Part shown: positions 1 to 64,000 of the stretch, piece by piece | Numbering within the stretch: position 1 is the stretch's first letter | How the letters are laid out: each line of letters opens with the position of its first letter | Assembly: GCA_025041175.1 (NCBI GenBank) | Contig: JAKCFJ010000003.1 | Span: forward strand, 1 to 64,000 | Length of the DNA: 64,000 nt | Source of the DNA: Halobacteriales archaeon YIM A00010 | Lineage (GTDB): Archaea; Halobacteriota; Halobacteria; Halobacteriales; Haloarculaceae | Direction: 5' to 3' | The notes under the pieces: model-generated | Told to the model about the DNA's origin: nothing | The model's database searches: none | The model's input: only the letters and a program-made list of their open reading frames with translations | Made by a program: the position numbers and the translations under genes

Positions 1-379
1 GCATCGAGTCCAACCCGATGTATCGGTCCTTGTAATCCAACTGCTCGACGCGGTCGGTCAGTGGCTCGGCCAATCCGGCTGCGACAAAATCACCCCGAAA
101 ACTCGGATTCCCTTCAACAATATCCGGCGTTCCGCTTCTCGCCCCAGTCAGGTACTTCTGTGAGATACTGTCGTACCGCATGTCCGAAAACTCGATGGAC
201 GCATCGGTCGAGGATTTGAGGTGGTCTTGCATGTCCGGGTTCGCGGAGTCGAACGCGTCCGACCAGACGGTGGGTTGATCCCCGTTACCCGATCCGCCAA
301 CACAGCCAGCCATCCCTCCGGCAGCAATCAATCCCGCGGTTCCGAGAATCTTGCGCCTAGTGTAACGACCTCTCCCCAT
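1..379 (-). CDS. Sugar ABC transporter substrate-binding protein (partial, N-terminal 126 residues)
   Basis: Extracellular solute-binding lipoprotein that would capture a sugar and hand it to the permeases at 1939-3838. Only the N-terminus is inside the window; the gene runs off at base 1. It starts at the ATG at 377-379 with a Tat lipoprotein signal: TRRK, a hydrophobic stretch, then the lipobox GGMAGC near residue 25. The mature part (NPDMQDHL, KYLTGARSGTPDIVEGN) reads like a family 1 binding protein. It lies downstream of the ATPase gene on the same strand. The ligand cannot be deduced. Confidence 0.85.
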   Translation of the reverse strand, partial: MGRGRYTRRKILGTAGLIAAGGMAGCVGGSGNGDQPTVWSDAFDSANPDMQDHLKSSTDASIEFSDMRYDSISQKYLTGARSGTPDIVEGNPSFRGDFVAAGLAEPLTDRVEQLDYKDRYIGLDSM

Positions 380-656
380 GGTATAACATGGTACATGATA
401 TTCTCTTATTTAGATGTTACCCAATCATTCTTGCCGTTCTAACAAGATATTTATACACCACTCCCTGGTTCCCGTGGATCGATCTGGAGATCGGTGGGCA
501 CACGGATCCTTGCGACCAACGCCGGTCTTGGCCCATGAACCCACGCGCCGCTCGTGGACGGGATGTCGTGGCAGCCCACAAACCGTGGATTTCCTCCGTC
601 TAAGTCCAATAGGTAACAGGAGCATCTCGGGAAGCCCGGTTTTTAGGATGGGGATG

Positions 657-1781
657 TCATACGGGTCTTACTTCATCTGTGGGCGGTTCCCGATTGCGAA
701 TCGCCTCTCCTCCTGTTCCATCGAAGAGGTGGATGCGGTCCTCGGGAAAGTTAAGGAAGATGTCCCCTCGTTCTCCGACGTAGTGCTCACCAGCGATTTG
801 GACCGTTACCTCCGTCTCTCCAACGGTAGCGTGAACGTAGTTGATGTCACCCAGTGGCTCGATCACGTTCACCGTCGCGGGAATGGTCCCTGGCTGGTTG
901 TCGTCCACGACCTCGATGTCCTCGGGTCGGATGCCAAGCGTAACGTTCCGGTGGCCGTCGAGTTCCTCCCGAACCTCAGCGGTCGTCGGATACTCGATTT
1001 CGTTCCCCACGAGGCTGTCTCCGTCCACTGACATCTGGAAGAAGTTCATCGATGGCTCACCGATGAACCCAGCAACGAACTCGTTTTCCGGTGCGTAGTA
1101 ACACTCTAGCGGTGTCCCGATCTGCTGCAGTTCGCCAGCGTCGAGGATGGCGATCTTGTCGCCCATCGTCATCGCCTCCGTTTGATCGTGGGTGACGTAG
1201 ACAGTGGTAATGTTCAGGTCGCTCTGGAGTTCCTGTAGCTCGGTGCGCATGTGCGCGCGCAACTTCGCGTCGAGGTTCGAGAGCGGTTCGTCGAGGAGGA
1301 ACACCTCCGGTTCGCGGACGATTGCTCGTCCCAGTGCCACCCGCTGTTGCTGCCCGCCCGAAAGCTCGCTCGGCTTGTCTCCGAGAAGGTCTTCGATTCC
1401 CATCATTTCGGCCACGCGCTCGATCCGATCCGAAATCTTCTCGTCGGACATATCGGTGGTCATCTTCAATCCAAACGACATGTTCTCCCGCGCTGTCATG
1501 TGGGGGTACAGCGCGTAGTTCTGGAACACCATTGCAATGTCCCGATCTTTTGGTTTCTTGTCATTGACGACTTCGTCGCCGATCCGGACCTCCCCGCTCG
1601 TGATCGTCTCCAGTCCGGCGATGCTCCGGAGTGTCGTCGACTTTCCGCACCCTGATGGGCCGACGAGGACCAAGAAATTCCCTTCTTTGATCTCGACGTT
1701 GAGGTCGTCGACACCCACGACCGGTTCCGATCCCCCACTCTGATAGACTCTCGTCAAGTCCTTTAATACCAGATTTGCCAT
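657..1781 (-). CDS. CUT1-type sugar ABC transporter ATP-binding protein (MalK/UgpC/MsmK-like)
   Basis: ATPase subunit driving sugar import, 374 residues. Walker A is GPSGCGKST at 41-49, the Q-loop region is VFQNYALYPHM near 86, the ABC signature is LSGGQQQR at 140-147 and Walker B is EVFLLDEP at 159-166. A MalK-type regulatory OB-fold region follows after about residue 240. The start at MANLVLKDL was chosen because the reading frame upstream gives 18 residues unlike the family. It is divergent from the permease pair at 1939-3838 and points towards the binding protein at the window edge. Together these make one complete importer. Confidence 0.93.
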   Translation of the reverse strand: MANLVLKDLTRVYQSGGSEPVVGVDDLNVEIKEGNFLVLVGPSGCGKSTTLRSIAGLETITSGEVRIGDEVVNDKKPKDRDIAMVFQNYALYPHMTARENMSFGLKMTTDMSDEKISDRIERVAEMMGIEDLLGDKPSELSGGQQQRVALGRAIVREPEVFLLDEPLSNLDAKLRAHMRTELQELQSDLNITTVYVTHDQTEAMTMGDKIAILDAGELQQIGTPLECYYAPENEFVAGFIGEPSMNFFQMSVDGDSLVGNEIEYPTTAEVREELDGHRNVTLGIRPEDIEVVDDNQPGTIPATVNVIEPLGDINYVHATVGETEVTVQIAGEHYVGERGDIFLNFPEDRIHLFDGTGGEAIRNREPPTDEVRPV

Positions 1782-1938
1782 TTGTTCTCGTGTTTCTAGG
1801 AGAGAATCGAGGCATATTATTCTTTGGCGATTCACGCATCATGGTAGTCGTTCGCTCAGTCGTGGCAGTGTGTTTCGTCGGCGCGCACGCTGGTATCCAA
1901 CACAAAGGTTTATGGCCGCCATCGAGTTATACCGTCTC

Positions 1939-2859
1939 ATGCCAATGTTCAACGGTGCGCAACGTCGACTAGAACGATTCGTCGACGAGGCGAGGTGGTT
2001 CACGAGGGAAACGTGGCTCGGGTACGGACTCGTTCTTCCGGCGACGGTAATGATGGTGGGGATCATTATCTATCCGACAGTTAGAGCTTTGTGGATCAGT
2101 TTCAACGCTAGATCGCTTCTCTCTCCCGAACAGGTCGAATGGGCCGGAGTGGCAAACTACCAGCAACTGTTCTCGGATTCGGTGTTCTGGCTGTCGCTCG
2201 AACACACGATTTTTCTGACGGTCGGGGCGGTGGTGACGATGTACCTCCTCGGGCTTGGGCTGGCACTACTACTCAAGGAAAATCTCCCAGGTATGGGGTA
2301 CTTCCGGAGCCTGTCGATGGTTCCATGGGTAATTCCGCCGGTCGTGATAGTGATTATCTGGACGTGGATGTTCCAAGTCGACTACGGGCTGGTCAATCTG
2401 ATCCTTCAGAAGTTCGGAGGCCCGAACAAGTCATGGTTCGGCGACGTGGGTCTCGCACTGCCGCTGGTCACAATGCTCCGGGTGTGGAAGGACGCGCCGT
2501 TCGTCGCGATCGCGCTGATGGCGAGCATGCAGTCAATCCCCGAGTCGTACTACGAGGCTGCCGAAATCGATGGCGCGAACGCTGTCCAGCAGTTTCGGTA
2601 CATCACTCTTCCGAACATCTCCTACATCTCGATGATCATCATCGTCATCGAAACTATCGCCGCGTTCAACTCGTTCCAGATGATCTACATTGCCACGGGC
2701 GGCGGACCTGTGAACGCCTCCGAGGTTCTCGGGACGTACGTCTACCAGCAGGCGTTCCAGGAGTACGCCTTGGGATACGCGTCGGCTGTCGGCGCTGTCA
2801 TGCTTGTACTGCTCACCGTGTTCACCACGGTTTACATCTACTTGGAGGACACCGAATGA
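1939..2859 (+). CDS. Sugar ABC transporter permease (MalF type)
   Basis: First integral membrane subunit of the importer, 306 residues with six likely membrane segments. The cytoplasmic EAA loop that contacts the ATPase reads EAAEIDGANAVQQFRYITLP. I chose the ATG at 1939 (MPMFNGAQRR) because a TATA-like TTTATGG lies about 25 bases upstream, as expected for a leaderless haloarchaeal transcript; the ATG at 1912 is an alternative. The second permease follows after 61 bases on the same strand. Confidence 0.92.
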   Translation: MPMFNGAQRRLERFVDEARWFTRETWLGYGLVLPATVMMVGIIIYPTVRALWISFNARSLLSPEQVEWAGVANYQQLFSDSVFWLSLEHTIFLTVGAVVTMYLLGLGLALLLKENLPGMGYFRSLSMVPWVIPPVVIVIIWTWMFQVDYGLVNLILQKFGGPNKSWFGDVGLALPLVTMLRVWKDAPFVAIALMASMQSIPESYYEAAEIDGANAVQQFRYITLPNISYISMIIIVIETIAAFNSFQMIYIATGGGPVNASEVLGTYVYQQAFQEYALGYASAVGAVMLVLLTVFTTVYIYLEDTE

Positions 2860-2920
2860 CGTTCCAGACACCACCGTATCGAACGGATCGCCCGCACACC
2901 GAACTCAGAGGGGACAACTA

Positions 2921-3838
2921 ATGGCGAGTGAAACAGGCATTCCCGACGTAACTGACCAGAGAAACGGCATCGTTGAGCGCTTCGACAGTTGGATTGGCGA
3001 GGATCAGAGTATCACTCGCGCACTCGCAATCTACGGTGCGCTGGCGCTTTATTTCGTCTGGTTTCTCGTCCCTGTCGTTTGGCTCGCACTGTCGACGGTC
3101 AAGAGCGGCGAGATAATCCAGGCGAACCGTCTCATTATCATCCCTGCTGCTGAGCACTTCACACTTTCCAACTACGAACTCGTGCTGGGCAATCCGCAGT
3201 TCCGGGGAATGTTCATTAACTCGGTCATCATCGCAGTCAGCACAACCGCCCTGACGCTCGTTCTCGGGACGCTCGGTGCGTATTCGCTCAGTCGCTTCAC
3301 CTACCCCGGTCGCTACACGCTGCTCATCGCGTTTATGTCGACGAAGATGCTCCCTCCGGCACTCATCCTCATCCCGTTCTTCTTGATGATGTACTCACTC
3401 AGCCTCATCGACACTTACCTGGGGATCGTTCTCGCTCACTGTGTGCGCGCGCTCCCGTTGGCGTTGTGGCTCCTCAAAGGATTTTTCGACGATATCCCGA
3501 CGGCACTTGACGAGGCGGCGCGCATCGACGGCTGTTCGCACCTACGGGTCCTGTATCATGTGATCATCCCGCTAGCGTTGCCCGGCATTGCTGTGGCGGC
3601 GTTCTATACGTTCGTTACCTCATGGAACGATTTCCTGTTCGTATCAATCCTGTCGCAGGGATCTGGAACCCAGACGCTCCCCTTCGGACTGTACCTCTTC
3701 CAGAGTGCGAACACGATCAACTGGGGAGCAACGATTACTGCGGCGACACTGACTGCGGTCCCGTCGATTGTCTTCTTTGTCCTCATCCAGAACTACTTCG
3801 TTGAGGGTCTCGAGAGCGGTGGAATGCACGGGACCTGA
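2921..3838 (+). CDS. Sugar ABC transporter permease (MalG type)
   Basis: Second permease subunit, 305 residues, with the EAA loop DEAARIDGCSHLRVLYHVII. The start MASETGIPD has a purine-rich GAGGGG 9-14 bases ahead that could bind the ribosome. A longer upstream reading frame exists but encodes unrelated sequence overlapping the first permease. The TGA stop at 3836-3838 is also the left target duplication of a small mobile element, so the insertion happened exactly at the end of the gene without changing the protein. Confidence 0.92.
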   Translation: MASETGIPDVTDQRNGIVERFDSWIGEDQSITRALAIYGALALYFVWFLVPVVWLALSTVKSGEIIQANRLIIIPAAEHFTLSNYELVLGNPQFRGMFINSVIIAVSTTALTLVLGTLGAYSLSRFTYPGRYTLLIAFMSTKMLPPALILIPFFLMMYSLSLIDTYLGIVLAHCVRALPLALWLLKGFFDDIPTALDEAARIDGCSHLRVLYHVIIPLALPGIAVAAFYTFVTSWNDFLFVSILSQGSGTQTLPFGLYLFQSANTINWGATITAATLTAVPSIVFFVLIQNYFVEGLESGGMHGT

Positions 3839-4042
3839 TACTGTCGGACAGGGATGATTGATACTGTCGGTCATACTCACGTGACTCGCCAGTGGCGTTT
3901 TCGGGAGCATGGAGTAATTTCCTGACTGAACAGGCCATCGAGCGTTCAAATATCCATGACCGACAGTATGAATATCGGCTGCTGGTGACTCGCTGGACAG
4001 CAGCTGGCTCGTCCGTCCCACTCCGTCGCAGGTTCGACAGTA
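3839..4042 (+). mobile_element. Family-1 MITE (TACTGTCGGACAG ends), carrying a nested second element
   Basis: The left end is TACTGTCGGACAG and the right end is CGACAGTA. Both sides are flanked by TGA (3836-3838 and 4043-4045), a 3-bp target duplication. Without the nested insert at 3862-3971 the element is 94 bp and matches the 98-bp copy at 10243-10340 along its length (about 80% by eye), including a central hairpin built on GCTGCTGG and its complement. There is no coding capacity, so it would need a transposase supplied in trans. Confidence 0.85.
3862..3968 (+). mobile_element. Family-2 MITE (TACTGTCGGTCAT ends) nested in the family-1 element
   Basis: Perfect 13-bp inverted repeats TACTGTCGGTCAT (3862-3874) and ATGACCGACAGTA (3956-3968), flanked by TGA on both sides (3859-3861, 3969-3971). 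Taking out the element and one TGA leaves GATGATTGAATATC, which lines up with GATGATCGAATATC in the uninterrupted copy near 10.3 kb. The right half (GAACAGGCCATCGAG) resembles the copy at 58151-58258. Confidence 0.85.
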
Positions 4043-4061
4043 TGAAACACATCCGCCGCGA

Positions 4062-4508
4062 TCACGGCTTACTGACATGCCAGTGACGACGACAGAGGTA
4101 CACCGCCGTCATCGCGGCGGTAGAGAACGTGAGCGAGGAGACGATAACCAACGGCGCTCCCCGAGGGAAGAAATTCGTCACGTGCAGAAATCCGTAGCAG
4201 ATCAGCGGTACGGTAAACCCGAACGCGAAGTACTGCGACCACTTTGGCGACCATTCGATCTCCGAATGAAAGAGGTGAATCGCGTCCTTGTAGAGGGCGA
4301 GGTACGCAAACACGCTCAATCCCGCAGTGGCCGTCAGCGCGAGTCCGTTCAGATAGCTGTACGGCGTCCTGTTCGGATGGATGATCGACCAGACGGCGTA
4401 CCCGGACGCCATCATTGTCAACACGAGGTATAGCAGTAGTGTTATCCAGTGGGTGTTGTCCGTTCGGGCGCGTGCGGTCACGCTTGGACTTGGGGTCTGT
4501 TTGGTCAT
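4062..4508 (-). CDS. Small four-helix membrane protein of unknown function
   Basis: 148 residues from the ATG at 4506-4508 (MTKQTPSPSV); a GTG four codons upstream is possible. Four hydrophobic segments can be seen: ITLLLYLVLTMMASGYAVW, YLNGLALTATAGLSVFAYLA, YFAFGFTVPLICYGFLHV and LVIVSSLTFSTAAMTAVYL. The ends are basic and there are no catalytic or metal-binding motifs. I do not recognise the family. Its 3' end is 20 bases from the MITE. Confidence 0.65.
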   Translation of the reverse strand: MTKQTPSPSVTARARTDNTHWITLLLYLVLTMMASGYAVWSIIHPNRTPYSYLNGLALTATAGLSVFAYLALYKDAIHLFHSEIEWSPKWSQYFAFGFTVPLICYGFLHVTNFFPRGAPLVIVSSLTFSTAAMTAVYLCRRHWHVSKP

Positions 4509-4769
4509 CAGAGTGATCACAGGCTAGCAGACATAAATCGTTGTCTGTGATGTCGCCCGATCGTGAACGGTCGATCAAACAGTTATGATAGTATCATACT
4601 GGGTTCAAACTGACACACACGTGGATGCGGCAACGGACCTATTACAAGGATATCTATGGCATTCGCTCCGGCGCACGAAAACTCAATACTCCGCTGGTCT
4701 GGCCTGGCTGTGAGTTCGATCGATCAGTCTCTCGACAGCGATCGATCGTTTCTTACCGATATCGAATAT

Positions 4770-4843
4770 ATTGACACAGTCCTCAACCGGATCGACGAGA
4801 CTGTCCTTCAGATTAATGATCAGCAGTAGTGGCTGTACGCTGT
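4770..4843 (+). pseudogene. IS6-type transposase fragment, copy 1
   Basis: A short piece of the catalytic core of an IS6-family DDE transposase: DETVLQINDQQ, a TAG stop, then WLYA. The first Asp of the triad is the D of DET. The fragment ends where the hairpin array begins at 4844. The same TAG in the same codon occurs in the copies at 5.2 and 62.1 kb. Bases 4521-4770 contain nothing I recognise. Confidence 0.6.
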
Positions 4844-4995
4844 CGCCAGAAGCCGAAGGCTTCTGGTGATGTCGCCAGGCGAAGCCTGGCTGCTAACCAG
4901 AATCTTCGATTCTGGTGATGTCGCTAGAAATCTCCAATTTCTGACTGCTAACCGGAACTCTTCGAGTTCCGGTGATGTGACCAGAATTTCCCCAG
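4844..4995. repeat. Hairpin array 1 (five perfect or near-perfect hairpins)
   Basis: Consecutive hairpins at 4846-4866 (stem CCAGAAGCC, loop GAA), 4875-4889 (CCAGGC, loop GAA), 4897-4915 (CCAGAATC, loop TTC), about 4926-4942 (AGAAAT) and 4952-4972 (CCGGAACTC, loop TTC). A degenerate sixth starts at 4981. The linkers alternate TGATGTCG and CTGCTAA although the stems differ. The array starts right after the WLYA codons of the transposase fragment. Confidence 0.85.
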
Positions 4996-5043
4996 TCGAG
5001 GACTACCCACTCGATGTCCACGACAGGCCACGACCAGGGCCGT

Positions 5044-5130
5044 CTATCTCACGCCACGAGAGCTTCCGGATCGAGGGTCCGAGCGCGCTAGGAACTCGAT
5101 CTCTCTGATTGCTGCGTCCATGATCCTCAT
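5044..5130 (-). pseudogene. Possible truncated winged-helix regulator N-terminus
   Basis: A 28-residue open frame starting MRIMDAAIREIEFLARSD. It resembles the first helix of haloarchaeal winged-helix regulators (typically IEFLARSxxR), then stops. It could be debris of a regulator cut by the neighbouring insertions. Weak evidence. Confidence 0.25.
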
Positions 5131-5171
5131 ACACCTTCCAATACGATAACTGTTTACACAGTTTAATAGGT

Positions 5172-5910
5172 GGTGTTCAGATACGGATGGAGTGTGAGGC
5201 GGTCCGTTTTCCGAGTGATCTATGCCCGGAAACGACCGCCCCAACGGTTGTTCGAGCGAGATCGAGGGGGGTTTTGTGGAGCGAGAAGCAACACCACAGC
5301 TGTTGATGACGCTCGGTATGCAGCTCCACCATGCTATAGTATCTCTGTCGAATACTGTTGCTATTCTTGAGATATTCAATGTCGAACGGGCGCGTTCGAC
5401 CGTTCACAACTGGGTGCACGACCGATCGACAGCTCGAGGATGAGAGATATCCGGATCACGTTACGGTTGACGAGACCGTGATCCGACGCAACGATGAGCA
5501 GTAGTGGCTGTACGCTGCGGTTGATCCTGATACGAATGAGTTGTTCCATACAATGCTTGAACCGGCTACAAACAAGGTTCTCGCCTATTCATTTCTCACC
5601 GAGATTGCTGAGAAACATGATGTTGACGATGTCCCGAGAACTGCATGCAGTTCTCGTGGGCACACAAGACGCATGCGTCTTGTGAACGCTGTGTTCTCGT
5701 TGATGATTCACATTCATTACAAGACGCGTGTCATCAACACGGCTTCGATGTCAGATACGAACAGCATGGAAATCGGAACAGCGTCGAACGTGTATTTAGA
5801 GGGGTAAAACAATGTACCTCCTCGTTCTCAAACTGTTTCAGCAATGCCGACGCAGAAACTGCAAACGAGTGGCTCAGATCGTTCGCCGTCGCATGGAGTC
5901 AGCTAATCTA
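5172..5910 (+). pseudogene. IS6-type transposase remnant, copy 2
   Basis: The left end GGTGTTCAGATACGGATG at 5172 equals that of the copy at 62131. The remains of one transposase are spread over several frames: VEREATPQLL, VERARSTVHNWVH, DHVTVDETVIRRNDEQ, a TAG, WLYAAVDPDTNEL, SFLTEIAEKHD, RNSVER (partly decayed) and TSSFSNCFSN. Stops and frameshifts are scattered throughout and the right terminal repeat is missing. A 57-bp double hairpin interrupts it at 5632-5688. Confidence 0.8.
5632..5688. repeat. Hairpin array 2 (double hairpin)
   Basis: Two long perfect palindromes, 5635-5656 (half-site CGAGAACTGCA) and 5663-5684 (half-site CACAAGACGCA), joined by TGGGCA and followed by AACG. Compared with the copy at 62.1 kb the block is a clean insert between GATG and CTGTG of the transposase sequence. 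The CACAAGAC stem recurs in the array at 21.5 kb with a different loop. Confidence 0.85.
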
Positions 5911-5949
5911 CAGAAGAGCGTGCCGAACAGTCACCATTATCTATCATCT

Positions 5950-7059
5950 CTAGTACTGGTCGAGCACCGAATACTGTTCGACATCCTGGAACGACATGCC
6001 GTGTCCCGGCCGATCCGGTGGCGTGATTCGTCCCTCTTCCACCTCGACTGGCTCTGCGAGCATCTCGTTGAGCACAGTCGAGTGGTGTTCGATGTACGGA
6101 ACGTTGTCGGCTGCGCAGGCGAGGTGTGCATGGATCGGCTCGATGTAATGCGGTGACACCGGAAGTCCGGCTGTGGCCGCTTGGTCCGCGACGGTCATCC
6201 ACGGTGTTATGCCGCCGACGCGACAGACGTCCGGCTGCAGGTAGTCGACGGCATTCCGATCGATCACCTGCCGGAACTGCGTCTCGTTGTAGAAGTTCTC
6301 GCCGGTGGCGATCGGCACGTCGACGCGGCATCGGAGGTCGGCGTAGGCGGCGTAGTTGCCCTTCAACAGCGGCTCCTCGAACCACGTTATTGCGACGTCG
6401 TCGAGACGGTTCGCTAACTGCCGTGCTTCCGGCACCGAGTACGAGCAGTTGCCATCGATCATCAGGTCCAACTCCGCCGGAAGCGCGTCCCCAACCGCAC
6501 TGACCCGTTCGATGTCACGATCGACGGACGATCCGACCTTCATCTTCATCCCGGCAAACCCGTCGCTGGCGATCTCTCGTGCGTTCTCGACGAGCGTGTC
6601 GGCGTCGTATTGGAGCCAGCCGCCGTCAGTCTCGTACATGGACACCGGCTCTCTGGTCCCACCGAGCAGTTCGCACAGCGGCAGGCTGGCGTGCTTTCCG
6701 AGCAGGTCCCAGACCGCGATGTCGATCGCAGCGATCGCGAACTCGCTGATCCCCTCGCGGCCAGTGAACGTCGTCTCGCCTCGCAAGGTCGACCGTACGG
6801 CACGCGGTGCGACCGGTTGTCCCTCCAGTAGCGGCACGAGTTCGTCGTCGAGGAACCGTTTGATCGCTGCGCCCCCGCGACCGATCGTGTAGGTGAACCC
6901 GAGCCCCCGATGGCCGGCGTCTGATTCGGCGGTGATCGCGACTATTTCCAGGACGTCGAACGACTGGGTCGCGTCCTCGAGCGTCTGCTCGTTCGGCACT
7001 CGGTAGAGGCTAGTGTCGACCGTTCGGACGCTGCTGGCATCCGGTGCTGGCTCGCTCAT
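5950..7059 (-). CDS. Enolase-superfamily sugar-acid dehydratase (mandelate racemase/MLE type)
   Basis: 369 residues, predicted to dehydrate an aldonate or uronate-derived acid to a 2-keto-3-deoxy acid. The barrel has the expected pieces: MKMK lysines at 172 and 174, metal ligands D202 (DGN), E228 (FEEP) and E254 (TGEN), and a catalytic His at 304 (SPH). The KxK lysine plus C-terminal histidine is the mandelate racemase subgroup pattern. The start at MSEPAPDASS was chosen because the upstream extension is antisense to the next gene. It ends 40 bases from IS6 debris. The exact substrate is unknown; galactonate, rhamnonate, fuconate or arabinonate are options. Confidence 0.88.
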   Translation of the reverse strand: MSEPAPDASSVRTVDTSLYRVPNEQTLEDATQSFDVLEIVAITAESDAGHRGLGFTYTIGRGGAAIKRFLDDELVPLLEGQPVAPRAVRSTLRGETTFTGREGISEFAIAAIDIAVWDLLGKHASLPLCELLGGTREPVSMYETDGGWLQYDADTLVENAREIASDGFAGMKMKVGSSVDRDIERVSAVGDALPAELDLMIDGNCSYSVPEARQLANRLDDVAITWFEEPLLKGNYAAYADLRCRVDVPIATGENFYNETQFRQVIDRNAVDYLQPDVCRVGGITPWMTVADQAATAGLPVSPHYIEPIHAHLACAADNVPYIEHHSTVLNEMLAEPVEVEEGRITPPDRPGHGMSFQDVEQYSVLDQY

Positions 7060-7132
7060 CCTCGTTCGAGACGGACTCCCGGTACAAAACGGTTTGCGAT
7101 CGTCGGAGCGGACCGCCCCTGGGCGGCCCCGT

Positions 7133-9346
7133 TTACTTACTGCCAGGGTCAAGGAGCTCGATCGGATGGCGCGTCCCCGGGGAGAGAAGGGAGTCAAGTT
7201 GCTCCATACAGGACGTTCCGCTTGCGACGATCGTTCGCTCGTCCGAAGCCTCCATGAACTGCGCGGCAAGCGTTTCACCGACGTCCATGCTGAGATCGTA
7301 GTACTCGCTCTTGTAGCCGAAGCTGCCGGCCATCCCACAGCACTCCACGTCGGAGGTGAGCACGTCGTGCCCGAGTCGCTCCAGGATCGCTTCCGTATGC
7401 GATTCGAGACCGAGCGTCCGCTGTTGGCAGTGGCTGTGGTACGCGACCCCGTTGCCGTCGCCGGCGGGCAACGCGTTGACGTCTGCGCCGTTCGCCAGAA
7501 GCCCGTATACGAACTCCATGATCTCGTAACTCCCATCGTCGATCCGTTCCTGGGTCTCCGGGGGAAGCAGTTTCTCGTACTCCCGTCGGAACATCGCCAG
7601 GTCGCTCGGTTCGATGACGACGACGTCGTAGTCGGCGTTGAGGTAGGAACGCAGCGACTCGGCGACGGCTCTCGCTTTCTCCTCTGCGGTCGCGATCATT
7701 CCCTGTGACAGCGGTGCGCGGCCGGATCCGCCCACGTTCGGGACGACCACCTCACAGCCCAACGCTTCCAGAACGCGAATAGCAGCCTTGCCGCGCGCAG
7801 TGTGGGCGTAGTTCGTGTACACATCTGGATAGAGAGCGACGCGCCGCACGGGGTCCTCGACGTGTGAGTCCCGGGACCGGGCCCACTCTCGCAACGTGAT
7901 GCGCTCGAATGCCGGCAGGTCGCGTCTGGCGTCTATTCCGAGGACCGACTCCATTGCCTTCCGGGCCACGCCGCTAGAGGCGACGATGTTGGAGAGGGGA
8001 GCCGTGGCGCTGCCGATCCTCGCGGCGGTCTCGAAGTTCCCGAAAAAGCGCTTGCGAAGCGGCGTCCCGCTCACCTCCTCGTCGGGTACGAGGCCGTCGA
8101 CCAGCAGGTCGTCGAAGCCGGGGTCCTTGCCGCGGTTGATGCGATCGCGCACGACCGTGTTGATCCAGGGGATGTCAATCTTTACTGGACAGGCGTTCAC
8201 GCACCGCGAACAGCCGGTACAGAGATCGTTGAACTCCTCGGCGACGTCGAGACCCTCGATCCCGGCCTCCCAGCCCGTGGCGATGCCGCCGGTGTAGGTC
8301 TCCCCGCCGAAGGCGTGCCCGCCGACCGACTGGAAGTTCGCACACGAGTTCGCACAGGCGCCACACCGGATGCAGTACAGCGTCTCCCGGAGCTCGTCAT
8401 CCTGGCGCATCGCACGCCGCCCATTGTCAACCAATACGAGGTGGAACTCCCGCTTCGCGTCGCTGTCCCCGAAGCTCGGTTCGTCGGCCCGGTCGAAGTC
8501 CATCGTCGGTGTGTCGACTGGGGGCGTCAGCAGTGATAGGTACTGCGGGACATCCTGTCCGGTCGCTGACCGCGAGATGAGCTCCGCGAACGGCTCCAGC
8601 TCGGCGATCGAGGGGATGATCTTCTCGATGCCGGCGACGGCGACGTGTATGTTGGGGATCGACGCGCACTTGCGCGCGTTCCCCTCGTTGGTCACCAGCG
8701 CGATCGACCCGCTCTCGGCCATGACGAAGTTCGCCCCGGTGATGCCGACATCCGCCTCGTCGATACGTTCACCGAGGAACCTCCTCGCGAACGCCGTCAG
8801 TTTCTGCGCAGAGTCGAGCGGCTCCTCGGGCTCGAACTCCCGCTCGAACAGCTCCGTGATCTCCTCGCGGGACTTGTGCAGCGAGGGACCGACGATGTGC
8901 GAGGGCGACTCCTCGGCGATCTGGATGACGAACTCTCCGAGGTCCGTCTCCCAGACGTCGACGTCATCCGCCTCGAGGGCCTCGTTCAGGTCGATCTCCT
9001 CGGTCGTCATCGACTTCGATTTCACGACCCTGTCGGCCGCCTCGTCAGCCACCACCTCGGAGACGTACCGGTTCGCGTCCTCGGCGTCGTCCGCGACGTA
9101 CACCGTTCCGCCGTTGGCTTCGACGGTTTCCACGGTTCGGTCGATGAGGTCGGGCAGGCGTTCGATCGATTCCTCCTTTATCTCTCGCGCCCGGGTCCGG
9201 TACTGTTCGTGGGTGGCCTCCCCGACGCCCTCGATCGCGTCGTACCGGCCGGCGTTGAACAGGCGCGTGTTCTGCTTTATCTCGTCGCTTTCGGTTTCGA
9301 GCAGCGTGCGGATGCGCTCGGCATCCGGCTGAGACGACTCAGTCAT
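7133..9346 (-). CDS. LutB-LutA fusion: LUD and iron-sulfur protein for lactate or 2-hydroxyacid oxidation
   Basis: 737 residues. The N-terminal LUD domain (about 60-300, with GITGANFVMAESGSIALVTN) is followed by two 4Fe-4S motifs, C325-C328-C331-C335 and C376-C379-C382-C386. The C-terminal half is an electron-transfer CCG-type region like LutA/GlpC. Its second CCG motif is intact (ECCGMAGSFG, about 668-677) but the first is degenerate (GGSGRAPLSQG). In bacteria LutA and LutB are separate proteins. The start MTESSQPDAE overlaps the upstream LutC gene by 8 bases, indicating co-translation. A role in oxidising L-lactate from deoxysugar breakdown would fit the neighbours but is inferred. Confidence 0.85.
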   Translation of the reverse strand: MTESSQPDAERIRTLLETESDEIKQNTRLFNAGRYDAIEGVGEATHEQYRTRAREIKEESIERLPDLIDRTVETVEANGGTVYVADDAEDANRYVSEVVADEAADRVVKSKSMTTEEIDLNEALEADDVDVWETDLGEFVIQIAEESPSHIVGPSLHKSREEITELFEREFEPEEPLDSAQKLTAFARRFLGERIDEADVGITGANFVMAESGSIALVTNEGNARKCASIPNIHVAVAGIEKIIPSIAELEPFAELISRSATGQDVPQYLSLLTPPVDTPTMDFDRADEPSFGDSDAKREFHLVLVDNGRRAMRQDDELRETLYCIRCGACANSCANFQSVGGHAFGGETYTGGIATGWEAGIEGLDVAEEFNDLCTGCSRCVNACPVKIDIPWINTVVRDRINRGKDPGFDDLLVDGLVPDEEVSGTPLRKRFFGNFETAARIGSATAPLSNIVASSGVARKAMESVLGIDARRDLPAFERITLREWARSRDSHVEDPVRRVALYPDVYTNYAHTARGKAAIRVLEALGCEVVVPNVGGSGRAPLSQGMIATAEEKARAVAESLRSYLNADYDVVVIEPSDLAMFRREYEKLLPPETQERIDDGSYEIMEFVYGLLANGADVNALPAGDGNGVAYHSHCQQRTLGLESHTEAILERLGHDVLTSDVECCGMAGSFGYKSEYYDLSMDVGETLAAQFMEASDERTIVASGTSCMEQLDSLLSPGTRHPIELLDPGSK

Positions 9347-9878
9347 CGTCCCTGACGATGACGATGTGGACCCGTTCCGGTCCATGGACACCTTGCACAA
9401 GCGCACCCATGTCGCCGGTCGAACTCGGCCCGGTCGCGAGGATCAGCGACCGACGTCCCGCCTCGAACTCCGATTGCAGCCAGCCGAAGGCATCCGAGAG
9501 ATCCGATCGGAGGTCGCTCTCCCTGACGACGACCACGTGGAACTCCGGGTAGAGCGCGACGAACTCGTCGCCCGCTGACCGCGATTCGACGGCGACGGTC
9601 CCTAGCGAGGCGATGCCCATCCGGGAGCCGGTCACACCCATCACCGCCTCGCGCAATTGGGATGGGGACGGTTCGAGTGCCACCGGCAACTCCTCCAACG
9701 AGAGATCCTCGAAGGGCAGTTCGGCACCGACTGCCGGGGTCTCGATGACATCCGCGAGTGCCGTTTCGAACTCGTTGGGCGAGACGACAGTCGATGCCGT
9801 GTCTAATCGTGTCAGCGATTGCTGAAATTCCTGTACCGAACCCGCACTCATATCATCTGGCACGGAGTCCCGAGTCAT
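9339..9878 (-). CDS. lutC: LutC-like LUD domain protein
   Basis: 179 residues forming a single LUD domain (GSRMGIASLGTVAVES, then LILATGPSSTGDMGALVQGVHGP). It is the usual third component of the LutABC-type oxidation complex. Its end overlaps the start of the LutB-LutA fusion by 8 bases, so the two form an operon. The GPSSTADI-like motif of the family appears here as GPSSTGDM. The first ATG at 9878 gives a typical family length; MSAGSVQEF nine codons in is an alternative start. Confidence 0.82.
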   Translation of the reverse strand: MTRDSVPDDMSAGSVQEFQQSLTRLDTASTVVSPNEFETALADVIETPAVGAELPFEDLSLEELPVALEPSPSQLREAVMGVTGSRMGIASLGTVAVESRSAGDEFVALYPEFHVVVVRESDLRSDLSDAFGWLQSEFEAGRRSLILATGPSSTGDMGALVQGVHGPERVHIVIVRDDD

Positions 9879-9924
9879 AAATGTTGTAGTATTCCTCCGG
9901 CGGCCGTCGGTCGTTCGTGGCCGG

Positions 9925-10453
9925 CTATTCGTGTGCCGTGACCGTGACGACCGGAAGATTCGCGTTCACAGGATCGATTGGGTCTCGCTTCCGAACAGCG
10001 CCTTCCCCACCGGGGACCGTGCGCCCCCGCCGACGACGAGATACCGGGCGTCCACCTCCTCCGCGTACTCGACGACCTTCTTGCCGGGAGTTCCGACCCG
10101 CCCGACGACCTGGTAGTCGGCGGAAACAACCGTCTCGAGACCGTCCGCCGCCTGGGCGGCGACGTTGGCCTCCACGGACCCCGTGTCGGTCTCCCGGGCG
10201 CTGGACTGCTTCTCGACGATCCGCGTGTATTCGGTCTCCTCATACAGTCGGACAGAGCCACGGACGGAATGAGACGGAATATCCAGCTGCTGTCTGGCGG
10301 TCACCAGCAGCTGATATTCGATCATCTCTGTCCGACAGTATCAATGACGTGCACGAGGTGAAGGTCGTCGTCGAACGCTCGTGCTAGTTCGTCTGCCTGC
10401 GCGGCGGTGTCTCCCGACTGATCGGAGTCGCTGATCGCTGCAACAATGACCAT
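9925..10453 (-). pseudogene. Universal stress protein (UspA) gene split by a MITE
   Basis: The start at 10453 encodes MVIVAAISDSDQSGD and reads to LHLVHVI, where a 98-bp element (10243-10340) intervenes and brings a stop. After the element the protein continues ETEYTRIVEKQ to YLVVGGGARSPVGKALFGSETQSIL. Removing the element and one TCA copy joins the parts in frame as HVIEETEYTR, a normal UspA sequence. A second lesion near 9968, one base missing, puts the last segment (VNANLPVVTVTAHE) out of frame. UspA proteins are nucleotide-binding stress proteins. This copy should be inactive unless a C-terminal piece is made from an internal start. Confidence 0.9.
10243..10340 (-). mobile_element. Family-1 MITE inserted in the UspA gene
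   Basis: 98 bp. On the minus strand the ends are TACTGTCGGACAGAG and, as reverse complement, TACAGTCGGACAGAG. It is flanked by TCA at 10240-10242 and 10341-10343. The middle folds into a long hairpin (GAATATC, AGCTGCTG and complements). It has no coding capacity and is the uninterrupted relative of the element at 3839-4042. Confidence 0.9.
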
Positions 10454-10531
10454 GTGGTGAGGGGTGTCCGTTCCAGGATAAGTGTTCTGCTGAACGAACC
10501 GTGATACAGATCTCCGGACCGGGTGCCGGCC

Positions 10532-11566
10532 TCAGTCCACCGAGACCATTCCCTTGATCACGTCAGGATTCCTGGCCCGCTCGAAGGCGTCGTCAATCCG
10601 GTCGAGGGACATCTCGAAATCCATCGTTCCCATCGCGTCGACCTCGTCGGCCGCGAGCAGCTCCATTGCCGTCGAGTACGTGTTCGCGAACCGGTAGCTT
10701 CCCCGGATATCGATCTGTCGCCGGACGAGTTCGAAGGTGTCCATCGGCACCGTCTCCTCGGGGGCGAGGCCGACCAGGACGACGGTGCCGCCCGGCTGCG
10801 GCGCGTCGAGCGTCGCTTCGATCGCCGGCGGGGCGCCGGTCGCCTCGATGGCGACGTCGACGCCTGCGCCGAACTCGTCGCAAATCGCTTCCGCGACGTT
10901 CGACTCGCGGGCGTCGATCGCGAGATCCGCTCCCCGGTCGGCGGCCCGGTCCAGCTTCGAGGGAACGACGTCGACGACGGCCAGTTGCGCCGCGCCGGCC
11001 GCCCTCGCGACGTCCGTCGCGAGCATCCCGATCGCCCCTGCCCCCATGACGAGGACGGAATCGCCGACGCCGACTTCAGCCCGCTGTATGGCCTGTATGC
11101 CGACGCTTATCGGTTCGCACAGCGCGCCCTCACGGGCCGAAACGGATAGCGGAAGCGAATGGACGTACTCCGCCGGCCAGGCGACGTACTCTCGAAAGGC
11201 CCCGTCGGTGCCGGGCGTCGCCATGAACTCGACATCGGGACAGAGGTTGTACTTCCCGCAGCGACAGTACTCGCACGTCCCGCAGGGGACGCCGGGCTCG
11301 ACCGCGACCTCGTCGCCGACCGCGCACCCATTGACGTTCGCGCCGACCTCGACGACGGTGCCCGCGCTCTCGTGACCGAGCACCAGCGGCTCGTCGACGA
11401 CCCGGTCGCCCATCCGGCCGTGCTCGTACCAGTGGACATCCGACCCGCAGATGCCGATGTCGCTCACTTCGACGAGCACCTCCGACGCGCCCGGAGTCGG
11501 GCGCTCCTCGGTGCGGAGTTCGAACGCTCCCGTGTCGAGGAGCTCGGCCGCTCTCACTCGTTCCAC
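10532..11566 (-). CDS. Zinc-dependent medium-chain dehydrogenase (sorbitol/threonine dehydrogenase type)
   Basis: 344 residues, oxidising or reducing a sugar alcohol or sugar acid with NAD(H). Catalytic zinc ligands are in GICGSDVHW (Cys) and GHES (His-Glu). Four structural-zinc cysteines are in CGTCEYCRCGKYNLC. The Rossmann motif is GAGAIGM and the following strand ends VVDVV, whose Asp favours NAD over NADP. CEPISVGIQA is typical of polyol dehydrogenases. Next to UxaA and UxuA homologues it could act on fructuronate, tagaturonate or a related acid, but nothing in the sequence fixes this. It lies in the same orientation as the UxaA cluster upstream. Confidence 0.9.
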   Translation of the reverse strand: MERVRAAELLDTGAFELRTEERPTPGASEVLVEVSDIGICGSDVHWYEHGRMGDRVVDEPLVLGHESAGTVVEVGANVNGCAVGDEVAVEPGVPCGTCEYCRCGKYNLCPDVEFMATPGTDGAFREYVAWPAEYVHSLPLSVSAREGALCEPISVGIQAIQRAEVGVGDSVLVMGAGAIGMLATDVARAAGAAQLAVVDVVPSKLDRAADRGADLAIDARESNVAEAICDEFGAGVDVAIEATGAPPAIEATLDAPQPGGTVVLVGLAPEETVPMDTFELVRRQIDIRGSYRFANTYSTAMELLAADEVDAMGTMDFEMSLDRIDDAFERARNPDVIKGMVSVD

Positions 11567-11766
11567 CCCTTGGTCGTGCGTCCGCCGTTGCTACCTCGCG
11601 TCACCGCTCCGTCAGTACCGACCGTCCGGCCGCAGTGCCGGCGCTCGGGATCGGCCGTGAATAGGCTCATCGACGTGTACCAGTCGTCGAGTGGGGATCT
11701 TATGTTTTGTGCCGACCGCCTCGCCTGAACCACGGGAGGCCGCCCAAAGCTACCACTCCAGTGGCT

Positions 11767-12903
11767 TCACAGCGACGGCCCGACGCGGTTTATCGCGAAC
11801 GTGGTCAGCCCGTGTTCCTCGGCCGCCGCCCGGCCGCCGTCGGCGACCCGGCGCAGTTCGTCAAGCACCGCGTCGGGGCCGGCCGCGCGGGCGTCGAGGT
11901 CGATGTCGTCCGCCAGTGCTTCCGCCGTCGCCCCGTCGCCGGTCACCTTGACGACCGGGACGACCGGGTGGCCCGTCGGTACCCCGTCCGCCGTGACGTG
12001 GACGACGACCGACACCCCGGCCGCAGCGAGCGCGGTTGCGGCCTCCCCGAACCGGGAGGGGGAGTCGACGAGCGCCAGTCCCTCGTCGACCGTCACCCGG
12101 CCGCCGTACGGGACGACCTCGTCGACGCGGATGCTCCCCCATATCCCGACGACCTCGTCGAACTCGGCGCTCGCGGCACGGCGGGCGACGCGCCTGGCGT
12201 TTCCGGGCCGCCCGGCGTCGCGCTCCGCGATCTCGCGGATCGTATCGGCTGCCTCCGCGGACGCAGCGCGGTCGGCGGCCGCGTCCCCGTGGGCCGCGAG
12301 TCGCTCCGTCCCGGCGACGGCGACGCTCGCGCCGGCGTCAAGCAGCGCGTCAACCGCCTCGCCAACGACGGGAGCCGCGACCTCGCGCGTCGATCGGTCG
12401 AGATCGGAACTCACGACCCCAACGGTGAGGTCAGAGAGCGTCGCTTCCGCGCGGTCCGCGTCGGCCGCGTCCGACGCCAGATCGGCGGTCGCGTCGATAC
12501 CCTCTTCGACGCACGCCGCCGTTCCGCCGGCGTCCTGGATGGCGGTCTCCCGGACCGGAACGCCGCTGTTGGCGATCTTCTCGGCGAACGGGCCGCTCTG
12601 GAGGTGTTCGCAGCCGAGCCCGACGACGGTTGCGCCCGCGACGTTCGGGTTGCGGGCCAGGTTCAGAAGCGTCCGCTCGGTTTGCTCGTGATCATTTCCG
12701 ATCTGGCCGCAGCCGTGGTCGTGGGGCGTGGAGACGGCGCTTTCGTTCGCCTCGGCGATGCGCTCGGCGACGACGTGCGAGCAGATCACCGACGGCACGA
12801 CGAGAACCCGATTCCGAACGCCGACGCGCTCGTCGTCCCGCCGGTACGCGTCGAATGTTTCGGGGAGCGCGGTACGATCCCCGTCCGCGGTGGGCATCGA
12901 CAT
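11767..12903 (-). CDS. UxaA-family large-subunit paralogue 2 (keeps HGCGQ/GLGCE, lacks CGGSD)
   Basis: 378 residues, related to the large domain of altronate and galactarate dehydratases (UxaA/GarD), which form 2-keto-3-deoxy acids. It keeps the N-terminal conserved block (HDHGCGQI at 61-68, NPNVAG at 85-90, VGLGCE at 94-99). Where the family has a CGGSD motif it reads VGVVSSDLD (161-169), and the SETPE motif is replaced by VAGTER. The later part (GHPVVPVVKVTGD) is family-like. The start at 12903 overlaps the SAF gene stop as TGATG, giving coupled translation. It probably needs its paralogue at 13214-14401 as a partner. Confidence 0.8.
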   Translation of the reverse strand: MSMPTADGDRTALPETFDAYRRDDERVGVRNRVLVVPSVICSHVVAERIAEANESAVSTPHDHGCGQIGNDHEQTERTLLNLARNPNVAGATVVGLGCEHLQSGPFAEKIANSGVPVRETAIQDAGGTAACVEEGIDATADLASDAADADRAEATLSDLTVGVVSSDLDRSTREVAAPVVGEAVDALLDAGASVAVAGTERLAAHGDAAADRAASAEAADTIREIAERDAGRPGNARRVARRAASAEFDEVVGIWGSIRVDEVVPYGGRVTVDEGLALVDSPSRFGEAATALAAAGVSVVVHVTADGVPTGHPVVPVVKVTGDGATAEALADDIDLDARAAGPDAVLDELRRVADGGRAAAEEHGLTTFAINRVGPSL

Positions 12904-13217
12904 CACGCCACCTCCCCGTCGCTCACGTCGCGGTCGCCCCGCCCGCGCCTGCTCTCGCAGTTGTGCGTGTGCACCCACTCGCCGGGGGAAATCGGTTCGA
13001 CCGCTTCGCCGATCGTCTCGCCGTACTTGATTATGACGTCCCCGGGTTCGAGCGGTACCAGCGCGACCTTGTGCCCGAACGGAACGGCCTTGTCGAGTTC
13101 GACCGCCGTGCCGTCGTACGGTATCTCCGTTCCGGCATCCAGGTCTTCGATGGCCGTGACGACGTTGTCCGCAGCCGCCATGTGCAGCCCCGCGTCGCCG
13201 AGCACCGTTCCCTTCAT
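12903..13217 (-). CDS. SAF-domain small subunit of UxaA-type dehydratase
   Basis: 104 residues, corresponding to the N-terminal SAF domain of altronate/galactarate dehydratase. It contains the characteristic PFGHKVAL and the histidines of WVHTHN (81-86). The longer frame upstream lies antisense to the large-subunit gene and was not used. The gene starts within the 4-base overlap with the large subunit (13214-13217) and ends overlapping the next gene. The order is large subunit, SAF subunit, second large subunit. Confidence 0.88.
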   Translation of the reverse strand: MKGTVLGDAGLHMAAADNVVTAIEDLDAGTEIPYDGTAVELDKAVPFGHKVALVPLEPGDVIIKYGETIGEAVEPISPGEWVHTHNCESRRGRGDRDVSDGEVA

Positions 13218-14401
13218 GTGTCTCCCCGTAGTTCCGCCAACTCGTTCGGCTGGAGCTCGTTGACCGCGAACTCCTCCAGGCGTCGCCGTTCGGCGGCGGT
13301 CCGCTCGCCGCTGGCGACGTCCAGTAGCGTCCCGTAGATCCGCTTGCCGACCGCGTCGATGGACTCGCCGCTGATGATCGTGCCGGCGTTGATATCCATG
13401 TTCGAGGCGAGGCGATCCGCAGTCTTCGGGTTGCCCGTTACCTTGATCACCGGTGCGATCGGGTTTCCGGTCGTCGACCCTCGTCCAGTGGTGAACGCGA
13501 CGACCTGCGCTCCACCGGCGACCTTCCCCACGACGCTCTCGATGTCGTATCCCGGTGTATCCATTAGCACCAACCCGCCGCCGACCGGCAGGGGATTGGC
13601 GTAGTCCACGATTCCGCGAACCGGGGTCGTTCCGCCCTTCGAAACCGCGCCCAAGCTCTTCTCCTCGATGGTCGTCAGCCCGCCGCTCTGGTTCCCGGGA
13701 CTGGGTTGTGCGCCCCGGAGATCGACGCCCATCAGCTGTGCGGTCGACTCCCGACGCTCGACGCGGTCGAGGAGTCGCTCGCGGATTCCGTCGTCGACAC
13801 ATCGGTCCGCGAGGAGATGTTCCGCGCCGATGAACTCGGGCGTCTCCGAGAAGCTCGCGGTGCCGCCGTCGCGAACCAACCGATCGCACGCGGCCCCAAC
13901 GGCCGGATTCGCCGCGATGCCGCTGGTCGCGTCTGATCCACCGCACTCGACGCCGAAGACAAGCTCGCGCGCGTCCCGTTCTTCGCGCCTCGCGCCGGCG
14001 ATCCCGTCCCAGAGGTCACGAGCGAGACCGACACCTGCCTCGATCGCCGCCGCCGTGCCTCCCACATTGCGGATCGAGAGCGTCTCGACGTCCCGCCCGG
14101 CGCCCGAAATCTCGTCAGCGAGCTCGTCGGCGTCGATCGTCTCCGTCCCGAGTGTGACGACGAGCGCCGCCCCTACGTTCGGGTTCGTCCCGACCCCAGA
14201 GAGCGTTCGCTCGACCTGTTTGCGTGCCTCGTCCGGCGGGTCGATCCCCATCTGATGGGGCGTCGACCGGACGTTCTCGACCACGCGCTCGCCGATCGCT
14301 TCCGCGACCGCCGACGCCGCGACCGACGTCGGTACTACGGCGACGTAGTTGCGGACTCCCGCGGGACCGTCGGGTCGCGGGTAACCGTCAAACGTTGCCA
14401 T
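13214..14401 (-). CDS. UxaA-family large subunit, altronate/galactarate dehydratase type
   Basis: 395 residues. Conserved family blocks are present: CGGSDATSGIAANPAVGAA from 153, FSETPEFIGAEHLL from 184, GGLTTIEEKSLGAVSKGG and GNPIAPVIKVTGNP. The N-terminal block usually containing a His-Gly-Cys-Gly and a Gly-Cys-Glu is altered to PHQMGID (48-54) and TLGTET (83-88). It is first in a tightly overlapping operon with the SAF subunit and the second paralogue. The expected product is a 2-keto-3-deoxy sugar acid; altronate is the default guess from family and context. Confidence 0.85.
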   Translation of the reverse strand: MATFDGYPRPDGPAGVRNYVAVVPTSVAASAVAEAIGERVVENVRSTPHQMGIDPPDEARKQVERTLSGVGTNPNVGAALVVTLGTETIDADELADEISGAGRDVETLSIRNVGGTAAAIEAGVGLARDLWDGIAGARREERDARELVFGVECGGSDATSGIAANPAVGAACDRLVRDGGTASFSETPEFIGAEHLLADRCVDDGIRERLLDRVERRESTAQLMGVDLRGAQPSPGNQSGGLTTIEEKSLGAVSKGGTTPVRGIVDYANPLPVGGGLVLMDTPGYDIESVVGKVAGGAQVVAFTTGRGSTTGNPIAPVIKVTGNPKTADRLASNMDINAGTIISGESIDAVGKRIYGTLLDVASGERTAAERRRLEEFAVNELQPNELAELRGDT

Positions 14402-14549
14402 GGAGTAGGATCTCAGTCGATCAGTAAAAGTGTTGTTATCGACGGCACGTCACAAACATGATCGCCGGCGCGACGAGCGTGGAACTGGCCGCCACATGAA
14501 TCGGCCTGCTGGACGAACCGTAACGGCTGAAAACGGATCGTTGTCGCCT

Positions 14550-15854
14550 CTAGCTCCCCATCAGCTCCGTGACGGGGTACGTGACGATCTCCGGAATAAA
14601 GATCGTGAGCAACAACACTAGGAGGATCGGCACGTAGTAGGGCAGCACCGCCTTCATCGCCTCCTCCAGACTGGCGTCGGTCACCTTCTCGAGCACGAAG
14701 AGGATGATCCCGAAGGGCGGGGTAAGGAGCCCGAGCATCAGCGTCAGGATCATCACGATCCCGAAGTGAAGCGGGTCGATCGACGCCATCTCCAGGATCG
14801 GCATGAAGATCGGAACGAGGATCGTGATCGCGGCGATCGTCTCCATGAACGTCCCGACGACGAGCAGGAGACCGACCAGCAGGAGAATCACGATGGTGGG
14901 ATCGGTCGAGAAGTTCGTGATGGACTCGGCCATCAGAATCGGCAGACGGAGCTGCAGGGCGACGAGGCCGTACAGCGACGCGACGCCGACGATGAACGTC
15001 AGCGAGAAGGTCTCGACCATCCCGTACTGGAGCTCCTCGAAGAGCCCCCGGAGAGTGAGCTCGTTGTAGACGAATACCCCGAGAAGGACGGTATAGACGA
15101 CGGCGACCGCCCCCGCCTCGGTCGCGGTGAACGTCCCGGTGAGTATTCCGCCGATGATCAGTATCGGCGCGAACAGCGGGAACACCGCCTCCTTCAGCTT
15201 GGTCCAGAAGTCCCGGAGGTCGAAGGCGTCGTCGGCCTCGTACCCCCGCAGATGAACGAACAGGAAGACGAGCACCATCAGAAAGACGCCGATGATGACG
15301 CCGGGGATGATCCCCCCGAGGAACAACTGTCCGATCGACTCCTCGGCGAGCACGGCGTAGATGATGATCGGCACGCTCGGCGGAATGATGGGGCCGATGA
15401 TGGCCGACGATCCGGTGACGCCCAGCGAGATGTCCTTTTCGTACCCCTGATCGCGCATCGCGGCGTACTCGACCCGGCCGAGCCCCGCGGCGTCGGCGAC
15501 CGCCAGGCCAGACATTCCCGAGAAGAGCATGCTTGCGACGATGTTGACGTGGGCGATCCCGCCGCGGAACTGCCCGACCATGGCGTTCGCCAGGTCGAAG
15601 ATCCGCTGGGTCATCCCGATGCGGTTCATCAGGCGCCCGAGCAGGAGGTAAAACGGGATCGCGAGCAGCGTGAAGCTGTTGAGCCCGTAGAGCAACTGCT
15701 GGGCGATGAGGTTGTAGTTGATCCCCTGCCCGAAGGGCGGTATCATCAGCAGCACGCAGGTCGCACCCATAGCGATCGCGACTGGAACGCCGAGCGCGTA
15801 CAGGACTAGCAGCGTCCCGAGAAACAGCGTGCCGACGACGAGCAGCTCACTCAT
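14550..15854 (-). CDS. dctM: TRAP transporter large permease (DctM type)
   Basis: 434 residues with about 12 membrane helices, the channel subunit of a cation-coupled TRAP importer. Recognisable blocks are GVPVAIAMG, GMSGLAVADAAGLGRVEY, GSSAIIGPIIPPSVPIIIY and LGLLTPPFGIILF. It overlaps the small subunit gene by 8 bases. The start MSELLVVG was chosen over a start six codons upstream because of the hydrophobic family N-terminus. Association with uronate enzymes suggests that a sugar acid is imported. Confidence 0.93.
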   Translation of the reverse strand: MSELLVVGTLFLGTLLVLYALGVPVAIAMGATCVLLMIPPFGQGINYNLIAQQLLYGLNSFTLLAIPFYLLLGRLMNRIGMTQRIFDLANAMVGQFRGGIAHVNIVASMLFSGMSGLAVADAAGLGRVEYAAMRDQGYEKDISLGVTGSSAIIGPIIPPSVPIIIYAVLAEESIGQLFLGGIIPGVIIGVFLMVLVFLFVHLRGYEADDAFDLRDFWTKLKEAVFPLFAPILIIGGILTGTFTATEAGAVAVVYTVLLGVFVYNELTLRGLFEELQYGMVETFSLTFIVGVASLYGLVALQLRLPILMAESITNFSTDPTIVILLLVGLLLVVGTFMETIAAITILVPIFMPILEMASIDPLHFGIVMILTLMLGLLTPPFGIILFVLEKVTDASLEEAMKAVLPYYVPILLVLLLTIFIPEIVTYPVTELMGS

Positions 15855-16413
15855 CGACTGTTCCCTCCTCAATCCCCCTGCCCTCGACGTCGTCGGTGCT
15901 GTCCGTCACCAGCCCTCTCACTACGAGTACGATGTCAAGCAGGGCGTAGAGCGCCATCAACGCCATGCCGATAGCGATCCCGAGATAGAGGTGGCCGGCG
16001 GTGACGATACCGATCCCGCCGATCGATGTCGTCCAGTTGCCGATGGTTGCGAGGACGGTTCCCCGGAAGGCGACAAGCAGGAACCCGATGACGATCAGCT
16101 TGCCCAGTAGCTGGACCGTCAGACCGATCCTCACGTTCCAGCCCCTGAGACGTTCGAGGAGGAACCGAATCGCGATGTGTTCGCTGTTCCGGATCGCGAC
16201 GGCCGCACCCAGATACGTCGCGACGATAAGCACGAATCGTGCCGCCGGCTCGGTCCAGTGCAGGAACCCGTACGTGGGGAGATTCAGCAGGCGGACGAAC
16301 ACCTGGATTGTGGTCAGGAAGATCGTGAACGTGAACAACCCGGTCGCTCCGTAGAGCACGATCCTGTCGAACAGGTGATCGCGATGGAGGTCAAGTGATT
16401 GGTCTATTTCCAT
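15847..16413 (-). CDS. dctQ: TRAP transporter small permease (DctQ type)
   Basis: 188 residues with four membrane helices. The family signature is visible around the second helix (HWTEPAARFVLIVATYLGAAVAIRNSEHI, cited here as positions about 52-80). It sits between the binding protein gene and the large permease in the standard P-Q-M order. Confidence 0.9.
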   Translation of the reverse strand: MEIDQSLDLHRDHLFDRIVLYGATGLFTFTIFLTTIQVFVRLLNLPTYGFLHWTEPAARFVLIVATYLGAAVAIRNSEHIAIRFLLERLRGWNVRIGLTVQLLGKLIVIGFLLVAFRGTVLATIGNWTTSIGGIGIVTAGHLYLGIAIGMALMALYALLDIVLVVRGLVTDSTDDVEGRGIEEGTVDE

Positions 16414-16442
16414 GTTTGGTATTATGTTCTAGTTTTATATAC

Positions 16443-17474
16443 TTACATGTTCTGGACAGTTTCCAGATCGAACGCCCACGTACTCTCGAACAGTTGTTGC
16501 ACGGCAGGAGCTGCTGCCTTCTGAAACGCAGTGGTATCCACGTCTTCGACGATCTCCATTCCCTGCTGGCCGAGTTCGTCGATGAGTTGTTGCTCGCGAT
16601 CCTGGGATGTCTGGGCGGCGGACTGTGTCGCCGACTGGCCGATCTCCATGATCATGTCCTGCTGGCTCTGATCGAGTCCCTGGTAGAACGACTCGTTGAT
16701 GTAGATGTTCCCGTTGGCGATCAGATGGCCCGTGAGGTTCAGGTGGCTCTGAACCTCGAAGAGGTTGAACGAGCTAATCTGTTCCGCACCCCCTTCCGAG
16801 GCGTCGACGACGCCCTGTTCGAGCCCGCTATACAACTCGTCGAGCGCAACTGGAGTCGGTGACGCGCCGACCTCCTCCCAGGTTTGGACCCACGGCTCCA
16901 GTTCCGGAAGACGCAGGTCGAGTCCATTGACGTCTTCTGGCGATCGGACCGGCGTGTTCGACGTGAAGTGACGTGCCCCACGATAGATTTGCTGGCCCAT
17001 CGGGCGCTGGTTGCCGTTCTCGATGAGCGTGTTGTGGGCTTCCTGCATCTGGTCGCTTTCGAGCACCGAGAGCAACTGCTCGTAGTCCGAGAGGACGAAC
17101 GGGCACCCGAAGAACCAGTACTCCGGTGCGAACTGGTAGTACGGAAAGCTCCCCGCCGCGTGAGCTTCGACGCCGCCCTGGCTGACGACCTCGCCGATCT
17201 CGTCCTCCGATCCGTAGGACCCGCCGGGACTGATCTCGACGGAGACGTCGCCGCCGGACTCCTCCTCGATCTGTTCCTTGAAGTTCTTGGCTGTCTGCAC
17301 GAGAATGTGGCCTGGCTCGAACGTGCTAGCAATGGTCATGCTGACGCCGCTGTCGCCACCTCCGCTAGCTCCGAGGTCACTCACACTCGAACAGCCGGCT
17401 GTCGCCGCGATCGCTCCCGCTCCGATCCCAGTGAGTAGTGAGCGTCTGTTGATCTCCGTGCCCATATTTGCCAT
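16443..17474 (-). CDS. dctP: TRAP transporter substrate-binding protein (DctP type)
   Basis: 343 residues, secreted through the Tat pathway: NRRSLLTGIGAG followed by the lipobox ATAGC. It belongs to the DctP family that binds organic acids, with the arginine region LRLPELEPWVQTW (about 185-198) where substrate carboxylates usually dock. The start at 17474 is the first ATG; MGTEINRR three codons later is equally possible. It is first gene of the TRAP operon, preceded by a 160-base AT-richer region likely to hold the promoter. Confidence 0.9.
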   Translation of the reverse strand: MANMGTEINRRSLLTGIGAGAIAATAGCSSVSDLGASGGGDSGVSMTIASTFEPGHILVQTAKNFKEQIEEESGGDVSVEISPGGSYGSEDEIGEVVSQGGVEAHAAGSFPYYQFAPEYWFFGCPFVLSDYEQLLSVLESDQMQEAHNTLIENGNQRPMGQQIYRGARHFTSNTPVRSPEDVNGLDLRLPELEPWVQTWEEVGASPTPVALDELYSGLEQGVVDASEGGAEQISSFNLFEVQSHLNLTGHLIANGNIYINESFYQGLDQSQQDMIMEIGQSATQSAAQTSQDREQQLIDELGQQGMEIVEDVDTTAFQKAAAPAVQQLFESTWAFDLETVQNM

Positions 17475-17637
17475 GATTCATCACAAAGGTTTGTGTTCGG
17501 TGGTAAAAAGGTTTCCATACAAGTCTTCATTTCTTGTTCCGCCTCTAGCTTCGCCCCTCAGCGGTCATAACGCGTGATCACTTTCATCGATACGTTCCGG
17601 CTATAGCGATCAGTGGTCGGAGATATCGATTACCAGC

Positions 17638-17770
17638 CTATACTCTCCCTTCGTGGTACCGCCGCGCATCGGACGTCCAACCGCCGTCAGCACGGAGTAC
17701 CTCGCCGGTGACGAAGGTGTCGTCCCGCGCCAGAAACGTGACGCAATTGGCCATCTCCTCGGTGGTTCTA
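17638..17770 (-). pseudogene. C-terminal fragment of a short-chain dehydrogenase
   Basis: Reads TEEMANCVTFLARDDTFVTG then EVLRADGGWTSDA and a stop at 17638-17640. This is the typical SDR C-terminus (EEMANxVxFLASDD..TGxxLxxDGG). The N-terminal part is absent; at 17770 it abuts a mannonate dehydratase fragment on the other strand. Confidence 0.8.
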
Positions 17771-18093
17771 CCTCAGCGTTATCGAGGGGAGCGTCCCCCT
17801 GACCGACCGCATCAGGCTCGGGCTAGATAGTCGTGACGAGGATATCGAGGTATTCAAGCAGTTCCTCAGGGACTGCGGTCGCCCGACATTCCCGTCGTCT
17901 GCTATGATTGGATGGTCGGGATCCGCTGGGCACTGACGGAAGCCCACTCGAGGCACGCGGCGGTTCGCTCGTGACCGCCTACTCCAACGACCGGATGCAC
18001 CAGGATCGGATCGAGCCGGTGGTCGAGGCGTCACGCGAACAGATCTGGGAGGCACCCGAGGCTGTTTCGCACCGCTATACTGAGAACCACTAG
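17768..18093 (+). pseudogene. Mannonate dehydratase (UxuA) fragment
   Basis: Encodes YLSVIEGSVPLTDRIRLG and FKQFLRDCG, then with frameshifts CYDWMVGIRWALTEAH and THREQIW-like sequence. The parts align with residues about 59-155 of the intact enzyme at 19722-20684. It is a decayed partial duplicate with both ends missing. Confidence 0.8.
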
Positions 18094-18291
18094 AACAGCC
18101 GATTACCCCGATATCGATTTCGTCCATGTTTTGATCCGTCTTCCTGTCGGTCGAGTCCGCTTTGGTTTCCGTTATGGTTTCAATTCCCCTATTGACCGTT
18201 ATCGACATGACTGGCTTCCACCCTATTGCGTCCATCATAGTTAGACGAGATTAGAAAATGCTATTGAGTAGCGTGCTATATCAGGTGATCA

Positions 18292-19065
18292 ATGGCCGAG
18301 AACTCAACGAACGAACCGAATCGAATTCAGGCAGTCGAGAACGCCTTCGAGATCATCGAAGAGGTAGGACAGCTCGGTGACTGTGGAGTCAAAGAGCTTG
18401 CCGATCACATGGACCTCCCGAAGAGTACTGTCCACGTCTACCTCAAGACGCTTGAGGAGAGTGAATACGTGGTGAAGCGGGACGGACGGTATCGGCTCGG
18501 ATTTCGGTTCCTGAATCTGGGGGGATGGGTACGCCACGAGAACAGCCTCTACCAAGCGGGTCGAAATGAGGTCGACAAGCTCGCACGGGCGGCTACTGAA
18601 GTCGCGACCATGGGATGTGAGGAGAATGGGTATCGCGTCATGGTGTACCGAACGGAGCCGACGGGTGCCATCTTCAACAACGCGCCGATCGGCGAGTACA
18701 CGCGCATGCACTGGACGGCACTGGGCAAGGCGATTCTGTCTCAAAAGCCCACAGCGGAGATAGACGACATTATCGACCACCGTGGACTGCCGCAAGCGAC
18801 TGAACATACAATCATCGATCGTGATGCATTGTTGGACGAGGTCGAACTGATCCGCTCTCAGGGATACGCCGTTGAGGACGAGGAACGAGTCAAGGGTGTC
18901 CAATCCATCGCCGTCCCCATCGAAAGCGATAACCAAACACCTGACGTCGCGATATCCGTAGCTGGCCCGAAACATGATTTCGGCGCGGATCGTATCGAAG
19001 ACGAACTCCTCCCGGCGCTACAAAACACCGCGAACGTAATCGAACTCAAGATGAAACATTACTAA
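18292..19065 (+). CDS. IclR-family transcriptional regulator
   Basis: 257 residues. The N-terminal winged helix-turn-helix includes ELADHMDLPKSTVHVYLKTL (about 40-59), and the C-terminal IclR effector domain includes ALGKAILSQ, GLPQATEHTI and IAVPI. IclR proteins bind small carboxylates or sugar acids and repress or activate adjacent catabolic operons. It stands alone between the TRAP/UxaA operons and UxuA, so those are the likely targets. The start at 18292 follows ATCA with no Shine-Dalgarno sequence. Confidence 0.92.
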   Translation: MAENSTNEPNRIQAVENAFEIIEEVGQLGDCGVKELADHMDLPKSTVHVYLKTLEESEYVVKRDGRYRLGFRFLNLGGWVRHENSLYQAGRNEVDKLARAATEVATMGCEENGYRVMVYRTEPTGAIFNNAPIGEYTRMHWTALGKAILSQKPTAEIDDIIDHRGLPQATEHTIIDRDALLDEVELIRSQGYAVEDEERVKGVQSIAVPIESDNQTPDVAISVAGPKHDFGADRIEDELLPALQNTANVIELKMKHY

Positions 19066-19151
19066 AAGGAATTTCCCACCCGTTGTAATGCTCGAACCGT
19101 TCTCCGGATTAGTTGTAGAGGATACCTCGTCAGTATCCGTTTGAACGCTGT

Positions 19152-19636
19152 TCATCTTGCTGTGTTGAATAGGGATACGGCGCGGTGATCACAGTGGATC
19201 ACTGAGTTGTTCGATGTTCGAATGGCGAACATGAGGATGATTTCACGGCACTCTCGATACCAGGCTTGCGCTCGCACGGCATTGCCGAGCGAGCGCTTGA
19301 CAGACGAGTACGATGTTTCAGCCAGCCAACGCTGGGTGTAGTCGCGTTCTCGAATGAGCGCGTTGTTGCTGACAGCGTTCGCAAACGTCCCACGGTAGTG
19401 AATCAACGGCTCAACGCCGAGGCTGTAGAATTCGTACTCGGAGTGCCAGTCCTGAAAGCCGTTGTCAGCAGCGACGGTATGCAGGTCGTCCGCGTTCCGA
19501 TGGACGACCTGCGGCCCGGATTTTGCTCATGTACTCCAGCCGATTTTCGGTTTCGCGGAGGCTGTGTTCCTCCTCGAGCCGAAAGCCGTGAATGACGACG
19601 TGATTCCGTCGATATCGAATTCGTTAGGCACGTTCA
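19152..19636 (-). pseudogene. DDE transposase C-terminal remnant (IS5/IS4 type)
   Basis: The 84-residue open part contains EPLIHYRGTFANAVSNNALI-like sequence and the hallmark RDYTQRWLAETSYSSVKRSLG then AQAWYRECREIILM (with about one frameshift). This is the end of a haloarchaeal DDE transposase with the YREF-like motif. Upstream pieces lie in other frames to about 19636. It lacks the N-terminus and is inactive. Confidence 0.65.
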
Positions 19637-19721
19637 TCGTCGACGCCGTGTTGAGTCTGTCTTGTACACGGCAGTATGAAGCTTTGTGATTTCGGGGATG
19701 CACGCGGCGGCCAGCGCGGCC

Positions 19722-20684
19722 TCAGGCCGTTTCCGTTTGTTCGAGAAGGCCCCGCATGTAACCGATAGCGAAGAGACGGCCCTTGGTGTGGTAGCCCGGA
19801 TTGGAGTTGTCTTCGCCGGCCATCGTCGGGACGTGATCGGGACGCATTGGTCCCTCGTACCCGATTTCTTCGTACGCGCGCATCGCGGCGAGCATGTCCG
19901 TTGGGCCGGTATCGTGCCAGGTCTCGACGAAACGGGAGGCATCCCCCTCGACATCCCGAAAGTGGACGAAGTTGATCCGCTCGCCAAAGTGGCGGATCGT
20001 GTCCGGTACGTCGACGCCCATCGCCGCGAAGTTGCCCTGACAGAACGTAATGCCGTTGTATTCGCTGTCGACGATGTCGAGGACGCGATCGTACGCGTCG
20101 ACACTTCGAGCGAGACGTGGAATCCCCCGGACCGCGTCGAGCGGCGGATCCGAGGGGTGGAGTCCGAGTTTCACACCCGCTTCCTCGGCGACTGGCACGA
20201 CCTCGTGCAAAAAATGTTCGAGGGCATCCCAGAGTTGCTCGCGGGTCACGTCCGTATACTCGGTTTCGGGCCCGCCGGACATCTTCTCCTCGTCGTAGCC
20301 AGTAACGTACGATCCGCCGCGGGACTCGACGTGTGCTTCGGTTCGCGCCCAACGGATCCCGGCCATCCAGTCGTAACAGACGACCGGGATTCCAACCGCT
20401 CCACAATCGCGCAGAAATCGCTTGAACCGTTCGATGTCGGCCGCACGCCCGTCCCGTCCGAGTCGGATCCTATCCGTGAGCGGGACCGATCCCTCGAGAA
20501 CGGCGACGTTCATGCCGACCTCCTCGAACCAATTCACGACACCGTTGAGTTCGTCGTACGTCCAGTCGGTTCGGTCGTCACCGATTTCGAGCGGGTGAAT
20601 GACGGCGTCGGTCACGCCCATCTGTTTTGCGAGCTGCCACCGCGAGTCCGGTTCCGGCGGTAGGATTACCGATAGTCGCACCAT
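19722..20684 (-). CDS. uxuA: Mannonate dehydratase
   Basis: 320 residues with a TIM-barrel fold; dehydrates D-mannonate to 2-keto-3-deoxygluconate in hexuronate breakdown. Metal-site residues are recognisable: LHPSDPP (H176), FCQGN (C215), VHFRD (H241) and RPDHVPT (D283-H284 region). The tail GYHTKGRLFAIGYMRGLLEQ is typical of UxuA. It is somewhat shorter than the roughly 390-residue enterobacterial enzyme but normal for archaeal homologues as far as I recall. It lies downstream of the IclR gene on the opposite strand. A broken partial copy is at 17768-18093. Confidence 0.87.
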   Translation of the reverse strand: MVRLSVILPPEPDSRWQLAKQMGVTDAVIHPLEIGDDRTDWTYDELNGVVNWFEEVGMNVAVLEGSVPLTDRIRLGRDGRAADIERFKRFLRDCGAVGIPVVCYDWMAGIRWARTEAHVESRGGSYVTGYDEEKMSGGPETEYTDVTREQLWDALEHFLHEVVPVAEEAGVKLGLHPSDPPLDAVRGIPRLARSVDAYDRVLDIVDSEYNGITFCQGNFAAMGVDVPDTIRHFGERINFVHFRDVEGDASRFVETWHDTGPTDMLAAMRAYEEIGYEGPMRPDHVPTMAGEDNSNPGYHTKGRLFAIGYMRGLLEQTETA

Positions 20685-21105
20685 GTGATCCTCGTAGGTC
20701 GATTTAATTAAAATAAGTTCTGTTTTCTACACCACGATCTGCACGGTCAGCTGTAACTCAGTGCTCCCCGACGGGACCGGCGCTATCGAACGATCTGCTC
20801 GTTCAATACTGTTGGACGATAGTCCGGATCGACGAAAGCGACAGTACGGATGTAACGCCGATGAAAAGCCAGTATGAGGCTGTACTGTATGGATCCATCC
20901 GTGCGTCTACTATCGTTGGATACCGGGGATGGGATCGGCGTCGATAGAGATCGTGACATCGTTGTTGCCGACATCGGAAAACGTAGGAGGACTCGAACGC
21001 CCCTAGTGCACCCCGACACCGCCATCTCCTCGAGAATCAACCCCACGGCTCGCGGTCGGCGAATCAGCCTGTTCGAGAGCGGGCAATCGCATCGTCACGA
21101 TACTC
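20685..21105. other. Non-coding stretch with no recognisable gene
   Basis: An AT-rich segment directly upstream of uxuA (TTTAATTAAAATAAG at 20702-20716) probably holds its promoter. The rest contains short open frames that match nothing I recognise. Confidence 0.4.
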
Positions 21106-21321
21106 ATTACGAACGTACTTTTGTAATGATAGCGATATCGCGTGTTTTCCGGGATGTCGGTTAGTTCCCTCTCGGGGCGCTCCTTGATTTCGGCGGTCGT
21201 TACGTCTTCTCCGGCCGTAACATCCGGCACGGGGACGACGAACACTTTCGGCACTTCGTTCTGTCTTTCGTCCGGAACGTCAATGACAGCGACGTCGGCG
21301 ACCGATTCGGACCGCTCTTAG
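21106..21321 (-). pseudogene. Fragment of an AMP-forming acyl-CoA synthetase C-terminus
   Basis: Reads ERSESVADVAVIDVPDERQN then EVPKVFVVPVPDVTAGEDVT and TAEIKERPERELTDI. This is the small C-terminal domain of acyl-CoA synthetases (usual form VADVAVIGVPDE...KAFVV). A stop precedes it and the sequence degrades after ELTDI. Confidence 0.7.
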
Positions 21322-21349
21322 ACGACTTCATCTTGCTTTATCATCTTTT

Positions 21350-21521
21350 CGAATACTGTATTGTAATGTGGAATTTCGGTGTTGGACGCTCACGGAAGAC
21401 CGTTCACGACTGGGTGCAGAAAGCTGATTTACAGCCAGCAAACAACGCAAGTCCGGATCACAGTGCGCTTGATGAGACCGCGATCCGAATTAGCGGCCAG
21501 CAGTTTTGGCTGTACGCCGTC
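21350..21521 (+). pseudogene. IS6-type transposase fragment, copy 4a
   Basis: Encodes VGRSRKTVHDWVQKADLQPA and DHSALDETAIRISGQQFWLYAV. This is the helix-turn-helix and first catalytic Asp of an IS6 transposase. It keeps a Phe codon (TTT) where copies 1-3 have TAG. It stops at the hairpin array and meets a head-to-head fragment of another IS6 transposase. Confidence 0.8.
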
Positions 21522-21522
21522 A

Positions 21523-21593
21523 CCAAAATGCTGCGCGTTTTGGCTGGCTCACAAGACTGTCGGTCTTGTGAACGCCGCGGGTCCGTCCCGCGG
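21523..21593. repeat. Hairpin array 4 at a junction of two transposase fragments
   Basis: Hairpins at 21523-21543 (stem CCAAAA), 21550-21570 (stem CACAAGAC, loop TGTCG) and 21575-21593 (stem CCGCGGG, loop TCCGT), separated by CTGGCT and AACG. The CACAAGAC stem is shared with the array at 5.6 kb. Confidence 0.85.
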
Positions 21594-21917
21594 CGGCTGA
21601 ACAGTTCGATATCCAGTACTAATTTCGAGTCAACGTCGATCGCCGCGTACAGCCACCACTGCTCCCTATCGATCGCGATAGCCGTCTCATCGACCGCGAT
21701 CCACAACGACACGCCGTCGGCGGGATCTGTTGGCTGTCGGCCAGTCGTTCCTTCCACTGCCAGATCGCTTGATGGGACCGATCTACGTCGAGAAGCTCTA
21801 GAATCGAGGCTGTTTCTCGGAGCGATAATCCGGAAGCATGGAGGCGGACGGCGAACGCTACCAATACTCAATAGCTTCCACGTCTAACGTCTCTTTGAGC
21901 AGGTCTGCGAGTAGCAT
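21594..21917 (-). pseudogene. IS6-type transposase fragment, copy 4b (different subgroup)
   Basis: From the ATG at 21917: MLLADLLKETLDVEAIEYW-like start (MTM precedes it), then FAVRLHASGLSLRETASILE, LLDVDRSHQAIWQWKERLA, WIAVDETAIAIDREQWWLYA and DVDSKLVLDIELFSRRG. Frames are broken twice. The N-terminal half is present and the C-terminal half is missing, cut at the hairpin array. Confidence 0.8.
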
Positions 21918-22324
21918 GGTCACCAACTCCAATGACCTGCTCGCTTCTCAAATTGGCTTAACTAGACAGTGCCCTCTACTAAACCCAGTCGATTCGCTGA
22001 TCATCACAAACTCCAATTTTGTGGAGTATTTTGATGAAGTATTAGATTTCCAAGAGTAATGATATATCCAAAACTACATTATTGAAAACACGTTCGCTTT
22101 CACTGTTTGAGGAGGCGTTCGCCGTATCGAAGAATCAAGCCCAGATCGATCTCGTGGTCGATTTCCTGTTCTAAGCTGTTGACCGGTGCAGCCATTTTTC
22201 AGTGTCAAAAATGACATGAGCACAACGCTGTGCACTCCTCAATTACACGATGTCTTCGTAAAGCAGCCGGCAATTTTCGATCTACTTAACCGATGGCACC
22301 GACGAACCGCTAAATCCTCGTTCG
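21918..22324. other. AT-rich non-coding stretch
   Basis: No gene recognised. It holds the upstream flank of the transposase fragment and the 3' flank of the membrane protein gene. A short hairpin with CATTTTT...AAAAATG lies near 22191-22215. Confidence 0.4.
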
Positions 22325-22957
22325 TTACCGATCACCATCTCGGGCGATCGGTGTCAGACTATTCTGGATGACTTCCATGTGAAAGCTAAACAGAACCGCA
22401 GGGACGATGATGATCAACCCGACGACAGAGACGACACCGAGGAGAAGAATAGTCCCCGATGCTACCACGGTCATGGTAGAGAGCAGCGGATTGTGTACTA
22501 GCCACATATAACTGTCTTTTACGGCCTCAGCGAACGCGCAACCCTCGACGAGGCGAGCAAACGTTGTCAGCAACACGAGCAATAGAAACGAAAGCAGATA
22601 CACTCCGACGATCGAGAGAATGACGTACGGGATTGAGCCCGTCACGGTGTACCTGTAGAAGTAAAGAACTGTGAACACGCAAACGATGACGGGGACGATG
22701 CCCATGAGGACTGCATTGAACCCGTGGCGTTGCAGCGCCTGGAGGATCTCTCTTATCTCGATTCTGTCGCTGTTTCGCATCGAACGGATCGCCGAGTACG
22801 CGCCAAGCGTGGCTAGGCCGGACGTTATGATGGGAAGTGAGCTGACGAACCAACAGACGCTTACTACCACGAGAGACGCGCTATGTCGGTAGACGAAGAT
22901 TACAGTCTGGCGGAGAGATCGACGAAACGGTCCCATGCTCGGTCTTGCAGCGTTCAT
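22325..22957 (-). CDS. YesL-type (DUF624) membrane protein
   Basis: 210 residues with about five membrane helices (VVVSVCWFVSSLPIITSGLA, IVPVIVCVFTVLYFY, VYLLSFLLLVLLTTF, LLGVVSVVGLIIIVPAVL). The motif SLPIITSGLATLGAYSA and the central RLVEG fit the DUF624 family. These proteins are encoded beside CUT1 transporters for plant polysaccharide oligomers (YesL in Bacillus); their function is unproven. Its start overlaps the permease stop by 4 bases, so it is the last gene of the transporter operon. Confidence 0.8.
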   Translation of the reverse strand: MNAARPSMGPFRRSLRQTVIFVYRHSASLVVVSVCWFVSSLPIITSGLATLGAYSAIRSMRNSDRIEIREILQALQRHGFNAVLMGIVPVIVCVFTVLYFYRYTVTGSIPYVILSIVGVYLLSFLLLVLLTTFARLVEGCAFAEAVKDSYMWLVHNPLLSTMTVVASGTILLLGVVSVVGLIIIVPAVLFSFHMEVIQNSLTPIARDGDR

Positions 22958-23811
22958 CTGGTCGTCCCTTGAAACTGCACTGCCTCAATGATACGGTCCT
23001 GTAACAGTAAGAGCAACACGAACAACGGCAATGAGGCGATGACACCAGAAGCCATAGTAAGGCCTGGCTGGAAGGTGAAGGTATCCCGGAGAACGACTAG
23101 TCCAAGTGGGAGAGTGAAAGAACCCTGGCTCTGCAGGACCACTACCGGCCAGACGAATTGGTTCCAGTTGAAGACAAACACGAAGATGGCCAGCGCGGAC
23201 AGGATCGGTCTTGATATCGGAAGGATAATATGAGTGTAGATCTGGAAGTTGGAGAACCCATCCAACCGGGCGGCTTCACCGTACTCCTCAGGGATATCCC
23301 GAAAGAACTGATAGAGTAAAAAGACCCCAAGAGGATTCGCCACCGCCGGTAAGATGACTCCGAGAAGGCTACTGACGAGCCCTAAATCCGCTACGATGGT
23401 GAACAACGGAACCAGGTTTACGTAAAACGGCACCATGAAACTGGCAATAATGATGCTTAACAGTATCGACTGACCCGGCCAGTTCAGCCGCGTGAGCGAG
23501 AAAGCGATCATCGAATCGACGATCAGTACGAGTACCGTCGCTACCGTTGCGACTATGAACGTGTTGATCACCCATTGGACGATCAGGGATCCGGCGAGTA
23601 GTTCTGCGTAGTTCGCGAACGTGATCTCGGGGGGAATGAGATGAGGTGTGGAGCTGATCGCGATACTTTCGGGCTGGAGTGACAGCGAAAGCATATAGAA
23701 ATACGGCAACACGAATAGGATCGCAATCACGTACAATCCAGCATGGATCGCTATTGTACGCAATGTTCTACTAGTGGTAATGCTCATTTTACCGACGTTC
23801 AACTTGTTCAT
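22954..23811 (-). CDS. Sugar ABC transporter permease (MalG/YesQ type)
   Basis: 285 residues, six helices, EAA loop EAARLDGFSNFQIYTHIILP. It overlaps the other permease by 4 bases upstream and the YesL-like gene by 4 bases downstream. MSITTSRTL at residue 9 is an alternative start, but the overlap favours the first ATG. Confidence 0.9.
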   Translation of the reverse strand: MNKLNVGKMSITTSRTLRTIAIHAGLYVIAILFVLPYFYMLSLSLQPESIAISSTPHLIPPEITFANYAELLAGSLIVQWVINTFIVATVATVLVLIVDSMIAFSLTRLNWPGQSILLSIIIASFMVPFYVNLVPLFTIVADLGLVSSLLGVILPAVANPLGVFLLYQFFRDIPEEYGEAARLDGFSNFQIYTHIILPISRPILSALAIFVFVFNWNQFVWPVVVLQSQGSFTLPLGLVVLRDTFTFQPGLTMASGVIASLPLFVLLLLLQDRIIEAVQFQGTTR

Positions 23812-24731
23812 GCAGAATCACTCCCGATATACCGATAATTGATGTACGATACACCGACGAGGATAGCGAACAGCAGATAGCCCACCGCTGCGGCGTAGCC
23901 GAACCGCTGCTGGCTGAACGCAGCGTTGTAGAGATAAAAAACGAGCGTTGTGGTGGCGTTGTTCGGTCCGCCGTCGGTCATCACGTACGGCTGACCGAAC
24001 ACTTGGAACTGCTGGATGAACTGGATGATAACGACGAAGGCGATCGCATTGCGCATCTGGGGAAGGGTAATGTCCCGGAAAGCCCGCCACGTGCTCGCCC
24101 CATCGAGTTTGGCTGCCTCGTACAGCCTCTCGGGGACGTTCTGCCGTGCAGCGAGGAGAATGACGAAGTTGAACCCGAGCAGCCACCAGTCGGTGACCAC
24201 GGCGAGCACCGGCATCGCCAGCGTCGGTGAACCGAGCCAGTCGGGAGGACTCTCCATAACAAATCCGAGGTAGTAGTTCACGGGTCCAAACCCAGTCGCC
24301 AGGAACAGCGACCAGACGATTCCCACGATCGAGACGGTCAGAATGTACGGACTGAAGTAGATCGTTCGCAGATACCGCCGACCAAACACCTCCCTGTTGA
24401 CGCCAAGAGCGAGCACCAAACTCAATACCACCATCGTCGGGACAGTAAGGACGACGAAATACACGGTGTTCCCCAGCGCGTTCCAGAACGCAGGCTCTTG
24501 AAGCATTGAAACGTAGTTTCCGATCCCAATGAACTGGGATTGTGAGGGAAAGAGAGGATCCCACTCGAAGAGACTCATGTACAATCCCTCCAGTAGCGGA
24601 TAGAGGAGAAACACACAGAAGAAGACGAGATACGGAAGAGCGAACAGAATCCCGTCGAGCGTCTCCCGCTGCCGGAGATTCATCCCATCACGGGAGAAGC
24701 CATCCAAACTCAGCGTATCTCTAATTGACAT
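23808..24731 (-). CDS. Sugar ABC transporter permease (MalF/YesP type)
   Basis: 307 residues, EAA loop EAAKLDGASTWRAFRDITLP. It starts 11 bases inside the end of the binding protein gene. With the partner permease, binding protein and ATPase this forms a second complete CUT1 importer, placed beside glycoside hydrolases that would release its oligosaccharide substrates. Confidence 0.9.
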   Translation of the reverse strand: MSIRDTLSLDGFSRDGMNLRQRETLDGILFALPYLVFFCVFLLYPLLEGLYMSLFEWDPLFPSQSQFIGIGNYVSMLQEPAFWNALGNTVYFVVLTVPTMVVLSLVLALGVNREVFGRRYLRTIYFSPYILTVSIVGIVWSLFLATGFGPVNYYLGFVMESPPDWLGSPTLAMPVLAVVTDWWLLGFNFVILLAARQNVPERLYEAAKLDGASTWRAFRDITLPQMRNAIAFVVIIQFIQQFQVFGQPYVMTDGGPNNATTTLVFYLYNAAFSQQRFGYAAAVGYLLFAILVGVSYINYRYIGSDSA

Positions 24732-26049
24732 TGTCTATCAACCCTTGGACAGTGGTGGCTCCGCGTTCGATCCCTTTCTGAGGAGAAACATTATGTGAAT
24801 AGATATCTGAGAGGAAATCCCACGTCGACGCTTCGTTGATGTTGAATGGGGTTCGTGGTTTATAGGCGAGTTGATCGTCATTCGTCATCTCGAAGAACTT
24901 AGAGAGCGATTTCGGCCAAAGCGGTGATTCCCGCAATGCGTTGGAGTTTAGCACGTCAATGGCAGCTGGTAAGTGCCCAGCTTTGGTGCCCCAGAGTGGG
25001 TTTTCCTGAGTGATCCATTCAGCCACGTTCACGGCGGCCTCTGTGGTTCGCGTATCTCGACCCGGATTCCGGGGCAGTACGATCGTATGGCTTCCGGATT
25101 GAGCGTAGTTCTGTTGTTTATCGGGTGCGACAAACGGTTTAAACATGTTCCAATCGAATCCATCAAGCGACTGTAACACGGGTGCATACCATGTTCCGTT
25201 CATCGTCATCGCCAAATTGCCGTCCTGAAACGCGATGTCAGCCCTGTTTTCTGTCGTATTCGGGATGTCCCAGCCGTATTTTCCAGTGATATCGTGGTAT
25301 AACTGAGCTACTCTTATTCCCGCCTGGCTATCAAACTTGACCTCCATTGTCTCTTCATCGAACAGTTTTCCACCGCGCTGGTGATTCAAGGTGGCAAACG
25401 TTCGGAACATTCCTGCCGGATCGAGATAGGGGGTTGGAGTGAACGCGTGGGCGTCGGTTTCACTGACGATCGTGTCGCAAGCGGTCTTGAACTCCTGAAA
25501 GCCGGTCGGCGGGGACTGTGGATCGAGACCGGCTTTCTCGAACAGTGACTGGTTGTAGTACATCCCGATCGGGTGAGCGTCCAGCGGAAGGGCCAACTGC
25601 TCGCCATCAAACTGCATCTGCTCCCACAGCGTCGGAACGTAGTGGTCTGCTGCGGACTGGCTCAAATACTGATCGAACGGATCGAGCATCCGTTGGAACC
25701 GACCCATCAGTGCCTGGTGCATGATCGCAATGTCCGGCCCCTTGTCCGCGACCAACGCGGTGTACAGCTTGGTGTAGTAATCACCCCACGGGATTCGTTG
25801 ACGGTCGATCCGCACGTCTCCGAGTGGCTGCTCCTCGTTAAATCGATCGACGATCGAGATCATCGCTTCCCCGTCCCCGCCGCTGAACAGCGTCCAAAAC
25901 TGAACGGACAGCTCGGCGCTGCTCGCTCCACTGCCGATGACCCCATCGAGCGAGCTACACCCGGCCAGCCCTACAGTACCAACCACCCCGGCGCCTCCGA
26001 GAAACCGTCGCCTAGATAGAACACTGTTGCCTGTTATCGATGCTGCCAT
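24721..26049 (-). CDS. Sugar ABC transporter substrate-binding protein
   Basis: 442 residues. The Tat lipoprotein signal SRRRFLGGAGVVG ends at the lipobox GLAGC. Family 1 solute-binding signatures are GKYGWDIPNTTENRADIAFQ (near 236) and AMTMNGTWYAP (near 265). It is the first structural gene downstream of the ATPase in the order ATPase, binding protein, permease, permease, YesL. A 158-base gap separates it from the ATPase. Confidence 0.9.
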   Translation of the reverse strand: MAASITGNSVLSRRRFLGGAGVVGTVGLAGCSSLDGVIGSGASSAELSVQFWTLFSGGDGEAMISIVDRFNEEQPLGDVRIDRQRIPWGDYYTKLYTALVADKGPDIAIMHQALMGRFQRMLDPFDQYLSQSAADHYVPTLWEQMQFDGEQLALPLDAHPIGMYYNQSLFEKAGLDPQSPPTGFQEFKTACDTIVSETDAHAFTPTPYLDPAGMFRTFATLNHQRGGKLFDEETMEVKFDSQAGIRVAQLYHDITGKYGWDIPNTTENRADIAFQDGNLAMTMNGTWYAPVLQSLDGFDWNMFKPFVAPDKQQNYAQSGSHTIVLPRNPGRDTRTTEAAVNVAEWITQENPLWGTKAGHLPAAIDVLNSNALRESPLWPKSLSKFFEMTNDDQLAYKPRTPFNINEASTWDFLSDIYSHNVSPQKGIERGATTVQGLIDNVN

Positions 26050-26152
26050 TCCAGCGGAATATGAAATTCGAGTGTATTAAAACTTTCTGTTACTGAATCC
26101 AAATCAAGAATGAGCGACGGATGTAGACCGTGGTTCACACGACCGGGCGGGG

Positions 26153-26196
26153 TAGGGGAATCCCTCCGAGGGATCCCCTCTAGCAGACTAGGGTAC
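26153..26196. terminator. Hairpin between ATPase and binding protein genes
   Basis: GGGGAATCCCT and AGGGATCCCC form an almost perfect stem with a short CCG loop (about 26153-26176) in the gap between the two genes. It could attenuate, process or partly terminate the transcript so that the binding protein is made in excess. No clear T-tract follows. Confidence 0.35.
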
Positions 26197-26207
26197 TATC
26201 GACGTGC

Positions 26208-27347
26208 TCACGCCTCCTGCGTCGTGGTATCGGACGGGACGGTGTCGGCAGATTTCGGCTGTAACAGTAGGTTCTGTCCCGTCGCTCGGTCGAAAAGGTG
26301 CGCGTCAGCCTCGTCAAATGTGACCCGAATCTCGTCGCCTTCCGCATGGTCGATCTGTCCTAAAACACGCATTTTGAACTCGGTGTCTCCCCTGCGTAGA
26401 TACAAGTAGTTGTCATCTCCGACCGGCTCCCGCACCTCGAGCACGGCACCGATTTCATTGAAATCGTTCTCATCGGCAAAAGCCATGTGTTCAGGTCGAA
26501 TCCCGAGGGTGAACTCGTTGCTCGTGCTCCGTGTTTCGATGCGCTCGGCGTAGGCAGCCGATAACGTGTACGTAACGTCGCTACCAACGAGGATCGAGTT
26601 CTCTAAGCGTACGTCAAAGAAGTTCATCGAGGGGCTCCCGATGAACTCGGCGACGAACTTGTTCGCCGGCTCGGAGAACACCTCTTTTGGTGTACCGACC
26701 TGTTGTAATTTCCCTCCGTCGAGAATCACGACCCGATCGCTCATTGTCATCGCCTCCTCTTGGTCGTGAGTAACGTACACCGTAGTTGTATTGAGATCTT
26801 CTTGGATCCGCTGGAGTTCGGTACGCATGTGGACCCGGAGCTTGGCGTCAAGATTGGAGAGCGGCTCGTCCATCAGGAACGCCGAGGGGTCGCGCACGAT
26901 CGCGCGGCCAGTTGCGGCCCGCTGCTGCTGGCCACCCGAGAGTTCGCTGGGTTTCTTGCGCAACTGATCTTCGATTCCCATCATCTCGGCAGCTTCCCTC
27001 ACTCTCATTTCGATCTCCTCATCGGGCAGATCCGAATTGAGCTTCAATCCGTAGGACATGTTCTGTTCGACGCTCATGTGGGGATAGAGCGCGTAGTTCT
27101 GAAACACCATCGCGATATCCCGATCCTGTGGCGGGACATCGTTCACTCGTTGATCGCCGATGGAGATCGTTCCGCTGGTGACGTCCTCTAGGCCAGCGAT
27201 CATTCGAAGAATCGTCGATTTACCGGAGCCAGAGGGGCCGACAACGGTGATAAATTCACCATCATCGATGACCAAATCAAACGCATCCACGGCCACGATG
27301 TCGTCATCATACACTTTCTTAACGCTGTCGAGGCGTATTTCGCTCAT
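26208..27347 (-). CDS. CUT1-type sugar ABC transporter ATP-binding protein
   Basis: 379 residues. Walker A is GPSGSGKST near 38, the signature is LSGGQQQRAATGRAIVRD near 137 and Walker B is AFLMDEPLSNLDAKL. The MalK-like C-terminal domain is present (FTLGIRPEHMAF). The start MSEIRLDSVKKVY is supported by homology; the ten residues upstream are not family-like. It is about 60% similar by eye to the ATPase at 657-1781. The gene is divergent from the GH2 gene at 27736. Confidence 0.92.
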   Translation of the reverse strand: MSEIRLDSVKKVYDDDIVAVDAFDLVIDDGEFITVVGPSGSGKSTILRMIAGLEDVTSGTISIGDQRVNDVPPQDRDIAMVFQNYALYPHMSVEQNMSYGLKLNSDLPDEEIEMRVREAAEMMGIEDQLRKKPSELSGGQQQRAATGRAIVRDPSAFLMDEPLSNLDAKLRVHMRTELQRIQEDLNTTTVYVTHDQEEAMTMSDRVVILDGGKLQQVGTPKEVFSEPANKFVAEFIGSPSMNFFDVRLENSILVGSDVTYTLSAAYAERIETRSTSNEFTLGIRPEHMAFADENDFNEIGAVLEVREPVGDDNYLYLRRGDTEFKMRVLGQIDHAEGDEIRVTFDEADAHLFDRATGQNLLLQPKSADTVPSDTTTQEA

Positions 27348-27735
27348 CTCTACCCCACCACAATAATCCGGGTACATATATATCTTATCCGTATCTGAAC
27401 GAATAATTCCCCGTCGGTTGGTCTAACGGGTTGTATTCCGTATCTCTCGTACAGCTAAGGGCCCTCTCGCTAATCACACCGCGATCAATCCAGTAACGAC
27501 GACGCTTTGCTCTCACCAGCGATCGTACCCCTCCAGTAGACGTAATGCCATCGACAGAGTCAGCGCAGATAGTCGTAGTATTGCGCTTTTCACTGAACGA
27601 CGGTGACAGCTCTGCGTGTCTCCCGCGGTGCGGATGTCGTTCGGCTGGTCATACGGGTCTGAGTGCTACTGTTCAATACGAGCGATAGCGTAACAATAAT
27701 ATAGTTGCGCCGAGCGGGTTCAATTGAACGAGTCC
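27348..27735. promoter_or_regulatory. Intergenic region between divergent ATPase and GH2 genes
   Basis: 388 bases without a gene. The part next to the ATPase contains TACATATATATCTTATC (27373-27389), a good TATA region for the transporter operon on the minus strand. AATAATATAG near 27695 is a candidate TATA element for the GH2 gene. No clear operator was found. Confidence 0.45.
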
Positions 27736-30375
27736 ATGAGCGCCTTCACCAGAGAATCCACCGTTAGGTTGTCCTCCGGATGGCTTTTTTCGATCGATCC
27801 CGACAATGTCGGTGTTGACGAAGGGTGGTACGATCCCGATATCGAACTCCCTGATGCCCACAATGTCGAGGTCCCTCACGCGTGGCAAGAACACGATGAA
27901 TTGCGCGAGTACACCGGAACGGCGTGGTATCGCCAGTCGTTCTCGCTCAACCGCGACGTTGAGGGGCGCATGCTCCTCCGGTTCGGTGCGGTCGACTATG
28001 AAGCAACTGTTTGGGTCAACGGGATAGCGATCGGATCGAACCGTGGCGGGTACCTTCCGTTCGTCTTCGACGTTACCGACGCGTTGTGCACCGACGAGAA
28101 CGTCGTCGCTGTCCGCGTTCACGACCCCGAGGACGTGACGGAGATTCCCCACGGGAAACAAGGGGATCCGTGGTATACCAGAGTAAGCGGTATCTGGCAA
28201 AACGTCTCTCTCGTCGAAGTGCCGGAGACCTACGTGACGTCGGCACAGGCGACCCCCGACCTCGACGCCGACACCGTCAACATCGCCATCACGGTGGCTA
28301 GCGAGACGGAAGACAATCTCCGGGTACGCGTGAGCGTCACACAGGAGGGGCAAACGCTCGGATCGGCTGGAGGCCGACTTACCGACGATGAGGGAGAGAT
28401 CACTGTCGACCTCGACGATCCGACGTACTGGACGCCGGCGATGCCAGCCCTCTGTGAGTTCGAGGTCGAACTCCGTACTGGCGATGGTGCTATCGACACG
28501 TACTCGGACTACTTCGGCATGCGCACTGTCTCCGTCAAAGACGGCGAATGGTACCTCAACGGCGAACCCTTGTGCGTTCGCGGTGCGCTCGATCAGGCGT
28601 ACTATCCAGACACGCTCTACCGCCCGGACGGATCGATCAGCTACCGACAGGAAGTCGAGATGGCAAAGGAACTCGGATTCAATCTGTTGCGCAAGCATAT
28701 CAAACCCGCTCACCCGGAGTTCATCGAATTAGCCGATCGCCATGGCCTCCTCGTCTGGGAAGAACCGGCCAACCCGGATGTGTTCACCGAGCGGTCGAAG
28801 CGCGAAGTGCGCGAGCAGTTCGAAGGGATGGTCGAGCGGGATTACAACCGTCCGAGCGTGATCGTTTGGAGCCTCTATAACGAGGAGTGGGGGATCGGGA
28901 ACGATCAGACTACCTCGACCCCGGACGAGGCGGCACGTCTGTGGAACGACGAGGACAAGCAGGAGTACCTTTCGACGTTCTACACCGAGGCTCGAGAACT
29001 GGACCCAACACGGCTGATCTGCGATAATTCGGGGTGGGCGCACGTCAATACGGACATCAACGACTATCACGAATACTTCGTCGTTCCTGACCGGGCCGAC
29101 GCCTGGCGGGAACGACTCGAAGCCATCGGCGCGACGCCGAAGGCCAACTACGCGACGACGAAGTACGACGATCCGGAGACGGCACCGATCGTCATCTCGG
29201 AGTTCGGCACATGGGGACTCCCGGACGTCGAGCGACTCAGAGGATCCTCTGGAGGAGATCCCCCCTGGTTCACTCACGGCTTTCTGGACGGGTTAAAGCG
29301 GCCAGAAGGCATCGATGACCGGTTCGCCGAGAGTGCACTCTCCGATGCGTTCGACGACCTGTCGTCGCTCGCTACCGCCTGGCAACATCGGGAACTCACG
29401 TCGATCGAAGGGATAATCCGCGACATGCGGAACACGGCCGAGGTCTCAGGATACGTGCTCACGGAATTCACCGACATCGAGTGGGAGTTCAACGGCGTTC
29501 TCGATTACCGGCGCGAACCGAAGAGGGGACTCGAGAGGTTTGCCGCCGTGAACGCACCCGTGACGGCGTGGGCGGTCCCGCGAAAACGCGTTCACTGGGA
29601 CGACGACTCGCTGGTGGCGGATATCGTCGTCGTCAACGACACGCCGGATACGACACCCGTTACGATGGAGTGGGAGGCGTTCGATCATTCCGAAACACTC
29701 GACATTGAAATCGCTGGTAACGATATCGAACGGATCCCCCGTGCCATCGACGTTCCCATCCAACCGGTCGACACGCCACAAATGGAGTCGGTCACGGTTC
29801 GTCTTCTCGAACAGGACCTGACCGCTACCTCTGATGTGGTCGTCGCCCCGGCTGGTACCGCCGTTCCGGATGTCACGGTGGCTCCAGACGACGAGGGACT
29901 GGCTGACGCCCTCACGAGGAGAGGATACGAACTCGCCACCCCCGACACAGCCGACGTTACGATCAGAACGGGAGAAACCGGAACGGAGGACGGTGATGAC
30001 ACGCTCGTTCTGCCCGACAGCGGCGGTGATTTCGGTGACGTCGACGACGTGGCCTTTGCTACGTTGCCCGAGCGGGAGAGCTGGAACCTCTGTGCTTGCT
30101 TTGTCGCCCAAACGCTGTTCGACGGCGTCGACGTGGTTCCAGGATGGGCGTTCGAAGACCTCTACCCCTACGCATACGTCGAGAACGTCAAAGCGGATGA
30201 TACCATACGCGTGGCATATACGGAGGGGTGGCTTGCCAATTCGGGAGCAATCTCACTAACGCGTCGGACTGCCGATGGAACGCTCGGGATCTGCTCGCTT
30301 CGCCTTGTCGACGGCTACGGCGAGCACCCAATGGCAACAGCAGTGCTGGATCGGCTCCTCGAACAGTTCGCATAG
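27736..30375 (+). CDS. GH2 glycoside hydrolase (beta-galactosidase/beta-glucuronidase type), cytoplasmic
   Basis: 879 residues. It has an N-terminal GH2 sugar-binding jelly roll (GTAWYRQSF, VDYEATVWVNG, PWYTRVSGIWQNV), an immunoglobulin-like middle and a TIM barrel. The acid/base is E383 in YNEEWG and the nucleophile E489 in VISEFGTWG. RKHIKPAHPEF and VWEEPANP are typical of the barrel. No signal peptide is present, so it acts inside the cell on imported oligosaccharides. I chose the ATG at 27736; the TTG at 27724 is weaker. The gene at 31817 is a close paralogue. The sugar specificity is not evident. Confidence 0.9.
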   Translation: MSAFTRESTVRLSSGWLFSIDPDNVGVDEGWYDPDIELPDAHNVEVPHAWQEHDELREYTGTAWYRQSFSLNRDVEGRMLLRFGAVDYEATVWVNGIAIGSNRGGYLPFVFDVTDALCTDENVVAVRVHDPEDVTEIPHGKQGDPWYTRVSGIWQNVSLVEVPETYVTSAQATPDLDADTVNIAITVASETEDNLRVRVSVTQEGQTLGSAGGRLTDDEGEITVDLDDPTYWTPAMPALCEFEVELRTGDGAIDTYSDYFGMRTVSVKDGEWYLNGEPLCVRGALDQAYYPDTLYRPDGSISYRQEVEMAKELGFNLLRKHIKPAHPEFIELADRHGLLVWEEPANPDVFTERSKREVREQFEGMVERDYNRPSVIVWSLYNEEWGIGNDQTTSTPDEAARLWNDEDKQEYLSTFYTEARELDPTRLICDNSGWAHVNTDINDYHEYFVVPDRADAWRERLEAIGATPKANYATTKYDDPETAPIVISEFGTWGLPDVERLRGSSGGDPPWFTHGFLDGLKRPEGIDDRFAESALSDAFDDLSSLATAWQHRELTSIEGIIRDMRNTAEVSGYVLTEFTDIEWEFNGVLDYRREPKRGLERFAAVNAPVTAWAVPRKRVHWDDDSLVADIVVVNDTPDTTPVTMEWEAFDHSETLDIEIAGNDIERIPRAIDVPIQPVDTPQMESVTVRLLEQDLTATSDVVVAPAGTAVPDVTVAPDDEGLADALTRRGYELATPDTADVTIRTGETGTEDGDDTLVLPDSGGDFGDVDDVAFATLPERESWNLCACFVAQTLFDGVDVVPGWAFEDLYPYAYVENVKADDTIRVAYTEGWLANSGAISLTRRTADGTLGICSLRLVDGYGEHPMATAVLDRLLEQFA

Positions 30376-30919
30376 ATCGTACTGCAATACAACCGTGTAC
30401 CCGCCTTCGCCATCGCTATCGGGTGGGCTATTTCACAGCGTCCCACGTCTCGTTTACACGAGGGCCTTGGAACTCTCTGACTGGTGGTTCGTAGAACATC
30501 GAGTGAACCCATCCCAGACCCAAATTTGGACTAGATGTCCTTGCACCCGATGAGACTAACCACGTACTCAGGTAACGTTTGCTCCCGTGTTTCGCATTGT
30601 GATACTGAGTAGCGTTGCAGCTCTGAATTACAATAGTAATATCGTAAAGGAATAATTACGACCGTACTCCTGTAACGCCTTCGAATAGATGTGAGATAAA
30701 ACCGCCATTACCGCTGTTTTCTCGATGAGAAACTACTCATAAAACAGTCATACATCAATCATATATTCTCATGATAACGGCAGGATCAACACCTGTTCGA
30801 ATTTCTGTGCGGAACGCACGCAGACTAGCAAAAGCACGATATCCAATAGTAACTAGTTGGGAATGACGGTACTGGCCGGCTCACGTCAATATTATTGATG
30901 GGTAGCATACGACACGCAG
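30376..30919. other. 544-base AT-rich gap without recognisable genes
   Basis: No open frame matches a family I know. The GH2 gene ends at 30375 and the IclR gene ends at 30920 on the other strand, so the gap holds two converging 3' ends. No strong terminator hairpin was seen. Confidence 0.4.
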
Positions 30920-31720
30920 TCAGTCGAGTATGTCCGTCTCGATTGCACCCCCCGTCTCTACGAGAAGCGTCGCAATATCCTCAACACGACCGCCGTCTAG
31001 GGCGGATGCGGACCCGCTCACCTCAAGAGCAGCGACAGCGTAGTCATCGGTGTTGCGAATCGGCACGGCAATGCTATGGAGGCTATCGTCCGATCGGTCC
31101 CGACTGACCACGTGACGATGGCCTTGAAGCAGACCAGCACTGTATTCGCCATCGTTCGGACCGTCGCGATCGATAATAAGGCGCTGATCACGGATCCGTT
31201 CCAGTTCGTCCAGCAGGCCGGTCACGCTGGGCGAGCCCTCCGCTCCCTCTAGATACGTCTCCACTTCATCGAGGGGCCGGTACGACAGAATCGCCTTGCC
31301 AGCAGCTGGCACGTGTATCGGTATACGGCCTCCTTCGCCGACAGGACCACGGGGAGCCTCTGTAGTGCGCGTCTGATACAGATAGACCGCGTCACCGTTT
31401 TCCTCGACGATCAGTGAGACGGTTTCCCCAATCTCCTCGGCCAAGCGATCGATTCTCGACCGCGCGTACTGGTAGACAGTACATCGTTCCCGTATCCGTA
31501 TTCCGAGCTGAAAGAACCGGAATGACAACACGTACTGGTTACCCTTCTTCGTAACGAATCCGAGTGACTTGAGGGTGGCTAAATACTTGTAGACGGAACT
31601 TTTCGGAATATCCGTCCGTCGTGCTATTTCGGTCACACCCGTGCCTCCATTCCGTTCTAATTCCGCTAGTATCGCAAACGTCTTGGAGATGGATTTGATG
31701 TGGTGATTTGGAGTGGCCAT
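30920..31720 (-). CDS. IclR-family transcriptional regulator
   Basis: 266 residues. The winged helix includes EIARRTDIPKSSVYKYLATL (about 31-50) and the effector domain includes GRIPIHVPAAGKAILSY and LHSIAVPI. It lies between the two GH2 paralogues and is divergent from the second, with a perfect 6-3-6 palindrome in the shared promoter. It probably controls the GH2 genes and the adjacent transporter, and itself. The ligand is likely a sugar acid or sugar released by these enzymes. Confidence 0.92.
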   Translation of the reverse strand: MATPNHHIKSISKTFAILAELERNGGTGVTEIARRTDIPKSSVYKYLATLKSLGFVTKKGNQYVLSFRFFQLGIRIRERCTVYQYARSRIDRLAEEIGETVSLIVEENGDAVYLYQTRTTEAPRGPVGEGGRIPIHVPAAGKAILSYRPLDEVETYLEGAEGSPSVTGLLDELERIRDQRLIIDRDGPNDGEYSAGLLQGHRHVVSRDRSDDSLHSIAVPIRNTDDYAVAALEVSGSASALDGGRVEDIATLLVETGGAIETDILD

Positions 31721-31724
31721 TCGT

Positions 31725-31739
31725 GCATACTACGTATGC
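31725..31739. promoter_or_regulatory. Candidate IclR operator palindrome
   Basis: GCATAC-TAC-GTATGC, a perfect inverted repeat four bases before the IclR start codon and about 78 bases before the GH2 start. On the minus strand TTTTATT (31748-31754) is a suitable TATA element, so a bound dimer would sit just downstream of it and block the IclR transcript. It is inferred to be an autoregulatory operator. Confidence 0.6.
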
Positions 31740-31816
31740 GGACGGAATAAAACGGTTTCTCTCCGGTGCTAGCCAGACGCTGAAAGAGTTAAGGAGAAAC
31801 GACAACGACACCACAC

Positions 31817-34519
31817 ATGAACGAACGGGAGAACGGTTCGAGGCTGTCAATAGACCTCGACGGAGAGTGGGAATTCCGCCTCGATCCCACCGGGGAGGGA
31901 ACGAATGAGAGGTGGTACGCACCGACGAGAGCCTGGCCAGAGGACGCGTCTCGGGTGATTTCACTCCCGCACACGTGGCAGGAAGAAGACGGCTGTAGGG
32001 ACTATACTGGGACGGCATGGTACCGGCGTACCGTCAACGTCAGGGAGGACGTCGCCGACAACGGCTGGCGTGCATTCGTACTGTTCGGAGCTGCCGACTA
32101 CCGAACGGAGGTGTGGCTGAACGGGAGTAAACTGGGGGGCAACCGTGGGGGCTATCTCCCGTTCGAAGTGGAAGCAACGAACGCACTCCGGTCGGGTCCG
32201 AACACGTTGGTGGTCGCGGTTACCGATCCGGACGATCTCTCCGAAATTCCACACGGAAAACAGGGTGACCCATGGTACACGCGGGTAAGCGGTATCTGGC
32301 AGTCCGTGGCGCTCGAGTTCCGGCCACAGTCTCACATCGTTTCCGTAGAGGTGACTCCAGACGTGTCTTCCAACGGAGCGTCCGTAGCTGTCGACATCGA
32401 CGCTGGGCCTCGAGAGTATGCCACCCTTCAGGCGGTGGTCTACGCGTTCCGAGACGGTCGCAGCGTGGCGACCGATTCGATCGATGTCTCTAAGGAGGAT
32501 GCAGCATTCCTGGCCTTCGATGATCCAGACTACTGGACGCCCAATTCCCCCGTCCTCTATGATCTCACTGTGCAACTTGAGAGCGAAGGTGATGTCGTAG
32601 ACCGCTACGAGGACTATTTCGGGCTACGGTCGATCGATTGGAACGACGGTCAGATCCTCCTCAACGGGGAACCAATACGAATTCGGGGCGTTCTCGATCA
32701 GGGCTACTATCCGAAAACACACTACCGGCCCCAGGGGGACACTACCGCCGCCTTCGAACACGAGATAGCAACAGCGAAAGAGCTCGGATTCAACCTCATC
32801 CGCAAACACCTCAAGCCCGCTCATCCGGAGTTCCTTAGGCTTGCGGACGAGATGGGTATCCTCGTTTGGGAGGAACCCGCGAATCCGTCCCGCTTTACCG
32901 AACGGTCGAGACGGGAAGTGAGAACACAACTTCACAACCTCATTACCCGCGACTACAATCGACCCAGCGTCGTTATCTGGAGTGTCTACAACGAGGAGTG
33001 GGGCATTGGTCACCACGACACCGAGGAGACGCTTTGGACCGACGAGACGAAACAATCGGTCCTCCGCTCTGTAGTAGCGTCAGCTCGAGAGCGAGATCCG
33101 ACACGCCTCATCTGCGACAATTCGGGGTGGGCACACGTCGATACCGACATCAACGACTACCACCGGTACTTCGTGAGCCCCGATCGTGCTGGGCAGTGGG
33201 ACGACGATCTCACCCACATCCGCCACCATCCCGGCGATAACTACGCCACCCACGACGGCGACACCGATGCCCCAATCATGATAACCGAACTCGGGACGTG
33301 GGCGTTCTGTGATCTCGACATCCTTCGGGAGCAGTATGCCGGGGATCCACCGTGGTTCTCCCACGAATTCCTCACCCAACAGATGAAACGCCCCGAGGAC
33401 GTTGACGAACGGCTCGCCGAGTCCGATCTCGAAACGGTTTTCGAGGACATCGATCATCTCATAGACTGCTGGCAGAAACGGGCGATGGTCTCCCTCAAAC
33501 ATCTCGTAGAACAGATACGGAAACACGAGGACATCGCGGGATTCGTCCTCACTGAACTCTCCGATACGGAATGGGAATTCAACGGGATCCTCGACTACTT
33601 CCGCAACGAGAAGTCCTTTTACGACGACTTTGCAGCTGTTAACGGAGATATCGCCGTCATCGCCGAACCCTCAACCCATGCCGCGTGGTCGGGTGAGACG
33701 ATCGACATCGACGTTTACGTAGTCAACGATACCACTATGTCGTGTACGGGTCGCCTTACGTGGGGCATAGCCGACCGTGAGCAACAGCTCCCGGTCTCGG
33801 TAGAACAGAATTCGGTGGATCACTTCTCCGTGTCGTTCCGACTACCGACGAGCAATGACGACGCCGTCACGATCGAGGCGGCAACTGTCGAGCTAGTAGC
33901 TGAATCGCTGTCTGTGTCGACAACGGAACCGGTCGCGGTAATACCGCCTGAAAGCACCACTGATCCGACCGTCCGAGTCTACGCACGTGGAACCCTCGCC
34001 TCTCGGCTTGCCCAGAACGGTATCGATGTCTCACACCGTCTCACGAACGACATCGATGTCGCGTTTGTAGTAGATTTCACACCATCGGTCGAAGAATTCC
34101 TGAATGAGGGTAACGTTGTCGTCCAGTATCCGGATTCAAACGCCAAGATGGCCACAACCGGGCCGTTCAGCTATCGATCGCTGCCGAGCGGCGAAAGCTG
34201 GGACCTAACTGGATCACTTCTCTACCAAGACTCGCCGCTGTTGGCAGATCTCTGTTCAGGCAAACGGATCGGCTGGGCGTTCGAGGACGTTTACCCGCAC
34301 GCGGTCGCTGTTGACCTTGATCGGACAGTGGATACCATACACGCCGGCTACATCGAGGGATGGGTTGGAGAGTGGGGAAGTCCGCTCGTTTCGCGATCTA
34401 TCGGCGACGGCACCGCTGTCGCGTGTACGTTTCAGATCATAGATGACTACGGTACTCGTCCAGCCGTGACAACGCTTGTCGACCGGCTTATCACCATAGA
34501 TCATCCTGACGAGCTATAA
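31817..34519 (+). CDS. GH2 glycoside hydrolase, cytoplasmic, paralogue of the 27.7-kb gene
   Basis: 900 residues with the same architecture as the GH2 at 27736-30375. The acid/base is E393 in YNEEWG and the nucleophile E491 in ITELGTW. Long stretches are nearly identical to the paralogue (KELGFNL, RKHLKPAHPEF, LVWEEPANP, ICDNSGWAHVDTDINDYH), while the C-terminal domains have diverged. No signal peptide. It is divergent from the IclR gene. The pair may split two linkages or two anomeric sugars of one polysaccharide, which is an inference. Confidence 0.9.
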   Translation: MNERENGSRLSIDLDGEWEFRLDPTGEGTNERWYAPTRAWPEDASRVISLPHTWQEEDGCRDYTGTAWYRRTVNVREDVADNGWRAFVLFGAADYRTEVWLNGSKLGGNRGGYLPFEVEATNALRSGPNTLVVAVTDPDDLSEIPHGKQGDPWYTRVSGIWQSVALEFRPQSHIVSVEVTPDVSSNGASVAVDIDAGPREYATLQAVVYAFRDGRSVATDSIDVSKEDAAFLAFDDPDYWTPNSPVLYDLTVQLESEGDVVDRYEDYFGLRSIDWNDGQILLNGEPIRIRGVLDQGYYPKTHYRPQGDTTAAFEHEIATAKELGFNLIRKHLKPAHPEFLRLADEMGILVWEEPANPSRFTERSRREVRTQLHNLITRDYNRPSVVIWSVYNEEWGIGHHDTEETLWTDETKQSVLRSVVASARERDPTRLICDNSGWAHVDTDINDYHRYFVSPDRAGQWDDDLTHIRHHPGDNYATHDGDTDAPIMITELGTWAFCDLDILREQYAGDPPWFSHEFLTQQMKRPEDVDERLAESDLETVFEDIDHLIDCWQKRAMVSLKHLVEQIRKHEDIAGFVLTELSDTEWEFNGILDYFRNEKSFYDDFAAVNGDIAVIAEPSTHAAWSGETIDIDVYVVNDTTMSCTGRLTWGIADREQQLPVSVEQNSVDHFSVSFRLPTSNDDAVTIEAATVELVAESLSVSTTEPVAVIPPESTTDPTVRVYARGTLASRLAQNGIDVSHRLTNDIDVAFVVDFTPSVEEFLNEGNVVVQYPDSNAKMATTGPFSYRSLPSGESWDLTGSLLYQDSPLLADLCSGKRIGWAFEDVYPHAVAVDLDRTVDTIHAGYIEGWVGEWGSPLVSRSIGDGTAVACTFQIIDDYGTRPAVTTLVDRLITIDHPDEL

Positions 34520-34611
34520 CAGAGGATCGACTTGTGTTCCTCTATCCCGGTCTATCATGTCTTGATGAATCCTTCCCTTAGCGTTTAATTGCCAGTTCCA
34601 ACCCCATAATG

Positions 34612-34619
34612 TTTATATA
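34612..34619 (+). promoter_or_regulatory. TATA box of the GH43 gene
   Basis: TTTATATA, 27 bases before the GH43 start codon. That spacing places the transcript start within a few bases of the ATG, so the mRNA is probably leaderless. Confidence 0.6.
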
Positions 34620-34645
34620 CCTATGGATAGTCTTCAAATTGAGTC

Positions 34646-35779
34646 ATGAAGCGAAGACGCCTCTTACAGAGTGCTACTGTTGTAGCGACCGGGCTATCCA
34701 GCGTCGCTATCGGTTCGCAAGAATCGGCCGCACGCTCACGTTCGAAGACTGATGAAGGGGATGGAAACGATCAGTTCCAGAATCCGGTGTTCGAGCCCAT
34801 CTTCGCCGATCCCTCGGCGATCCGGACCGACGACGGGTGGTACTACGCGTTCGGCACCATGGATAACTGGGGACCGGACGACGGCGGATGGCATGTTCTT
34901 CCGATAATCAGGTCGAAAGATCTCGTGAACTGGGAGTTCGTCGGTGACGTGTTCCCCTCCGGCGACGATGCCGAAGAGCTCCCACTCGGCGCGGTCCCCG
35001 ACTGGTACGACGGCGGAGACGCGGAGTTCGTCTGGGCGCCAGACGTCAGCTACCACGATGGGGAGTACCACCTGTTCTACTCGCTGGTGGACTCCTCACC
35101 CGACTACAACTGGGAAAATCAGAGTATCGGCGTCGCGACGGCCGACGGCCCGGCGGGTCCGTGGGAGGATCGGGGCGAGGTCCTGCAAGGATCTGACGTC
35201 GGTGTCGGCAACTCTATCGACCCCGACGTCACCGACGTCGACGGAACTCCATACCTCGCTTGGGGGAGCTTCGACGGCATCTATCTCGTCGAACTCGTTC
35301 GGGACGGTGACAGCTGGACGTACACCGGCGATCCGACCCAGATCGCGAGCGACCGGTTCGAGGCCGCCTACATCATCGAGCGAAAGGGCTGGTACTACCT
35401 GTTCGTCTCCAGCGGCGAATGCTGTGGCGGGCCGGACGACACCTATCAGGTCGAGGTCGGCCGATCCCGCAGCATCGACGGCCCGTACGTCAACGAGCAC
35501 GGCGAGAAACTCACCGAGGCCCCCGGCTCCCTCGTCGTCGACGACAACGAGGTGTTCGGAGCGCCGGGTCACAACAGCGTCGTGACCGACGACGCCGGCC
35601 AGGACTGGCTACTATACCACGCCTACGACCGCGACGAACCGGGCTTCGTTTATGGCGTCCCGCGTCGGCCGATGCTGCTCGACCCCATCCAGTGGCGCGG
35701 CAGCTGGCCGCAGTTGCTCAAGAAAGAGCCGAGCACCTCCCAACGTGAGCCAGTGATCCACGCACGGAACCGGTCCTGA
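34646..35779 (+). CDS. GH43 family glycoside hydrolase (arabinosidase/xylosidase type), secreted
   Basis: 377 residues. A Tat-like signal (KRRRLLQSATVVATG) shows export. The five-bladed propeller has the GH43 triad: general base D55 in FADPSAI, pKa-modulating D192 in SIDPDV and general acid E239 in FEAAYI. It would release arabinose or xylose from plant side chains outside the cell, feeding the neighbouring importer. It is a separate transcription unit from the GH2 gene upstream. Confidence 0.85.
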   Translation: MKRRRLLQSATVVATGLSSVAIGSQESAARSRSKTDEGDGNDQFQNPVFEPIFADPSAIRTDDGWYYAFGTMDNWGPDDGGWHVLPIIRSKDLVNWEFVGDVFPSGDDAEELPLGAVPDWYDGGDAEFVWAPDVSYHDGEYHLFYSLVDSSPDYNWENQSIGVATADGPAGPWEDRGEVLQGSDVGVGNSIDPDVTDVDGTPYLAWGSFDGIYLVELVRDGDSWTYTGDPTQIASDRFEAAYIIERKGWYYLFVSSGECCGGPDDTYQVEVGRSRSIDGPYVNEHGEKLTEAPGSLVVDDNEVFGAPGHNSVVTDDAGQDWLLYHAYDRDEPGFVYGVPRRPMLLDPIQWRGSWPQLLKKEPSTSQREPVIHARNRS

Positions 35780-36034
35780 CCCGATAGCCCGATCTCTCCG
35801 ACTGGCGGTACTACAGCGGCAATATAGCCATGGCAACCTAGAAGTAGACGCTGAGGGAGGAAACAAAGCAGTGACTCCCAACCTAAACGTCCCCGACTTC
35901 GTTCTGGAGGCGGATGTCACCGTTGGTCAAAATACACCCGTGGGGATGGGTACAGTAACAGCAGCAAAATTGACATCCACCTCCACCTTCAGGCGGGTGT
36001 ATTCGCCTCGCAGTCTCTATGAGGGATTCAGTTG

Positions 36035-38683
36035 CTATCGGCCGGACTCGTAGAGTTCGGATGCCTCATCCGCAGTCAGTGGCTTCTCGTAGACATGAAC
36101 TTGGTCGATCTTGCCCTCCCAGAAGTCGACCTGATCGCCGCCGAAGTCGGCGCGGCCGACGTATGTGTTACCATTCGCCGGGACACCGATGCAGTTCCGC
36201 ACCGAAGCGACCTGTTCACCGTTGATGTAGAGCTTCTGTCGACCACGGTAGTTCTCCATCACTCCGGCCATGTGATACCACTCACCTGTTACCGGTGCTT
36301 CGTTCGCCACCGCTCGCGTATTGGCGGTTGAGAACGCCAACCGGTCATCCGTATCGGAGTACTGCAAGAAGAACGCGCTCGTCCCATCCCTGTTTTGACT
36401 CACGATAGTTTTGAAGCCGTTTTTGTTATCGAGCTTGACCCAAGCGGCGACACTAAAGTCAGTGTCCACATCGAGGATGCTTGCTCCAGTGTCGACATAG
36501 TTGTCACCGTCGAACTGGAGCGCGTTGCCAACCCGACCGTTGGTCCACGTTGGCCCGTTCACCAACGTGCCGTCGTGTCCGTTCGCTTGGTCAGGAGCGG
36601 TGTCGCCGCTTTCCTGATCGAATGGCCAGTATCCAACGCCATCGATGCCAGCCGTTCCTTCATCGGGTTTTGGTGGATTTCCTTCCAAATCCCTCGAACG
36701 ACTTATCAGAGTCTCATGTGCTTTTTTCATCCGACCCACATCGTTGGACACTGCTGGCTTCAGAACTTTCCGATCGTAGGTGAGCAATCCATTGATCTCT
36801 GTTTCTACGTCCGAGATTTGGGTATAGACTGCTGCACTGAGCCCACAAGCCTCCATCAGTTTCTGAATCTGTTGGATCTTCTCGACGTATTCGTCCATGA
36901 GCGCCTCAGCAGTCGGGAAGTCGTCGTACGAGAATCCGTCGTCGGCCCACAAGTGGTCTTCGACAGCCAGACCGAGGCCGCCGTATTCGCCAAGTACGGA
37001 TGCTCGATCGTCAGTGGGAGCCGGAGCACCTGGTCCAGGATAGACGTGCCAGTCGATGATGTCGCCATTTCCACCATCACAGCCACAAACGTTCACCCCG
37101 CTCATGTTATCCACGAGCCGGCTCGGATCCCATTTTTCAACCAACGTGGTGATACGCGCTAGCTCATCCGATTCGTGAGCACCCCACCCTTCGTTAAACG
37201 GGACCCACATAGCGATCGAGGGATGATTGCCGTGCTCTTTAATCATTTCGTGGAGTTCCGTTTCGAATTGTTGACTGCTGGGCGCATCACCGAATGTCGA
37301 TGGCATATCCTGCCATACCATCAATCCGAGCTTATCAGCGTAATAGAACCAGCGATTGTTCTCTATTTTGACGTGCTTGCGCACGGTATTGAAGCCCATT
37401 TCCTTGTGTTTGACGAGATCGGATTTCATGGCCCCGTCAGTCGGCGGGGTATTGATGCCATCCGGCCAGAACCCCTGGTCGAGGGTGGCCAGATGAAAGA
37501 CGAACTCACCGTTGAGCGTCGGGCGAAGTGTCCCGTTGACCTTTTTCATCCCAACAGAGCGCATTCCAAAGTAACTCTCAACCGTGTCAACTGTACGCCC
37601 CCCATTTGCGTTCGGATTCGGCTGGTCGATCAGCTGAACATCCAAGTCGTACAGAAACGGGGTATCGGGCGACCAGAGCGTCGGATCAGGCACCGATAGC
37701 TCAAGTTCCTCGTTTGCTGGCCCGTTGACCGTGCCAACTTTTTCGTTACCATCGTATGCAGCGGCCTCAACAACGAGGTCGTCTGCATTCCTTGCCTCGG
37801 CGGTGAGTCGGAGTACGCCCTCGGACACATCCGGCGTCATGTCTAGCCGATCGACGCTAGCTTCGGGAACCGGCTCAATCCATACCGTCTGCCAAATGCC
37901 CGAACTAGGAGTATAAAAGATACCGTCTGGATTCGGATGTTGCTTACCGACTGTCTGGCTGTCCCGATTCGTGGGATCATGGACGTTGACAACGAGCTCT
38001 TGTTCTCCAGAGGACGTTAGTGCGTCGGTGATGTCAATCGTAAAGCTATCATAGCCGCCCGTATGGCTGCCAACACGCTCGCCGTTAACGTAGACGATCG
38101 TTTCGTAGTCGACCGCTTCGAAGTGTAACAAGAGACGCTGGGAGTTGGGATTGTTGCCGACGCCGCGCTCGGGGTGAGCGCTGGGAATCAGCCATGACTT
38201 TGGAACGTCGAACGTTCTCCGATACCACATACGATCCTCACGCCGATTGATGCCGGAAAGCGCTGATTCAACCGGATACGGGACTAGAATTTCTTCGTCA
38301 AGACTCTGCTCGACAGGAGGAGAATCCCGTGATGTGGCTGGAGCAAATTCCCAAATTCCGTTAAGGTTCTGCCACTCGTTACGGACCATCTGTGGCCGCG
38401 GGTACTCGGGATGGGCGTTGTCGGGCGAGACCTCATCAAACCACGGTGTCTCCAACCTCGGTTCCGCCTTTTGCCAATTGGAACCAGTTTGAGCAGATAC
38501 CTCCTCGCTCAGAAGATTTGATCCTATAGCACCTGCGACACCCACAGCAGCTGAACTCTTCAGAAAGTCACGACGGCCTAAATCCTCCGAAGGGAGGGTT
38601 CTGATCCGCCCCGGCCGTGAGTCTTCCGCACTGTTCATAATCTCGTCTTGCTTCTCGTCAATAGATTCTTTCGTATCTCTCAT
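36035..38683 (-). CDS. Secreted GH2 glycoside hydrolase with C-terminal LamG domain
   Basis: 882 residues. The Tat signal is GRRDFLKSSAAVGVAGAIG (36-54). GH2 jelly roll, immunoglobulin-like and barrel domains follow to about 660. The acid/base is E498 in FNEGWG and the nucleophile E566 in VLGEYGG. A concanavalin-A/LamG domain fills about 680-880 (GDNYVDTGASI, FSVAAWVKL, YVGRADFGG). LamG domains often bind carbohydrate or protein surfaces. This is the extracellular member of the three GH2 enzymes. An ATG at 38638 would give a shorter, more usual signal-peptide N-region. Confidence 0.88.
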   Translation of the reverse strand: MRDTKESIDEKQDEIMNSAEDSRPGRIRTLPSEDLGRRDFLKSSAAVGVAGAIGSNLLSEEVSAQTGSNWQKAEPRLETPWFDEVSPDNAHPEYPRPQMVRNEWQNLNGIWEFAPATSRDSPPVEQSLDEEILVPYPVESALSGINRREDRMWYRRTFDVPKSWLIPSAHPERGVGNNPNSQRLLLHFEAVDYETIVYVNGERVGSHTGGYDSFTIDITDALTSSGEQELVVNVHDPTNRDSQTVGKQHPNPDGIFYTPSSGIWQTVWIEPVPEASVDRLDMTPDVSEGVLRLTAEARNADDLVVEAAAYDGNEKVGTVNGPANEELELSVPDPTLWSPDTPFLYDLDVQLIDQPNPNANGGRTVDTVESYFGMRSVGMKKVNGTLRPTLNGEFVFHLATLDQGFWPDGINTPPTDGAMKSDLVKHKEMGFNTVRKHVKIENNRWFYYADKLGLMVWQDMPSTFGDAPSSQQFETELHEMIKEHGNHPSIAMWVPFNEGWGAHESDELARITTLVEKWDPSRLVDNMSGVNVCGCDGGNGDIIDWHVYPGPGAPAPTDDRASVLGEYGGLGLAVEDHLWADDGFSYDDFPTAEALMDEYVEKIQQIQKLMEACGLSAAVYTQISDVETEINGLLTYDRKVLKPAVSNDVGRMKKAHETLISRSRDLEGNPPKPDEGTAGIDGVGYWPFDQESGDTAPDQANGHDGTLVNGPTWTNGRVGNALQFDGDNYVDTGASILDVDTDFSVAAWVKLDNKNGFKTIVSQNRDGTSAFFLQYSDTDDRLAFSTANTRAVANEAPVTGEWYHMAGVMENYRGRQKLYINGEQVASVRNCIGVPANGNTYVGRADFGGDQVDFWEGKIDQVHVYEKPLTADEASELYESGR

Positions 38684-39173
38684 GCGTCTGATCTCATATT
38701 TGTCTTCAGTCTATCCATAACAGGGCTGCTCGGACCGGAATTGAATTTGCTGAGACCACCTTCTAAGGCCCCGTATGATCCATAAACTCCCGGTTACCAG
38801 CGCCGGCTCGGACTATGTGTGCTGATGTCTGCCATCCGTAACAGCGTGACATATCCGCTTCCCAGTGGTTGTTAACACCCTGTCACCATACCATTCTGGC
38901 AGGGAATAAAAAATCTTTCTATAAATACTCTAGTAATATCTGAAATTAGATTGAAATATTTGCTGAGTCTATTGATATAGACTATGCACAAAACCGAAAA
39001 GAAGACGCGTTATCTAAGACGAGCAGCATCGGTGTCTCCAAATTCTGCTCCGAATCCACTCGAAGGCTGCACAGATGCTCTTCTTGGCTCGATTCTCAGT
39101 GAAATCGATGACACACTCTCCGTTGAGAGAGCAAAATCCCAAGAGGAGGCAAGTACACTCGATGGGAAGTCCA
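38684..39173. other. 490-base AT-rich gap
   Basis: Contains the promoter flank of the GH2-LamG gene and an open frame at 38984-39271 (starting MHKTEKKTRYLRRAAS) that resembles no family and overlaps the 3' end of the M24 gene. I do not call it a gene. Confidence 0.35.
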
Positions 39174-40361
39174 TCACGACTCCGTTTGATAGAGGATATC
39201 GGGGCGGGGTACCTTATCCTTGTGTCTGTATGATTGAACAGTCTGCGTTGGCCAGTCTCCAGTCAGCGTAAACGGGTCGTAACCATCTTGAGTGACGAGT
39301 ACAGTCCCTTCACTTTTCGTGCCCTGAACTGTGGGATTCCATGCATACGCCATTGGAGTCGTAACTTTGGCTTCGGCCGTTGGGGTAGCGACCCATTCAC
39401 GACTCGCATAGCCTGCTGCACCGCCCTGATGGTGCAGTTTCCATTCGTTTGGATAGCCTGCATCCTTATAGCCCGACTGAATCACTTCGAAGACATCCGC
39501 AGCCGTCCCATCTTTCTTACTGGCTACCCGCTGTGTTGCAGCAAGCGCCGTTGCATCCATACGCATTGCAACTTTCTGGCGCTCTTTGAGCCATTCGGGC
39601 GGATCGAAAGCAACGGTGCGTGTACAGCTAGCGTATAGTCCTAATCGACGTCCGACAACAGAAACAATGACGTATCCATCCAGTTTCGCATCCGTCGGTT
39701 GCGGATGACGGTATTTCTGTGCGCGCTCCTCACCAGCGACCAGTACGACAGGATGGTCGAGTTGATACGCATCCAGCGCACCTCCGAGAGCGGTCGCCAC
39801 CTCGTGTTCGGAATCGCTCGGCCGGAGTTGCCTACAGACGGCCTCAACTGCGGCTGCGGTGTCTTCGCCGACCGAGCGATATCGCTCTATATCCGTCTCT
39901 GCGAGTGGTTGCCGCAGTGGGGATGTATCTATGGATTCGAGATCAGGCACGTCGAAGTCGGCAGCCGCTGGCGTCGGTGAATGCTCGGCGACAGCCTCCG
40001 AAAGTGAGCTAGCATACCATTTGAAATTCACGATCTTCACATTTGGGAGAGTCGGACTGCGGCGAATCTCTACAGTATCGTTGCTCCACTCAACGGAGTC
40101 CAGATCACCTTGGAATCGTTCTTCACGAACCAGTCCCCGTTCGTCGTTATCCACCACGATGATCACCGTATTACCATCGTAGCCGGCTGCCGCGACGCCA
40201 GTAGGAACACTTCTATCAATAATGTTACTACGACCCGTAAGCCAAGCGTAGGAGTCTGAATCCGCGAACCACACGGCTTTGAGGTTATTATCGCTGAGGT
40301 AAGCATCAAGACGCCTGGTCGTTTCTGTCTGCGCGGCGGTCGAAGAGCGTGAAAACGCCAT
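39174..40361 (-). CDS. M24-like pita-bread protein with altered metal-ligand positions
   Basis: 395 residues with the two-domain layout of aminopeptidase P/creatinase: a creatinase-like N-domain (FADSDSYAWLTGRSN) and a pita-bread C-domain. The first ligand strand, usually DxG...LYADxTRT, reads VVGRRLGLYASCTRT. The His region reads HHQGGAAGYASREW, and GTKSEGTVLV stands where the last Glu ligand is expected. Several ligands of the dinuclear metal site are therefore absent, suggesting a metal-independent hydrolase (as creatinase is) or another activity. The start MAFSRSSTAA overlaps an IclR fragment on the other strand. Confidence 0.75.
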   Translation of the reverse strand: MAFSRSSTAAQTETTRRLDAYLSDNNLKAVWFADSDSYAWLTGRSNIIDRSVPTGVAAAGYDGNTVIIVVDNDERGLVREERFQGDLDSVEWSNDTVEIRRSPTLPNVKIVNFKWYASSLSEAVAEHSPTPAAADFDVPDLESIDTSPLRQPLAETDIERYRSVGEDTAAAVEAVCRQLRPSDSEHEVATALGGALDAYQLDHPVVLVAGEERAQKYRHPQPTDAKLDGYVIVSVVGRRLGLYASCTRTVAFDPPEWLKERQKVAMRMDATALAATQRVASKKDGTAADVFEVIQSGYKDAGYPNEWKLHHQGGAAGYASREWVATPTAEAKVTTPMAYAWNPTVQGTKSEGTVLVTQDGYDPFTLTGDWPTQTVQSYRHKDKVPRPDILYQTES

Positions 40362-40831
40362 AGATGATCTCGGACTCCCTGCCTTCACAGAGAAAACGAT
40401 CACTGATTATGACACGCTGGAACAGAAATTACAATCTGTTCGTGATTGCCGTATCGCCTTTGAGCGTGAGGAATTTACCGCAGGCTATCGGTGTGTCGGC
40501 TCGCCTATCGTGAATTCGAACACTCGCGCGGTAGGTGCGGTCAGCGTCTCGGGACCAATAAACGAGATGACCGGCAAACGATTAGAGGAAGACACCGCTG
40601 GGCTAGTCATGAGTACAGCCAAGTCGACCGAGAACATTTCGGACTGTGGACTGAGTGCACGTTCACCGGAGAACTTCGAAGACATGGTCGGCCGGCTGGC
40701 CGACTGCTCGTTCGCCTGTGAACTCGACGCATACGAAACGTTGGTGACGTGGCTCGACGATCACGACGACCTGCTTCGAACTCGAAGCAGGAGTCGTCGA
40801 AACCGATCTGAGTCCGGTTCTCTTTTTTGAC
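40338..40831 (+). pseudogene. IclR-family regulator, C-terminal fragment
   Basis: Open in frame as VEERENAIDDLGLPAFTEKT, IAFEREEFTAGYRCVGSPIV then AVGAVSVSGPINEMTGKRL. This is the IclR effector domain without its DNA-binding half. After about 40640 the frame continues into acidic sequence I do not recognise (CGLSARSPENFEDMVGRLAD) ending at 40831. The GH2/M24 neighbourhood once had another regulator. Confidence 0.75.
40770..40791. repeat. Single perfect hairpin in regulator debris
   Basis: Stem CCTGCTTCGA with its complement and a two-base AC loop. It starts CC and ends GG like the hairpins of the arrays. Flanking CGACGA and TCGTCG extend the pairing with a bulge. It may be a lone member of the hairpin family or chance coding sequence. 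Confidence 0.5.
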
Positions 40832-40917
40832 GCTGATGAATCGGTCTGCCGAATCGTGCAGCAGTGTCTTCAGGCTATATCGAATGACTGGTGGTACGGA
40901 ATTCTTAGACAGGCTCT

Positions 40918-42396
40918 TCAGTGGTATTTGTTGATTGGTAACTCTCTATCTTTCTCCCACTCTCCCTGGGTGAATTCAGGGAATTTGACGGGTCTATTCC
41001 CATTTTCGATAGAAATTCGTGAAAGCGGTCGAACAGCGGCCAAAGAGACCGAATCATACACGTTGTAATCAACCGGGCGGCCCTTGTTCAACGCATCGAT
41101 AAACCTGTATAACTCAATGTAATCGCCTCCGCCGTGACCGGAACCTTCGGCTTCCTCACCGAGGTTCTCCCAGACAGGATGCCGGTACTCTTCCCAGTAC
41201 TCGTCGTATGTTTCGTCGTCTACGGCTCCATGGCCTTTGTTGCCCAAGAAGAGGTCACTCCCATGGCGAGTCACGCTTTCGTGGTATGCGCCATCCCCTG
41301 CAAGGGTGTTGTGGCTGAGGCCGGCAGTATGACGTTTTGTTTTCACATCTAGTTGCGTCTCGATGTGTTTCCCCTTATTTGTCTTTATTAGCGACCTAGT
41401 CGTGTCACCGTTTGCCCAATCAGTCCTACCGTAGAACTCATCCTTCGGATCCAACTCGTTTTGCGCATATTCGCTAAGGCCGGCTTCAGGACTCTCCTGA
41501 GCAACAAGATACTCCATACGGTCACCACGCAAGAGTTCCAAGTACCACGAGGTGGGACCCAGACCGTGGGTGGGGTAGGTATCGCCTTTTACCTCCATGT
41601 GCATTCGCGATCGCCAGTTGATAGGCGGGCCGTACTCGAGCATGAAGTAGGTTCCCACCAGATTGTGGATATAACCAGTTCTCGCGTAGGTTATATTACC
41701 GAAGACCTCGTTCTGCACCATGTTCATCACCCACATTTCTTCTTCTCCGTAGCTGTAGTTCTCTAACTGCATGCAGTGCTTCTGGTTCGACTCGGCTGCT
41801 TGAACCAAGTCCCAGCATTCTTCGATGGTTGTCGCGATGGGGACCTCGCAACCGACATGCTTCCCGTGATCCAGTATATACTTACACATTTGAGCATGTG
41901 CGCGGTGGTGTGTGAAGACGAATATCAAGTCGAGATCGTCTCGCTGGACCAGTTCTTTCCATCCACTATCGACCATCTCATCGAGATCGTCTTCTCTGAA
42001 CGCTTTGTTTCCTTCCCATTCATCTTCCGCAACCCCAGCCGAATATGTGGCGGGATCCATGTCGAAGTCCTCCTGTAGCATGGATGCCGTGTCTTGAACC
42101 CGATCTTCCACGATGTCGCAGACAGCGTTTATTTCACAGTTGGGTGTTGAATTTTCGTTGATATCAGCCAGTATCGATGTCATGCCAGGTCCACGATTCC
42201 CCAATCCAATGACTCCAACACCGACCGAGTTGATTGGGTCGGCATGGAGTTCCATTACAGGATCGCCTCTTTTCCCTGGGGGTATTCCCGGTGGTCCCTC
42301 ACCTTCTCTTTTCGAGGAGGCGAGAACCTCACCTGTGGGTGTTACTGTAATCGCTCCTGCGGCACCGATCAGATACTCTCGCCGTGTACTTTTCAT
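40918..42396 (-). CDS. Gfo/Idh/MocA oxidoreductase, GH109-like, Tat-exported
   Basis: 492 residues. The Tat-type signal is STRREYLIGAAGAITV. The Rossmann motif is GVIGLGNRGPGM (near 61), followed by THHRAHAQMCKYILDHGKHV and CEVP, the Gfo/Idh cofactor and catalytic region. ENYSYGEEEMWVMNMVQNEV resembles GH109 NAD-dependent glycosidases. These hydrolyse by transient oxidation at C3 while tightly holding NAD, and need Tat because they fold with cofactor in the cytoplasm. The start at 42396 was preferred to a GTG three codons upstream. Substrate unknown. Confidence 0.82.
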   Translation of the reverse strand: MKSTRREYLIGAAGAITVTPTGEVLASSKREGEGPPGIPPGKRGDPVMELHADPINSVGVGVIGLGNRGPGMTSILADINENSTPNCEINAVCDIVEDRVQDTASMLQEDFDMDPATYSAGVAEDEWEGNKAFREDDLDEMVDSGWKELVQRDDLDLIFVFTHHRAHAQMCKYILDHGKHVGCEVPIATTIEECWDLVQAAESNQKHCMQLENYSYGEEEMWVMNMVQNEVFGNITYARTGYIHNLVGTYFMLEYGPPINWRSRMHMEVKGDTYPTHGLGPTSWYLELLRGDRMEYLVAQESPEAGLSEYAQNELDPKDEFYGRTDWANGDTTRSLIKTNKGKHIETQLDVKTKRHTAGLSHNTLAGDGAYHESVTRHGSDLFLGNKGHGAVDDETYDEYWEEYRHPVWENLGEEAEGSGHGGGDYIELYRFIDALNKGRPVDYNVYDSVSLAAVRPLSRISIENGNRPVKFPEFTQGEWEKDRELPINKYH

Positions 42397-43097
42397 AGTA
42401 CACACTATATATTTTTCTTCATCATATTAAATATTTTTGAATATAGTTTACAATTTAACCGTCTGTACTCGGCTTGGTAACTCTTCTCTACGGTCGATGA
42501 CGGGGCAGCGAGCAGTAGGTAGTGACATCGAACGGCGGTTCCCCGTGCAGTCCTGATGTTTTCGTACTGTGTTCGGCGTCACTCGTCTTCCGCGTGGTTT
42601 AAACAAGCCTTTGCAGTGTTCGAACCAGCCGTCTCTGATAGCCGCAACGCTGATTCGTTCAAACACCCCGTGAGCGCACTGATTTTCGTCGAAATCCAGT
42701 GAACGGTCAGCGGACTCCCCCGTGGGATTTCGCGTTCCACCGGGAAATCCCACAGAGCCTACGACTACTTCTTCGGGATCGCATACACTATATATCATAG
42801 TAGTAGATGAGAAATATAAGTCATACACGGGTTTTGAGCCTCCAATCTGACGGCGCCAGTTGTTGATGCGGATCGTCACTTGTATTATTTTTAACTATAT
42901 TTATAATTAGTAACGTTTCTATATAGTTATTCTAGCTGATAGATGCTTTCCATACGAATCCTAGCTGAGCCGTAGTAGCCTACTACGCCCTATGGATCGG
43001 GTCAGTGAGAGTCAAAGACCGCCCGCAAGCGTGGCTGTACCTGACCACGGAACCCCGCTTAGAAAAAGCCCCGGTTCGTCGTCGGGAGCGATTCATA
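42397..43097. other. Non-coding stretch with an unrecognised open frame
   Basis: The flank of the GH109-like gene is very AT-rich (TATATTTTTCTTCATC at 42409-42424) and probably holds its promoter. A 143-residue frame on the minus strand (42448-42879) shows no family resemblance. It contains a 10-bp perfect inverted repeat GTGGGATTTC at 42723-42754. I treat it as debris. Confidence 0.4.
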
Positions 43098-44108
43098 TTA
43101 CAAATCAAATAGCTCCTGCGCTGTGGACGTCATAATCTGATCCCGATCCGCCGCGGACGGCACCACAGCCTCAATATCGGCGATGGCCGTATCGATGTCT
43201 TCCTCATCGAATGGATAGTCCGTTCCGAACACGAAGTGATCGGTGCCGACTGTATCGATAGCGGCCTGTAATGCAGGCCGATGGAACGAGATAGTGTCGT
43301 AATAAAACTCTTTGAGGTAGTCGAGGATCGGCCGATCCGGACGTGCGTCGGGGTCAGTTATCTCTCGACGACCTCTGTCAAGGCGACCCGCCAAGTGAAG
43401 TAGCGTGCCACCCATATGTGAGAGCACGACATCGAAGTCGTGGTCGTCGAAAAAGCCGTCGTAGATCAACCGGGCGATCTGAAGCGTCGTTTCGACCGGG
43501 AATACGACGAGAGGGTTGAGAAACGACTCATTGCTTTCGAGGGTCTCGCTGAGCACATTGCCGTGGGGATGGATGAACGCGGTCAGATCTTGGTCGTCGA
43601 TCGCGGCGAAGACGGGTTCAAGGTTAGGTGCCGAGAGCTTGCCGTCGGGAAGCGAGGTCGGAAGGGCGATCCCACACAGGTCAAGATCATTGGCGATCCG
43701 GTTGACCTCGGCTCTAGCAGCCTCAGGATCACGGAGTGGCAACATACCGAGGCCGGCGATGTGGTCCGGATGGTGGGACTGTGCGTCGGCGAAGCCATCG
43801 TTTATCCGTCGGACCAGCCGGGTAGACTGGTCGGTCATAAAGACGTCTGCGAGAGGGTTCGGAGTCGAAACCGAGACGAGCGTCCGGTCGACATCGTGGT
43901 CGGCCATCCACGCCGCCCGTTCGTCGATTTCGGTGAATCCTTCCTGCAACGGGATCCGGTTTCCGGCTGCGACGCTTGCTGTCCCGGACCGCTCGTGGAC
44001 CATGTACAACTGATCGCCGTCCGATTCGAGCCCGACGGGCGTGTCCAACTCTAAAAGGAGATCCACATACGGTTCGGGCAGGAAGTGGTTGTGAACATCG
44101 ATTCGCAT
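43098..44108 (-). CDS. Amidohydrolase family 2 protein (ACMSD-like)
   Basis: 336 residues with a metal-dependent barrel. The N-terminal HxH is DVHNHF (residues 3-8), a further His is in FIHPHGN, another in SHMGGT, and the Asp is in GTDYPF. This is the COG2159 layout that includes decarboxylases and lactone or amide hydrolases. It is the last gene of a same-strand cluster with a NitT/TauT-type ABC transporter, so it may process the imported compound. The start MRIDVHNHF places the metal motif at the N-terminus as is usual. Confidence 0.85.
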   Translation of the reverse strand: MRIDVHNHFLPEPYVDLLLELDTPVGLESDGDQLYMVHERSGTASVAAGNRIPLQEGFTEIDERAAWMADHDVDRTLVSVSTPNPLADVFMTDQSTRLVRRINDGFADAQSHHPDHIAGLGMLPLRDPEAARAEVNRIANDLDLCGIALPTSLPDGKLSAPNLEPVFAAIDDQDLTAFIHPHGNVLSETLESNESFLNPLVVFPVETTLQIARLIYDGFFDDHDFDVVLSHMGGTLLHLAGRLDRGRREITDPDARPDRPILDYLKEFYYDTISFHRPALQAAIDTVGTDHFVFGTDYPFDEEDIDTAIADIEAVVPSAADRDQIMTSTAQELFDL

Positions 44109-44225
44109 GACATCCATTTCAGGAGCTACCAGTGTAAAGCTTCTCATCAAAGAATCTACATCTATGCTGCTGTGCGAGAAAAGCGTGTTCGATACGTTCG
44201 AGACATGCCAGTGAATTGGAGCCAG

Positions 44226-45095
44226 TCAGACTGACCCTGGTGGAGTCAGGACCTTCAGCGTCCATACGACGATCTGGTAGAACAGATAAGCGCCTATCAT
44301 GATAATAAGGATCACCCCGAACATATAGCCGAGTGCGTTGGTCTTCCACGCTAAGACGATCTCGTAGCCGATCCCCGACGAGGAAGCGATGAACTCCGCG
44401 ACGATGACCCCCACGATGGACAGCTGTACCGTAGCTTTGATGCTACTCGTGATGTTCGGGAGAGCACGCCAGAACCGGAAGTGCTTCACCATCTGCCACC
44501 TGCTCGCCCCGAGCAACGTTCCGAAGTGCTCAAACCGTTCTTCGAGTGAGTTCATCCCGGTAATGGTACTGATGAAGACCGGGAAGAAGCCGACCCAGGC
44601 ACCGAAGGTCGTAACGCCATTGATCGCGATCGCGGTTTCCGCTTGGGCTGCGGTTACAGAGTCGAAAAGATACGCCGAGGGGCCAGTAAATGTGAAAATG
44701 GTTATATCACCACCTATGATGAACCAGATAATGAACATTGGCGCCAGTATCGGGTGTGGCACCGCATACGCGAAGATAACCACCGGCAACGCCATTTGTC
44801 GAATGGTGGATATTTCGGCGACTATCAACCCGAGACCAATGCCGAGGAGCACGGCGAGAACGAAGGCGACGATGACCGACGTGAATGTCTCGGTGAGCTT
44901 GATGGAGATATCGGTACTATGTTCCATCACGCCACTTATCGTATAGGAAATACTGGCGAAGATGCGATTGTTATTGATCAGACGAGCTATTACCGCCCAG
45001 GCGACGACAAACAGTGCGCCTGCGAGGACGGTTGGGATCTGTCGTCGGATCCACTGTCTTGCCTTCGCAAACGGCCGGTTTGATGCGGTCGCCAT
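44226..45095 (-). CDS. NitT/TauT-type ABC transporter permease
   Basis: 289 residues with six helices of the SsuC/TauC family; the BPD loop around GASRWQMVKHFRFWRALPNI is typical. It starts 3 bases after the partner permease stop. Two different permeases in one operon indicate a heterodimeric channel. Substrates of this class include sulfonates, nitrate, pyrimidine precursors and phthalate-like acids. Confidence 0.88.
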   Translation of the reverse strand: MATASNRPFAKARQWIRRQIPTVLAGALFVVAWAVIARLINNNRIFASISYTISGVMEHSTDISIKLTETFTSVIVAFVLAVLLGIGLGLIVAEISTIRQMALPVVIFAYAVPHPILAPMFIIWFIIGGDITIFTFTGPSAYLFDSVTAAQAETAIAINGVTTFGAWVGFFPVFISTITGMNSLEERFEHFGTLLGASRWQMVKHFRFWRALPNITSSIKATVQLSIVGVIVAEFIASSSGIGYEIVLAWKTNALGYMFGVILIIMIGAYLFYQIVVWTLKVLTPPGSV

Positions 45096-45098
45096 CCG

Positions 45099-45947
45099 TT
45101 ACTCCTCCCCCATGATCGACGATTCCTGCCAGAAGATGAGCTGGCTCTCGATTTGGTAGATCAAAAACACCACGCCGGAACTGATGAAACCAAGAACGAG
45201 GACGATAGCGATTGCTCGACCAATGGCGATTTGGCCGATCACGGAGGACGCCATCGATCCGATGCCGAAGGTACCACTGACGAACTCCCCGACGACCGTG
45301 CCGATCATTGCCAAGATGAACCCGCTTTTCATGCCATCGAAGATGAAGGGAAGCCCCTTCCTGAGCCGGACGAACTTGAACTCCTGCCAGGTCGTCGCTC
45401 CGTACATCGCAAGCATGTTCTCCGTCGCCTCATCGATGTTCTTGAATCCATCGAGAGCGGCGATCAACATCGGGAAGAAGGCCACCCAGACCGCCATAAC
45501 ATAATTTGCAAGGAATGTCGCAGAAAGTGAGATAAAACCGACCCAGTAGATTACGAGCGGCGTCAACGCGATTCGCGGAACAGTGTTGACACCGATAATA
45601 AAGGGCATGAGCGCGTTCAGTAGTCGTTCGTTTGCGACTAGCACCATCGCAGTGAATATAGAGAGTACAAGCGCGATGAGATACCCCACGACAGCCGCGG
45701 CAAGCGTGTGCGGCAACGCGTCTGTGAGGGTTGGCCAGGTTCGTTGGAGTGCGTCCATCACATCGATAGGAGACGGAAAGTACTGAGGGTCGAGTCCGAG
45801 AAGAGTCGCGACCGCCTGCCAGAACACTAGCAAAAGGATAACGCCGAGCCCGGACAAAGCCCAACGCGTTAGCCGACTGTTCTCTATACTTATCCGTCCA
45901 CCTCCCGGAACCCTACTCCCCAGAGTTCGTGAATCTCTAGCAGTCAT
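45099..45947 (-). CDS. NitT/TauT-type ABC transporter permease
   Basis: 282 residues. The loop GATTWQEFKFVRLRKGLPFI matches the family. The stop is 3 bases before the second permease and the start overlaps the ATPase stop by one base, so these genes are translationally coupled. Confidence 0.88.
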   Translation of the reverse strand: MTARDSRTLGSRVPGGGRISIENSRLTRWALSGLGVILLLVFWQAVATLLGLDPQYFPSPIDVMDALQRTWPTLTDALPHTLAAAVVGYLIALVLSIFTAMVLVANERLLNALMPFIIGVNTVPRIALTPLVIYWVGFISLSATFLANYVMAVWVAFFPMLIAALDGFKNIDEATENMLAMYGATTWQEFKFVRLRKGLPFIFDGMKSGFILAMIGTVVGEFVSGTFGIGSMASSVIGQIAIGRAIAIVLVLGFISSGVVFLIYQIESQLIFWQESSIMGEE

Positions 45948-46789
45948 TATAACCTCTTGAAATGCTGGCGGAGCTCTGTTGCGAGTTCAACGAACCGTTC
46001 AGTTCCTCTCGTGTCCTCTGACCGTGGACGCTCGAGATCTATCTCAATCTCATCGACAATTTGCCCCGGACGAGGAGAGAGGACGACCACCCGATCCGAA
46101 AGAAACACCGCTTCATCGAGATCGTGGGTGATAAACAGGATCGTCTTTTCGGTCTCGTTCCAGATCCGCAATAGCTCGAGGTTGAGTTCGCCCTTTGTCA
46201 TCGCGTCTAGTGATCCGAACGGTTCGTCCATCAGCAACACGGACGGATTGTAGATGAGTGCTTGTGTGAGCGTCACTCGTTGCTGCATCCCGCCGGACAA
46301 CTCGTTGGGATACGAACTTTCAAATCCCTCGAGTCCCACAAGCGAAATGAGATCGTCTGCCCGCTCGCGGTAATGGTCCATGTCGCCTTCGATCTCCCCA
46401 TTTTCCTTCAATATCTGCACGGGGAGCAAAAGGTTCTTTCGAACCGTCCGCCACTCGAGCGCGACGGGGTGTTGGAACACGAGGCCAACCTCGTTTCGCT
46501 GGTGCTCGTCGCTTTGGACGGCTATTCCGTTTATCTCAACGGTGCCGTTCGTCGATTCCAGGATACCCGCAGCCATGTGCAACAGCGTCGACTTCCCGCA
46601 GCCTGAGGGACCGACCACGGACACGAACTCACCGCGCTCAATGTCGAGATTGACATCCTCGAGTGCCGCTACCGACTCTTCGGCAGCTGAGTCACGACCG
46701 TATATTTTGTCAACGCTGTTAAATGATATCAAGCTCTCTCTGGATGCTGCATTTGTTCCCTGTGATGATCCTGTAGTTTGATTACTCAT
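45947..46789 (-). CDS. NitT/TauT-type ABC transporter ATP-binding protein
   Basis: 280 residues. Walker A is GPSGCGKST, the signature LSGGMQQRVTLTQALIYNP, Walker B VLLMDEPFGSLDAMT, and the H-loop is FITHDLDEAVFLSDR. The signature LSGGMQQR and the short length without a MalK-type C-domain match SsuB/TauB proteins. It lies 269 bases downstream of the binding protein gene. Confidence 0.92.
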   Translation of the reverse strand: MSNQTTGSSQGTNAASRESLISFNSVDKIYGRDSAAEESVAALEDVNLDIERGEFVSVVGPSGCGKSTLLHMAAGILESTNGTVEINGIAVQSDEHQRNEVGLVFQHPVALEWRTVRKNLLLPVQILKENGEIEGDMDHYRERADDLISLVGLEGFESSYPNELSGGMQQRVTLTQALIYNPSVLLMDEPFGSLDAMTKGELNLELLRIWNETEKTILFITHDLDEAVFLSDRVVVLSPRPGQIVDEIEIDLERPRSEDTRGTERFVELATELRQHFKRL

Positions 46790-47058
46790 CTACTTGAATT
46801 ACCCGAATTCGACACCAATAAATGTAACTGACGAAATTTGATACTATCCGTGCTACGATGCCTTTCATCAGCCGGTCGAGCAAGATCCGTAGCTACCACA
46901 GCCTCCGGCGGTACGATCCCGTTCCTCCTCATCGACTTCTGTTGCAGAACGCGCAGTAGATCTCGACTAGAAGAATGTGGCTTTATCGGGCCGGAATCTG
47001 TGATATTTCGAGGCTGCAGACCTCGGAATGGAGAAGCGGACAGCGGAAATGTCTTTCT
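46790..47058. other. Gap between binding protein and ATPase genes
   Basis: No gene recognised. AT-rich bases at 46795-46835 may carry a promoter for the ATPase and permease genes. Short open frames in the remainder match nothing I know. Confidence 0.35.
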
Positions 47059-48285
47059 TTAGTTATCTGAGCCTTGTGCAAATAAATCCCACATTTGTCC
47101 AGCGTTTTCTTTAACTGTGTTCCATTCACTGTCACTAAATGTAGCTTTCTCTGACTTTTCCCATGGTTGTTTGTTAATGACCTGGTCCGGAGACGGTAGT
47201 GCATCAGGATTGTCGAGCAGTGCCGGACCGGCGTTTTCGAAGGCAAACGATATGCCATCCTGAGTGAAGTACCCAAGCCCCTTGTCCTTCATCTCTGGGT
47301 CGACTGCTTGCGCGCAAAGGGTCCTATACTGGCCGACGAGTTCTTCTTCGGACCAGGTCTTGAGATTAGCATTCACCTGATCTTGCATATATGTTAGATA
47401 TTCATCTTGATTCAACAGAGCCCATTTCATGGCCTTGAAGTAACCCGTCAATACCTGTGACACGAATTCTACGTTGTTCTCCTTGTTTTCGAACCAGCCA
47501 GTGTTGACCCAGATCGGGAATCCGTAGAACGGGCCGAAGGCAGTCAGTGGCGTAACACTGAGCTCAGCGTCGACCTCTGCCTCGTATTCGGGAAGCAGGT
47601 CGAGCGATCCCCAAATTGCTTGGACCTCGTTGTTGGCGAGTTTTACGGGACCGACTTGCTCAGTACCTGAGTTGGCATCCACCTTGCCCTGGTCCACACC
47701 GTTAATCTGGGGGTAGATCGGCCATGTGGCCGACGCAAACCCGGACGCGAGGTAGACGGACTTTCCGGCGAGGTCTGTCTCGCTTTCCATCTTGTCCTTT
47801 CGCCAGATGAGCGAAAGGAGCGGTCGTCCCTTAGACAAAGCCATTATCTTCACGTTCAAGTCCTTGGTTTCCTGAGTGTTGGGGATAAAGTTGATTGATG
47901 TCATCAAAGAACTGACCCCTATTGCCTTGTTGCCGATTCCGATCTGTTGGATCTCCGTATCGGAGCCGTCGCCCTTCATTGCGTTGACTCCAGAGACGCC
48001 AGCGTCCTCCCAGTAGCCTTCTCCTTCGGCGACGTGGGCAGTGCCCCACGAGGGTTCTTTTTTCCAAGGCGTCGTGAAGACCACTTCGGCGGAATTTTGG
48101 CCATCACCACTTCCACCGGAGCCGTTCCCACTACCGCCGAAGCCAGTACACCCGGCTACCATCATTGCTCCGAGCGAACTGAGCGACCCATGCAGGAATT
48201 TCCGCCGATCAATCTCCCCCGGAAGGATCCCATCCAGTTCGTGTACGATTGCTTCATCGACTTCGTTACGCTCACCCTGCGACAT
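47059..48285 (-). CDS. NMT1/ThiY-like ABC transporter substrate-binding protein
   Basis: 408 residues. The N-terminus has an unusually long cytoplasmic stretch before the Tat motif DRRKFLHGSLSSLG, which ends at the lipobox MVAGC. The mature protein has the SsuA/NMT1 layout (WGTAHVAEGEGYWEDAGV; GVSSLMTSINF; AGKSVYLASGFASATW). The start MSQGERNEVD was selected because upstream codons are unrelated. It is the first gene of the transporter operon. No ligand can be assigned. Confidence 0.88.
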   Translation of the reverse strand: MSQGERNEVDEAIVHELDGILPGEIDRRKFLHGSLSSLGAMMVAGCTGFGGSGNGSGGSGDGQNSAEVVFTTPWKKEPSWGTAHVAEGEGYWEDAGVSGVNAMKGDGSDTEIQQIGIGNKAIGVSSLMTSINFIPNTQETKDLNVKIMALSKGRPLLSLIWRKDKMESETDLAGKSVYLASGFASATWPIYPQINGVDQGKVDANSGTEQVGPVKLANNEVQAIWGSLDLLPEYEAEVDAELSVTPLTAFGPFYGFPIWVNTGWFENKENNVEFVSQVLTGYFKAMKWALLNQDEYLTYMQDQVNANLKTWSEEELVGQYRTLCAQAVDPEMKDKGLGYFTQDGISFAFENAGPALLDNPDALPSPDQVINKQPWEKSEKATFSDSEWNTVKENAGQMWDLFAQGSDN

Positions 48286-48547
48286 TGTGTGACAATAATC
48301 AACATCATACATAAAGGTTGCCACCAGGAACCGTACCAACTCTGCTGTTGCTGGGTTCCAAAACAGCCTCTATTTCTAACAGAATTCTAGGTGCTCGACC
48401 TGGCAAATCATTTAGTTCAGAGAACTGCTAATTTAGCAGAACGTCGACAGGGGAAGCGGAATGATTTGCGCCGTCTTCAGATGTTAATTGGATAAAAGAA
48501 CCGACTACGAAGCCGAAACCAACCGTTTGAGCGATTTGGCATTGTAG

Positions 48548-48910
48548 TTACTTGAGACGCCGCTCGTGGTTGTACCTATGAACCCAGAGTAAGCGAAAAG
48601 TGAAATCCACGAAGAGAAGCTCCGTAACCTTCTCGTCAACATGCTCACCGAGGCGTTCAATCTGAGCCTCGGCGAGGATCTCGGTCTCCCCGAGGACCTC
48701 CATCACGCCGATGCTGTCGAACGCGGCATCGACGTAGACCGTCTCGATCGAGACATGCTCGCTTGTTATCCCGAGCGCGAACATCACTTTCTCACCAACG
48801 ATCGAAATCGTGGCCATCTTGTAGCACCAGTCATAGGATTTGTTCTGTGGTGTGCCTGTGTACAGTTGGAACTGATCAACCGAGTAGTATCGCTTGGCTG
48901 CGCCCATCAT
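48548..48910 (-). pseudogene. Haloarchaeal ISH-type transposase fragment
   Basis: 120 codons with GTPQNKSYDWCYKMATISIV then GEKVMFALGITSEHVSIETV and YVDAAFDSIGVMEVLGE. This matches the catalytic centre of a widespread haloarchaeal transposase (second Asp in YVDAAF). Both ends are missing. The rest of 48286-49040 has no recognisable gene. Confidence 0.65.
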
Positions 48911-49043
48911 CTATCTAGACGGTGTCCCCTTAGATAATGAATAGTTCGAGAGTAATGGCGGCAATCCTTAGGCACATATAATTTCTAATACCAATATTTA
49001 TTCTGTTAGTTACTAGATAATCTCATATTACAGCATTAGTTAA

Positions 49044-49053
49044 TTATTTATAA
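49044..49053 (+). promoter_or_regulatory. TATA box of the cupredoxin-propeller gene
   Basis: TTATTTATAA, about 33 bases before the chosen ATG at 49087. This supports that start over the ATG and GTG codons nearer the TATA box. Confidence 0.5.
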
Positions 49054-49086
49054 AATGAACCCATTGTGACTATCGGTGGTAGGGTC

Positions 49087-52000
49087 ATGACAGACAAAGA
49101 CAATCAAGACACTCCAATCAGTGTCAATAGGAGATCGTTCCTCCAGGCCACAGGAGGGATCGGTGTCGCTGGGTTCGCTGGCGTGAACGGTATCGTCAGT
49201 GCAGAAGAACACAGCGACTACAACGGCGTAATCGAACTCGAGGCCGTACACACACGTAATAACCCTGGGCGGGGGCCGCCGGATCACGCAGGCGGTTCGG
49301 GCGGCGGCCCGCCAGACCATGCGGGTCCTGGTAACGGTAAGGGTGCGTTTGCCTGGGTCGGGATCGCTCCGGAAGAGATCGCGGATGAGGAAAATCCGAC
49401 GCTCTCGCTGGTCGCGGGCGAAGAGTATACTCTCGAGTGGACGAGTACGACGAACGCTCCACACTCGTTTATCGTCGTGGACGAGGATGGCGATGAGATC
49501 CTCGCTTCCGACGAAGCGACAGGAAAAGGCGAGACGGTGACCGTCGAGTTCACCGCAACCGAAGAGATGGCTGCGTACCACTGCGGGTATCACTCCACCC
49601 AGATGCAGGGCTCCATCGTGATAGACGATGGCTCATACGCTGACAACCCGGCGTTGTCGCCCGAAGAGGCCCTGGATACGTTCGAGCTGCCAGACGGCTG
49701 GAAGATCGAACAGGTCGCCTCCGAGCCGTTGATCAACAGCCCGGTCGACATCAAGTGGGACGCCGAAGGCAGGATGTGGGTTGTTGAGATGCCTGATTAC
49801 ATGGACCTTGTTCCTGGTGATGGCCGCGGTGGCGACGAACCCGGTAATTACGGTGACTGGGGTGATGCAGATATGAGTCTCGAGGAAATGACCGGCTGGG
49901 GTGACGAGCTCAGCGACGAAGAACCAAACGGTGCGGTTAAAGTGCTCGAGGACACTGATGGCGACGGTATCATGGATAAGGCGACGACGTTCGCCGACAC
50001 GCTCACTGTTTCGCGGGCATTCTCATTGGTCGATGCTGATGATGCCCTCATGGTCGCCCACGCCGGCTCCGCCGTTGACGAACCGGATCTCTTCTTAGCC
50101 ACGGACGAGAATGGCGATCTGGAGGCCGATAGCAAAGAACCCCTGATTGATAGCTGGGTCAATGAGGATAATCCCGAACACACCTCCAACGCGCTGGATT
50201 ACAACCTGAACAACTGGATCTACAACTCCAACTCCACTGACCGGTTCCAGTACCGCAATGGCGATATCGTAGAAGCGAACACTCATAGCCGCGGCCAATG
50301 GCAAATCTGCCAAGACAACTACGGCCGTCTCTACTCCACTCACAACTCTAATTGGCTGTTCGCAGATTTCGTTCCCGGCCATGGCGACTACCTCCTCCGA
50401 GATCCAGATAACGAGACGAGCAACGGTGTTGCAGTTGATGTCGATCCTGACGGCACAGTCTATCCGGTTCGGGAGGTCTGGGGAACGAACCGCAGTTACC
50501 CCGGTGGCTGGGAGTCTCATCGCGACGACGGTCGGATCGAGACGATAACAGCGATCTCCGGTCCGGGGGTTTATCGAGGCGATGTCTTCTCAGAGGAGCT
50601 CGTCAACGACGTTTTTGTTTGCGAACCAAAGGCTCAAGCTATCGCTCACTTCGCTACTGAGGATGAAGAAGATGACCTTGGCTTGGACGTAGAGCATGTC
50701 GTGTATGACAACGACGAGTGGGGAGACCAGGAATTCCTCGCGTCCTCAGACGAGGTGTTCAAGCCGGTCAACGTCAAGATGGGACCGGACGGCGCGCTCT
50801 ACGTCGTAGACATGTACAATGGTATTTTCCAACACAATCGCTTCCTCACTGACTATCTTGCGGAGTACTATTTGGAGAACGATCTTCACAAGGCACCCCC
50901 TGCCGGCCGAATTTATCGGATCTATCCCGAAGATGCCGAGTTGGACGATCCGCCGGCGCTCGACGGGTTAACACCCGAGAAACTTGCCGAACAGCTCGAA
51001 CACGGCAATGGCTGGGTCAGACTAACTGCCCAGCGGTTGATCGTTCAGGGCAACGAGACCGATGCCGTGTCCACGCTGCAGAGAATCGCCCAGGAAAGCG
51101 ACGCATCTCTTGGCCGGATGCATGCGTTGTGGGCACTACATGGACTCGGCGAGATCGATGCCAGTTCTGTCTTCGCCGTCATGGATGACACTGAGAACTC
51201 GCACGTTCTCGCCAACGCCATGCAAACTGGTGAAGCGCTGCTCGAGACTGATGACGCCAAAGCGTACGTCGACAGACTCGTGGATTTCGCCGATGCCGAT
51301 CATCTCCGGCTAGTCGTCCAGGCGGCTTACTCACTCGGCGAAGTCACCGACGACGACTCCAGTCTTCAGGAGACGGCCAGATCCACACTCGAAAGACTAC
51401 TCGTTGATTACGAAGGCAACACGTACGTCGAGGATGCCGTCCACTCCTCGCCTGAAATGGATATTGAACCTCAAACAGGTCCGTACACTGTTGAGGACAC
51501 TGAGGGGGTGCACACGGATGTCTTCCACATAGACGACGGTCAGGTCGGGCGATACATGTACGAGTACGATCCTGACAATCAAAGTGATACGTTCAAACCC
51601 TACTTGCACGTCTGGGATTCGGAGAGAGACGAACCGCTAACGGCCGACCCCTCGCAGGAAGTCATTTACGATCACCACCGTGGCATTTTCATCGGATGGG
51701 ATGACATCGAGGTTGACGGCCAGGGCATCGACAACTGGCACACCGACCCGACCATCCACCAAGAATACGATCCGTCGCTCGAGGAGTTCGACGAGGAACA
51801 GGCGCTCACCGCCATCAACCATTGGTTGACTGAACCGGACGGCGATGTATTCGTCACAGAAACACGGAGGATGGAGTTCCAGGAGCCACAGACAGAAGAT
51901 GGTGTCTCAATCGTCGACTGTACGTTCACCCTCGAGTTCGAGACGGACGTTGAGCTGTATGGTGATCCAGAACATGGAGGCATCCAGTACCGCGCTCATG

Positions 52001-52677
52001 GCGATGTCGACGACAATCGCTCTGCGGAGTACTACTTCTCGGATCACTGGGACTGGGGTGAAAATCCCGGTGAGGGCTCCGTCAATGAGGCGTTTGGCTA
52101 CGACTGGGTCGCGATGGAGTGTGAGATGCACGACGATGACTACTTCGTCGCTATTATGAACCACCCAGACAACCCCATGGCAAACGAGTCGACGGTATCA
52201 GCCTACCGTGATTACGGCCGATTCGGCTTCTACTGGGAGGGTTCGTTCGAAGAAGGCGACGAGATCACAGTCGATTACCGGTTCGTCGTTGAGCGAGGAA
52301 GTGCCCCCGAAGGAGAAGCGGACGAAATCGACGAATGGTTCGCCGACTACGCCGGGGAAGATGTTCAATTCGAATTCAATGGACAAACAAATGCCTGGGT
52401 CGGTATCGCCCCCGGGGAAATCGAAGGCGAGGAGAATCCGACGCTGACCTTACAAGAGGGAGAGACGTACGAGATTGGCTGGACGGAAGGTGATGGCGCC
52501 GGGCACAATATTGCCATCCGAAACGATGACGGGGAGGTTGTTGACGATCTCCGGACCGAAATAACGAGCGATCCCGGTGATGATCAGTGGCTCGAGTTCG
52601 AGGCGACCGCCGAGATGGCGGAGTACGTCTGTGAGCCCCATGTGAGCGCCATGGTCGGAGAAATAGACGTCCAGTAG
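49087..52677 (+). CDS. Secreted cupredoxin - PVC-type propeller - helical repeat - DUF6807-like - cupredoxin protein
   Basis: 1196 residues. The Tat signal is NRRSFLQATGGIGVAGFAG (14-32). A linker with repeated GPPDHAG leads to a first cupredoxin domain (about 85-182) with type-1 copper ligands H126, C166, H169 and M173. A beta-propeller like the PVC-type 'membrane-bound dehydrogenase' domain (TIGR02604) follows (about 195-610; WKIEQVASEPLINSPVDIKW, VKMGPDGALYVVDMYNGIFQ). Then come HEAT-like helices (620-790), a DUF6807/PmoA-like domain (about 795-1060; YDHHRGIFIGW) and a second cupredoxin (1095-1196; H1140, C1182, H1185, M1189). It is probably an extracellular copper-linked oxidoreductase acting on a carbohydrate. 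Function is inferred. Confidence 0.8.
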   Translation: MTDKDNQDTPISVNRRSFLQATGGIGVAGFAGVNGIVSAEEHSDYNGVIELEAVHTRNNPGRGPPDHAGGSGGGPPDHAGPGNGKGAFAWVGIAPEEIADEENPTLSLVAGEEYTLEWTSTTNAPHSFIVVDEDGDEILASDEATGKGETVTVEFTATEEMAAYHCGYHSTQMQGSIVIDDGSYADNPALSPEEALDTFELPDGWKIEQVASEPLINSPVDIKWDAEGRMWVVEMPDYMDLVPGDGRGGDEPGNYGDWGDADMSLEEMTGWGDELSDEEPNGAVKVLEDTDGDGIMDKATTFADTLTVSRAFSLVDADDALMVAHAGSAVDEPDLFLATDENGDLEADSKEPLIDSWVNEDNPEHTSNALDYNLNNWIYNSNSTDRFQYRNGDIVEANTHSRGQWQICQDNYGRLYSTHNSNWLFADFVPGHGDYLLRDPDNETSNGVAVDVDPDGTVYPVREVWGTNRSYPGGWESHRDDGRIETITAISGPGVYRGDVFSEELVNDVFVCEPKAQAIAHFATEDEEDDLGLDVEHVVYDNDEWGDQEFLASSDEVFKPVNVKMGPDGALYVVDMYNGIFQHNRFLTDYLAEYYLENDLHKAPPAGRIYRIYPEDAELDDPPALDGLTPEKLAEQLEHGNGWVRLTAQRLIVQGNETDAVSTLQRIAQESDASLGRMHALWALHGLGEIDASSVFAVMDDTENSHVLANAMQTGEALLETDDAKAYVDRLVDFADADHLRLVVQAAYSLGEVTDDDSSLQETARSTLERLLVDYEGNTYVEDAVHSSPEMDIEPQTGPYTVEDTEGVHTDVFHIDDGQVGRYMYEYDPDNQSDTFKPYLHVWDSERDEPLTADPSQEVIYDHHRGIFIGWDDIEVDGQGIDNWHTDPTIHQEYDPSLEEFDEEQALTAINHWLTEPDGDVFVTETRRMEFQEPQTEDGVSIVDCTFTLEFETDVELYGDPEHGGIQYRAHGDVDDNRSAEYYFSDHWDWGENPGEGSVNEAFGYDWVAMECEMHDDDYFVAIMNHPDNPMANESTVSAYRDYGRFGFYWEGSFEEGDEITVDYRFVVERGSAPEGEADEIDEWFADYAGEDVQFEFNGQTNAWVGIAPGEIEGEENPTLTLQEGETYEIGWTEGDGAGHNIAIRNDDGEVVDDLRTEITSDPGDDQWLEFEATAEMAEYVCEPHVSAMVGEIDVQ

Positions 52678-53153
52678 GATTCTCGGTCTCGGTCACCAAA
52701 CTCCTCGACGCTACACTCACCCGACGATGCGTGTCTTACTCGAACCAGTGATCACTGAGAACCACATACGTCGCTATCCTGAACTCCGCCTCGTATGTGT
52801 CGAGAACTCGCCCCCCGACGAACATGTGGTGACGGTCGTGGAGACGAGCACAGAGCCCCCCCGAGACTTCCGGTCTCGGGCGTTCGTAAGCGGATGAATA
52901 CGCTGGGCGCAGTACCCACGACGGCGAGCGTTTCGTCGCACTAAACTAGATCAGTTCACCGCTGGCGGTCTGCTTCCGGCGTTCCTGCGCCACAGTCGCC
53001 GGAAATAAACCCACTCGAAAACTGCTGGCGTTAATCGAGGGAAGCTCGAGTTCAGTGCCGGATTGCTCCCTCGGAAGGTTCTCAGCACCGATGTCTCCAC
53101 CGAACTCACGTCTCAGAAGCAGTCAACTGGTGAGATTTGTAAGGCACTGACCC
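52678..53153. other. Gene debris with one hairpin
   Basis: No intact gene. On the minus strand HHMFVGGRVLDTYEAEFRIA is open for a short distance but unrecognised. A perfect hairpin (stem CCCGAGAC, loop TTCCG) lies at 52860-52880. On the minus strand it is preceded by AACG, as in the hairpin array at 21.5 kb. Confidence 0.5.
52860..52880. repeat. Hairpin 6 (single)
   Basis: Eight-base perfect stem CCCGAGAC with loop TTCCG, matching the array hairpins in starting CC, ending GG and carrying an AACG neighbour. Confidence 0.65.
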
Positions 53154-54635
53154 TCACAAATTCTTCAGCCAGTCATCAAGAGGTGTGAACTGGCTTGCGT
53201 CAAACTCGATACCGACCCCGAATGGTGCATCGACGACCGAACTAAGGTCGACGTTCCCCTCATTAATTGCAAGGGTAGCAAACCCATCTTCGTGGCGGTG
53301 ATATAAGTCGCTGTGTGTTTCGAGAACCCTCTCTTGGATCTCCTCCGGAAATGCGTCTAATCCCACGAAGTAGTGGTGGCCGTTTCGCTCGACATGTTCG
53401 GCACCGATCGTGGTCGTCACGGCGAAGTCTTGTAACGACTCGATTGGACCGGTGGTGGTGAGATCCTCAGCACTTAGCACGTACTGTCGAGTTGTATCTG
53501 TTCGATTACGGTGTGCAATGAGACACGCATTGACTATTCCTTTGAAAATTCCTTTACAATTTTTGTGGCTCGTTCCGGCGTATCCGTACTCGAGTGCGGT
53601 GCCCGCATCGTCAATATGACCATCGGACTCATCGATAATAATCGGCGGAGCATCGTTCCACTCCACGAACACCTCCTTCGTTTCTGTGGTAAACGCGTCG
53701 TCTCGTGCGAGCGGCTGCTCAATGTAGGCGAGTCGATCGAGAAGCGGTGACAGTTCTGGATTGGTGGCGAGGGTCTCCCATTTCCGTTTGAACGTCCGTG
53801 CAGAGTCGTATCCCTCGTTCGCATCCATGGTACAGAGGTATTCATCGACCCCCTGTTCATTGAGCAGGTGTGTAATCCGAGCAAGCCGGTTTGTGTCGAA
53901 CTCTGGGTCGGCCGAGAGTTTGATTTTGAAATGATTCACTCCATCTCGACGGACGTATTCCACCAAGGACTGGGGCAATCCGTCCTCAAGCTGCTCCGAT
54001 GGACCTCGATTGGCGTCAGTCAGTGGATCATCAAGACCGACAGTATGGCGGATCGCGGTCGATCGCAATGGTTCATCAGGGAGGAGATCAGCCGGTTCAT
54101 ACGCTCTTAATTCGCTATATATCGATCCCAGGTCGAGACCCAGTGTATTGCGTCGGACTGCCGTCTCAAACGAAATGTTTTGCTTTCGACACGCGGCATC
54201 GATTAACGCCTGTTCAATCAAGCTCACCCCGTACGTCCAGAGCAAGGGTGGATGGTCGGTGCTGTCTGCCCACTCACGTTGGCTCTTATACAGCGATTTC
54301 CAGAACGAGAACACGGATGATTGGGCCTCGAGTGTGCAGGCTCTATCTGCTGCCGAGCGGAACGCCTCGACCATGTTCTGCAGGCCATCCTCGAGGTTCA
54401 TGCTCGGATCCTTGTAGAACCACCCCGGAATTAGTCCCCCCATCGCGATTCCTTCCTGAGTCGTGCCGTTGATTTCCGTTTTTATCCGGAGAAATACTTT
54501 CGGCATTTCAGTGATTTCGATGTTGCCAAAATGAAACGGTAGTCGGGTCTCTAGGTCGGTGACACTGAAGTCCGTGGACGATACTGAAACCTGCATGGTC
54601 GGACTATTCATCGCCATGATCATATTCTTTTCCAC
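53154..54635 (-). CDS. Divergent enolase-superfamily enzyme
   Basis: 493 residues, longer than the usual 370-400. The C-terminal barrel shows FKIK (K237, K239), D271 and N273 in MDANEGY, E306 in YIEQPL, D335-E336 in IIDESDG and K358 or K361 in SHKNCKG. The KxK plus a C-terminal lysine is the pattern of the muconate-lactonising/dipeptide-epimerase subgroup rather than mandelate racemase. The N-terminal capping part has extra segments, notably 75-130. The neighbours (LarA-like, Gfo/Idh) suggest sugar-acid or cyclitol chemistry. The start is uncertain: ATG codons at residues 5, 7, 9 and 14 are alternatives. Confidence 0.75.
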   Translation of the reverse strand: MEKNMIMAMNSPTMQVSVSSTDFSVTDLETRLPFHFGNIEITEMPKVFLRIKTEINGTTQEGIAMGGLIPGWFYKDPSMNLEDGLQNMVEAFRSAADRACTLEAQSSVFSFWKSLYKSQREWADSTDHPPLLWTYGVSLIEQALIDAACRKQNISFETAVRRNTLGLDLGSIYSELRAYEPADLLPDEPLRSTAIRHTVGLDDPLTDANRGPSEQLEDGLPQSLVEYVRRDGVNHFKIKLSADPEFDTNRLARITHLLNEQGVDEYLCTMDANEGYDSARTFKRKWETLATNPELSPLLDRLAYIEQPLARDDAFTTETKEVFVEWNDAPPIIIDESDGHIDDAGTALEYGYAGTSHKNCKGIFKGIVNACLIAHRNRTDTTRQYVLSAEDLTTTGPIESLQDFAVTTTIGAEHVERNGHHYFVGLDAFPEEIQERVLETHSDLYHRHEDGFATLAINEGNVDLSSVVDAPFGVGIEFDASQFTPLDDWLKNL

Positions 54636-54650
54636 GGGTGACTCTCTATC

Positions 54651-55000
54651 TTACTTGCTCGCTGGCGCTGGCTCGGTAACGGTGGGACGTCCCGGGCGGC
54701 CTGGTTTGCAACGACGGGCTGAACGCTGGTCGCCGTAGGGACTACGGTCTCCCCGGGTGTTGATTCGGCACTGCTCGTGCCTATCTCTGCTTTCTTGCCC
54801 TCGCGTCTGAGGACGTTTCATGCGGTCGCCAGAACGCACACATTCTGGCTGGCAGCCAGATGTAATCTGGCGACGGCGTTCTCGTCCCGATCTGACTCGG
54901 GCTACATGCAGGTCACGAGTGTTCGCGGACCCACAGCGGTCCGTCTCGACGCCACACCGAGCGTACTCTTTGGTGGTTCCTGTTGGGACCACCGCGACAA
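54651..55000 (-). pseudogene. IS200/IS605 TnpB C-terminal fragment with hairpin insertion
   Basis: Reads TGTTKEYARCGVETD, then in a second frame PLWVREHS and in a third ESDRDENA. These are the zinc-ribbon and last RuvC Asp region of TnpB. After the hairpin block at 54827-54875 it resumes as NVLRREGKKAEIGTSSAEST to PSQRQRASK and a stop. The two halves would join as DENAA..NVL, as in intact TnpB. Confidence 0.75.
54827..54875. repeat. Hairpin array 7 (two hairpins) inside TnpB debris
   Basis: 54829-54848 (outer stem CCAGAA, loop CGCACACA) and 54856-54870 (stem CCAGA, loop TGTAA), separated by CTGGCAG and bordered by GTCG on one side and CGAC on the other. On the tnpB strand the order is TCG, hairpin, CTGCCAG, hairpin, CGAC, matching the layout of the other arrays. 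Confidence 0.8.
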
Positions 55001-55261
55001 AGTAGGTTCCGTCGCGTTTATTTACTCACCAACGTCGGGATTTTCGAGTGTACCGATCCCTTCGATCCCGGCCTCACATGTTTTGCCTCGGACAAGTAGG
55101 TCAACAGGATCACGGAAGATCCAGACATGCCCGGCGTGCCGGTCGAAACGATGTCCCCGGCTGGAGTGTCATATTCTGACTGGCATAGGTCACCAGCTCC
55201 GAAACGTCGAAAATGTCGAACAAATGGGTGTTGTCGGAGCCGATTAATCATCCGAGTTGGG

Positions 55262-55271
55262 GTATACTTAT
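55262..55271 (+). promoter_or_regulatory. TATA-like element of the LarA-like gene
   Basis: GTATACTTAT, 26 bases before the ATG at 55297; supports that leaderless start over the ATG at 55213. Confidence 0.5.
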
Positions 55272-55296
55272 CACGGAAGCTGCCAAGCAGTACGAT

Positions 55297-56658
55297 ATGG
55301 AAAATCGGTCATCACGCGAGTCGCTCGCAGTTTCGGAAGCGTCGATCCTCGAGGCATGCGGTGAAACAGCCTTTCCCGAAATGGGGCTCATCGAGCAGGT
55401 CTGGGAGACGGATCCCATTTCCGATGACGAAGTCGCCAATCACGCCATTGCGGCTTTGAAATCACTGGCCTTCGAAGATGTGCCGTCCGGTGGTGAGGTC
55501 GCAATCGGGGTCGGGAGTCGCGGGATCGCGAACCTCCCTACTATCGTTTCGGGAGTGATCCAGGGCGTCAAGGATCGTGGTCACGAGCCGTTCGTGTTCC
55601 CAGCTATGGGAAGTCATGGTGGTGCTAACGCGGAGGGTCAACGCGAGATGTTGGCCGAACTCGGCGTAACGGAGTCGGCGATCGGGTGTGAAATCCGCTC
55701 CAGCATGGCCGTTACCGAGGTCGGTCGTACCGCCGAACGGGATATCCCAGTCGTCGCCGACGCCAATGCGGTCGAAGCCGATGCGATCGTTCCGATAAAC
55801 CGAATCAAACCGCACACCGACTTCGACGGATCGGTTGAGAGCGGTCTCTCGAAAATGCTCGTCATTGGAATGGGGAAACAACGCGGGGCGAAAATCGCTC
55901 ACGATTGGGCAGTCGACTGGTCGTTGCGGAACATGGTCCCGGAGATTACAGCACAGTTGCTCGATGAACTGCCTGTGGTGGGTGGGGTAGCAATCCTGGA
56001 AGACCAGCGCGACGAGACAACGCTCATCGAAGGGATCCCCCCGAACGGATTCCTCGACCGCGAGAAGGAGCTTCTCGAAACAGCATACGAGATCATGCCG
56101 AAGATACCGTTTCGGGAGGTTGATGTCTTGGTTCTCGACCAGCAGGGAAAGGACATCAGCGGCCAGGGGATGGATACGAACGTCACTGGCCGCCGGCCGT
56201 TTGCTATCCAGGAGCCGGAGCCTGAAACGCCGAATATCAAACGGATCTATACTCGTACGCTCACCGAAGTGACGCATGGAAACGCAATGGGGGTGGGAGC
56301 AGCTGACTTCGTTCATCAAAATCTTCTTGCTGAGATAAACATGCCGACGACGCTTATCAACGCACTGACCGCGAGTACCACCAGAGGGGTTCGACTTCCA
56401 CCGGCCGTCGAAACCGATCGTGCCGGCCTCGCGGCGGCACTGTCGACTATTGGCGTCGTTGATCCAACAGCGGTCCGCGTCCTTCGCGGCACCGACACGA
56501 TGCATCTCCAGCGTCTCTATGCGTCCAGTGCGTTGGTCGAGGAAGCGCGGGGTCGGGACGATCTTCGGGTTCTTGAAGAGCCATCATCGATTCGTTTCGA
56601 ATCGGGCAGCTTTGCGGCGCCCTCCCCACACGAGACATCCGATGGTATCGATTCATAG
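55297..56658 (+). CDS. LarA-like (lactate racemase domain, DUF2088) protein
   Basis: 453 residues. Conserved blocks include GVGSRGIANLPTIVSGVI, FPAMGSHGGANAEGQREML, NRIKPHTDFDGSVESGLSKM and GKDISGQGMDTNVTG. This is the LarA-related superfamily; characterised members are nickel-pincer racemases or epimerases of 2-hydroxy acids, including sugar acids. This subgroup is not characterised to my knowledge. It lies beside a divergent enolase-type enzyme and two Gfo/Idh oxidoreductases. The TAG stop is formed by a TA target site and the first G of a 104-bp inserted element, so the original C-terminus may have been longer. Confidence 0.7.
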   Translation: MENRSSRESLAVSEASILEACGETAFPEMGLIEQVWETDPISDDEVANHAIAALKSLAFEDVPSGGEVAIGVGSRGIANLPTIVSGVIQGVKDRGHEPFVFPAMGSHGGANAEGQREMLAELGVTESAIGCEIRSSMAVTEVGRTAERDIPVVADANAVEADAIVPINRIKPHTDFDGSVESGLSKMLVIGMGKQRGAKIAHDWAVDWSLRNMVPEITAQLLDELPVVGGVAILEDQRDETTLIEGIPPNGFLDREKELLETAYEIMPKIPFREVDVLVLDQQGKDISGQGMDTNVTGRRPFAIQEPEPETPNIKRIYTRTLTEVTHGNAMGVGAADFVHQNLLAEINMPTTLINALTASTTRGVRLPPAVETDRAGLAAALSTIGVVDPTAVRVLRGTDTMHLQRLYASSALVEEARGRDDLRVLEEPSSIRFESGSFAAPSPHETSDGIDS

Positions 56659-56761
56659 GGACTGTTGTGAGTATTTTCGGCACGGACGTTGACTGACAAC
56701 TGCTCTGGGGGTTCACGAACCGTTCTGTTTCGCCACAGCGGTACGGAATCACAACAGTCCC
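56658..56761 (+). mobile_element. 104-bp MITE with GGGACTGTTGTGA ends and TA duplication
   Basis: Perfect 13-bp inverted repeats GGGACTGTTGTGA (56658-56670) and TCACAACAGTCCC (56749-56761), each flanked by TA (56656-56657, 56762-56763). The TA duplication is the hallmark of the IS630/Tc1/mariner group. An IS630-type transposase fragment is present at 61.5 kb, but no full donor is in the window. No coding capacity. Confidence 0.8.
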
Positions 56762-56860
56762 TATCAGACCACGACTGAATTGCGACCGATCGCTTGGATA
56801 CGTCGTCCGCCCATCGACACGCCTGGAAACAGTCGGAGGCGACTGGACAGTGGCCGTCCG

Positions 56861-58009
56861 TCAGACTCGTAGTTCGTCGACAGTGACGCGCTGCCCTTCT
56901 TTCCAGGATCGATGGCTCGCCTCAGTCAACTGAACACCTTTCACTCCCGAACGGAAGTCCCACGGGAACGGCTCGTCTGCGACGACATGGCGGATGTACT
57001 CCACCCATTGCTGTTTGAACGCGTTCTCGAACACCTGATTGTCGGGTACCGATTCCCAGTCTCCATAAAAGTCGTGTTCCGTGGGCGTGTCGGGGTTCCA
57101 TTCCGGTTTCGGCGTGTTCGCATGGTGTTGAGTTTTACACTCCCGTAACCCAGCGACGGCGCTCCCTTCGGTTCCGTCGACCTGTATTTCAAGCAGGTCG
57201 TCACGATTGACCCGTACCGTCCACGATGAGTTGAGCTGAGCGACGATGTCGTCCTCAAGTTCCATAATGGCGTAGGCCGCATCTTCGGCAGTCGCTTTGT
57301 ACTTCTCGCCGTCCTCATCTACACGCTCAGGAATATGACTCTTCCCGAGGCAACTGACCGTCCGGATCTCACCGAAGAGTTCCTCTAACACGTAGCTCCA
57401 GTGGGAAAACATGTCATCAATGATACCTCCACCGTCCTCCGAGCGATAGTTCCAAGACGGACGCTGAGCGGGTTGCAGTTCGCCGGTAAACACCCAGTAC
57501 CCGAATTCGACGCGTACAGAGAGAATATCGCCGAAATAGCCCTGGTCGATTAACCGCTTGAGTTTCATCAAACCAGGAAGCCAGAGTTTGTCCTGTACGA
57601 TTCCGTGTTTCACGTGGCTCCGTTCAGCGGTGCGTGCGACCTCTAGGGCAGTGTCCAAGTCCGTAGCTAGTGGTTTTTCACAGTAGACGTTCTTACTGGC
57701 ATTAATGGCTTTCAGGACGGCCTCGGGCCGTCGCGGCGTGATCTGCGAGTCGAAATAGAGCTCATCATCTCCTTCTAGACAGGATTCCAGATCGGGGTCA
57801 ACGGTCCACCGGTCAATATCATGCTCCTCGCTCAATGCTCGCAATTTGCGCTCGTTCCGTCCGACGAGTAGCGGGTCAGGCATTATGTACTCCCCGGTTG
57901 GTAGTTCGACGCCCCCTTCGTCACGAAGTGCTAGGATCGAACGAAGGAGATGCTGGTTCCTTCCCATTCGACCCGTCACTCCATTCATAATGATGCCAAT
58001 TTCTTGCAT
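56861..58009 (-). CDS. Gfo/Idh/MocA-family oxidoreductase
   Basis: 382 residues, cytoplasmic. The Rossmann motif at the N-terminus is GIIMNGVTGRMGRNQHL. The catalytic EKP is in VYCEKPLATD (near 110), followed by KLWLPGLMKLKRLIDQGYFG and DDMFSHWSYVLEELFG (His, about 205). This family oxidises or reduces sugars, inositols and their acids with NAD(P). It is divergent from the second Gfo/Idh gene, with MITE copy B between them. Confidence 0.88.
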   Translation of the reverse strand: MQEIGIIMNGVTGRMGRNQHLLRSILALRDEGGVELPTGEYIMPDPLLVGRNERKLRALSEEHDIDRWTVDPDLESCLEGDDELYFDSQITPRRPEAVLKAINASKNVYCEKPLATDLDTALEVARTAERSHVKHGIVQDKLWLPGLMKLKRLIDQGYFGDILSVRVEFGYWVFTGELQPAQRPSWNYRSEDGGGIIDDMFSHWSYVLEELFGEIRTVSCLGKSHIPERVDEDGEKYKATAEDAAYAIMELEDDIVAQLNSSWTVRVNRDDLLEIQVDGTEGSAVAGLRECKTQHHANTPKPEWNPDTPTEHDFYGDWESVPDNQVFENAFKQQWVEYIRHVVADEPFPWDFRSGVKGVQLTEASHRSWKEGQRVTVDELRV

Positions 58010-58393
58010 AGATTCTCCACGTCGATAGAATGAATTCTTCGAATCTTAATAGTGTTTCGATCGTTCGACGTTCGAATCATCCTCAGAGGTTGCGAGATCC
58101 GATTTGCAAGATCCGATTATGCTTTGCGATTGTGAACAGCCGTAACAGTATACCGTCGGTCATATCCATTGATACGCTACGATCGCTTGTTGGGTGAGTC
58201 GCGGTCGATTCCGTGGTGAACAGGCAATCGAGTGTTCCACGGCCCATGACCGACGGTATATACTAACTCAACAGTGTAACAGTCCGCGGAGAGCTGTGGT
58301 CTCTAACCCGAAAAGTGAATATCGCTCTGATGCATGTGATTCATTTGGTTATAATCGGTATCTTCTTATATTAGAGCAGATATTGGTACAAGC
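58010..58393. promoter_or_regulatory. Shared promoter region of two divergent Gfo/Idh genes
   Basis: 384 bases without a gene. A family-2 MITE occupies 58151-58258. TCTTCTTATATTAG (58361-58374), about 20 bases before the ATG at 58394, is the likely promoter of the plus-strand gene. Confidence 0.5.
58151..58258 (+). mobile_element. Family-2 MITE, copy B
   Basis: Perfect 13-bp inverted repeats TACCGTCGGTCAT (58151-58163) and ATGACCGACGGTA (58246-58258), 108 bp in total. The matched T-to-C change in both ends keeps them complementary. The right part (GAACAGGCAATCGAG, CGGCCCATGACC) resembles the copies at 3862 and, inverted, 59742. No clear target duplication. Confidence 0.8.
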
Positions 58394-59500
58394 ATGGGTG
58401 TGAATGTAGGCTATATCGGCGTCGACCATCATCATCGCGATCCCTATTTCGCCATCGCGAGCGGACTTGGTGTGGACATTACAGCGGTTTGTGAGCCTGG
58501 ACGGCGAATAGATCTCGATAACCTTGCTGCAATGGATGACCGTCCAGACGAAATCACGACCGAGGGACAGGACGCTGCTGGCCTCGTTGCGGGAGCGATG
58601 GTTTATGAAGATCCCCATCGTCTAGTTGCCGACAGTGGAGTCGATGTCGTTTGGATCACGTATCGAAACGATACGACGCCCTCAATCGTCGAGACCGCTG
58701 TCGACCATGGTGTACACGTTATCAGTGAAAAGCCAATCGGGCGAACCGCAGCTGATCTGGAGGCGGTAGCCAGACGAGCGAACGAGACGAACGTCACCAT
58801 CTCTCCGACGACGTTCTATCGAAAAAATCCCATTGCGATAGATCTTCGGGACAGGGTTCAGGACGGCTTCTTTGGGGATGTCTGGACGGTACAGGGACGA
58901 TTTAACGCCAGTCAACTCGTCTATCGAAACACCACACACTATATTTACGATGAAGAGACGAGCCGTGGGGGGGCTCTCCAGTGGATCGGGCCACATTGGG
59001 TTGATATGATACCATGGATACTCGACGATCCGATCACGAAGGTGAACGCTCAGTTTCACGATGCGGCCGAAGTCGATGTTGAGTCCGGTGCTGTTCTCCA
59101 GTTTGAGACCGCAGGAGGTACTCTCGGAACGTACCACACCGGCTATTATCTGAACGAACGAGGCAAGGACACTCATCTCGGCGTATACGGGTCGAATGCT
59201 CAGGCTCGGACGCCTATCCACCATGACTCGCTCCAACACGAGCCTACCGTCCCACTCGAGCTCACTGCAGGCGATTCCGATTGGTCGGGAGCTCCTCGGC
59301 GGACCATCGAGTATGAGTTCACGTATGATCGATTTCCTGCGTGGGGCGACTACGTACAAGACTACTTCGAGGCATTCTTTGAAGGATATGCGACCGGTGA
59401 TGTACCCGCGACTGTCGACGATGCGGTCCAGCTGCTTCGAGTCCTCGACGCTGCCTACGAATCCGATAACCGTGGCGAGTGGGTGGATGTCGACAGATAG
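58394..59500 (+). CDS. Gfo/Idh/MocA-family oxidoreductase
   Basis: 368 residues. The N-terminal strand is GVNVGYIGVDHHHRDPYFAI, an altered Rossmann loop in which the usual GxGxxG is missing. The EKP motif is present (HVISEKPIGR, near 117) and the substrate-domain His is in GPHWVDMIPWIL (near 205). Because the dinucleotide loop reads GVDHHH, cofactor binding may differ from normal family members. It is divergent from the other Gfo/Idh gene and precedes an IclR gene on the same strand. Confidence 0.85.
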   Translation: MGVNVGYIGVDHHHRDPYFAIASGLGVDITAVCEPGRRIDLDNLAAMDDRPDEITTEGQDAAGLVAGAMVYEDPHRLVADSGVDVVWITYRNDTTPSIVETAVDHGVHVISEKPIGRTAADLEAVARRANETNVTISPTTFYRKNPIAIDLRDRVQDGFFGDVWTVQGRFNASQLVYRNTTHYIYDEETSRGGALQWIGPHWVDMIPWILDDPITKVNAQFHDAAEVDVESGAVLQFETAGGTLGTYHTGYYLNERGKDTHLGVYGSNAQARTPIHHDSLQHEPTVPLELTAGDSDWSGAPRRTIEYEFTYDRFPAWGDYVQDYFEAFFEGYATGDVPATVDDAVQLLRVLDAAYESDNRGEWVDVDR

Positions 59501-59741
59501 ACACCGCCAAATAACTAATTATATATCATTTATGGTGGGTGATGGTAGATTGAGTGCCTAGGTTTGGCCTCAAGTCGGTTGACTAGCGGAGCAGTTACAG
59601 TACCAGTGGTGATCTCCTCTACGCTACTTTGCTCGATATGACGCCCCACGTTCGTCGAGGGCGCGGTGTTCGCTTTGCACCGCCGCTGAACTCAGTTTCG
59701 GGCTCTAAGCTCGGACACCCGGCTGTACTACTCCTTGGTGA

Positions 59742-59845
59742 TACTGTCGGTCATGGTCCGTCGACCACGCAGTTGTCCGTTCACCACGCGTCCCATCGCC
59801 GCGACACAGACCACCGTCAACCGCACGTCCGTATGACCGACAGTA
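59742..59845 (-). mobile_element. Family-2 MITE, copy C (inverted)
   Basis: Ends TACTGTCGGTCAT (59742-59754) and ATGACCGACAGTA (59833-59845), flanked by GTGA on both sides (59738-59741, 59846-59849). Its reverse complement matches copy B in the right half (GTGGTGAAC, CGGACCATGACCGACAGTA). It lies 90 bases before the IclR gene. Confidence 0.8.
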
Positions 59846-59935
59846 GTGAACCACCCAACAGATTCCCACGCGATACACTTCGGCAGTCCGTTCGACCGTC
59901 GTGAACTTTATTAGTATACATCCAATCATTCCGGT

Positions 59936-60703
59936 ATGGCACATAATAATCAAGCCAATACACTGAACACGACAATAACATCGATCGAGATACTCGAACT
60001 GCTCGAGGAGCTGGATGGTGCACGGGTGACCGAGATCGCGGAACGTATGGACGCTCCAAAGAGCACGATCCACGGCCACCTCATGACGCTGAAAACGAAG
60101 CAATTCGTGATCAAGCGGGGTGACATCTATTGTTTGGGACCGGGGCTACTCCGATTGGGAAATCACGTTCGTACTCGAAAAGAGGAATTCGTGTTGGCAC
60201 GTGAGTTCACGGAGAAATTGTTTGAGGAGACTGGCTTTCGATCGACATTCGTCGCTGAAATGGAAGGTAAAGCTGTCTTTATTCATACGGCGTCCGGGAA
60301 CAGAATGAGATGGGCGCACGAACGTCTCGGGAGCCGCCTCAATCTCCACAACACTTCCTTTGGAAAAGCGATCCTCGCCGAAATGCCCCGATCCAGAGTC
60401 GAACAGATTCTTGATAGATTCGGGATGCCCCAGGAGACGGAACACACGATCACTGACCGGGAAGTCTTGTTCTCCGAACTAGAAATGATATCTGAGCAGG
60501 GATACGCCGTCAATCACGAGGAGAATATCAAGGATCTCCATGCAATAGGGGTTGCCGCCACGGAACAGTCAGGTAACGTGATCGGCGGGTTCAGTATCAC
60601 GGGACCAAAAAATTCGTTTACCGATTCGGAGAAAAAACGCCAGTTGGCGGATATTGTTACCAAACTCGTCAACGAGTACGAACTCGAACTCTCCCTTGCG
60701 TGA
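59936..60703 (+). CDS. IclR-family transcriptional regulator
   Basis: 255 residues. The winged helix includes EIAERMDAPKSTIHGHLMTL (about 34-53) and the effector domain FGKAILAEM, GMPQETEHTITD and AIGVAATE. A TATA-like TTTATTAG at 59907-59914 lies about 22 bases before the ATG. It probably controls the adjacent Gfo/Idh, LarA-like and enolase-type genes. It is the third intact IclR protein of the window; a fourth is a fragment. Confidence 0.92.
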   Translation: MAHNNQANTLNTTITSIEILELLEELDGARVTEIAERMDAPKSTIHGHLMTLKTKQFVIKRGDIYCLGPGLLRLGNHVRTRKEEFVLAREFTEKLFEETGFRSTFVAEMEGKAVFIHTASGNRMRWAHERLGSRLNLHNTSFGKAILAEMPRSRVEQILDRFGMPQETEHTITDREVLFSELEMISEQGYAVNHEENIKDLHAIGVAATEQSGNVIGGFSITGPKNSFTDSEKKRQLADIVTKLVNEYELELSLA

Positions 60704-61489
60704 GATTTTCTCCTCGTTCACTTCGGACCCGTTTTTCGGGACTGGAATCGGCAAAGGGGCCACTCCGAATGTTCGATATATCGGAACCTTATATGCTGGA
60801 ACAATGTAACCCGAAGGTGCGGGCAGTTTGCTCCGAGCCCTGCTTGGAGCAGGCCACGGAATTTCGCCAGCCACGGCTGCACTAACGATCAGAGATACTC
60901 AGCTCGGTTCGTATGCACTCCCGATTGTGGCGCCCACTACGAGGTGAGCGAACTCCTCGAGAGGAAAACGTGTGAGTGTACGCATGATTTCGATCAAGCA
61001 AGCTATGACAACAATTCTATTGTCATAGATACTCAGAGATCATGACGGTAGTGTTGTTGTCATAGTAACGGCTTAGTCAAATTGGCGCGCATTTACATAC
61101 TTTCCTCTCGAGGAGGTCGCCCACCTGGTGCTGGGGGCCGCAACCCTCACAGAGGACGCGCATGTCGAGGAGTAGCTCGAACTCGCCGAGCGTGATGTAG
61201 GCCTTCTAATATATTCCTCTTTATATAGAATAATCTTCGACCAATCTTCTTTGTAAACCTTTGGCTCGCTCGAGTATTATCGGTTGTAAACTGTTGGATT
61301 CCGTTAATTGATTCAATACGCATCGTCGATGGGATATCAGTACTGGTAGAATTATTGGTGATTATTGCTATATAGTATAGTTCTGATAGAATCCAGCTAG
61401 ATGATTTATTATTTATATATCTGTACATAACTTAAATTATATAAATTTATATTGTAATATAAAGTGATAATAATGTTTAGACACCTTTT
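60704..61489. other. AT-rich debris with an inverted duplication
   Basis: No intact gene. A small zinc-ribbon-like sequence ending LLERKTCECT is encoded on the plus strand near 60907-60990. A related one (CEGCGPQHQVGDLLERKVCK) is on the minus strand near 61090-61190, so the segment is an imperfect inverted duplication. CTATGACAA and TTGTCATAG form a perfect 9-bp stem at about 61003-61028. Bases 61200-61470 are very AT-rich. Confidence 0.5.
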
Positions 61490-61685
61490 GCAGCCAAAAC
61501 CGAGGAATTCGTCGATCCATGCCTTCGCGAAACTCAGTCGATCGGTGAGTTGCTCGAAGAGGTTATCAACGAGAGCGCAGAATTGGGCCGCACTCTCGTT
61601 GATAAGCAGTGACACGAGCCATTCCAGCCGATTCCAGATCTGCTCGATCGGGTTCAGATCCGGTGTTCTAACCGGTCATGGTCAC
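61490..61685 (-). pseudogene. IS630-type transposase C-terminal fragment
   Basis: Encodes TPDLNPIEQIWNRLEWLV then FCALVDNLFEQLTDRLSFAK. The first block is the DLNPxE motif carrying the last catalytic Glu of IS630-family transposases. Only the C-terminus remains. This family targets TA, the duplication seen at the 56.7-kb MITE. Confidence 0.75.
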
Positions 61686-61994
61686 TCAGCCAGTAATATA
61701 GAGTTCGTCATCGACAGCGTAGAGATACCCTTTCGAGAGCAGCCGATCGAGTACGTTGTGCGCAACGGAGGCCTCGAGATCAATCTCGCTAACTGTATCG
61801 ACGGCAACCTCTCGCGAGAAGCTGTCGTCGACCGGCTCGTAATCTGCGCGCAATCGCTCCAGTGCGTCTTCCTCGATCGGTCCGAGCGGCGTTTGCTTGT
61901 TACCCATACAAAACAGAACGGTGGCTAGCACCGAGACTGTTCGGGTTCTGTCAGACGTTTCGAACGCATCGATTGCGTTACTGACTGAGCGCAT
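61686..61994 (-). CDS. Small hypothetical protein, possibly winged-helix
   Basis: 102 residues from MRSVSNAIDAF. Acidic and mostly helical, with a C-terminal segment (EASVAHNVLDRLLSKGYLYA then VDDELYITG) that looks like the recognition helix and wing of a winged-helix fold. Starts three codons upstream also exist. I do not recognise the family. It is close to, and may predate, the surrounding insertions. Confidence 0.5.
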   Translation of the reverse strand: MRSVSNAIDAFETSDRTRTVSVLATVLFCMGNKQTPLGPIEEDALERLRADYEPVDDSFSREVAVDTVSEIDLEASVAHNVLDRLLSKGYLYAVDDELYITG

Positions 61995-62130
61995 CGAGCC
62001 CACGTACGATGAGACAGCCTAGCCATCTCAGCAGCCCACTCCTAAGGGTCACCAGAGAAACGATCTCTCGCCATACGAGCACCGAGCCCACCATGGAAAC
62101 TGTAATAAAGACCAGGGCCCGTCCGAGGGC
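61978..62130 (-). pseudogene. Possible membrane protein fragment truncated by an IS end
   Basis: An open frame with a hydrophobic stretch (ALVFITVSMVGSVLVW) overlapping the start of the next small gene by a few codons. Its upstream part would cross the left end of the IS6 copy at 62131, so if it is real its N-terminus has been replaced. Low confidence. Confidence 0.3.
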
Positions 62131-62927
62131 GGTGTTCAGATACGGATGAAGGGTGGGACGGTACAATTTTTCAGTGCTCTATGCCGAAAAACTCCCGCCA
62201 CAACGGATGTTTGGACGACATCGACGTGGATGTTGTGGAGCGCGAAGCAACACCGCAACTGTTGCTGAGGCTCAGTATTCAGCTCCATCCTTCTTGATTA
62301 TCGCTTTCGGATGCAGTTATTATTCTTGAGACATTCAGTGTTGAACGGGCGCGTTCGACCGTTCACAACTGGGTGCACACGGCTGAGCTACAGCCCGAAA
62401 ATGGCCAAAGCCCGGATCACGTTACGGTTGACGATACCGTGATCCGACGCAATGACGAGCAGTAGTGGCTGTATGGTGTCGCCAGGCGAAGCCTGGCTGC
62501 TAGCCAAAACCTTCGGTTTTGGCGATGTCGCCAGAAATCGGAAATTTCTGGTTGACTCACGAGAGCACAGCTCTCGTGACCGCGGTCGATCCGAAATGAA
62601 CGAATTGCTCTATACAACGCTTGAGCCGACCACAACCACGGTTCTCGCTCATTCATTTCTTACTGAATTCGCCGAGAAACATGATGGTACCGATGCTGTG
62701 GTTCTCGTTGATGATTCACACTCAGTACAAGATGCGTGTCATCGACATGGCTTTGATTTCAGAGACGAACAGCATGAAAATCGAAACAGCGTCGAACGTG
62801 TATTCAGTGAGGTAAAACCGAAGACTTCTTCGTTCTCAAACTGTTTCAGCAATGCCCACACAGAAACTGAAAACGAGCGGCTCAGATCGTTCGCCTTTAC
62901 ATGGAATCAGCTAATCTGAACACTACC
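62131..62927 (+). mobile_element. IS6-type element remnant, copy 3, both ends visible
   Basis: Left end GGTGTTCAGAT at 62131 and right end ATCTGAACACTACC at 62914-62927 are imperfect inverted repeats. The transposase is dead: DHVTVDDTVIRRNDEQ, TAG, WLYG, then a 104-bp hairpin array. It resumes with AVDPKMNELLYTTLEPTTTT, SFLTEFAEKHDGTDAVVLVD, NRNSVERVFSEVK and TSSFSNCFSN. No 8-bp target duplication is visible. Confidence 0.8.
62479..62582. repeat. Hairpin array 3 (four perfect hairpins)
   Basis: 62482-62496 (stem CCAGGC, loop GAA), 62504-62522 (CCAAAACC, loop TTC), 62531-62551 (CCAGAAAT, loop CGGAA) and 62558-62578 (CACGAGAG, loop CACAG). Linkers are CTGCTAG, CGATGTCG and TTGACT and the block ends ACCG. 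It is inserted between WLYG and AVDP of the transposase, the codon region where arrays 1 and 4 also start. The first hairpin is identical to one in array 1. Confidence 0.88.
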
Positions 62928-62998
62928 GAGTTGCTGGTACTAACACTTCCGGTTGTAGCGCGAGTAACGAAGCGCGTTTGATACCCCACGAGGGACGA

Positions 62999-64000
62999 TC
63001 AGTCGTCGGGATCACCGAATGCCCCCTCGCGTCGCAACCGTTCGAGTTGCTCCTCGTCGTAACCGATCTCGCTGAAGACCTCGTCGTTGTGCTCGCCGAG
63101 GTCCGGCGGTGCGGATTCGAACCCCGAGGAGACGTTCTCGAAGTTCAGGGGGTGTTCGATAACGGGGATCTCCGTGCCGTCATCATCGATAGTCCGAACC
63201 ATCTCGCGCGCGCCGGTCTGTTCGTTGTAGAGCGCGTCATCCACGTCTTGAACGGGGCCTGCGGGAACGCCAGCATCGACGAGAACGTCCATCCACTCGT
63301 CGGTCGTCCGCTCTTCGAGCGTGTTCTCGATTTCGGCTTCGAGCGCGTCCATGTGTTCGACCCGGTCGGCGTTTTCCTCGAAGCGGTCGTCTGCCGGGAG
63401 GTCGGGACGATCGATCGCTTCGCACAAACGCCACCAGAGGTTCTGGTTCAGACAGGCGATGTTGAGGTGGCCGTCGGCCGTCCCGAAGGTCTGGTACGGG
63501 GCGAGGACCGGGTCTTTCGTTCCCATCCGTCCCGGTTCCTCGCCGGCGAACACCGTGCCGGCCTGCTTCGTCAGCCACGGTAGCGTCGCGTCGAGCATAC
63601 CCAGCTCGACGTACTCCCCGTCGCCGGACAGTAGTCGGCGGTACAGCGCACCCACGATACCGAACGCTGCCCACATCCCAGTTATGAGGTCGGTCTGTGG
63701 GAGACCGACTTTCACCGGGTCCCCCCCCGCCTCGCCGGTGACGGTCATGATGCCGCTCATTCCCTGAACGAGTAGATCGTAGCCCGGCCGCTTGCTCCAC
63801 GGCCCGGTCGAGCCGAACGCCGAGATGTCGCAGTAGATGAGTTCCTCGTTGCGCGCGACGAGGTCGTCGTACCCGACATCCAGCCGGTCGGCGGTCCCGG
63901 GGCGGAAGTTCTGGATGACGATGTCAGCCGTTTCTACGAGGTCATAAAGGGCGTCTAGCCCCGCATCGGATTTGAGATCGAGTTCGACGCTGCGCTTGTC
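62999..64000 (-). CDS. CaiB/BaiF family CoA-transferase (class III), partial
   Basis: The N-terminus lies beyond the window; 333 codons are present. The family sequence is clear: QNFRPGTADRLDVGYDDL, CDISAFGSTGPWSKRPGYD, and the catalytic Asp in ELGMLDATLPWL (about 63590-63605). The C-terminal part (GPVQDVDDALYNEQTGAREM) is typical. It transfers CoA between carboxylic acids. Neighbours inside the window give no clue to its substrate. The GC content and codon use return to typical haloarchaeal values here, unlike the debris before it. Confidence 0.9.
   Translation of the reverse strand, partial: DKRSVELDLKSDAGLDALYDLVETADIVIQNFRPGTADRLDVGYDDLVARNEELIYCDISAFGSTGPWSKRPGYDLLVQGMSGIMTVTGEAGGDPVKVGLPQTDLITGMWAAFGIVGALYRRLLSGDGEYVELGMLDATLPWLTKQAGTVFAGEEPGRMGTKDPVLAPYQTFGTADGHLNIACLNQNLWWRLCEAIDRPDLPADDRFEENADRVEHMDALEAEIENTLEERTTDEWMDVLVDAGVPAGPVQDVDDALYNEQTGAREMVRTIDDDGTEIPVIEHPLNFENVSSGFESAPPDLGEHNDEVFSEIGYDEEQLERLRREGAFGDPDD

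Follow-up and report, generated by a model that had tools for sequence, protein, structure and literature searches.

This work revealed, in Halobacteriales archaeon YIM A00010, a large protein in which a DUF7133/TIGR02604 propeller and its companion domains are bracketed by two cupredoxins, each with a complete set of type-1 copper ligands. With moderate confidence, we interpret it as a Tat-exported sugar oxidase of the soluble glucose dehydrogenase (sGDH) type, in which DUF7133 would be the catalytic part and the C-terminal copper domain would replace cytochrome c as electron carrier. The gene lies in a window of 64,000 nucleotides (the whole stretch analyzed, positions 1 to 64,000 of contig JAKCFJ010000003.1) from a host genome of 5.97 Mb in seven contigs. 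Its features and neighbors are listed in Table 1.

Table 1. Features of the copper-propeller gene and its neighbors (positions in the window)
Feature	Position	Strand	Details
Amidohydrolase (Amidohydro_2)	43098..44150	-	70% identity to DYF46
ATPase and two permeases of the same ABC transporter	44226..46789	-	76, 68 and 71% identity to DYF46
Substrate-binding protein (NMT1-type), ABC transporter	47059..48339	-	divergent from copper-propeller gene; syntenic in DYF46, 59% identity
Multidomain protein ORF	49087..52677	+	1196 aa, pI 4.05, 132.7 kDa
Tat signal (NRRSFLQATGG...)	49123..49185	+	aa 13-33; Pfam TAT_signal and TIGR01409, weak matches
N-terminal cupredoxin	49339..49632	+	aa 85-182; Pfam Copper-bind, ligand alignment
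N-terminal copper ligands	H126 49462-49464, C166 49582-49584, H169 49591-49593, M173 49603-49605	+	
DUF7133/TIGR02604 propeller	49657..50934	+	aa 191-616; Pfam and NCBIfam profiles
Candidate catalytic residues of the propeller	E364-H365 50176-50181; R402 50290-50292; K559 50761-50763	+	
HEAT-like helical repeats	50977..51471	+	about aa 631-795; HEAT_2 6.7e-6
DUF6807 (earlier name PmoA-like)	51523..52323	+	aa 813-1079; Pfam E=1.9e-30
C-terminal cupredoxin	52363..52674	+	aa 1093-1196; Pfam Copper-bind, ligand alignment, tree
C-terminal copper ligands	H1140 52504-52506, C1182 52630-52632, H1185 52639-52641, M1189 52651-52653	+	
Gfo/Idh/MocA oxidoreductase	56861..58009	-	78% identity to DYF46
Second Gfo/Idh/MocA oxidoreductase	58394..59500	+	75% identity to DYF46
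IclR-family regulator	59936..60703	+	65% identity to DYF46

Domain layout and haloarchaeal relatives

Profile searches (Pfam and NCBIfam) place the domains, from N to C terminus, in the order cupredoxin, DUF7133/TIGR02604 propeller, HEAT-like helices, DUF6807 and cupredoxin, which bears out the layout proposed in an earlier note on this DNA, with copper domains at both ends. DUF7133 is covered over its full profile (285.6 bits for a cut-off of 27; E=9.5e-85), TIGR02604 exceeds its curated cut-off (150.3 bits for 122.2), DUF6807 is matched over profile positions 4-266 of 270 (106.9 bits for 27) and Copper-bind is matched by two stretches (1.4e-13). The HEAT_2 match lies just below its cut-off (26.7 for 27.7 bits), and this region is helical in a low-confidence structure model. 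Structure prediction reached a pLDDT of 34.5 for residues 180-800 (one homolog in the alignment) and a mean pLDDT of 38 for residues 800-1196 (single sequence); since the latter model gave no confirmation of the fold, the cupredoxin identity of the ends rests on profiles and ligand spacing. The His-Cys-His-Met set is complete at both ends, as previously claimed, and the WVGIAP..ENPTL stretch is indeed shared by the two cupredoxins, which are 43% identical over 95 columns. Their recent duplication was considered and rejected, because their identity is only 43% and they fall in different parts of the tree. The absence of CxxCH, also claimed earlier, holds across all 1196 residues (six cysteines, at positions 166, 408, 512, 945, 1012 and 1182).

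The reading frame is open from an in-frame GTG at 49066, an alternative start, but translation more likely begins with the ATG at 49087, since from there the sequence runs into the Tat signal NRRSFLQATGGIGVAGFAGV. The Tat signal region is devoid of a lipobox Cys and a hydropathy scan of the protein found no C-terminal hydrophobic anchor stretch; the protein is apparently secreted and unanchored.

A scan of 392 Halobacteriales genomes identified twelve full-length DUF7133 proteins in nine genomes; a second DUF7133 copy is present in the host genome (C3:688279). All twelve, one of them with a broken reading frame, end with a C-terminal cupredoxin, and CxxCH is missing from the eleven that were checked (this one and ten others). 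Their middle domains vary: ThuA, 3-keto-disaccharide hydrolase (DUF1080), malectin, CBM4/9 and PKD, and in the present case DUF6807. The sole relative returned by the search of genome contigs is an ortholog from Haladaptatus sp. DYF46, and the scan of viral contigs found none. This ortholog shares the propeller-HEAT core (70% identity), the gene neighborhood and an intact C-terminal cupredoxin, but its N-terminal copper site is lost and it carries two 3-keto-disaccharide hydrolase and two malectin domains instead of DUF6807. Haloarchaeal proteins of another type (type B, ThuA-DUF7133-CBM-cupredoxin), which include the second copy of the host, also combine DUF7133 with an intact C-terminal cupredoxin; however, their propeller is only about 25% identical and belongs to a separate branch, and ThuA and a CBM replace DUF6807. 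DUF6807 itself was found in seven of the 392 genomes, with a single copy in the host. The other haloarchaeal copies are carried by open frames of 298-633 aa and, since DUF6807 elsewhere sits in such short frames, the present domain combination is unseen elsewhere among these 392 Halobacteriales genomes. A Gfo/Idh gene adjoins DUF6807 in three clear cases among the four neighborhoods examined.

Heme and copper partners of the propeller

NCBIfam names TIGR02604 after PVC bacteria (Piru_Ver_Nterm, "PVC-type heme-binding CxxCH protein"; DUF7133 in Pfam). The present protein has in common with this family the propeller domain and its HEAT companion, but differs by the lack of CxxCH, the cupredoxins at its ends and its haloarchaeal host. 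Given the association of such propellers with cytochrome c and the haloarchaeal reliance on halocyanins, the earlier note had proposed that copper may replace heme as their redox appendage. Our bacterial comparison comprised propellers found on the plasmids of four organisms: Gemmatirosa, Catenovulum, Ketogulonicigenium and Runella. In Gemmatirosa (33% identity) and Catenovulum (30.5%), with about 90% of the query aligned, the protein has a fused CxxCH domain at its C terminus. That of Ketogulonicigenium is devoid of it, but a c-type cytochrome gene on the same strand ends 24 bp upstream, and the Runella copy runs past the end of its record. The link to cytochromes was thus recovered as a fusion in two of the four organisms sampled on plasmids and as an adjacent gene in a third. 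Overall, the contrast between fused or adjacent cytochromes c in bacteria and cupredoxins devoid of CxxCH in haloarchaea supports the proposed replacement.

The host genome showed no match to PF00034 (Cytochrom_C), PF13442 (Cytochrome_CBB3) or PF01578 (cytochrome c assembly), each of which matched seven to nine control genomes, and it encodes 15 Copper-bind domains. Judged from the absence of three models in one genome (99.74% complete), heme-c maturation probably does not occur in this host. Since no assembly family was detected, a heme-c partner probably could not mature there and copper would substitute for it.

The propeller groups with bacterial sequences, apart from the other haloarchaeal propellers (support 99/98 and 100/100), in an unrooted tree with long branches and four bacterial sequences, all from outside the PVC group, for which the direction of transfer is assumed. 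This grouping suggests two separate entries into haloarchaea, and both lineages would have ended with copper; on the basis of this tree, we consider such a double entry probable. As regards the transfer from PVC bacteria previously envisaged, an origin outside Archaea is therefore supported by this tree.

Kinship and cofactor of the propeller

Four proteins of haloarchaea bridge the two families: each matches the DUF7133 profile as well as that of GSDH, with two exceeding both cut-offs, and one of the four matches sGDH in a PDB sequence search. The GSDH profile (PF07995) matches neither the present protein nor any member of set A2, and PDB sequence searches with DUF7133 profiles gave nothing meaningful. 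The comparison of DUF7133 with a haloarchaeal GSDH profile reached a probability of 32%, over one blade only. As regards the link between DUF7133 and GSDH, bridging proteins were more useful than direct profile comparison.

E364-H365 aligns with D143-H144 of sGDH without gaps. The catalytic His (H144 in sGDH, candidate H365 here) is invariant in the five type-A propellers compared and is shifted by one position in type-B propellers, and the blade motif F(K/R)PVNVKMGPDGALYVVD is similar to its GSDH counterpart. In sGDH and fungal AA12, an Arg-Asn pair (R228-N229 and R430-N431, respectively) holds the PQQ quinone (PMC6881789); here this pair is R402-G403, and the Arg is not kept in bacterial relatives. 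The adjoining Gln-Trp is invariant in five of five type-A sequences. A PqqE search gave only a sub-threshold match, and PqqC was not found in the host genome by a search that matched no control genome either. Considering the sGDH-like kinship and the candidate catalytic His together with the lack of conservation of Arg-Asn, the propeller is likely an oxidase of this fold, for which PQQ is not assumed. The closest functional analog is the fungal quinohemoprotein pyranose dehydrogenase CcPDH (AA8-AA12-CBM1), a six-bladed sugar-oxidizing propeller with a tethered one-electron carrier, in which the PQQ propeller hands electrons internally to the tethered heme domain (PMC4332668, PMC6881789). However, CcPDH uses heme b and not copper, its propeller belongs to another family and it has the PQQ ligands that are partly missing here.

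The sorbosone dehydrogenase of Ketogulonicigenium was considered as a characterized relative and discarded, as the structural paper that was found deals with an NAD(P)-dependent aldehyde dehydrogenase of Gluconobacter, which belongs to another family.

The non-conserved PQQ-binding Arg-Asn would also suit a propeller that is not an oxidase but a carbohydrate-binding or hydrolytic module (lactonase-like and cofactor-free), the copper domains being used for scavenging, adhesion or storage or being inert beta-sandwich spacers. Such a role for the N-terminal cupredoxins would agree with their frequent lack of ligands, which could make them plain beta-sandwiches, and in Deinococcus a Cu/Zn-SOD is fused to a six-bladed lactonase propeller that is hydrolytic (PMC12362111). 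We nevertheless consider this explanation unlikely: the cytochromes c fused or adjacent in bacterial relatives suggest redox work, all the C-terminal copper sites sampled are intact (see below) and the catalytic His of sGDH keeps its register in the five type-A propellers compared.

The two copper ends and the proposed electron path

The alignment of 70 cupredoxin domains taken from the fetched loci revealed a complete His-Cys-His-Met set in 23 of 23 C-terminal domains, 24 of 25 stand-alone ones and only four of 21 N-terminal ones (Fisher p = 9e-9 for ligand retention at the C versus the N end, relatedness being left uncorrected). Besides this protein, three others have a full N-terminal set. 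Ligands are lost or altered in the other 17 N-terminal copies: eight have Gln for Met and nine lack Cys and/or His. Stellacyanin also has Gln in place of Met, a replacement that would shift but not abolish the potential. Two of the twelve full-length homologs lack the N-terminal domain altogether and five have it without Cys and/or His, and in the DYF46 ortholog the N-terminal ligand positions read Ser-Tyr-Gln while the C-terminal site is intact. The two equivalent copper outlets of the earlier note are thus not borne out, and the conservation of ligands among homologs, on which that note had made its proposal depend, fails at the N end and holds at the C end. Judged from this alignment, the two ends are not equivalent: the C-terminal one appears to be the conserved redox part, and the N-terminal one is labile although intact here.

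In the cupredoxin tree, the C-terminal domain branches within the clade of stand-alone halocyanin-like proteins (support 99/97), a nearness partly due to selection since these proteins had been picked for their resemblance to the present one; the N-terminal domain falls, with weak resolution, among N-terminal copies. The C-terminal domain shares its copper ligands with halocyanins and the plastocyanin family (PF00127), its nearest kin, but it is only one domain of a large enzyme-like protein, whose score with the halocyanin model TIGR03102 (31.3) is below the cut-off (93.8). Because it groups with stand-alone halocyanin-like proteins, this domain is likely the electron outlet. The N-terminal cupredoxin would be a second copper site that is probably dispensable. 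A relay in which one end takes the electrons of the propeller and the other docks to the acceptor, as in the two-ended picture of the earlier note, would be compatible with the two complete sets of this protein, the three other full N-terminal sets and the eight stellacyanin-like ones, but the homologs in which the N-terminal domain is missing or stripped of Cys and/or His, as well as the Ser-Tyr-Gln of the syntenic ortholog, make it quite improbable.

In the reading that we prefer, that of a sugar oxidase with a C-terminal copper outlet, the protein would leave the cell folded via Tat and act outside the membrane, where the DUF7133 propeller would oxidize a sugar or a sugar derivative or glycoside in the manner of soluble glucose dehydrogenase. 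The HEAT and DUF6807 domains would be accessory (scaffold, sugar binding or processing). The C-terminal type-1 copper would take electrons singly from the propeller and pass them to the halocyanin pool and then to terminal oxidases, in place of the cytochrome c found in bacterial relatives, either fused to the protein or encoded by a gene next to it. Haloarchaeal halocyanins are regarded as donors of terminal oxidases, and fusions of halocyanin to respiratory proteins are known in this group, such as that with cbaD in Hbt. salinarum and Har. marismortui (PMC3403918). This role of halocyanins leaves very little room for electrons going outward to an oxygen-activating partner or a mineral rather than to respiration, although the apparently unanchored secretion would allow it and, in fungi, AA12 and cellobiose dehydrogenase provide a parallel by feeding lytic polysaccharide monooxygenases (LPMOs; see PMC5960967 for AA12 pyranose dehydrogenase driving LPMO action).

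The flanking genes are syntenic with the Haladaptatus sp. DYF46 neighborhood (59-78% identity), in which the amidohydrolase gene immediately precedes the ortholog of the copper-propeller gene and a ThuA-GSDH gene comes after that ortholog. A sugar setting is suggested by this ThuA-GSDH gene, by the 3-keto-disaccharide hydrolase and malectin domains of the ortholog and by the syntenic Gfo/Idh genes. The divergent ABC transporter could import the oxidized product, which the nearby Gfo/Idh enzymes and the amidohydrolase would then handle.

Pfam lists DUF7133 as a domain of unknown function, and a search of open-license papers under the family names found nothing. The function of the propeller is directly testable because the built-in blue copper center would visibly report the arrival of electrons. 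The haloarchaeal proteins are also probably a clear case of one redox cofactor replacing another after inter-domain transfer, apparently twice. More broadly, and only tentatively, haloarchaea without c-type cytochrome synthesis may have repeatedly acquired bacterial cytochrome-linked propeller oxidases and rewired each of them with a captured halocyanin, yielding secreted copper-wired sugar dehydrogenases whose cofactor would not be classical PQQ. Solving one of these enzymes would then provide the first function for DUF7133.

Genes around the copper-propeller gene and in the rest of the window

Beyond the copper-propeller gene lies a 493-aa protein for which Pfam and NCBIfam searches found nothing at the thresholds applied. 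It contains KxK, DANE, EQP and DES stretches, which make it look like an enolase-superfamily enzyme. The predicted isomerase in the same neighbourhood matches NF052515 with a score of 491 bits (cut-off 400). The G+C content reaches 63-70% in window 6000-16000 and is about 50-60% in most of the remaining window.

Features of the window and of loci (L-numbers) retrieved from haloarchaeal genomes
Feature	Position	Strand	Remarks
Glycoside hydrolase family 2 protein, predicted Tat-exported	window 36035-38683	-	LamG-like domain at C-terminus
493-aa protein	window 53154-54635	-	next after copper-propeller gene, opposite strand
Nickel-pincer-cofactor-dependent isomerase, group 22	window 55213-56658	+	NF052515 match; copper-propeller neighbourhood
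Two neighbouring large proteins, this genome	L048:1180-5856 and 6504-10469	-	ThuA-DUF1080-GSDH-cupredoxin and ThuA-DUF7133-CBM-cupredoxin
MSVVIVGTLDTKGEEIGFA... protein	L048:10956-12167; L050:6162-7382; L054:11601-12905; L061:7265-8476; L062:7220-8431; L063:6637-7848		

Haloarchaeal loci with ThuA-DUF7133 or DUF6807 genes

Both large L048 proteins end at their C-terminus with a Dockerin_1-like stretch located after the cupredoxin. In six genomes, ThuA-DUF7133 genes are adjoined by a conserved MSVVIVGTLDTKGEEIGFA... protein, which we take to resemble the Tm-1/UPF0261 family. The DUF7133 frame of the haloarchaeal genome G239 is interrupted at L063:10900-11000 by a short stretch that contains one unknown base and looks like an adapter or assembly residue.

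At L079, a stand-alone DUF6807 gene adjoins a Gfo/Idh gene. What appear to be a glucuronate isomerase and secreted GH10-like xylanases (sequence read by eye) are found near this pair, and these surroundings hint at uronic-acid sugar catabolism.

Axial ligand of the N-terminal cupredoxins

In the domain alignment, eight N-terminal cupredoxins (loci L049, L051, L052, L054, L057 and L060) carry Gln at the position of the axial Met. Gln as axial ligand is the stellacyanin pattern, and these Gln-type domains may be low-potential copper sites.
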